This document shows positions 1 to 30,169 of a DNA stretch of 30,169 nt, in pieces. Origin of the DNA: a virus; IMG/VR virus record IMGVR_UViG_3300024261_000116, positions 1 to 30,169 of that record. One strand, 5' to 3'. Positions within the stretch are counted from its first letter, which is position 1; each line of letters opens with the position of its first letter. The notes under the pieces are model-generated. The model ran no database searches, was not told the origin of the DNA, and saw only the letters and a program-made list of their open reading frames with translations. The translations under genes and the position numbers were made by a program.

Positions 1-132
1 TTACTAACTATAACTGATAAGGAGTTAGAATTCTGGAAAAGAATAGATGTTTCTCCTACTTTTATGTTTGAGGAGTATGGAATAGATGATGAATTCTCAT
101 ATGACGAAAAGTCCCAAAGGTCGATAACTTAA
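1..132 (+). CDS. 3' end of unknown protein (5' truncated by window edge)
   Basis: An open frame runs from base 1 to a TAA at 130-132 and gives the last 43 residues of a protein. The fragment is acidic and aromatic (WKRIDVSPTFMFEEYGIDD) and reads like genuine protein rather than translated noise. No family is recognisable. It converges with the gp13-like gene on the opposite strand and the two 3' ends overlap by 36 nt. Such overlaps are unusual but also occur at the other convergent junctions here (1611-1636 and 20615-20622). The start lies outside the window, so length and function cannot be judged. It could be a spurious frame because it is short. Confidence 0.5.
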   Translation, partial: LLTITDKELEFWKRIDVSPTFMFEEYGIDDEFSYDEKSQRSIT

Positions 133-1239
133 TGATTTATTAAGACTTTCTGCCTCTATACCTTTATTTTCTAGTTGTTTAAGATTACTTAATCTTTCTA
201 ACCTTAAATCCAATTGTTCCAATAATTTAAGTTGTTCTTCTTTACCTTCACTTAATAAACTATCATAGTCCATAGTTAATTCAGCTTCAGGAACTTTTAA
301 TGCTCCACTGAATTTACCCCTTACCCTACCTAACGCTTCCTTAAATAAGGATGTTAAGTATCTCCTTACCCAAACCCTTGTTGGTTCGTTTAAATCAGAA
401 TAACGTAATTTAGAAAGTGGTACTTCATTTGGTAATTTTATAATGTCAGGATTATCTATTAAACATTGATCCCTATCGTCTCCAGAATCGTAGTAGTAAT
501 ACCATACTTTAGTACCTGCCAAACCTATTTGACTACCTACTAAACCACCTCCAGCAAAAGATAATCTACTACCAGGTATTGGCATAAGGTGTAACAATCT
601 AGTCCCATTTGGTCCCGCAGTAACTTTATAAGTTAATTCACTTCTTAATAATTTCGATTTTAAACTAAAGTCAGATGCTCTAAGTAATACATCGAAAGCT
701 GGTGCAACATAGAATCCACCATTACCTAATCCACCACCTTGTCCCCAACCAGCGAAAGGAACTTGTCCGAATCCACCACCGAATCCGTAATCTCCAAATC
801 CCGCAAATGAATACAATGCGTGATCTGTAGAGTTAGGTGTTATCCACATAATTTCATTAATTTCCCTACCAGCTGGAACTTGATACACTTGTTGATTAGC
901 AACAACAGTTACGTAATCTTTTTTCATTTCCCAAGGTCCTCTGGTTTGTAACCCAACTTGTTTAGAATAGGCGTAAGCAAATCTAGACTCAAAGTCTAAT
1001 GACCTAGTAGTTAAAGCGAATGCAATATCTGTATTATTTACATCATTACCCAATAATGAAGACCATTGATTTTCTATTAACCAATCTTGTACTCTTTGAG
1101 CGTAATCTTCTATAGAAGTTTCTAACAATGAACACATTTGGTCCCAATCTAATTCAATTTTTCTAATAGGGGCACCCAACCTATGTTTGATCATAGTGAA
1201 TAATTCTTCTTTTATTTGGTCATTTAGTGGTGCGGGCAT
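97..1239 (-). CDS. Neck protein, T4 gp13-like (putative)
   Basis: This 380-residue protein would be a virion neck (head-completion) component that closes the filled head and receives the tail. I base the call on pattern resemblance to T4-like gp13. The N-terminal helical segment (about residues 20-60, RLGAPIRKIELDWDQMC) resembles the 'LG.P...VEL...Q' opening of gp13 homologues. The C-terminal segment (about 285-355, RRYLTSLFKEALGRVRGKFSG) followed by a long charged helix matches the gp13 ending. Residues about 142-180 form an insertion made almost entirely of Gly, Phe, Tyr and Ala, which is not part of the usual family pattern. The gene is divergent from the 1280 gene and is separated by the helicase cluster from the gp14- and gp15-like genes that would normally sit beside it. 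Another head-tail connector protein is the main alternative. Confidence 0.6.
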   Translation of the reverse strand: MPAPLNDQIKEELFTMIKHRLGAPIRKIELDWDQMCSLLETSIEDYAQRVQDWLIENQWSSLLGNDVNNTDIAFALTTRSLDFESRFAYAYSKQVGLQTRGPWEMKKDYVTVVANQQVYQVPAGREINEIMWITPNSTDHALYSFAGFGDYGFGGGFGQVPFAGWGQGGGLGNGGFYVAPAFDVLLRASDFSLKSKLLRSELTYKVTAGPNGTRLLHLMPIPGSRLSFAGGGLVGSQIGLAGTKVWYYYYDSGDDRDQCLIDNPDIIKLPNEVPLSKLRYSDLNEPTRVWVRRYLTSLFKEALGRVRGKFSGALKVPEAELTMDYDSLLSEGKEEQLKLLEQLDLRLERLSNLKQLENKGIEAESLNKSLSYRPLGLFVI

Positions 1240-1253
1240 AATTGATGTGTTTA

Positions 1254-1279
1254 TTAATAAATATTGCGATATTTATTAA
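1254..1279. promoter_or_regulatory. Divergent promoter region: inverted pair of ATATTTATTAA
   Basis: ATATTTATTAA at 1269-1279 reads toward the plus gene that starts at 1280. Its exact reverse complement at 1254-1264 reads toward the minus gene that starts at 1239. The arms are perfect, 11 bp each, with TGCG between them. The same motif precedes many other genes in the window, always in the sense direction, so I infer two back-to-back phage promoters. The plus copy abuts the ATG, so its transcript would be leaderless or begin near the second Met codon at 1283. Confidence 0.5.
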
Positions 1280-1636
1280 ATGATGAAAAATGTAATAAGA
1301 AAAATATTAAAAGAGGAAAGTGATTTAGATCAGAATGGTAATGATATCGCGGTTGGTTTGTCTCATAAGGCAATGAATCATTTAACTGATGCTCTTAGAG
1401 CAATAGAGTCAGCGTTACAATACGCAGACGATGAAGAGTTAATAGATGGGTTAGAAAGTATTAGATCATCACTACTTAGCGGTGCTGGTAGACAAGAAGG
1501 GTTTGCATCGGAACACGATACAGAATATGATAATATCATAAATGTGTTAGGTGACTTAATTGCTGACAATAGTCAAGATAACTACAACTTTAATCTGAAT
1601 GGTCCGGGACCTAAAGCACCTGAAGGTGAGTTTTAA
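1280..1636 (+). CDS. Small acidic protein with N-terminal targeting-like tag
   Basis: This is a 118-residue protein of unknown family. It starts with a short basic amphipathic segment (MMKNVIRKILKEES) that resembles the tag of the genes at 25295-27080 and ends in L-K-E. The rest is acidic and helical (about residues 28-70 and 80-98), with a disordered tail rich in Asn, Gly and Pro (NGPGPKAPEGEF). Two Met codons are adjacent (1280 and 1283); either could be used. The 3' end overlaps the convergent glutaredoxin gene by 26 nt. If the tag is a capsid-targeting signal, this would be an internal head or scaffold-associated protein, but that is inference. Confidence 0.7.
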   Translation: MMKNVIRKILKEESDLDQNGNDIAVGLSHKAMNHLTDALRAIESALQYADDEELIDGLESIRSSLLSGAGRQEGFASEHDTEYDNIINVLGDLIADNSQDNYNFNLNGPGPKAPEGEF

Positions 1637-1868
1637 TTTGCACCACTGCCTCATCGATAGTGTTAAATGACTTATCAGGTAAAAAAGCTGTTTTATCAAT
1701 TAATACTGCTGGTAGTAAATCGTTCTTAACTTTTTTAGAAAATGATTTATATAGTTTTTCATTTTCATCTACATCGATTTCTACAAAATCAATTTTATTC
1801 TCGGTTAATTTATTTTTAAGTTTGTCGCAGTGTGGACAACCTTTCATAGAAAATACTTTAATTTCCAT
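1611..1868 (-). CDS. Glutaredoxin
   Basis: This 85-residue protein has the size and motifs of a phage glutaredoxin. It has a beta strand MEIKVFSM, the dithiol active site CPHC at residues 11-14, the strand DFVEIDVDEN, and the cis-proline loop LPAVLI. T4-type phages use such proteins to reduce ribonucleotide reductase for dNTP supply, and that is the likely role in the host cytoplasm. Its start overlaps the last 11 nt of the helicase gene, so the two are probably co-transcribed and translationally coupled. Its end overlaps the convergent 1280 gene by 26 nt. The usual Gly-Gly of the glutathione-binding site is not evident near the C-terminus, so the protein may be closer to thioredoxin-like NrdH-type redoxins. 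Confidence 0.87.
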   Translation of the reverse strand: MEIKVFSMKGCPHCDKLKNKLTENKIDFVEIDVDENEKLYKSFSKKVKNDLLPAVLIDKTAFLPDKSFNTIDEAVVQIKTHLQVL

Positions 1869-4779
1869 AGTCTATTTTTTTAAAAAATTCTGTTATTATA
1901 TCGGTTTCACCCATTATTGTTCCTATTACTTTTTTCTTTTCATTTAATATATTCCACACTAAAGTGTCAATAGTATCATCTATTAACATATAATAAATAT
2001 TAACAGTTTCCTTTTGCCCAATTCTATATGCTCTATCTTCAGCTTGTTCGTGTGTTCCAGGTACCCAATCTAAAGAATTCATAATTACAATTTCAGCTTT
2101 AGTTAGAGTTAATCCCACCCCAGCAGCTTTAATTTGTCCAACAAAAACCATACAACTATCATCTTCTTGAAACCTATCTACCGCATGTTGTTTTTTAGCG
2201 TCAGACATTCCTCCCCTAACACAAACACATTTATCACCGAAATGGTTAATAAAAGAATCCATTTCATCATTAAAGTTACAAAATATAATAGTTTTTTTAT
2301 TTGATTCTAAAGCTTCTTCTGTTTTTTCTATAGTATAAGGAACAGTTTCCATAGCGATAAATGTCCTTAAAAGAGTCATCTCAACTAGATCTTTAGCTGG
2401 GTTACCTTTTTTACCATCCAACTTACGTTGTTCCATATATTCATTCCAAACGTTTTTATATCCATCTACATTTTCTAATTCTAAATAAACTGGTGTTATT
2501 AATTTTTCAGGTAAATCTAAAACGTGTTCTTTTTTTCTTCTTAAAATAGTTCTTTTTGTTTTTGAAGATAATTCTTCTAGGTTAGAAGCACCATTGGTTA
2601 CCCATATAAACTTACCCCCTTTTTTAAATCTCATACCTTCACAATAGGTTTTGGCGTAATGAACCCAATTATTTGTAACTGGTGAGTCTATTATAGATAA
2701 TAAATTAAAATAATCCATTGGTCTATTAGCAATAGGTGTTCCTGTTAGTAACCACACTCTCTCTGTTTTAAATCTTTTGGATATATCTTTTAATATTTTA
2801 CCTCTAATACTTTTATGGTTTTTCACATAATGAGCTTCATCTAAAATTATTAAATCAGGGTTAAATTCTACAATCTCCCTTCTTAATTCCCAATCTTCAT
2901 ATTTTTTACCCTTTTCTTCTATAGTGTGGAAATTCTTTAATATATCGTAATTAATAATTGTAAATCTATCAGGATCCCAATGTTTTCCTTTAATGATTGA
3001 GACATCTTCACAAAAATTTTCTATCTCCCTCATCCAATTTATCTTTAATGATGATGGACAGACAACTAAAATTCTTTCGGCATCGATTTCCAACGCAGCT
3101 ACTATTGATTGATATGTGTTATGTGTGACTATCCCATGTTCTGTTACATATAGATGGTCTTCAGCACCAACTTGAATACAAACAGATTCGCCTTGTTTTT
3201 CTAATTTTATATCTTTAATATATCTACCAACTTTATATTTCTTTGGTTGGAGGTACTCACCAGACTTTCTTTTAAGTCTGAATGGGTTAATATCGTTTGA
3301 AAATTTAATATTCAATCTATAAACTCTTTTACCTTCTTTTTTCTCCCCTTTATAATGGTATGTTGGTATTCTACTTTTTTTTCTAACAATACCACCAAGA
3401 CTATGGACAATTTCAGATACGTCATCTGCAAGTTGTTCAGATACTGTAGAGTATTCGGTACCCGTAAAGTTACCCTTCTTACTTTTCATACAGTGACCAT
3501 CAGTATCCATAAGACCTTGTAAGATAGATACCCTATCTTCTATACTCGAATACTTATAAATGTCAGGAATAAACTTAGTGTGAGACCTTGTTTGGTTTAA
3601 ATTTAATTCTTTAAGTGATTCACCTAATTTAATGTTACAACTCCGAACATTTCTATGTGGTTTACATTCAGTTATTAATTGACCTTTAAATACCTCTTCA
3701 AAATCATCTTTATGTATATCAACTTTTACTGAACTATTTTTAATGTGACCATCACCCAAACAAACACCTAACAAATAAGGTTCAATAGGTAACACACTAT
3801 CATCACTAAACTCTATAGGTTTTACTATTGGTATTTGCCACTTATTTTGACCATTAGATGTTTTATAGTAGGTTTTAAATTTATACCCCCTCTTTTCATT
3901 CCACCCCTTACCTTTTACATTTAAATTTAATTCAGTATCTAACATTTGCTCGACACTAATCGTGTGGTATTTATTTTCTCTATTTTTACTATTATCACCA
4001 CTATTACAACTACTAACAGTGAACAAATGTTCTTTACTAACTAAAACTGAATAACCATCATTAAAGGTTACTCTATATAAATCTTTGACTCCTTGTGGGT
4101 AAACAGCTTCAACAATTACTGGTTTACCATCGGAACCGATAACATAATCACCATTTTTTAATGTTCCTATTTTTTGTCTACCTTTAGGTGTGAATACTTG
4201 ATTATCAACGAATTCACATTTCCCGATCCCCATATCGTCAGCTAAAATACACTTTTTATTCTTCAATAAAAATTCAATACCCTCTTCTTGATGTTTAAAC
4301 GCTCTCCACCCTCTTTTATCTATTTTTTGGTATTTCTCATAGTCAACCTCCACTTCAATCTCTTCATAATGTATGTCAGATAGTAATTGTGTTTTTGGTA
4401 TCCATATAAGTTTTACGTCTTTTTGGTTTTTATATAACTTACATATAATATGAATGGCTTTATCAGACTCCGCTAATAAAGTTTCTAACAATATTTTTTT
4501 AGGTGGGTTTTTTAATTTATGTTCTTCTTGTAGTTGTTCTGAAAAATAGTTGGTTAGTTCAATAACCTTGTCCATTTTTTTTGGTTCGACAGAATAATAA
4601 TTTTTTACGTATTTTGATTGACTATTGGTTAGAAAATATTTTTTTTCAGATATCATTTTTTTCTTCATATATGTTATATAAGGGTTTTTACCCTCATAAG
4701 TCATGAGCATAGATTCTGAATCGAGATTATTAATATCTTTAATATCTAACATTATTACAATAATAGACATTTTTTTCAT
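1858..4779 (-). CDS. SNF2-family DNA helicase/translocase with intein
   Basis: This is a 973-residue precursor; the mature helicase would be about 606 residues after removal of residues 188-554. The SF2/SNF2 motifs are in order: Walker A DDMGIGK-T (split by the intein), DEAH box in LIILDEAHYVKN, motif III LLTGTPIANRP, a strand KKTIIFCNFNDEMDSF, and motif VI QAEDRAYRIGQ. The overall form resembles SMARCAL1/HepA-like ATPases that remodel or anneal DNA, so a role in phage DNA replication, recombination or repair is likely. The N-terminal 150 residues are lysine-rich and unassigned. Start codons at 4779, 4770 and 4752 are all possible (MKKMSIIVIMLDI); I kept the longest. The gene is divergent from the gp14-like gene with only 28 nt between them and runs into glutaredoxin. 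Confidence 0.92.
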   Translation of the reverse strand: MKKMSIIVIMLDIKDINNLDSESMLMTYEGKNPYITYMKKKMISEKKYFLTNSQSKYVKNYYSVEPKKMDKVIELTNYFSEQLQEEHKLKNPPKKILLETLLAESDKAIHIICKLYKNQKDVKLIWIPKTQLLSDIHYEEIEVEVDYEKYQKIDKRGWRAFKHQEEGIEFLLKNKKCILADDMGIGKCEFVDNQVFTPKGRQKIGTLKNGDYVIGSDGKPVIVEAVYPQGVKDLYRVTFNDGYSVLVSKEHLFTVSSCNSGDNSKNRENKYHTISVEQMLDTELNLNVKGKGWNEKRGYKFKTYYKTSNGQNKWQIPIVKPIEFSDDSVLPIEPYLLGVCLGDGHIKNSSVKVDIHKDDFEEVFKGQLITECKPHRNVRSCNIKLGESLKELNLNQTRSHTKFIPDIYKYSSIEDRVSILQGLMDTDGHCMKSKKGNFTGTEYSTVSEQLADDVSEIVHSLGGIVRKKSRIPTYHYKGEKKEGKRVYRLNIKFSNDINPFRLKRKSGEYLQPKKYKVGRYIKDIKLEKQGESVCIQVGAEDHLYVTEHGIVTHNTYQSIVAALEIDAERILVVCPSSLKINWMREIENFCEDVSIIKGKHWDPDRFTIINYDILKNFHTIEEKGKKYEDWELRREIVEFNPDLIILDEAHYVKNHKSIRGKILKDISKRFKTERVWLLTGTPIANRPMDYFNLLSIIDSPVTNNWVHYAKTYCEGMRFKKGGKFIWVTNGASNLEELSSKTKRTILRRKKEHVLDLPEKLITPVYLELENVDGYKNVWNEYMEQRKLDGKKGNPAKDLVEMTLLRTFIAMETVPYTIEKTEEALESNKKTIIFCNFNDEMDSFINHFGDKCVCVRGGMSDAKKQHAVDRFQEDDSCMVFVGQIKAAGVGLTLTKAEIVIMNSLDWVPGTHEQAEDRAYRIGQKETVNIYYMLIDDTIDTLVWNILNEKKKVIGTIMGETDIITEFFKKIDYGN
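3118..4218 (-). other. Intein with LAGLIDADG homing endonuclease, in the helicase Walker A motif
   Basis: The insertion covers residues 188-554 (367 aa). It begins with Cys188 directly after the Walker A Lys and ends with His553-Asn554, followed by Thr555, the natural Walker A Thr. Splicing blocks are visible: block A CEFVDNQVFTPKG, a block B region ending VSKEHLFTV, and block F DHLYVTEHGIVTHN. Two LAGLIDADG helices, YLLGVCLGDGHI (335-346) and ILQGLMDTDGHC (419-430), keep their acidic residues, so the endonuclease looks intact. With Cys1, the penultimate His, the terminal Asn and Thr at +1, it should be splicing-competent. The helicase cannot bind ATP until the intein leaves, since it splits GIGK from T. 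Confidence 0.95.
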
Positions 4780-4787
4780 AAAAAGAA

Positions 4788-4798
4788 ATATTTATCTA
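4788..4798 (+). promoter_or_regulatory. ATATTTAT motif before the gp14-like gene
   Basis: ATATTTATCTA ends 9 nt before the ATG at 4808, in the same orientation as the copies before other plus-strand units. It is a candidate phage promoter element; the evidence is recurrence and position only. Confidence 0.4.
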
Positions 4799-4807
4799 TA
4801 AAAGAAT

Positions 4808-5329
4808 ATGCAATCTAATAAAAAAGTACCAATAGAAAGACTTAATAAGTTTTTTTCTCAAGATGATTTTGACTTGGAAGTTGGTTTTGGAAGGGAATGG
4901 TTAGAAGGTGATATAAATATAAAGGTAATACTTTATCAAGTTGACAGGGTAGAAACTACTAATGATGATATTTATGGTGAAGCGGCTAAAGAAGACATAA
5001 TGTTTAAACCACCTATAGAAATTCCCGTTAGTTTTAATATGGTAGCGCCAGCTAATAAAAGTTACAATACTGATGGGTCTATGAGATATTTAGAGTATGG
5101 TACGGTAACACTTGGTGTGTATCAAGAACAATTAAATGATTTAGGGGTAGATATAAATTATGGGGATTATATTGGATACCCAGAAAATGAAACAAATATT
5201 AAATATTTTACTGTAAGTAATAATGGTAAGATATTTAGTGATAATTCTCATACTATTGGTGGGTATAAGGGTCTTTATAGAACAATAACATGTGTACCAA
5301 CTGATTTAGACGAATTTAACGGAATGTAA
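4808..5329 (+). CDS. Neck protein, T4 gp14-like (putative)
   Basis: This 173-residue protein probably belongs to the neck, joining the head-completion ring to the tail. The features that suggest T4 gp14 are a strand-rich core with VILYQVDRVETTNDDIYGE, then KFPP-like residues, and LGVDINYGDYIGYPENE followed by YFTVSNNG. These parallel the 'YYVPRE...IFGED' and 'GDLIYFP...FEI' segments of T4 gp14. It is shorter than T4 gp14 (about 256 residues) and appears to lack the C-terminal extension. The next gene starts 1 nt after its stop and is gp15-like, reproducing the T4 order 14-15. No Shine-Dalgarno sequence is visible; the start follows an A-rich stretch. Assignment is by pattern, not by search. 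Confidence 0.6.
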   Translation: MQSNKKVPIERLNKFFSQDDFDLEVGFGREWLEGDINIKVILYQVDRVETTNDDIYGEAAKEDIMFKPPIEIPVSFNMVAPANKSYNTDGSMRYLEYGTVTLGVYQEQLNDLGVDINYGDYIGYPENETNIKYFTVSNNGKIFSDNSHTIGGYKGLYRTITCVPTDLDEFNGM

Positions 5330-5330
5330 T

Positions 5331-6362
5331 ATGGGTTTACCAAAGAATTATAGAAAATACTTAAATATTTCACCACATAAACAAGGTTTAGAACAAAGAC
5401 AAAGTATTCTAGATGATATCGCTAATCAAGGTACCTATTTACCTAAAGGTATTCTTCATGAAGATATGGATGGGGAGATGATCAATTATGTGGATAACGA
5501 TATCGATGTATCTTTAGCTGGTGAAAAGGTACCAGTTATATTTTTAAGTATACAAAGATGGGCTGAATTTACCAAAACTTGGCAATATTCCGACATCAAT
5601 AAAAATATAAAATTACCTTTTATTACAATAGTTAGAAAACCTGACCCACAAGTCGGTACTAATTACGCTGGAAGTTTTAATATACCTGGTAGACCAACAT
5701 TCACCTATATGAAGGTACCCACTTGGGATGGTAACATAAAGGGTTATGATATGTATAAAATACCACAACCCATTTCAGTAGATATAACATATGAAGTTAG
5801 GTTGTTTTGTAATAGAATGAGAGACCTAAATAAAATGAATAGAAAAATATTGACTTCATTTTCTGCGGGTGAAAAATATATTAGAGTTAATGGTCACCCT
5901 ATACCGCTATTATTAGATAGTATAGGAGATGAAAGTGTAATAACTAACTTAGACGAAAGAAAATATTACGTTCAGTTGTATACTATTAAAATGTTGGGAT
6001 ATTTATTAGATGAAGACGATTTTGTTGTAACACCCGCTGTTAATAGAGCCATTAATTTTTACGAAATTAGTGAGAATTTATATAGGGCTTCGTATCAAGT
6101 TGAGGCGGATGACGAAAAGAAAACAATTTGTATTAACGTAATATTCCAAAGAGGGGTAAATAACGTTACGATACCTATTGAGATTGGTGCGACTTATAAT
6201 AGTATAACAGCTACAAATTCGGATTCAGAGGTTATAAAAGTGAATGGGTTGGAGGTGACGACCCCATTCAGTGTAGTGAATGGAGATTCATTATATATAA
6301 AGGTAAATAAATCTGATGCGAATATTTCATCAGAAGTTGAAATAAGTGGAACAATATCATGA
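5331..6362 (+). CDS. Tail completion / sheath terminator protein, T4 gp15-like (putative)
   Basis: This 343-residue protein likely forms the ring capping the tail tube and sheath at the head-proximal end. Residues about 65-110 (VPVIFLSIQRWAEFTKTW then LPFITIVRKPDP) and about 145-235 (PQPISVDITYEVRLFCNRM, then a strand-rich stretch ending in GYLLDEDDF) follow the T4 gp15 pattern, including the 'P.PI...YE...F.R..DD.' segment. T4 gp15 is about 272 residues; the extra length here is a C-terminal Ig-like beta domain from about residue 255 (YQVEADDEKKTICINVIFQ onward). Its stop overlaps the start of the giant fibre gene by ATGA, so the two should be translationally coupled. Confidence 0.62.
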   Translation: MGLPKNYRKYLNISPHKQGLEQRQSILDDIANQGTYLPKGILHEDMDGEMINYVDNDIDVSLAGEKVPVIFLSIQRWAEFTKTWQYSDINKNIKLPFITIVRKPDPQVGTNYAGSFNIPGRPTFTYMKVPTWDGNIKGYDMYKIPQPISVDITYEVRLFCNRMRDLNKMNRKILTSFSAGEKYIRVNGHPIPLLLDSIGDESVITNLDERKYYVQLYTIKMLGYLLDEDDFVVTPAVNRAINFYEISENLYRASYQVEADDEKKTICINVIFQRGVNNVTIPIEIGATYNSITATNSDSEVIKVNGLEVTTPFSVVNGDSLYIKVNKSDANISSEVEISGTIS

Positions 6363-9300
6363 GTAGTTGTGATGAATCAAACATAAAAAAGAATTATATT
6401 GTACAAGCACCTACGGATTTTGATATCCTTAGTGCGTGTACTGGGTTTTATACAAATAATATATATAACTGTACTGGTGATACTTTAACTTTACACAGTA
6501 CAACAGTTTCTGCAAACACAGTCAACGCCTCTGTTTATTTAAGTGGTGGGACAAATTTATTAGATATATTTGGGTCTTTAGATAATTACACTACTGGCGC
6601 AACGTTAGTAGGTACCGAAGTTGTTTTTGATAGAACTAATCTATTAAGTGCGTATACTTTAAATTTATCCACTTTAGTCGATAATAACACGTTTGTCACT
6701 GGATTTACTTATGATGACGCTAATACATTCACAATAAGTGATAATAGTGGGTCAACATTTAATGCAACATTTAATACCGTTACTGGTTTAACCGTTACTG
6801 GTGGGTTAAGCGCAACAACATTATCAGCTTGTACTGGTATCTACACATCTAATTTATATGGTTGTTCACCAATAACTGTACACGATAGTATACAAAGTAG
6901 TAGTTCATCAGCTACAGGATTAACTTCATTTGCCTTCGGAACCGGCGCACAAGCATATGGTGATTATTCTCACGCTGAAGGTAAAAGTACAACCGCAATT
7001 GGAGAAAATTCACATGCTGAAGGTAATCTTACAACTGCAAGTGGTAAGAATTCACATGCTGAAGGTCTGAATACAACTGCGGGAGGGTTTTATTCACACG
7101 CTGAAGGATCAGGTTCAGAGACAATTGGGACTGCTTCTCATGCTGAAGGTCTGAATACAACCGCAAGTAATCAGGGTTCTCATGCTGAAGGTGGTTCTAC
7201 AACCGCAAGTGGTTTATATTCTCACGCTGAGGGTAAAGATACGACAGCAAGTGGACATTATTCTCACGCTGGCGGTAGAGGAATCAATAGTAGTCAAATT
7301 GTCGCAAGTGGTGAGACATCATTTGTACACTTTCGGGTTGCTACTGGTGGTGGTTTTGGTCCTAATCATGGCGCTTACGGTGATTATTCAGCAATTCTTG
7401 GTGGTAACGACCATAATATAGGGTATGGTAGTACAAGTTCAGGTATATTCGCTGGTTCTGATAACATAATAAATGACAATGTATTAAGAAGTGTTATATT
7501 AGGTGGAAGTAATATCACAGGAACAACAGACGATACCGTTTATGTACCTAACTTAAATGTTAATCTCATTGATAATGACGATTCTTTAACTCAAATACTC
7601 TCCAGAGATAGTTCTGATGGAACAATAAAATATAGAGATGTAAGTTCTATTATCGGAGCAGCTTCAGCAGATACATTTGTTACAGGATTTACTTATGATG
7701 GTGTCAACACATTTACAATAAGTGATAATAGTGGTTCGACATTTAACACTAGTATAAATGTATTGTCAGCAACAACAATATCAGCAACAACTTATTTCGG
7801 AGATGGTTCTAATTTAAGTGGTATAGATAATTTCTATGTTAGCGGTGGTTCATATAATGATGGGACAACATCAATTGACTTTAGTGGTAATAGTGTTGAG
7901 ACTACATTTAGTGTGTCATTAAGTGGTATCAGTTCTAATATCGATATTTATAATACTTACTTCGTCTCACCAACAGGTGACGACTCAACTGCGGTTAGAG
8001 GTGATTTACACAATCCGTTTAAAACAATAACCGCAGCTAGAAATAAAGTGGTTGCTGAATTATCTGCATCAACAGTAACTGGTGATACGCTTATTTATGT
8101 ATATCCTGGTAACTACACCGACCAAGAAGTTCAATATGAGAATGGTAATTTCTATTTTACACCGAACACAGTTGTTACACTAGTTCAAAATACAACTGCT
8201 AATAGAACAGACGTATTTCGATTGGGGACATCTTTAGTGAATACATCTAATATCTATTCAGCCAATACCTGTAACATTTACGGTCAAGCTAAATTCATTG
8301 TTTCGGCTAGTACCGATAATGATGTAGGTGGTGGTGTAATTCAAATGCTTGGTAACTCTAAATCACATTTTGAGTGTGATTCAGCTTATGGTAGTAAAGG
8401 GACATTATTCTCTACATTTGGGAATTCAGAATTAAAATTAAAGGCTAATGAATTAGAATTAGAAGCTAACGATTACGTATTAACCTTTAGAGAATCTTCT
8501 AAAACATTTATTGATGTTAATAGAATTAAAGGTGGTACTTTGGGTTGGGCTGTTTATTATTTCGGGTTCAACGGACAATCAATATTAAATGTAGATGAAT
8601 TAGTCGGTGGTAAAACATTTCAACCATTAGGGTTTCGAAGTGTTAGTGATGGTGCGGAAATAGTATTAAATATTAATAAATTATCTCACGAACCAAATAC
8701 ATTACCTAATACCCAATGGTTAATTAATAATACATCACAAAGTGGTGGTAAGATTACCTATAATGGTAATATGAATGGAGTCAATGGTGGTATTATATAT
8801 GGTACTACCGCTAGTGGTGGTGAATTTAATTATAATGGTGATATATTAGTTGGTAACATCGCAATACTTCAAGGTTTCCCAGGTGTGAGTAGTACAGACC
8901 ATAAGTTTAATTTTAACGGTACAATCTCTGTTAGCGGAAACTCAACAACCCCAACTTTATTTAATGGTGGTACAATAACTCTTAATGGTTCTTTATTAGA
9001 TTTAGGTGGTACTGGAACCAATGGTATTAGTACAACTAGTTCTACTGATTTAAGGGTTGATAACTTTAGGGTTGAAGGTGTTACTACAAACTCGATTATC
9101 GGTTCTGGTAATGTTGATATATTCAACTCGCTTTATATAGATAAGCCAATCGGAGGTACTGTTACAACAACAGGACAATACATATTTACAGGTACAACAT
9201 ATGATGGTGATTTAAATATATATAATACACCAACAAACGATAATTTATTAACAGAAATATTAGGTAGAAATTCGTCTACTGGTGATGTCGAATACAGAGA

Positions 9301-12235
9301 CGTTCAATCAATAATAAGTGCAGCTACATCACAAGATACATTTGTCACTGGTTACACATATGACGATGCTAATACATTTACAATAAGTGATAATAGTGGT
9401 TCTACATTTAGTGCGACTATTAACAACGTTACAGGTTTAACAGTTAATGGTGACTTATCCGCAACAACAATATCGGCTTGTACTGGTATATATACATCTA
9501 ATTTATATGGTTGTTCACCTATTACGGTAAATGACAATTTAATATTATTAAGTGGTTTAACTTTTCCTTCGATAACTCAAGATAATTCATTAACACAAAT
9601 ACTTTCCAGAGATAGTTCTGATGGAACAATAAAGTATAGAGATGTTCAATCAATAATAAGCGCAGCTACATCACAAGATACATTTGTTACTGGTTTTACT
9701 TATGACAATATCAATACATTTACAATAAGTGATAATAGTGGTTCGACATTTAACGCTAGTATAAATGTATTATCCGCAACAACAATATCGGCAACAACAT
9801 TTTACGGAGATGGGTCTCAGTTATCTGGAATAACACATACAACAGACACATTTATAAGTGGAGGGACATATATTGACGGTGGTATTGGATACAATTCCAA
9901 TTCAATCGATTTAGATAATAATACTGGGGGGACTGTTACCATAACCAGTGTAAGGGATACCTACTTAACTGGTCAAACATTTAATGAAAGTAATTATGAA
10001 ATAACATCAACACTTAATGATGGCACTTCTTTAATAAGTGATTTATCTATCCTCTCAACCGATATGGTTGTTACTGGTGGTACTTATGACATTAATAATG
10101 GTGTAGTAACCTTCACTAATAACTCTGGGGGCACATTCAACGTTTCAGGGTTTACTTCTGGAATGACTGATAGTTTTACTGTAGCGGCCAATATTAGTGC
10201 TAGTACAGAAAGTATTACCTTTGACAATAATTTAACAGGTTCTAATTTTTATAATGTTAGTCTTACACCATTATTAAGTGGTAAAACTAATAATAGTACT
10301 TTTAACACATATACCTCTGATACCCAAACGATATTAGATAGTAAAGTTGAAGATGGTGCTAATGTCGGTAGTGGTGCTGGCGAGATATTCTCTGGTAAAT
10401 CTGGAACAACACTTAACTTTAGAACACTTTCGGGTGGTTCTAACACAACATTAACAACTGTTGGTGATGTTGTTAAAATAGATGTGGCGGTACCCTCTGG
10501 AGATAACTTCTTCTCAACGGCTGGTACCGTTACACAATCAGCCACAACTGGTGATACGGCAATAACCTTACAAATAGTTGGGACTAGTGGGTTTTCACCC
10601 TACTCAATAACAGGTATAACAGATACTTTTGTAAATGATTTCACATTTAGTTCGAATACGTTTACAATAACCCAAAATGATGGTAGTAGTTTCGATAGTA
10701 GTCTTGAAACGATTGAATTAGGTAATATATTAAGTGCGGTTACCTTTAATATAGGTACCTCTGGAAGTATATCAGCGACAACATTTAACGGTGATACGTT
10801 TAGTGGGGGTACTTTCTATGGTGATGGTACTAATTTAAGTGGTATAGATAATTTCTATGTCACAGGTGGTACAGTAACTGGTGAAACAACAATTGTACTT
10901 AGTAGGACTGATAATGTTAATGTGTTAGTTACTGGGGTTACAGGTAGTGATTTATTCAATACATACACTGGTAATACTGAGACAGTTTTACTTACTAAAG
11001 TTGATGGTGGTAATAATGTTGGTGGGGCAACTGAAATATTTAGAGATAAAACAGGCACAACACTTAACTTTAGAACACTTTCGGGTGGAACTAATACAAC
11101 GGTTACAACTATTGGTGATGTTAATAGGGTTGACGTATCATTACCGACTGATTTAAACACTTTTGTCACTGGGTTTACATATAACGATAACAATACATTT
11201 ACAATAAACGATAATGTAGGTTCAGCGTTTACCGCAACAATTAATCAAGTAAGTGGTTTAACCGTAAATGGAACCTTATCCGCAACAACTTTAGATGGTG
11301 GTATAATATTAAGTGGTGGGACTAATTTAACTACAATAATAGAAAGCTTGGATACATACGTTACTGGGGGTACGGTTTCAATATCGGCAACTACCAATAC
11401 AAATTCAGCAACAATAGGGTTATCATATAAAAATTCTGAAGGTGTTCCCCATACATTACCTTTTGACGATACGTTTACAACTGGTGCAACATATGATAAC
11501 GGAACTGCGTTAGTAACTTTTGACAAAAATGATGGTACTAATTATTTTTTAAATTTATCCACAATAGATGTTAACGATACGTTTGTTAGTGGTGGAACAT
11601 ACAATGACTCAACAGACATTATTACATTTACAAATACAAGTGGTGGTACTTTTAATGTTACAGGAATTACAGACACATTTGTAACAGGAGGAACTTATAG
11701 TAGTGGAACGACATCATTAGATTTTAGTGGTAACACTGGGTTTGTCCCATTTAGTGTAAATGTTTCTGAATTAATAGATGATACAAACACATTTGTCACA
11801 GGGTTCACTTATAACGATACTAACACATTTACAATTAGTAATAATAACGGAACTAACTATTCTGCTTCGATCGATATAATGTCTGGGTTGACAGTTAATG
11901 GTGATATTTTATGGGGTGACCCAACCGCACTATCACTTAACACAACGGTTAAAAAATCTATAAATTCGGGATTATCAGAAATTTATTCAATACCCGTAAG
12001 TGCTTACACTGGTGGGTTCTTCGAATATACTGTAACTGGGTCTGGTGCTAGAGCTGGTTCTATTATGTCAATATTTAGTGGGACATCTATTGATTTTAAT
12101 GAGACAACAACAAACGATATAGGGGACACAAGTGGAATTACTTTTGATATGAATATATCTGGTGGTACTGCTAACTTAACTGTTTCAGCGACAACAAATA
12201 GTTGGGAAATAAAAACAATTGTAAGAAGTATATGA
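6359..12235 (+). CDS. Giant tail fibre / adhesin, 1958 aa
   Basis: This is a modular virion fibre with Ser, Thr, Gly and Asn dominating and few charged residues. From the N-terminus it has Cys-containing fibre repeats (LSACTGxYTSNLYGC), eight 14-residue SHAEG units (residues 204-306, like the YadA head), a single-stranded beta-helix region resembling pectate lyases (about 535-925, opening FVSPTGDDSTAVRGDLHNPF), and then many copies of TFVTGFTYDDANTFTISDNS and ISATTFYGDGSNLSGI modules up to about residue 1850. A distinct non-repetitive C-terminal domain (last about 100 residues) is a candidate receptor-binding tip. No membrane anchor or signal peptide is present, which fits a virion fibre and not a cell adhesin. 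It starts within the stop of the gp15-like gene and ends within the start of the BspA-like gene. Confidence 0.88.
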   Translation: MSSCDESNIKKNYIVQAPTDFDILSACTGFYTNNIYNCTGDTLTLHSTTVSANTVNASVYLSGGTNLLDIFGSLDNYTTGATLVGTEVVFDRTNLLSAYTLNLSTLVDNNTFVTGFTYDDANTFTISDNSGSTFNATFNTVTGLTVTGGLSATTLSACTGIYTSNLYGCSPITVHDSIQSSSSSATGLTSFAFGTGAQAYGDYSHAEGKSTTAIGENSHAEGNLTTASGKNSHAEGLNTTAGGFYSHAEGSGSETIGTASHAEGLNTTASNQGSHAEGGSTTASGLYSHAEGKDTTASGHYSHAGGRGINSSQIVASGETSFVHFRVATGGGFGPNHGAYGDYSAILGGNDHNIGYGSTSSGIFAGSDNIINDNVLRSVILGGSNITGTTDDTVYVPNLNVNLIDNDDSLTQILSRDSSDGTIKYRDVSSIIGAASADTFVTGFTYDGVNTFTISDNSGSTFNTSINVLSATTISATTYFGDGSNLSGIDNFYVSGGSYNDGTTSIDFSGNSVETTFSVSLSGISSNIDIYNTYFVSPTGDDSTAVRGDLHNPFKTITAARNKVVAELSASTVTGDTLIYVYPGNYTDQEVQYENGNFYFTPNTVVTLVQNTTANRTDVFRLGTSLVNTSNIYSANTCNIYGQAKFIVSASTDNDVGGGVIQMLGNSKSHFECDSAYGSKGTLFSTFGNSELKLKANELELEANDYVLTFRESSKTFIDVNRIKGGTLGWAVYYFGFNGQSILNVDELVGGKTFQPLGFRSVSDGAEIVLNINKLSHEPNTLPNTQWLINNTSQSGGKITYNGNMNGVNGGIIYGTTASGGEFNYNGDILVGNIAILQGFPGVSSTDHKFNFNGTISVSGNSTTPTLFNGGTITLNGSLLDLGGTGTNGISTTSSTDLRVDNFRVEGVTTNSIIGSGNVDIFNSLYIDKPIGGTVTTTGQYIFTGTTYDGDLNIYNTPTNDNLLTEILGRNSSTGDVEYRDVQSIISAATSQDTFVTGYTYDDANTFTISDNSGSTFSATINNVTGLTVNGDLSATTISACTGIYTSNLYGCSPITVNDNLILLSGLTFPSITQDNSLTQILSRDSSDGTIKYRDVQSIISAATSQDTFVTGFTYDNINTFTISDNSGSTFNASINVLSATTISATTFYGDGSQLSGITHTTDTFISGGTYIDGGIGYNSNSIDLDNNTGGTVTITSVRDTYLTGQTFNESNYEITSTLNDGTSLISDLSILSTDMVVTGGTYDINNGVVTFTNNSGGTFNVSGFTSGMTDSFTVAANISASTESITFDNNLTGSNFYNVSLTPLLSGKTNNSTFNTYTSDTQTILDSKVEDGANVGSGAGEIFSGKSGTTLNFRTLSGGSNTTLTTVGDVVKIDVAVPSGDNFFSTAGTVTQSATTGDTAITLQIVGTSGFSPYSITGITDTFVNDFTFSSNTFTITQNDGSSFDSSLETIELGNILSAVTFNIGTSGSISATTFNGDTFSGGTFYGDGTNLSGIDNFYVTGGTVTGETTIVLSRTDNVNVLVTGVTGSDLFNTYTGNTETVLLTKVDGGNNVGGATEIFRDKTGTTLNFRTLSGGTNTTVTTIGDVNRVDVSLPTDLNTFVTGFTYNDNNTFTINDNVGSAFTATINQVSGLTVNGTLSATTLDGGIILSGGTNLTTIIESLDTYVTGGTVSISATTNTNSATIGLSYKNSEGVPHTLPFDDTFTTGATYDNGTALVTFDKNDGTNYFLNLSTIDVNDTFVSGGTYNDSTDIITFTNTSGGTFNVTGITDTFVTGGTYSSGTTSLDFSGNTGFVPFSVNVSELIDDTNTFVTGFTYNDTNTFTISNNNGTNYSASIDIMSGLTVNGDILWGDPTALSLNTTVKKSINSGLSEIYSIPVSAYTGGFFEYTVTGSGARAGSIMSIFSGTSIDFNETTTNDIGDTSGITFDMNISGGTANLTVSATTNSWEIKTIVRSI
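6689..6880 (+). repeat. 192-bp module repeated at 9338-9529 within the same fibre gene
   Basis: Both copies encode TFVTGxTYDDANTFTISDNS through SACTGIYTSNLYGCSPITV with the same length and many identical bases. A second long pair in the same gene begins near 7580 and near 9581 (SLTQILSRDSSDGTIKYRDV to the GDGS module). Single modules also recur in the 1174-aa fibre at about 13738 and 14688. Confidence 0.85.
6968..7276 (+). repeat. Eight 42-bp repeats encoding SHAEG units
   Basis: Seven SHAEG units and a final SHAGG recur every 14 codons exactly (Ser codons at 6968, 7010 and so on to 7262). Between them are variants of TTASGxY or TTAxGxN. This is the head-repeat pattern of trimeric autotransporter adhesins, embedded here in a phage fibre. 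Confidence 0.9.
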
Positions 12236-13374
12236 TAATAACACATAACGGAACCATATTAACGAATGATGGGGTTGTTATAACTAAGTCGGATATTGAG
12301 CCGGTAGACCCAGATTTTAAGTTTACTATTGACACTACTTTTATTGACGCAACTACAATTACTGATAATCATTCTTTTCAGCTTAAATTACAGAATGGGT
12401 CAACTGATGTTGTAATTGAATGGGGTGATGGAAATTCAGATGTTGTAACATCTAACATTGACCCAGTTTTAGTACATGATTATGGGATTGGTAATGAAGG
12501 TGTTTATCAAATTGTAATTAAGGGCTCCTTTGAAGGTATTGGTAATCCACCTCCACCTGGTGGTGGTGCCAATAATACAGATGGGGGTAAGTGGTTGTCT
12601 CTTGATAATTGGGGTACAAACTCCTTTAATAATATGAAACAATCATTTGAAAAGTGTGCAAATATGGTTGGTAATTATACCGATACACCAAACACTTCTT
12701 CATGTACCGATATGAGTTTTATGTTTAGGAATTGTTCTAATTTTAATAGTCCAGTTAATTTTGACACATCTTCATGTACTAATTTGGAAGGTGCTTTTTT
12801 AGATTGTACATTATTTAATCAACCAATCAATTGGAATACACAAAATGTAGTTAGTTTTTTCAGATGTTTTTACGATTGTTCAAATTTTAATAGTCCTGTA
12901 ACTTTAAATGGGTTATTAAATGCTGATAATGTAGCGTCAATGTTTGACAGATGTACTAATTTTAATTCACTGGTAACCCTTTCTACTCCATCAAATATTA
13001 CCAATATGGGGGCTATGTTTCAAAGTACCTCATTTAATCAAGATGTCAGTGATTGGGATGTGAGTAATGTTACTAATATGCGATTTATGTTTGCTACTTC
13101 TCCATTTGACCAAGACCTAAGTAACTGGGATATTTCAGCTATGCTTGTTCCTGGAGCTGGAGGTAGTGCTAATAGGATGTTTTATGGGACATGTTCATTT
13201 TCAACTGCAAACTATGATTTACTATTAGTAGGTTGGAACGCTTATGTAGTACCAGGAACAACTGGTATACAATTTGATGCATGTAATACAAAATATTCAG
13301 CAGGTGCTCCAGCAACAGCAAGAGCGAATATGATTAGTTTTGAGTGGATTATTGGGGACGGTGGTCCGGTATAA
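12232..13374 (+). CDS. BspA-like surface repeat protein (DUF285), putative fibre-associated adhesin
   Basis: This is a 380-residue protein. Its N-terminal beta domain (about 20-105) contains WGDGNSDVV and HDYGIGNEGVYQIVIKG, like a PKD-type sandwich. It is followed by DUF285/BspA leucine-rich-like repeats with the pattern TDMSFMFRNCSNFN, FNQPINWNTQNV, NMGAMFQSTSFNQDVSDWDV and NMRFMFATSPFDQDLSNWDI (about 140-310), and a C-terminal cap containing WIIGDG. These repeats are common in surface proteins of Bacteroidota and gut or marine bacteria. I chose the ATG at 12232 because it overlaps the fibre stop as ATGA, whereas an in-frame ATG 30 nt upstream lies inside the fibre gene. Position between two fibres suggests a virion adhesin. 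Transfer from a bacterial surface protein is plausible. Confidence 0.83.
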   Translation: MIITHNGTILTNDGVVITKSDIEPVDPDFKFTIDTTFIDATTITDNHSFQLKLQNGSTDVVIEWGDGNSDVVTSNIDPVLVHDYGIGNEGVYQIVIKGSFEGIGNPPPPGGGANNTDGGKWLSLDNWGTNSFNNMKQSFEKCANMVGNYTDTPNTSSCTDMSFMFRNCSNFNSPVNFDTSSCTNLEGAFLDCTLFNQPINWNTQNVVSFFRCFYDCSNFNSPVTLNGLLNADNVASMFDRCTNFNSLVTLSTPSNITNMGAMFQSTSFNQDVSDWDVSNVTNMRFMFATSPFDQDLSNWDISAMLVPGAGGSANRMFYGTCSFSTANYDLLLVGWNAYVVPGTTGIQFDACNTKYSAGAPATARANMISFEWIIGDGGPV

Positions 13375-13418
13375 AAAAAACAAATACACCATAATATTAT
13401 GATTTTAATTAAACCTAC

Positions 13419-13429
13419 ATATTTATAAT
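13419..13429 (+). promoter_or_regulatory. ATATTTAT motif before the 1174-aa fibre gene
   Basis: ATATTTATAAT lies 42 nt upstream of the ATG at 13472, in the only real gap (97 nt) of the fibre block. This suggests a new transcription unit starts here. No clear hairpin terminator is seen between 13375 and 13418. Confidence 0.4.
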
Positions 13430-13471
13430 TAAATAACATTTAAACTACTGGATAGGGAAAGTAATTAAAGA

Positions 13472-16400
13472 ATGGCACACGAATTTGTAATAAAGAATGG
13501 ATTTATCTCCAAGGGGGATTCCATTGTAAGTGGTTCACTATCTGGTGAAACATTAAACCTTACCACAACACCATCAAACGATAATTCACAAACACAAGTA
13601 TTAGTTAGAAATAATACCACTGGTTTAGTAGAATATAGAGACGCATCAACATTTAGTGGTGCTTCCGATACAAATACTTTTGTAACAGGATTCACATACA
13701 ACGAAAACAACACATTTACAATAAATGATAATGTAGGTTCAGCGTTTACCGCAACAATCAATCAAGTAAGTGGATTGACGGTTAATGGTACCTTATCCGC
13801 AACAACATTAGATGGAAATACAATACTTAGTGGGGGTACTAATCTTTTAACTATAATAGAAAGTTTGGATACGTATGTTACTGGTGGTACGTATAGTGAT
13901 ATAACTGATGTAATTACATTTACAAATACAAATGGTGTCCCATTTAATGTTACTGGTGTTACAGATACCTTTGTAACAGGATTTACATGGAACCCCTCAA
14001 CGTTTGATTTAACAATAGAACAAAATAATGGTATTACAGATGAAACAGTTAATTTATCTATTTTATCTTCAGATGTTTATGTCCTTAGTGGGGTATATAG
14101 CGCATCAACTGGTGTTGTAACATATACAAATTCCACAGGTGGGACTTTTCAAGTTAGTGGTTTCACTACAGGAATGACAGATTCATACACAGTTAGCGCA
14201 AATCTTAATAGTGAATCGATTGAGTTTGTAAATAATTTACAAACTCCAAGCCCATTTTATAGTGTAAGTTTAACACCTTTATTAAGTGGTAAAACAAATA
14301 ACACAACATTTAACGCATATACCTCTGATACACAAACTACATTAAATACTAAAATTAGTGGGGCAACAAATTTATCAACAACAGGTATATTCGGACAAAA
14401 AAATGGACAAAATTTAGAATTTAAAGGTATTACATCCACTGGTGGTACAGTAACTATTACAAATGATAGTACTAGTCTTAATTTAGATGTTACAATACCA
14501 GTTGATACTAATACATTCGTTACTGGTGGTACTTATAACCCATCCACCGTTAATTTAGATTTTAGTGGTAATAGTGGATTTTCAGCGTTTACTGTAGATG
14601 TGTCAGCTCTTAAAGATGATACAAATACTTTTGTTACTGGATTTACTTATAACGATGCCAATACATTTACAATAAACGATAACGCTGGTTCAGCGTTTAC
14701 CGCAACAATCAATCAAGTAAGTGGGTTGACGGTTAATGGTATATTGTCAGCCACAACAATTAGTGGTGGTACTCTTTATGGTGATGGGTCAAATTTAACT
14801 GGTATATTAACACAGATAAACACAGGAAATGTTTTATGGGTAGATAATATATTCGGTAATGACGGTACCGCATTAGTTGATAGACAAGATAAACCTTGGT
14901 CTAGTATTGCTACGGCTCTTAGTAACGCAACCACAAATGATACAATTATGGTTAGACCTGGTGATTATGTTGAACCACCATTTACCTTAATTCCAGGTAC
15001 TTCATTAATTAGTCAAGGTGGACCAAAGGTTACATTTATAAGTGGTTCTACAACAACGGGAAATTTTATAACAGTATCGGGTAGTTCTTATATGGAAGGG
15101 TTTACACTCTATACCCCAACCGATGATTCGGCAGCGTTATATTTCAATGACCCAACAGGTGATATTGTAACATCATTTCACAATGTACACTTTAAAGGTT
15201 CTAGCGTTTCTGGTGGTACTGGTGTTACATTAGGGAAAGGACTTGTGATGGACAGTGGATTAGGTAGTGGACCACCTCCAGCTAAAATTATTTATACTGA
15301 ATTAAGATATGGTGGTGGACATTTAGACACTTTAGTTGAGGTTAATAAAGGTATTTTCACTTTGGATGGTATACACGTTCCAGGTGGACAAACAGTGAAT
15401 AAGGGCATTCAAGCAAATGGTGGTAGATTACAGTTAACTAATGTTAATATAGGAAACGGTAATTGTAATACAGCAATAAGTGTTAGTGGAACCGCATCAA
15501 ACACACCAGTTGTGGTTGGGTTCGGACTTAATTTATTTAACGTACCGACTGGTTTAGAAATAACGTCTAATTACTATGAGATTGAGTTACAAAACGGTAG
15601 GTTTGAAGCTGGTGTAGAAAATTTATTAATATCTAGTGGTTTAACTGGTGAGTTTGGTAAGTTGAACATGGTTAATTTCATAATGGATTCTGAAAAAATA
15701 GATGAACCTTATACTTGGGCAGATTCAGAACACACAATTTTTTATAGTGACATAGGTAATTCACAAAATGTGTCACCAATAATTAGAACACATGGTAACC
15801 TTGAAATAGGTCAACCAAATAGGGGTAGCTCGTTATCGGTAGGTCGTGGTACTGAATACCAAAAAGGTATGCACTTACACAGTAGCGGTACAACTGGAAC
15901 CACTAATTTAATATTATCTGCTAAAACTAAAGGCGTTATTTGGTCATTTGAATCTTTAACTGCTGGTGAAGAACTATATATTGGGAGTAGCGAAAGATAC
16001 CCTAATGGGGACTATGTTAACTGGTGTGGTTTTGAATTAACTTATACTGGGTCAACAGGTGGAACATATACAATTGAATATTATTCTGGTGGAACTTGGG
16101 TAGACATTAAATATCAAGTTACAAACCAAGAGTTTGGTTATAATTACTCAAATAATTTATTTCATAGAACTGTTGGAACAATAGAGGATGTTAGAATAGC
16201 CGTTCTTAAAAATAATGGTTGGTCGGAGTCAACAATATTTGGGCATACCGCTAAATGGGTTAGAATTACAATGGTAACCCCACCAGCATCATTACCACAA
16301 TTTGACCTATTGTGGTTGGATGGTTCTCACACAGAAATAAATCAAAATGGTATCTCAACATATTATGGTAGTGCACTATATAGAGATACTTTATTATCTG

Positions 16401-16996
16401 CTGGTAATGTATTTGGAGAATCTGGTGGTGTTCTTAGTGCTTCAGTCCCAGTTGGGACTGGTGCACCAGCCCCAACTGGGTGGGACCACTCTATTAAGAA
16501 TTCTAGATTAAATGGTAACGGAGACGCTATATATCTACAATCAGCATTGCCTAGAGGGTTATGTAGTGCGTACCCACTTAGGGTTAAAATATATTTTGGC
16601 CTTGACCCAGGTGATGGTGTTGCGATAACAAGCTCACCAGAATTAATAACTTCTTTTCTGGCTAAAGGAGCATCTGGAACCCTTGTCGCTGACCCATCTG
16701 GTGGTATAACTCCATTACCAAGAACTATAGAAAACACAACGACATTTACTTCTTCACCTGGCTCTTTTGTTACAAGTGACTTGGTAGAGGTAGGTAAACC
16801 AACTAACACATATGCTGATAAAGCCATGAGTATTCAAGATATTGAGTTCGATATTTCTGAGTCCTATGAAGGTGATGGTTTTTTATTGAGAATTGAATTA
16901 AATGACGATGGTACACCCAATCAAGATGTTATAATATTTGCTGTTGAAGTGGATGTGGTTAAATGGGCATTAGGTGAAAGAGTACAAGTAGAATAA
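13472..16996 (+). CDS. Second large tail fibre, 1174 aa, with beta-helix domain
   Basis: The N-terminal residues (MAHEFVIKNGFISKGDSIVS) resemble fibre or spike attachment segments. Next come fibre modules of the same type as in the 1958-aa protein (TFVTGFTYNENNTFTINDN, TVNGTLSATTLDG, YGDGSNLTGI), several nearly identical at nucleotide level. A pectate-lyase-like beta-helix follows from about residue 453 (VLWVDNIFGNDGTALVDRQD) to about 780. The C-terminal third has a beta-sandwich-like stretch (GGTYTIEYYSGGTWVDIKYQ) and a distinct end domain rich in prolines and aromatics. There is no catalytic motif I can assign to the beta-helix, so depolymerase activity is only a possibility. The gene is followed 12 nt later by the jelly-roll gene. 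Confidence 0.87.
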   Translation: MAHEFVIKNGFISKGDSIVSGSLSGETLNLTTTPSNDNSQTQVLVRNNTTGLVEYRDASTFSGASDTNTFVTGFTYNENNTFTINDNVGSAFTATINQVSGLTVNGTLSATTLDGNTILSGGTNLLTIIESLDTYVTGGTYSDITDVITFTNTNGVPFNVTGVTDTFVTGFTWNPSTFDLTIEQNNGITDETVNLSILSSDVYVLSGVYSASTGVVTYTNSTGGTFQVSGFTTGMTDSYTVSANLNSESIEFVNNLQTPSPFYSVSLTPLLSGKTNNTTFNAYTSDTQTTLNTKISGATNLSTTGIFGQKNGQNLEFKGITSTGGTVTITNDSTSLNLDVTIPVDTNTFVTGGTYNPSTVNLDFSGNSGFSAFTVDVSALKDDTNTFVTGFTYNDANTFTINDNAGSAFTATINQVSGLTVNGILSATTISGGTLYGDGSNLTGILTQINTGNVLWVDNIFGNDGTALVDRQDKPWSSIATALSNATTNDTIMVRPGDYVEPPFTLIPGTSLISQGGPKVTFISGSTTTGNFITVSGSSYMEGFTLYTPTDDSAALYFNDPTGDIVTSFHNVHFKGSSVSGGTGVTLGKGLVMDSGLGSGPPPAKIIYTELRYGGGHLDTLVEVNKGIFTLDGIHVPGGQTVNKGIQANGGRLQLTNVNIGNGNCNTAISVSGTASNTPVVVGFGLNLFNVPTGLEITSNYYEIELQNGRFEAGVENLLISSGLTGEFGKLNMVNFIMDSEKIDEPYTWADSEHTIFYSDIGNSQNVSPIIRTHGNLEIGQPNRGSSLSVGRGTEYQKGMHLHSSGTTGTTNLILSAKTKGVIWSFESLTAGEELYIGSSERYPNGDYVNWCGFELTYTGSTGGTYTIEYYSGGTWVDIKYQVTNQEFGYNYSNNLFHRTVGTIEDVRIAVLKNNGWSESTIFGHTAKWVRITMVTPPASLPQFDLLWLDGSHTEINQNGISTYYGSALYRDTLLSAGNVFGESGGVLSASVPVGTGAPAPTGWDHSIKNSRLNGNGDAIYLQSALPRGLCSAYPLRVKIYFGLDPGDGVAITSSPELITSFLAKGASGTLVADPSGGITPLPRTIENTTTFTSSPGSFVTSDLVEVGKPTNTYADKAMSIQDIEFDISESYEGDGFLLRIELNDDGTPNQDVIIFAVEVDVVKWALGERVQVE
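16447..16480. repeat. GC-rich 17-bp-arm inverted repeat inside the fibre gene
   Basis: The left arm is CCCAGTTGGGACTGGTG (16447-16463) and the right arm CACCAGCCCCAACTGGG (16464-16480). They pair at 16 of 17 positions with no spacer. The local GC content is far above the surrounding sequence. The stretch encodes VPVGTGAPAPTGW in the 1174-aa fibre. Confidence 0.9.
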
Positions 16997-17006
16997 TATT
17001 TATTAG
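16996..17006 (+). promoter_or_regulatory. ATATTTAT motif before the jelly-roll gene
   Basis: ATATTTATTAG ends 2 nt before the ATG at 17009 and overlaps the stop of the upstream fibre gene. Initiation from it would give a leaderless or nearly leaderless message. Confidence 0.35.
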
Positions 17007-17008
17007 AT

Positions 17009-17752
17009 ATGGCAATAACAAATACATTATTATATAGACAAGATTTTACTGGAACTACGGTTACAGTGACACATAATTTAGATTTACGAGATATAGATTA
17101 TAGAGTTGTGTGTAGTGGTGAGAGTAGGTCAGACTTAGTTCAAAATATGAATTTTACTGATGGTGACGAAAGAAATAGTTTTGTTATTGATTTGAAGTCT
17201 TATAATATAGGGTATATCCAAATTTTAGGTGGAGATATATATCCAACTAATTTACCATCACCAGAAAGTAACGTTAAATTGGTAGATGTTTTAGAAAATG
17301 AATTTTTATTAGATGTTTATCAGAGTGGCTCGACAACACAACTTAATAATTCTACATACACATCTATAGATTGGGACGCACAAGCAATTGTTGGGTCAAA
17401 TTACACACATAGCGTTGGTGGGACTAATGTAAGGATTAATTCTTCAGGAACCTATCAAATAACATATAGTATTAGTTCTGATTATAATGCCAACACCAAC
17501 CAAAGAAGAGTAGTTAGAAGTAGATTGGCTCTTGATGGTACTGAAATACCTAGAAGTGGTGGATATTCGTATCATAGAAGAACCGTTGAAAGTGAAGGGA
17601 CTATAACTAAAACAATTATAACATCATTATCTGTTGATAACATTATAACACTTGATGCAATAATATATCACCCCACTAGTGGAACTATAACTAATGTGTC
17701 TACTATTGCTGAGGATAGTAATATAACAATAACAAAATTAAATAACGGATAA
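17009..17752 (+). CDS. Virion protein with C1q/TNF-like jelly-roll domain (putative)
   Basis: This is a 247-residue protein. The first about 90 residues form a small beta domain with LYRQDFTGTTVTVTHNLDLRD. The remainder has the strand order and spacing of C1q-like jelly rolls used as phage receptor-binding tips: STYTSIDWDAQAIVGSNYTH, GGTNVRINSSGTYQITYSIS, RRVVRSRLALDGTEIPRSGG, and the final strand STIAEDSNITITKL. It probably forms a trimeric tip or decoration on a neighbouring fibre. Its stop and the next start share one base (TAATG), so the two genes should be coupled. No Shine-Dalgarno sequence is visible. The fold assignment is by eye. Confidence 0.68.
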   Translation: MAITNTLLYRQDFTGTTVTVTHNLDLRDIDYRVVCSGESRSDLVQNMNFTDGDERNSFVIDLKSYNIGYIQILGGDIYPTNLPSPESNVKLVDVLENEFLLDVYQSGSTTQLNNSTYTSIDWDAQAIVGSNYTHSVGGTNVRINSSGTYQITYSISSDYNANTNQRRVVRSRLALDGTEIPRSGGYSYHRRTVESEGTITKTIITSLSVDNIITLDAIIYHPTSGTITNVSTIAEDSNITITKLNNG

Positions 17753-18840
17753 TGATTAGTTTAAGTGCAAATACACCCACATTAATAAGTGATTTAAATT
17801 ACACCTTCCCAGTTGGTTTAACTAGTTTGGTTAATCCTGGTGACCCTTTTGATTCTGACCAAATTAGAGCTTCTGATGATTTAGAAACCGCTCTTACTGG
17901 TGGTACTGTTAATGTTATTGATGGTGGTGGTGTAAACTTAACCACAATTAGAAATGTTGGGTTGGGTGATGTGAGTTCTGGTTATGCTGAAATTAGTGAT
18001 GCTACGTTTGGTAATATTACGGTAACTAATACTATTTCTGCTACCACTATTATAATTAGTGGTACTACAGCGGAGTTAACTGATTCATATGTTACTGGTG
18101 CAACACTTAATGGAGATGTATTGGAGTTAAAAAGAAATGAGAACCTTGCGGATGTTACCGTTAACTTATCTCCAATTAATGGTACTGTCACTTCTGTTGG
18201 TGGTACAGGTAGTTTAAATGGTGTAACACTAGGTGGTACAGTTACTAGTAGTGGTAACTTAACTTTAGGTGGTACATTAGCTATAAATAATGGTGATTGG
18301 TCTGGAACTGATTTATCAATTGCGAATGGTGGTACAGGACAAGGTACAGCACAAAACGCAATAAATTCACTATCACAAGTTAGTAGTGCGACAAATGAAC
18401 ACGTTTTAACAAAAGATACCTCAACAGGAAACGCAACATGGAAAGCTGGTGGTAGTGGGGGGAGTACATTTGGTTCTGAATACCATTCTGATGAAGACTT
18501 GTCAGAACAAACAACAACCTCAACATCATATGTGAATGCATTAACCTTCACAACTAGTACGGTTCCAAGTGGAACTTATAGAGTAGGGTGGTATTATGAA
18601 TGGAGGGGTAATACTGGTAGGGATTTTGAAGCTAGGGTACAGGTAGATAATTCTACCACTTTAATGGTGGTTAATATGGAGGCTAAAGATAATAACAATT
18701 GGTATGGTGTAGGTGGTTTTGGTAATATAACTTTTGGGTCAGATGATACACATACAATAGATTTTGATTTTGCTACTGAAAATAGTGATAAGACAATGAG
18801 AATAAGAAAATTAAGGTTAGAATTTTATAGAATAAGTTAA
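17752..18840 (+). CDS. Tail fibre protein, 362 aa
   Basis: The N-terminal 140 residues are a fibre segment containing ISATTIIISGTTAELTDSYV. The centre has the classic fibre run GTVTSVGGTGSLNGVTLGGT and NGGTGQGTAQNAINSLSQVS (about residues 144-215), found in many side-tail fibres. The last about 130 residues form a separate beta domain (SYVNALTFTTSTVPSGTYRV, then TIDFDFATENSDKTMRIRKL) that looks like a jelly-roll tip. This gives three consecutive genes with different C-terminal tip domains on similar shafts, perhaps for different receptors. It is coupled to the upstream gene by a one-base overlap and followed 15 nt later by the 244-aa gene. Confidence 0.8.
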   Translation: MISLSANTPTLISDLNYTFPVGLTSLVNPGDPFDSDQIRASDDLETALTGGTVNVIDGGGVNLTTIRNVGLGDVSSGYAEISDATFGNITVTNTISATTIIISGTTAELTDSYVTGATLNGDVLELKRNENLADVTVNLSPINGTVTSVGGTGSLNGVTLGGTVTSSGNLTLGGTLAINNGDWSGTDLSIANGGTGQGTAQNAINSLSQVSSATNEHVLTKDTSTGNATWKAGGSGGSTFGSEYHSDEDLSEQTTTSTSYVNALTFTTSTVPSGTYRVGWYYEWRGNTGRDFEARVQVDNSTTLMVVNMEAKDNNNWYGVGGFGNITFGSDDTHTIDFDFATENSDKTMRIRKLRLEFYRIS

Positions 18841-18855
18841 AACAATAGAAAAGGT

Positions 18856-19590
18856 ATGAATTATAATTTATTTGGATATAACATAAGTGGCCAAACTGTT
18901 GGTACTGATTTAAATCATTGGCATGAAGAAGATTTAAACGGGAACGATGCATTTGTTTTGGTAAGTGGTCAAACCTTAAATAGTTACACTAATATAACGT
19001 CTATTGAAAATATGTCAAATTTTGGCGGTAACGCCATTGACACATACCAAACACAACAAAAGGGTGTTAGGTTATGTGGTTACGAAACTGGGTGGACAGC
19101 AATGACAGATACACAAAAAGATACTATAATTGATTGGTACGCCTATCCAGAAGGGTCAACAGAAATTATTACTTATTTAGTGGTTACAAAGGGGATGCCA
19201 CAAAATGAAGCTGAAAGTTATTTAATAGATAAATGGCACACATATTGGAATAGTTTTTTAGAAGATTGTCCAGAAAGATGGAGTAACGCAGCTAAAGTTA
19301 CTGTAGGGTATTTACCATTTAGTGGAGCTTCTATGTTAATGGATACAGTTAATGTTTTGGTCGATAAATATATTGTCGCTGGGAGATTGGGTATTGGTTA
19401 CGGTGACACCAGTGATGGTTTAATGAATTTTATTATGTCATCAAGTGGTTACGTTGGTAATGGTATGGAAGAATATTGTATATCACAAGGATTTGTATTA
19501 AAGAAAGGTGATTATAATAGTTTTAGATTAGATTTACAAAGTACACTTATTGACCCATATTTCTGGCCAGAGATAGAACAATACATTTAG
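18856..19590 (+). CDS. Unknown protein at the end of the fibre block, 244 aa
   Basis: I do not recognise this 244-residue protein. It differs in composition from the fibre proteins around it: rich in Trp and Tyr, with a mixed alpha/beta character and no repeats. It starts with MNYNLFGYNISGQTVGTDLN, has a helical middle (about 85-150, including KDTIIDWYAYPEGS and ESYLIDKWHTYWNSFLEDCP), and ends DPYFWPEIEQYI. The start is preceded by AAAAGG two bases upstream, one of the few Shine-Dalgarno-like strings here. As the last gene of the fibre block it could be a fibre-assembly factor or a virion protein. No terminator hairpin is clear between it and the patatin gene. Confidence 0.75.
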   Translation: MNYNLFGYNISGQTVGTDLNHWHEEDLNGNDAFVLVSGQTLNSYTNITSIENMSNFGGNAIDTYQTQQKGVRLCGYETGWTAMTDTQKDTIIDWYAYPEGSTEIITYLVVTKGMPQNEAESYLIDKWHTYWNSFLEDCPERWSNAAKVTVGYLPFSGASMLMDTVNVLVDKYIVAGRLGIGYGDTSDGLMNFIMSSSGYVGNGMEEYCISQGFVLKKGDYNSFRLDLQSTLIDPYFWPEIEQYI

Positions 19591-19641
19591 TCTTTATTTT
19601 TTTTAATGGTTAATTATTATATTTAAACGTAAAAATTTTAT

Positions 19642-20622
19642 ATGGAAGAACGTAGTGAAATAAACCGAGCACTCATTGTTAGCGGTGGCGGTAGTAAGGG
19701 AGCCTTCGGTGGTGGTGTTGCACAATACCTAATAGAGGAAGAAAAAAAAGAATACGATTTATTAATCGGTACATCCACAGGTAGTTTACTAACACCATTT
19801 ATCGCGATAAAAAAAATGGATACATTAAAAGAAGCTTATACTACGGTTACTCAGGATGATATATTTAAAATTAACCCCTTTAAAATCTTAAAAGATGATA
19901 ATGGATCAACTAAGATTGGTATTAACTACCTTAATGTGTTATGGAATGTTCTTGTTAGACGTAAAAACGCTTTCGGTGACGCTTCAAATCTAAGGACATT
20001 GATTAATACGTTTATGACTGAACGTGATTTTGAAATTATTAAAGATTCTAATAAAGAAGTATTAGCCTGTGTTACTAATATGACATTGGCACAAACAGAA
20101 TATAAATCAACAAATGAATATGGGTGGAAAGATTATGGTGATTGGATGTTGGCTTCTTCGACAGTACCCCCTTTTATGGAACACGTCACTAAAGGTGGTT
20201 ACGACTATGCGGATGGTGGTATTTTAGAAAACATTCCCATACAAGAAGCTATTAACAGAGGGGCAACGGAAATTGACGTTATTATATTAAAAAAGGAACA
20301 CGATTCATTAGCACCAGAAAGAATTAGGAATCCTTTTCATTACCTATTACGATCAATTGATTTGATGATGACAGAGATTGGTAGAGATGATATTCGTATA
20401 GCTAACCTTAAAGCTAAAATAAAAGGTGATGTTAAAATTAACTTTTATTATACACCAAGAAAACTAACCAACAACTCATTAGTCTTTAATAAAGAAGCCA
20501 TGACAGAATGGTGGGATGAGGGGTATGAATCAGCCAAACAAAAATATTATAAAACATATGAGTTGGCTCGTAGGAAAAAACCTAGATTAGTTTATGATGG
20601 TGTGAGTAAATGGTCTAGTTAA
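19642..20622 (+). CDS. Patatin-like phospholipase
   Basis: This 326-residue protein would hydrolyse acyl ester bonds of lipids with a Ser-Asp dyad. It has the oxyanion loop SGGGSKGAFGGG (residues 14-25), the nucleophile elbow GTSTG with Ser45, and the catalytic Asp191 in YADGGILENIP. All key residues are present, so it should be active. There is no signal peptide or membrane segment. The C-terminal 80 residues are basic (KQKYYKTYELARRKKPRLVY). It sits between fibre and sheath genes. Plausible roles are attack on host membranes during lysis or entry, or lipid remodelling; the sequence does not decide. The motif variant ATATTTAAA at 19619-19627 lies upstream, suggesting its own promoter. Confidence 0.93.
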   Translation: MEERSEINRALIVSGGGSKGAFGGGVAQYLIEEEKKEYDLLIGTSTGSLLTPFIAIKKMDTLKEAYTTVTQDDIFKINPFKILKDDNGSTKIGINYLNVLWNVLVRRKNAFGDASNLRTLINTFMTERDFEIIKDSNKEVLACVTNMTLAQTEYKSTNEYGWKDYGDWMLASSTVPPFMEHVTKGGYDYADGGILENIPIQEAINRGATEIDVIILKKEHDSLAPERIRNPFHYLLRSIDLMMTEIGRDDIRIANLKAKIKGDVKINFYYTPRKLTNNSLVFNKEAMTEWWDEGYESAKQKYYKTYELARRKKPRLVYDGVSKWSS

Positions 20623-20773
20623 TATCATCACCATAGATATCTTTCTTTACTGTACATTTCTCTTTTATAATCTTTTCTACAAAGGCGAACATCTTTAACC
20701 CATTATCTTCACAGTATTGTTTTAATAATTTATGTGTTTGTGGTGTTATTTTCAAGTTTTTATCCCTTTTCAT
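20615..20773 (-). CDS. Small ribbon-helix-helix-like DNA-binding protein, 52 aa
   Basis: A 52-codon frame runs from ATG at 20773 to TAG at 20615-20617. The protein starts MKRDKNLKITPQTHKLLKQY and continues through CEDNGLKMFAFVEKIIKEKC. This is the strand-helix-helix layout of Arc/CopG/MetJ-type proteins: a short basic strand (residues 5-9), helix 1 (about 11-23), and helix 2 (about 27-40). Such proteins dimerise and bind short operator repeats, often before their own gene. Four 20-bp tandem repeats begin 18 nt upstream of the start, which fits autoregulation. It converges with the patatin gene, overlapping by 8 nt. Coding potential is supported by composition and context only. Confidence 0.75.
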   Translation of the reverse strand: MKRDKNLKITPQTHKLLKQYCEDNGLKMFAFVEKIIKEKCTVKKDIYGDDIN

Positions 20774-20790
20774 TTATTTTCTTTTTAATG

Positions 20791-20870
20791 GGGTAATTTT
20801 GATTTTATAGGGGTAAATTTGATTTTATAGAGGTAAATTTGATTCTATAGGGGTAAATTTGATTTATTTG
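20791..20870. repeat. Four tandem 20-bp repeats, candidate operator array
   Basis: The units at 20791, 20811, 20831 and 20851 follow GGGTAAATTTGATTTTATAG. Units 1 and 3 differ from it at one or two bases, and unit 4 degrades in its last bases. The period is two helical turns, so bound proteins would line up on one face. The array lies between the start of the ribbon-helix-helix gene and the long AT-rich leader of the sheath gene. The origin-iteron alternative is possible because the flank is extremely AT-rich. Confidence 0.93.
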
Positions 20871-21069
20871 TGTTAATAATAATATATTATTATACATTAT
20901 ATATGTGTATTATACCCTAAATTTTAGAATAATAAATAGTAAGTATGACAAAAGTATGAAAAAAGTCATACTAATTTTGTAATATACACTACAAAATAAA
21001 ATTTTTCAAAAAAACTCGCATATTTATAAATAAAGAATTACATAATATAATATAAAAAAATAAAATTAA
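20871..21069. promoter_or_regulatory. AT-rich leader of the tail sheath gene with two hairpins
   Basis: This noncoding stretch of about 200 bp has two inverted repeats. The first is AGTATGAC (20942-20949) with GTCATACT (20965-20972); an extra AGTATGA copy lies between the arms. The second is ATTTTGTA (20974-20981) with TACAAAAT (20990-20997). The promoter-like motif ATATTTATAAA follows at 21020-21030. The leader of a very abundant structural protein is a reasonable place for regulation, but the mechanism is unknown. Confidence 0.55.
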
Positions 21070-23937
21070 ATGGCATCAACAGATAGAATATTTGTAAGTC
21101 CAGGTGTTTTTACATCAGAGAAGGATTTAACATTCGTAACTAGACAAGTAGGGGTAACTACATTAGGGTTATTAGGAGAAACACCTAAAGGTCCAGCTTT
21201 TGAACCAGTCTTTATTTCTAATTACGATGAGTTTATTAGTTATTTTGGTGGGTTAAACGCTGAAAAATTTAAAGGTAATGGGTTTCAAAAATATGAACTC
21301 AATTACATTGCAAAATCATTTTTGACACAAACAAACCAACTATGGGTGAGTAGGGTTTTAGGTTTGTCTGGATATGACGCAGGAAATGCGTGGTCAATAA
21401 CATTGGATTCCGCTGAGGATCCTACAACCGTTGCTAGTACATTTACAGGTGATACAGGTGTTTTAAATTATACAGCATCTACAGGTGGCACACCAGTTAT
21501 AATGGACTTCACTGATGATAATCTACAAGCATTATATGATGATGGTCAATTAACCTCAACATTCGCTAGTATAGGTTTAGCAACAACCGCAACTACATTT
21601 TCAATTACGGATCCAGTATACGTAAAAACTATGTGTAATTTTAGTGGTGCTACTTTTGACTTAGAAGTTACCGCCGCTGGAACATCAGGGACATTTGCAA
21701 CAGGTACCACTTCAGGTAGTGTGGTAACATATACCGCTAGTTGTTTAACAGACATCGATGGTTCAGTTATTGCAACACTTAGATCGAGAGGAACTTATAA
21801 CGGAGCTGAACAATTAGTGTTTGATATTACTGGTTCTACAGACGTTGCGATGTTTAACACCTCAAACCTTCCAAGTAACTCATTAGCGTCCTTCCAAATT
21901 ACAGGTACTACTAGTGCTGGGTTATCTATTGATTATGACGTTTCAATGGATAAAACATCTAAAAATTACTTACCTAAAGTATTCGGTAGTTCGGTTCAAG
22001 ATAAAGAGACTGAGTTATGGGTAGAAGAAATTTATGGTAATGTATTAGAAGACTTAATTACCAACGGAAAGGTAAGGGGATTAGATATTGATTTTGTTGA
22101 GATTGGTTCTGAGACTACAGATAGCTTAAATGATTATAAAGAAAAATGGTTATCGGCTTATTCACCTTGGGTTTTATCGGAACTTAAAGGTACAGGTGCA
22201 GGTTCCACATTACAAAGACTATTTAGGTTTATTACGATATCAGATGGTAATGCGGCTAACGAAGACGTTAAATTCTCAATTATAAACATTAGACCAGATA
22301 ACAAAACTTTTGATTTAATGGTTAGAAACTTTAATGACACTGACGCTAATCCGTCAGTTGTAGAAAAATTCTCTAACTTATCTATGGATAGTACATCAAA
22401 TGGTTACATAGCTAGAAAAATTGGTACTACTGATGGTGAATATCCGTTAAGAAGTAAATATATAATGGTGGAATTATATGATGAAAATGATCCAGATTTA
22501 AAGAACCATTTTCCAGCTGGATTCGAGGGTGTGTTAAATAGAACATATGTAGGTAGTAATCGTACCGCAATCGCACCAAAGATAGAATATAAAACTGCTT
22601 ATTCTGAATTTACCACTTCTAAACTAAGAAAAACTTATTTAGGGTTAAATTCAACTATAGGTGTTGATCAAGACTTCTTCGACTATAAAGGTATAAAAGC
22701 AGTTAGTGTTGGTGTTACCGATGCTAACGGTAAAAACACATATAGTGGTAGAACAGATGGGTTCCATTTAGATGTGAACTCAACTAGCGGTGTTATTGAT
22801 GCGGGTGTTAACACATACACACCATCATTACAAGTTGGTGTATCAGCATTTACTACAGACAGTGGTTTAGTCGGTGGACCATATGAAAAATTAGCAGCTA
22901 GGAAATTTACATTCACATCTTTCGGTGGATATGATGGGTGGGATGAATATAGAACACAAAGAACAAATGGTGATAATTATACCAAAACAGGTAGTAAAGG
23001 ATCTACAGGATTTCAAAGTGGTTTGTTTGATACGTATGTTACTTCTGAGGGAGATGATGGTATCACTTCTGATTACTACGCATTCTTAGATGGTATTTAT
23101 ACATATAATAACCCAGAAGCGGTTAACATTAATGTATTCGCTTCACCAGGGTTAGATTTACAGAATCAAATTAGTTTAGTAGAGGGTGCTGTGGATATGG
23201 TTGAGGTTGATAGAGCGGATTCGCTTTATGTTATGACCACACCAGATGTTGATGCAGATAACGTACCATTAACAGTTGGTGAGGCGGTTGACTTAGTAGA
23301 AGATTCGGGAATCGATTCAAACTATTCAGCAACATACTGGCCATGGTTACAGATGAATGATACAGAAAATAACAGATACGTATGGTTACCACCTACTGTT
23401 GAAGTTATGAGAAACATTGCACTGACAGATAACGTAGCGTTCCCTTGGTTCGCAGCAGCTGGTTTAAATAGAGGAACAACAAACGCAGTTAAAGCGAGAG
23501 TGAAACTTAGATTGGATGATAGAGATACTTTATATGAAGGAAGAATTAACCCAATGGCTACATTCTCTGATGTTGGTGTTGTAATCTTTGGTAACAAAAC
23601 GTTACAAGTTAAAGAAACAGCTCTTAACAGAATTAATGTTAGAAGATTGTTACTACAAGCTAGAAAACTTATATCAGCGGTCTCAATCAGATTGTTATTC
23701 GAACAAAATGATGAGGTTGTAAGAAATCAGTTCTTAAGTTTAGTTAATCCAATTTTGGATAACATTAGAAAGGAAAGAGGTTTAACAGACTTTAGGGTTA
23801 CGTTGGATGATACTCCAGAATCAATTGATAGAAATGAGTTAAATGGTAGGGTATTTATCAAACCAACAAGATCGTTAGAATACATTAGTATCGAATTTAA
23901 CATCACTAACACTGGAGCAAACTTTGATGATATATAA
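21070..23937 (+). CDS. gp18: Tail sheath protein (T4 gp18-like)
   Basis: This 955-residue contractile sheath subunit surrounds the tail tube and contracts to drive it into the host. The N-terminus (MASTDRIFVSPGVFTSEKDL then QVGVTTLGLLGETPKGPAFEP) is the standard myovirus sheath opening. The C-terminal domain has the conserved sequence WLPPTVEVMRNIALTDN, FPWFAAAGLNRG, LYEGRINPMATFSDVGVVIF, and TLQVKETALNRINVRRLLLQ. This C-terminal strand takes part in the inter-subunit mesh. At 955 residues it is much longer than T4 gp18 (about 659). The extra length is a Thr/Ser/Gly-rich beta insertion at about residues 110-310, probably a surface-exposed domain, plus an expanded region near 560-720. It has its own long AT-rich leader. 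Codon use matches the neighbours. Confidence 0.96.
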   Translation: MASTDRIFVSPGVFTSEKDLTFVTRQVGVTTLGLLGETPKGPAFEPVFISNYDEFISYFGGLNAEKFKGNGFQKYELNYIAKSFLTQTNQLWVSRVLGLSGYDAGNAWSITLDSAEDPTTVASTFTGDTGVLNYTASTGGTPVIMDFTDDNLQALYDDGQLTSTFASIGLATTATTFSITDPVYVKTMCNFSGATFDLEVTAAGTSGTFATGTTSGSVVTYTASCLTDIDGSVIATLRSRGTYNGAEQLVFDITGSTDVAMFNTSNLPSNSLASFQITGTTSAGLSIDYDVSMDKTSKNYLPKVFGSSVQDKETELWVEEIYGNVLEDLITNGKVRGLDIDFVEIGSETTDSLNDYKEKWLSAYSPWVLSELKGTGAGSTLQRLFRFITISDGNAANEDVKFSIINIRPDNKTFDLMVRNFNDTDANPSVVEKFSNLSMDSTSNGYIARKIGTTDGEYPLRSKYIMVELYDENDPDLKNHFPAGFEGVLNRTYVGSNRTAIAPKIEYKTAYSEFTTSKLRKTYLGLNSTIGVDQDFFDYKGIKAVSVGVTDANGKNTYSGRTDGFHLDVNSTSGVIDAGVNTYTPSLQVGVSAFTTDSGLVGGPYEKLAARKFTFTSFGGYDGWDEYRTQRTNGDNYTKTGSKGSTGFQSGLFDTYVTSEGDDGITSDYYAFLDGIYTYNNPEAVNINVFASPGLDLQNQISLVEGAVDMVEVDRADSLYVMTTPDVDADNVPLTVGEAVDLVEDSGIDSNYSATYWPWLQMNDTENNRYVWLPPTVEVMRNIALTDNVAFPWFAAAGLNRGTTNAVKARVKLRLDDRDTLYEGRINPMATFSDVGVVIFGNKTLQVKETALNRINVRRLLLQARKLISAVSIRLLFEQNDEVVRNQFLSLVNPILDNIRKERGLTDFRVTLDDTPESIDRNELNGRVFIKPTRSLEYISIEFNITNTGANFDDI

Positions 23938-23965
23938 ATTTAAAATGAATTTAAATGAAATTTAC

Positions 23966-23990
23966 ATATTTATATAAAAAAAGATAATAA
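23966..23990 (+). promoter_or_regulatory. Extended ATATTTAT leader element before the 391-aa gene
   Basis: ATATTTATATAAAAA is followed by AAGATAATAA, 53 nt before the ATG at 24044. Nearly the same extended sequence occurs at 26134 before another tagged gene, so more than the core motif is conserved. An AATTTAC/GTAAATT pair flanks it. Confidence 0.45.
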
Positions 23991-24043
23991 CGTAAATTAC
24001 TATTAGTAGATAAAATTGATTATTGATATAAAATGAAAATGAT

Positions 24044-25219
24044 ATGAATTATAAAAAAAGAATTAACGAAACGAATTTTATGCGTAGAATGATGGGGCTA
24101 CAACCCATTAATGAGAACGCACCAAAATCGTTAAATGAAAGTGTGGCTTTATCACCAATGCGTAAAAGAATTTCGGAAGTATTACCTTCTTACGATAATT
24201 GGGCAGCAAACTCAGACAAAGATACTATATATATTAAACGTGGTGATGAATTAATGTCCACAATAAAACCATCATCTGATGATAGATATTTTGAAATACG
24301 ACCAACAAAAAACTGGGGTGGGGCACGAAACGCAGGTTCAGGACTGGTAATAATTAACGATGTACTTCCAAATGAAGAACAAACTATAAATTGGGTGTTT
24401 AAGAATTTTGGGAAAGCTGCACCAATAGAGAATTCTACGACACCATCTAATGATGATATGTCTGGACCTGTTGATCTACCATCACCTGATATGTCTGGTA
24501 ATGATGATATGTCTGGTAATGATGATTCAAGTACCGAACCTAAAATTCAAGAGAAGTGGTGTAAAAGAAATTTAGACATTGATTGGTATTTCGATAAATT
24601 AAAAATGGGGAAAGGTTACCTTAAAAAAGGTGATTGTGGAGAAGCTGTTGAGGTAGCTCAAGATCATATGAATGAGTATGAAGGGTCTGAAGTTATCGAT
24701 GTTGACGGTGCTTATGGTAACAACACTATTAAAGAAGTTAAAATAGTACAAGGTGAATTAGAACTTAAAGATGATGGGTATTATGGTAAAAAAACACATG
24801 ATGCTTTAATTAGTGCAATTGGAGCAGGAAAAGGGTCACCCGATCAACCAGAAGATGATATTAACACTGAGATTGGACCTGAGATTGGACCTGAGATTGT
24901 ACCTGATGTTGTACCTGATGTTAACACTGATGTTGAAGCAGATTTTGACCCTAATGAACCTCTACCAAATGTCTTCCCAAGTAGGAAAGAAGAAAAAGAA
25001 ATTGAAAAACAACTTGATGCAGAATTCGAAAATAAAGCTAAAGAAAAAGTAAAGAAGAGAAGAAGGTTAAAAATTAGAAACCCTTTTAAGAAGAGAAGTA
25101 AGGGTAAGTCTAAATACAACGTAAACGAACAAAAAACCATGAGAATTAAAAAGGATGGTAATATTATAAATCTAACAGAGTCAGATTTAAGACGTATTGT
25201 AAAAAAAGTAATAAAATAA
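24044..25219 (+). CDS. Peptidoglycan-binding-domain protein with C-terminal LTES tag
   Basis: This is a 391-residue modular protein. The basic N-terminus (MNYKKRINETNFMRRMMGLQ) is followed by I-N-E and L-N-E tripeptides at 22-24 and 30-32. Residues 192-256 (LKKGDCGEAVEV, VDGAYGNNTIKEVKIVQGEL, DGYYGKKTHDALISA) match a PG_binding_1 domain with two half-repeats. Low-complexity linkers surround it: DDMSGNDDMSGNDDS near 147-163, and repeated IGPE/VPDV near 277-293. A basic stretch (KVKKRRRLKIRNPFKKRSKG, 335-354) precedes a tag NLTESDLRRIVKKVIK at the extreme C-terminus (residues 376-391). Tagged proteins elsewhere carry the tag at the N-terminus. No lytic catalytic domain is visible. It follows the sheath and precedes a terminator. 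Virion or internal head protein is likely. Confidence 0.83.
   Translation: MNYKKRINETNFMRRMMGLQPINENAPKSLNESVALSPMRKRISEVLPSYDNWAANSDKDTIYIKRGDELMSTIKPSSDDRYFEIRPTKNWGGARNAGSGLVIINDVLPNEEQTINWVFKNFGKAAPIENSTTPSNDDMSGPVDLPSPDMSGNDDMSGNDDSSTEPKIQEKWCKRNLDIDWYFDKLKMGKGYLKKGDCGEAVEVAQDHMNEYEGSEVIDVDGAYGNNTIKEVKIVQGELELKDDGYYGKKTHDALISAIGAGKGSPDQPEDDINTEIGPEIGPEIVPDVVPDVNTDVEADFDPNEPLPNVFPSRKEEKEIEKQLDAEFENKAKEKVKKRRRLKIRNPFKKRSKGKSKYNVNEQKTMRIKKDGNIINLTESDLRRIVKKVIK
25164..25216 (+). repeat. 53-bp perfect direct repeat, copy 1
   Basis: Bases 25164-25216 equal 26653-26705 without a mismatch. The repeat encodes NLTESDLRRIVKKVIK in both places, but here it is followed by TAA and ends the protein. 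Confidence 0.97.
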
Positions 25220-25245
25220 AACCTTAAACAAATAAATTAATAATT

Positions 25246-25270
25246 AAACCCACTATATGTGGGTTTTTTT
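25246..25270 (+). terminator. Intrinsic terminator after the 391-aa gene
   Basis: The stem CCCAC (25249-25253) pairs with GTGGG (25259-25263), extended by AAA/TTT, with a TATAT loop and a run of seven T at 25264-25270. It ends the sheath-to-391-aa gene unit. Confidence 0.85.
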
Positions 25271-25280
25271 ATTTCCAAGA

Positions 25281-25291
25281 ATATTTATAAG
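25281..25291 (+). promoter_or_regulatory. ATATTTAT motif before the HAD-like gene
   Basis: ATATTTATAAG lies 10 nt after the terminator and ends 3 nt before the ATG at 25295. Its position between a terminator and a start codon is the clearest case for a promoter. A leaderless transcript would result. Confidence 0.5.
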
Positions 25292-25294
25292 AAT

Positions 25295-26116
25295 ATGAAA
25301 GTTAAACTTACCGAATCTCAATATAAATTATTAAAAGAATTTAAAAAAAGAGCTTACTCTTTTGATTGGGACGATAATATTCTTATGATGCCAACAAGAA
25401 TTCATTTGGATTATAGTGTTAATGGTTTAGCTTGGGTTCCAGTATCCGTATCAACAGAAGAATTTAGAAGTATTAGACATAAGTTAGGTACGGAGTTTAG
25501 ATTTTTAAATGATAATGAGGGTGAAGCGTTTAAAGATTTTAAAGAATATGATGCCTTTATAAGTGACACTAAAGAAGCGTTAGATAGTCGTAGATATGGA
25601 CCTAGTTTTAATAAGTTTAAAGAAGCTTTAATTAGTGGTAGCGACTTCTCTATTATAACTGCCAGATCAAACCCACCACGAGCGATTAAAGACGGTATAA
25701 AGTTAATTATTCGAAAATCCTTTAGTTATGATGAACAAGAAGAGATGAAAAACAATTTAAATGGGGTAACAATGGACGAATATCTTAATTTACAAGATTA
25801 CCACCCAGTTTCTTCAGAAGAATTTATTAATAAATGGGGGTTGGATATAGATTCCACAAACCCAGAAGAGGGTAAGAAGATAGCGTTCGAAGATTTTGTT
25901 GATAGGGTTGTAGATAGAGTTAGTTCATATCAAGATACCAATGATTTTGAAGGTATTAGTATTGGGTTTAGTGATGATGATATCAGTAACGTTGAGGTTG
26001 TTGAAAAGTTAATAGAAGAAAAATTAAAACAGAAATATCCTGATATAAAGTTCTTGGTGTATGATACCTCAGACCCAGACAATCCAAAAAAGAAGAAAAT
26101 GATTATAAAGAGGTAA
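25295..26116 (+). CDS. HAD-superfamily phosphatase-like protein with N-terminal LTES tag
   Basis: This is a 273-residue protein with HAD motifs in order. Motif I is YSFDWDDNIL, with nucleophile Asp24 and acid/base Asp26. Motif II is SIITARS, with Thr122. A motif III lysine is in GKKIAF (194/195). Motif IV is GFSDDDISNV, with acidic residues 227-229. A Mg-dependent phosphatase or nucleotidase activity is likely; the substrate is unknown. The first 16 residues (MKVKLTESQYKLLKEF) are a version of the peptide tag and end in L-K-E before the enzyme domain. I start at 25295 because the in-frame ATG at 25259 lies inside the terminator stem. The gene is followed by a weak hairpin overlapping its stop. 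Confidence 0.85.
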   Translation: MKVKLTESQYKLLKEFKKRAYSFDWDDNILMMPTRIHLDYSVNGLAWVPVSVSTEEFRSIRHKLGTEFRFLNDNEGEAFKDFKEYDAFISDTKEALDSRRYGPSFNKFKEALISGSDFSIITARSNPPRAIKDGIKLIIRKSFSYDEQEEMKNNLNGVTMDEYLNLQDYHPVSSEEFINKWGLDIDSTNPEEGKKIAFEDFVDRVVDRVSSYQDTNDFEGISIGFSDDDISNVEVVEKLIEEKLKQKYPDIKFLVYDTSDPDNPKKKKMIIKR

Positions 26117-26131
26117 CTTTTTATAAGTTAC
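26113..26131 (+). terminator. Weak hairpin at the end of the HAD-like gene
   Basis: GTAACTT (26113-26119) pairs with AAGTTAC (26125-26131). The left arm includes most of the stop codon, and the sequence after it is T-rich but without a solid T-run. It could be a weak terminator, or simply part of the leader of the next gene. Confidence 0.4.
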
Positions 26132-26133
26132 TT

Positions 26134-26156
26134 ATATTTATATAAAAAGATAATAA
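26134..26156 (+). promoter_or_regulatory. Extended ATATTTAT leader element before the 143-aa gene
   Basis: ATATTTATATAAAAA followed by GATAATAA repeats the element at 23966 with a 2-nt shorter A-run. It ends 12 nt before the ATG at 26169. Confidence 0.45.
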
Positions 26157-26168
26157 TATTAATATATT

Positions 26169-26600
26169 ATGAAAATTAAGAAAGAAGGTGAAATAATAAC
26201 ATTAACCGAATCCGACATCAAAAGGATTATTAAGAAAAAGATATCTTTAGATGAAGGATTACGATCTAAATTAAAAGGTATTGGTGGAATGTTTAAAGGT
26301 ACAGGGTATAGTTATACAAAATACGCTTACGAATTATCTGGTGCTTTAAAAGAATTAAATGAAGAGTTAGAGGAGACTATAATTGAGGTTGGAAAAATCG
26401 TTGATAAATCCAATAAATCTAAAATGTCCAATGTTTCTTATGATAGATTATCAAAACATGTTGATGACGCTTTAGATGCGTATAAGATGGTTATTGGTGT
26501 TAATGATGTTATAATTGAAGACCTAGATTTTTCTGTTAGTAATGAAAGAGGAGATGAAAGACCGGCTGATAATGTAGAACCTCAGTTTGATAGAGGGTAA
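26169..26600 (+). CDS. Unknown protein with N-terminal LTES tag, 143 aa
   Basis: The N-terminus MKIKKEGEIITLTESDIKRI is the tag, followed by IKKKISLDEG, where L27-D-E29-G fits the T4 prohead protease rule (I/L-x-E then a small residue). The rest is mostly helical and acidic (about residues 50-128, with SGALKELNEELEETIIEVGK), likely a coiled or helical bundle, with a disordered tail (NERGDERPADNVEPQF). No enzyme motif is visible. A scaffold-like or internal head protein would fit the composition, but there is no family match I can name. It shares its first 15 bases with the next gene, 27 nt downstream, with which it is probably co-transcribed. Confidence 0.78.
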   Translation: MKIKKEGEIITLTESDIKRIIKKKISLDEGLRSKLKGIGGMFKGTGYSYTKYAYELSGALKELNEELEETIIEVGKIVDKSNKSKMSNVSYDRLSKHVDDALDAYKMVIGVNDVIIEDLDFSVSNERGDERPADNVEPQFDRG

Positions 26601-26627
26601 TTAAATAAAAAAATAAAAATAAAAAAA

Positions 26628-27080
26628 ATGAAAATTAAGAAAAACGGAAAAGTTATAAATCTAACAGAGTCAGATTTAAGACGTATTGTAAAAAAAGTAA
26701 TAAAAGAACAAGATGAAGCTCCAGTTGCCGATGCTACCACAGGTGGGAAGAGACAATGGGAGTTTCCGTTTAAACCTGGCGGAGCATCACATGTTAAATT
26801 ACCGGGTACTGTATTAATATATAAGACACAACTTGAAGACCCAAAAACTAAAAAACTTAAATTACCCTTTTATTCAGTATATGTAAAAAATAAAGAAGGT
26901 CGAGTTAGTGCTGGGAAGGTATTCTCTAATGGTAAATGGCAAAGGGCTATTCAATCCATAGACTTCTTAAGGTTAGTGGGTGCTTGTCAGGATGAAGATT
27001 GTAGTAAGAAGGATTCAACTGTTTTTGCAACCATAAAAAAGGGTTTTCAAGATTCTATTGGGATCGTTCCATTTAATTAA
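26628..27080 (+). CDS. Unknown protein with N-terminal LTES tag, 150 aa
   Basis: The tag is complete here: MKIKKNGKVINLTESDLRRI followed by VKKVIKEQ, with I25-K-E27 as the possible cleavage tripeptide. After a short linker (DEAPVADATTGG) comes a beta-rich domain (about 42-140) with KLPGTVLIYKTQLEDP, LPFYSVYVKNKEG and RLVGACQDEDCSKKDSTVF, including two nearby cysteines. I recognise no family. It follows the 143-aa gene and ends before a strong bidirectional terminator, so it closes the tagged-gene cluster. The tag shares 53 identical bases with the end of the 391-aa gene, evidence of recent exchange. Confidence 0.78.
   Translation: MKIKKNGKVINLTESDLRRIVKKVIKEQDEAPVADATTGGKRQWEFPFKPGGASHVKLPGTVLIYKTQLEDPKTKKLKLPFYSVYVKNKEGRVSAGKVFSNGKWQRAIQSIDFLRLVGACQDEDCSKKDSTVFATIKKGFQDSIGIVPFN
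26653..26705 (+). repeat. 53-bp perfect direct repeat, copy 2
   Basis: Identical to 25164-25216. In this copy the reading frame continues into EQDEAP and the rest of the protein. Confidence 0.97.
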
Positions 27081-27101
27081 TATTAAGACCATTTAAAAAT
27101 T

Positions 27102-27127
27102 AAAAAGGTGGGAATTCCCACCTTTTT
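27102..27127. terminator. Bidirectional intrinsic terminator
   Basis: AAAAAGGTGGG and CCCACCTTTTT form a perfect stem around AATT. The A and T runs on either side allow termination of both the plus-strand tagged cluster (ending 27080) and the convergent minus gene (ending 27159). Confidence 0.93.
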
Positions 27128-27158
27128 AATTTACCGTACCCAATTTTTAAACTATTAT

Positions 27159-27734
27159 TTACAACTTTTTCCAACTTAAACTCTCACCTTCATAACCAGA
27201 ATCAAGACCAAATATTTTATTTAAATCACCGTCTATATATGAGTTTTCGTGTAGATTATCGTTAATTGTGATTCCTCTAACTTTACCAGCCCAACTATAA
27301 TAAATTTGTACGTTATCGTATCTTTCTGAATTAGGATATAGAATAGTTATTTTATATTTTGAACCAAAATTGTGATTAGAATTGTCATAATATTCTTTAT
27401 CAATTCTAAGTATTGTTAAATCTTTGGATCGAACATTTAAATATTTCTTAATGAATTGTTTGAAGTATTCTTTGTCCTCACTTAGTTCGTATTTATCATC
27501 ACTTAAACCATAAAAGGTTATATCATCTTCTTGAGCCAAATCTAATAAGGGTGTTACATCACCTGTTTCGATGTATTTCACCAGTTCATTGGTAAATGAT
27601 GTTTCAAAATTCTTTTTGATTACACTTCTTTGGGTTAGTGAGTTTTTTCTTGTTACCGTATCTTCTCTCACTTCAGCTGATACACCAATTGTTAATCCAA
27701 TTAGGATTCCGAGTATTAAAATTATTTTTTTCAT
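27159..27734 (-). CDS. Secreted protein of unknown function, 191 aa
   Basis: The N-terminus MKKIILILGILIGLTIGVSA is a clear Sec signal peptide: basic start, hydrophobic core, and a VSA cleavage site before EV. No lipobox cysteine is present, so the product is probably periplasmic. The mature part (about 170 residues) is mixed alpha/beta with a mid-region DLAQEDDITFYGLSDDKYEL and a C-terminal beta portion (YKITILYPNSERYDNVQIYY then SWAGKVRGITI). It might be an NTF2-like or similar small fold, but I cannot assign it. It is isolated on the minus strand, has a host-type promoter element, and converges on the bidirectional terminator. That is the profile of an independently expressed accessory gene acting in the host envelope. 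Confidence 0.83.
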   Translation of the reverse strand: MKKIILILGILIGLTIGVSAEVREDTVTRKNSLTQRSVIKKNFETSFTNELVKYIETGDVTPLLDLAQEDDITFYGLSDDKYELSEDKEYFKQFIKKYLNVRSKDLTILRIDKEYYDNSNHNFGSKYKITILYPNSERYDNVQIYYSWAGKVRGITINDNLHENSYIDGDLNKIFGLDSGYEGESLSWKKL

Positions 27735-27757
27735 AGTTGTTTATTTTTTAGTTGTTA

Positions 27758-27765
27758 CAAATATA
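27758..27765 (-). promoter_or_regulatory. Flavobacterial-type -7 element before the secreted-protein gene
   Basis: On the minus strand the sequence is TATATTTG, matching the Bacteroidota -7 consensus TAnnTTTG. It is 23 nt before the ATG at 27734. I see no good TTG -33 element at the expected spacing. Confidence 0.5.
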
Positions 27766-27854
27766 AGCCAAACTTTTCGATATCGCGCTATGTTTTGTAA
27801 TAAATTTTATTTTTTTTCTACATTTTTATTAAAAATCCCCATAAATAGGGTGTT

Positions 27855-29477
27855 TTACAAAGAAATTTCTTTATTATTATAAATATAAACTAAATTTCCA
27901 CAATCATATATACGATATATTCCCCTATCATACATAATTTCTCTTTCAGTTTTTTTAATGTCAAACCCAGACTCAACCAATAAATTCTTACGATATTTAA
28001 ATCTATGTTCCCTTTCATTGTTAACAACATAAAAATAGTTTGGTGTTGAGTTGTGTGTTTTATTAAACCCTAATTGATCATATAAGTTACCTTGTGACCA
28101 CCTTCTATCAGCGTAACTTATTAATTGGTTTGGTTTATAGTTTTTAATAAAGTGTTTAAATAGTTTACTAGCCCCACCGATAACAGAATGATTAACTTTA
28201 TTACAGAACCTTAATAACTCCCATTCATTTTTAACACCATTCATAACAACCCTACCTTTACCGAATGTCATTATCGACACCAGTTCATCATTATAATATA
28301 AACCTAAATTAACTTTACTACCTATTGTACCTTGAATATGGTTATCATTTAAGAATTTTGTTTTATCTTTAGTATTAACTTCTTTTATTATACATTTTCT
28401 ACCATATACTTTATTATCAGTTAATTTAAATAAGTTTTTTAATCTACTTTTAACAATATCCTTGTTATTAACCCATTCGTCTTCAAAGATATGTATTAGG
28501 TGTATTCCTTTGGACTCACACACATCAGTTTTATTTAAATGGTAATCCTTATCAACATATTTCTCACAATGCCAATACAAACCATTAAATTCTATACCAA
28601 TATTAAAATCAGGTAATAGTATGTCAATCTCCTTACCATTAAGAATATCTCTATCACCCTTAATAAGGTTTAATCCCAAAGATGATAAGAAATCTGTTAG
28701 TTCCTTTTCTTTTATAGATTTTAACTCACTTACAGGGTTACATATCGTACAAGGGTTTATACCATTTTTAAATCTATAGAACAATAGACCCCTATCTATA
28801 TCATATTCACCATTACAGTTATTACATTTAAGTTTAACATAATCACCAGAATCGTCAATAACATTCAACCCCTTATATTTTTCATTAAAATTAATTAGTT
28901 TTGAACTTTGGTTCTTTTTACGGGAGTTATTTAATAATAGTGTATTGGTTACACCATATTTGTTGAGGTTAGTGTTTTTCCTTTTTTCTACTACACTATC
29001 TAATTGGTTTGGGTTGGGTACACCTAACTTCTCTTTAGTTTTGGTTTGTATGTATTCACTATCTTTAAATATATTAGTAACACCATACCTTTTTAAGTTT
29101 GTCTGTTCTATTTTTTTCTTTATATCCTTATCCCTTATTGGTGAACCACCATATTTTCTGTTAAATGTTTCTTTAACGTTGTTTTTATGATCTTCGTGTT
29201 GGTTTGTACATTTTATGGAACAATAACTACCATACCCCTCTCTTAAACTTTTCTTAAACTTTAATTTTTTATCACAATTTTTACATATGGGGGTATCACT
29301 TAATTTATTTATGAAGATATATATTTTTTCTTTAAACGGAATAACCCCATTTAAGTTTATACTATCACAATAAAGGTTAATTGAATTATATATTTCATTA
29401 TAATTATTTTCAATATAAGATTCTCTGGTTTTTAATCCAGCTTTATTATTTTCTAAAAAAAACTTTTTATAATCCAC
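27855..29477 (-). CDS. Putative homing endonuclease, Vsr-like nuclease with zinc fingers
   Basis: This is a 540-residue protein. A Cys4 zinc site is formed by C65, C68, C86 and C90 (ICKNCDK, YCSIKC). Then come modular DNA-recognition repeats with KRYGVTN and NKYGVTN, typical of phage mobile endonucleases. A second CxxC pair follows (KLKCNNCNGEYD and CTICNP). The nuclease core resembles Vsr/PD-(D/E)xK enzymes: GKEIDILLPDFNIGIEFNGL, YWHCEK, and KGIHLIHIFEDEW. The C-terminal half (about 365-520) resembles an acyltransferase-like domain often fused to such nucleases (GKGRVVMNGVKNEWELLRFC and ISYADRRWSQGNLYDQLGF). It is a free-standing minus-strand gene beside the tail tube gene, the typical location of a mobile intergenic endonuclease. 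Confidence 0.82.
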   Translation of the reverse strand: MDYKKFFLENNKAGLKTRESYIENNYNEIYNSINLYCDSINLNGVIPFKEKIYIFINKLSDTPICKNCDKKLKFKKSLREGYGSYCSIKCTNQHEDHKNNVKETFNRKYGGSPIRDKDIKKKIEQTNLKRYGVTNIFKDSEYIQTKTKEKLGVPNPNQLDSVVEKRKNTNLNKYGVTNTLLLNNSRKKNQSSKLINFNEKYKGLNVIDDSGDYVKLKCNNCNGEYDIDRGLLFYRFKNGINPCTICNPVSELKSIKEKELTDFLSSLGLNLIKGDRDILNGKEIDILLPDFNIGIEFNGLYWHCEKYVDKDYHLNKTDVCESKGIHLIHIFEDEWVNNKDIVKSRLKNLFKLTDNKVYGRKCIIKEVNTKDKTKFLNDNHIQGTIGSKVNLGLYYNDELVSIMTFGKGRVVMNGVKNEWELLRFCNKVNHSVIGGASKLFKHFIKNYKPNQLISYADRRWSQGNLYDQLGFNKTHNSTPNYFYVVNNEREHRFKYRKNLLVESGFDIKKTEREIMYDRGIYRIYDCGNLVYIYNNKEISL

Positions 29478-29493
29478 TTTTTTTGGTTTTTAG

Positions 29494-29504
29494 ATATTTA
29501 TTAA
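29494..29504 (+). promoter_or_regulatory. ATATTTAT motif before the tail tube unit
   Basis: ATATTTATTAA lies 8 nt before a 14-codon frame at 29513 and 56 nt before the tube gene at 29561. A second copy on the opposite strand at 29535-29545 points toward the endonuclease gene, making a divergent pair. Confidence 0.45.
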
Positions 29505-29512
29505 TAAAGGTA

Positions 29513-29557
29513 ATGAAAAAACTTATCAAATACAATAATAAATATAAAAAAAATTAA
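29513..29557 (+). CDS. Possible 14-codon leader peptide before the tail tube gene
   Basis: The frame MKKLIKYNNKYKKN starts 8 nt after an ATATTTAT motif and stops 3 nt before the tube start. It is basic and could be translated to deliver ribosomes to the tube gene. In so A-rich a region a chance frame this long is easy, so this is a weak call. Confidence 0.25.
   Translation: MKKLIKYNNKYKKN
29535..29545 (-). promoter_or_regulatory. ATATTTAT motif facing the endonuclease gene
   Basis: Read on the minus strand it is ATATTTATTAT, about 57 nt upstream of the ATG at 29477. It lies within the leader of the divergent tail tube gene. Confidence 0.35.
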
Positions 29558-29560
29558 AAA

Positions 29561-30049
29561 ATGGCGGATTTATTAATGCGAATGCCTGTTCCTTATGAAC
29601 CATTAAGAAAGAATAGGTTTATTTTAAGGTTTCCCGATGAACTGGGAATACAAGAATGGTGGGTATCAACAACAAGCCGACCAAAATATACAAGTGATGA
29701 GGTATCTATACCTTTTCTAAATACTGAAACTTATGTTATCGGTAGATTTAGATGGGAAACAATCTCAGTTACATTTAGAGACCCAATCGGTCCTTCAGCT
29801 ACACAAGCTTTAATGGAGTGGGTTAGACTACATTCAGAATCAGTAACAGGTAGACAGGGTTATGCCGCTGGATACAAAAAGGATGTTGAATTGGAAATGT
29901 TAGATCCAACTGGTGTTGTTGTTCAGAAATGGATTTTACAAGGAACTCAGTTAAATGATGCCGATTTCGGTTCATTAGATTATTCCTCTTCAGATTTGGC
30001 TGATATTACTTGTACACTCCGGTTTGACAGAGCAATAAATGTTTTCTAG
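29561..30049 (+). CDS. gp19: Tail tube protein (T4 gp19-like)
   Basis: This 162-residue protein is almost the same length as T4 gp19 (163). It would polymerise as hexameric rings to form the inner tail tube through which DNA passes. The N-terminal segment (MPVPYEPLRKNRFILRFPDE), the following WWVSTTSRPKY, the strand ETISVTFRDPIGPSATQALM, and the C-terminal TQLNDADFGSLDYSSSDLAD then ITCTLRFDRAINVF are the standard gp19 pattern. The gene is separated from the sheath gene by about 5.6 kb of tagged and accessory genes; in T4 the two are adjacent. It is followed by a strong terminator, so it forms its own high-expression unit. Confidence 0.95.
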   Translation: MADLLMRMPVPYEPLRKNRFILRFPDELGIQEWWVSTTSRPKYTSDEVSIPFLNTETYVIGRFRWETISVTFRDPIGPSATQALMEWVRLHSESVTGRQGYAAGYKKDVELEMLDPTGVVVQKWILQGTQLNDADFGSLDYSSSDLADITCTLRFDRAINVF

Positions 30050-30074
30050 AATTCCTTTATCAAACATAAGACTT

Positions 30075-30114
30075 TCCCTTTTACGTGTATATTTATATGT
30101 AAAAGGGATTTTTT
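30075..30114 (+). terminator. Terminator after the tail tube gene with a promoter-like motif in its loop
   Basis: TCCCTTTTAC (30075-30084) pairs perfectly with GTAAAAGGGA (30099-30108), followed by six T. The 14-nt loop region carries ATATTTAT (the ATATTTATATG motif is at 30089-30099). The T-run abuts the ATG of the next gene at 30115. Confidence 0.9.
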
Positions 30115-30169
30115 ATGCAACACAAATGTGAAATATGTGATAAAGACTTTGATTCATTATGGGGATTAT
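30115..30169 (+). CDS. Start of a zinc-finger protein (3' truncated by window edge)
   Basis: The first 18 codons read MQHKCEICDKDFDSLWGL. The C-x2-C knuckle followed by D-F and a Leu resembles the first half of a C2H2-type finger. Such N-terminal fingers are common in phage homing endonucleases and small DNA-binding proteins. The second His/Cys pair would lie beyond the window. The start codon directly follows the T-run of the terminator, so transcription must begin in or just after the hairpin, or read through it. Confidence 0.6.
   Translation, partial: MQHKCEICDKDFDSLWGL

Follow-up and report, generated by a model that had tools for sequence, protein, structure and literature searches.

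The window analysed here is a virus contig of 30,169 bases that includes a contractile tail module. On its minus strand it encodes a SNF2-family helicase whose Walker A loop is split by an inserted segment. This locus raises the question of what the segment is, whether the helicase could be released from it by protein splicing, and which residue would then attack first. An initial annotation had described a probably active, mobile intein with Cys1 as the nucleophile, and had proposed that its splicing may switch the helicase on, with a hint at redox control from a neighbouring glutaredoxin gene. Positions 1-20000 of the window had no close DNA match among 50,697 phage records.

A full-size intein between the Walker A lysine and threonine

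The features of the locus are listed below, with conservation given for 56 distinct inteins inserted at the same site.

1611..1868, minus strand: glutaredoxin gene (CPHC), an 11-bp overlap with the helicase stop; a neighbour lying outside the intein
1858..4779, minus strand: SNF2-family helicase precursor ORF, 973 aa (phrog_62 DNA helicase, 5.9e-106)
4219..4779, minus strand: N-extein, 187 aa, ending in ILADDMGIGK; the joined exteins align with the intein-free alleles L081-L085
3118..4218, minus strand: intein, 367 aa, a Hint splicing domain with an inserted LAGLIDADG endonuclease
4216..4218, minus strand: intein residue 1, Cys, variable among family members
4027..4029, minus strand: block B:10 His64, invariant (56/56)
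4021..4023, minus strand: block B:12 Phe66 (Trp in 53/56)
3742..3774, minus strand: first LAGLIDADG motif, LLGVCLGDGHI, catalytic Asp156 kept
3496..3525, minus strand: second LAGLIDADG motif, ILQGLMDTDG, catalytic Asp240 kept
3178..3180, minus strand: block F:4 Cys347, invariant, the probable first nucleophile
3118..3126, minus strand: block G Thr365-His366-Asn367, invariant C-terminal splice motif
1858..3117, minus strand: C-extein, 419 aa, starting with Thr+1 of Walker A (TYQSIVAAL)

The intein occupies residues 188-554 of the precursor (1101 bp, from the TGT codon of Cys1 to the AAC codon of the last Asn) and separates GIGK from T in the Walker A loop. Its removal leaves a product of 606 aa, in which GIGK is followed directly by T. 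The flanks match Pfam SNF2-rel_dom (4.5e-27) and Helicase_C (7.4e-18), and they contain what is expected of a SNF2 helicase: an N-terminal ATPase domain with Walker A and B, and a Helicase_C domain with motif VI (EQAEDRAYRIGQ), which is not interrupted in the window. The segment itself has intein blocks A, B, F and G, the B:10 His, the penultimate His, the terminal Asn and Thr at +1. Moreover, its insert matches LAGLIDADG_3 of Pfam (1.2e-06) and contains two LAGLIDADG helices, each with its catalytic Asp (D156, D240), as in homing endonucleases. The junctions and both helices are thus as intact as the annotation had described them.

The intein profile PF14890 had no match anywhere in the record, and TIGR01445 and TIGR01443 scored below their cut-offs (16.8 versus 24.5 and 13.1 versus 15.6, respectively). 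As the standard profiles miss the splicing domain or stay below cut-off, the evidence that goes beyond chance is comparative. It includes five viral contigs (L081-L085) with intein-free helicase alleles, 82-85% identical, in which the junction reads GLGKTYQS without interruption. These alleles, of the kind that the annotation had proposed to look for, join seamlessly across the insertion point, and the annotated coordinates of the intein proved exact. In the extein tree the window helicase clusters with four of them, L082-L085. The Lys/Thr point has been named the classic P-loop site of inteins (PMC5050341), in agreement with the preference for P-loops that had been noted for this one. TerL1-a and other mycobacteriophage 'classic' P-loop inteins use the same Walker A Lys/Thr point (PMC5050341), although the host protein of TerL1-a is a terminase and that of the window a SNF2 helicase. 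The window element is, in this respect, an ordinary mobile P-loop intein of an already known type.

We modelled the structure of the intein together with its flanking extein residues, positions -10 to +6, using 49 family sequences. The model is confident (mean pLDDT 86, pTM 0.87), and Foldseek paired it with PI-SceI and TliVMA at about 1e-16, with I-DmoI, and with the class 3 DnaB1 inteins 6bs8, 6riy and 6rix at about 1e-4 (rmsd 1.1-1.2 Å over about 68 columns). The predicted fold is the expected combination of Hint and LAGLIDADG domains, and is compatible with either splicing class.

Residues that bear on the splicing class

What defines a class 3 intein is the triplet Trp B:12, Cys F:4 and Thr G:5 (WCT); the first attack is made by Cys F:4, Cys1 is dispensable, and the residue at +1 is as a rule Ser or Thr (PMC3196547; PMC5222942). 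The window intein has Cys347 at F:4, Thr365 at G:5 and Thr at +1, and Phe66 in place of Trp at B:12. The experimentally studied class 3 inteins Dra Snf2, MP-Be DnaB and MP-Catera Gp206 (PMC3196547), together with Msm/Mch DnaB1, share with it Cys F:4, Thr G:5, His B:10, the HN end followed by Ser or Thr, and the Hint fold, and some of them are likewise inserted in SNF2 proteins or P-loops. They differ from it at B:12 and at residue 1, where the window has Cys. Additionally, the window intein retains a full LAGLIDADG domain, which the mini-inteins of solved structure lack.

To what extent these two deviations matter can be judged from the family. Relatives of the intein are encoded at 130 viral loci, the best 80 of which (L001-L080) are 54-75% identical. 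These metagenomic phage inteins share the host protein and the GK/T site of the window intein, but differ from it at residue 1, and most have Trp B:12. Among the 56 distinct same-site inteins, residue 1 is Ala in 18, Cys in 16, Phe in 7, Met in 5, Gly in 5, Leu in 3 and Ser in 2, so that 38 have no Cys, Ser or Thr there and the conservation characteristic of class 1 is lacking. All 56 keep Cys F:4, Thr G:5, both histidines (B:10 and penultimate) and the terminal Asn. Trp B:12 is replaced, by Phe, in the window, L002 and L006 only. The intein of L002, 73% identical to that of the window, combines Ala1 with an identical Phe-Cys-Thr set.

The intein tree, computed with both residue 1 and B:12 omitted, requires at least 19 changes of residue 1, including at least 8 switches between nucleophile and non-nucleophile. 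Position B:12 changed three times between Trp and Phe (Phe arose three times), and Cys F:4 did not change at all. The drift of residue 1 with an invariant block-F Cys and block-G Thr is a class 3 signature. The statement of the annotation that Cys1 is the nucleophile is thus probably wrong: from the residue pattern of the family, Cys347 is most likely the first attacker and Cys1 dispensable.

More distant relatives fit the same pattern. A contig search with the single sequence gave no relative, whereas a search with the family alignment did, and the bacterial loci were selected by their endonuclease motif, independently of the splicing residues. The set of distant relatives comprised 10 phages (L089-L098) and 69 bacterial loci (n=79), mostly 27-39% identical. 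Another 11 distant loci, in which the automatic search for the C-terminus failed, were excluded; their ends show the Cys and, in all but L161, THN. Trp, Cys and Thr are present in 79 of 79 relatives, Cys1 in none and Ala1 in 66, the first residue being uncertain in a few loci such as L093 and L098. An automatic count placed the insertion at GK/T or GK/S in 74 of the 79. The exteins that we checked were SNF2 (L094, L099, L101, L105), RecG (L111), DnaB (L144), an AAA+ M41 protease (L100) and a UvrD-like helicase (L110). One class 3 lineage thus uses the Walker A Lys/Thr or Lys/Ser point in mutually unrelated ATPases. With an outside root, parsimony gave about five gains of Cys1, and in a tree without class 1 outgroup the window intein is nested among relatives with Ala1 and WCT.

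Taken together, these patterns argue that the window intein probably splices by class 3 and not by class 1 chemistry. Cys347, positioned by His64 and Thr365, would attack the Lys-Cys1 bond, converting the N-extein into a thioester, and the N-extein would then pass to Thr+1 of the C-extein. Asn367 would cyclise with the help of His366 to free the intein, and the exteins would rejoin as GIGKT, restoring the ATP site. Cys1 would be a passenger, not needed as first nucleophile.

The opposite assignment, a class 1 intein in which the first thioester forms at Cys1 and Cys347, at the F:4 position usually held by Asp, has an assisting role only, is unlikely. It would account for Cys1, and Cys at F:4 is on record for some class 1 inteins (PMC3196547). 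The solved structure closest in sequence is also of class 1, namely gp41-1 (6qaz, and 6riz in its engineered WCT form; 1.5e-07 and 5.5e-08), which has Phe B:12 and a THN end, as does the window intein. However, F:4 is Asp in gp41-1 and Cys in the window, 38 of the 56 same-site inteins would be left without a nucleophile at residue 1, L002 with its Phe B:12 among them, and all 79 relatives extracted from the wider family are of class 3. Phe at B:12 is typical of class 1 inteins such as gp41-1. Trp B:12 is replaced in 6.1% of 1701 class 3 inteins, and the AceL NrdHF intein, with Met-Cys-Thr, was proven to splice by class 3 (PMC7891396), so Trp is usual but not obligatory, even if its change to Ala stops splicing in the class 3 inteins tested (PMC5222942). 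Cys at residue 1 does not suffice for a class 1 assignment. Tori and Perler reportedly found in 2011 that some inteins with Ser1 or Cys1 and WCT, Catera Gp206 included, splice by class 3. Pleione gp218 (L179), a possible counterpart of the latter, has Cys at its apparent start together with the WCT residues. If a survey defines class 3 by Cys at F:4 and the absence of an N-terminal Cys, as in PMC7891396, 16 of the 56 same-site inteins would escape it.

It is also improbable, though conceivable, that the combination of Cys1, Phe B:12 and Cys F:4 makes the window intein a natural intermediate of classes 3 and 1, in which either cysteine could initiate. If it were so, the repeated gain of Cys1 in the phage family would offer class 3 inteins a way of returning towards class 1. 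The grafting of WCT and C1A onto the class 1 intein gp41-1 left almost no splicing (PMC7664689), so that one chemistry cannot simply be exchanged for the other. The close natural variants in this family (Ala1 or Cys1, Phe or Trp at B:12) make the relationship of the two classes directly testable, and the uncommon combination of Cys1 with Phe-Cys-Thr would be a useful test object.

Selection, mobility and the proposed switch

Besides Phe66, the splicing domain of the window has one more unusual residue, Gly351 of block F, where 50 of the 56 inteins have Asp and L002 and L003 have Ala. Two such residues could be signs of a decaying intein that has lost splicing and left the helicase of this phage inactive, and a proven pseudogene, Arsp-FB24, is known among class 3 inteins (PMC3196547). 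We consider this very unlikely, as the alignment revealed no disabling change at any catalytic splicing position, the 973-aa frame is open, the extein motifs are conserved, and dN/dS of the splicing domain against the nearest relatives is 0.10-0.18, a rough value since dS is high. The endonuclease domain, compared in the same way and with the same reservation about dS, is also under purifying selection (0.14-0.27). In one clade of related inteins (L028, L033, L035, L038), the first LAGLIDADG Asp of block C is replaced by Asn or Gly (GNG/GGG) while all the splicing residues are kept, which fits the expected order of decay, endonuclease before splicing domain.

The identities of inteins and exteins correlate only partially (Spearman 0.60). 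The inteins of L067 and L070 are almost the same (dS 0.06-0.08) although their helicases lie far apart (dS 2.1), a pattern that indicates recent intein transfer. Conversely, L021 and L040 have near-identical helicases (dS 0.11) with differing inteins (dS 0.36-0.66), which points to replacement of the intein allele. Sporadic presence, discordant intein and extein trees and purifying selection on the endonuclease indicate that the intein is a mobile element, and with its residues intact the annotated label of a probably active one appears justified. The LAGLIDADG domain would cut intein-free helicase alleles and thereby spread the element.

That the helicase stays inactive until it is spliced, as annotated, can fairly be concluded from the insertion in Walker A, but the extension of this view to splicing as a switch found no support. 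A regulated on-switch, for instance a redox one acting through cysteines and glutaredoxin, would be compatible with either splicing class. The Walker A loop is indeed split in the precursor, the window intein has several cysteines, and on Msm DnaBi1, a P-loop intein of class 3, H2O2 has an inhibitory effect that is due to a disulfide between Cys48 and Cys118 (PMC6195587). Nevertheless, such a switch is highly improbable here: Cys1 is not conserved, the extein Cys at -11 is present in intein-free alleles too, and sporadic, replaceable inteins match a selfish element. The glutaredoxin gene does overlap the helicase gene, as had been annotated, but a glutaredoxin gene (CPxC frame) lies just downstream of the helicase in all five intein-free alleles as well. 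The neighbour therefore belongs to the helicase locus and not to the intein, and we dropped the proposed redox switch through glutaredoxin.

Further inteins and other genes of the window

Some of the ORFs of L001-L080 are far longer than that of the window. In L003 this is due to a second insert near motif VI, EQAEDR/CIFGG...VYDLSVED...VHN/CYRIGQ (slashes mark the junctions), a canonical class 1 intein, so that this helicase carries class 3 and class 1 inteins in one protein, whereas the window has only the one at the class 3 site. A second insert at motif VI is probably also present in L004, L008, L009, L018, L040, L042 and L044.

The tail sheath of the window (955 aa, 21070-23937, plus strand) has family matches only in about its C-terminal half, and its nearest relatives are the sheaths of Microcystis phage Mel-JY01 and of a 484-kb uncultured phage. 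One of the nearest sheaths belongs to the huge uncultured phage LR756508.1 (L094), in which a class 3 intein also interrupts a SNF2 helicase, at GVGK/T. A 540-aa ORF (27855-29477, minus strand) matches homing/HNH endonuclease families (phrog_3339, 2.7e-136), and its C-terminal part has a weak Mom-like match. A repetitive protein of 1958 aa (6359-12235, plus strand) with a YadA-head repeat match is probably part of the virion, as a fibre or an adhesin-like protein.
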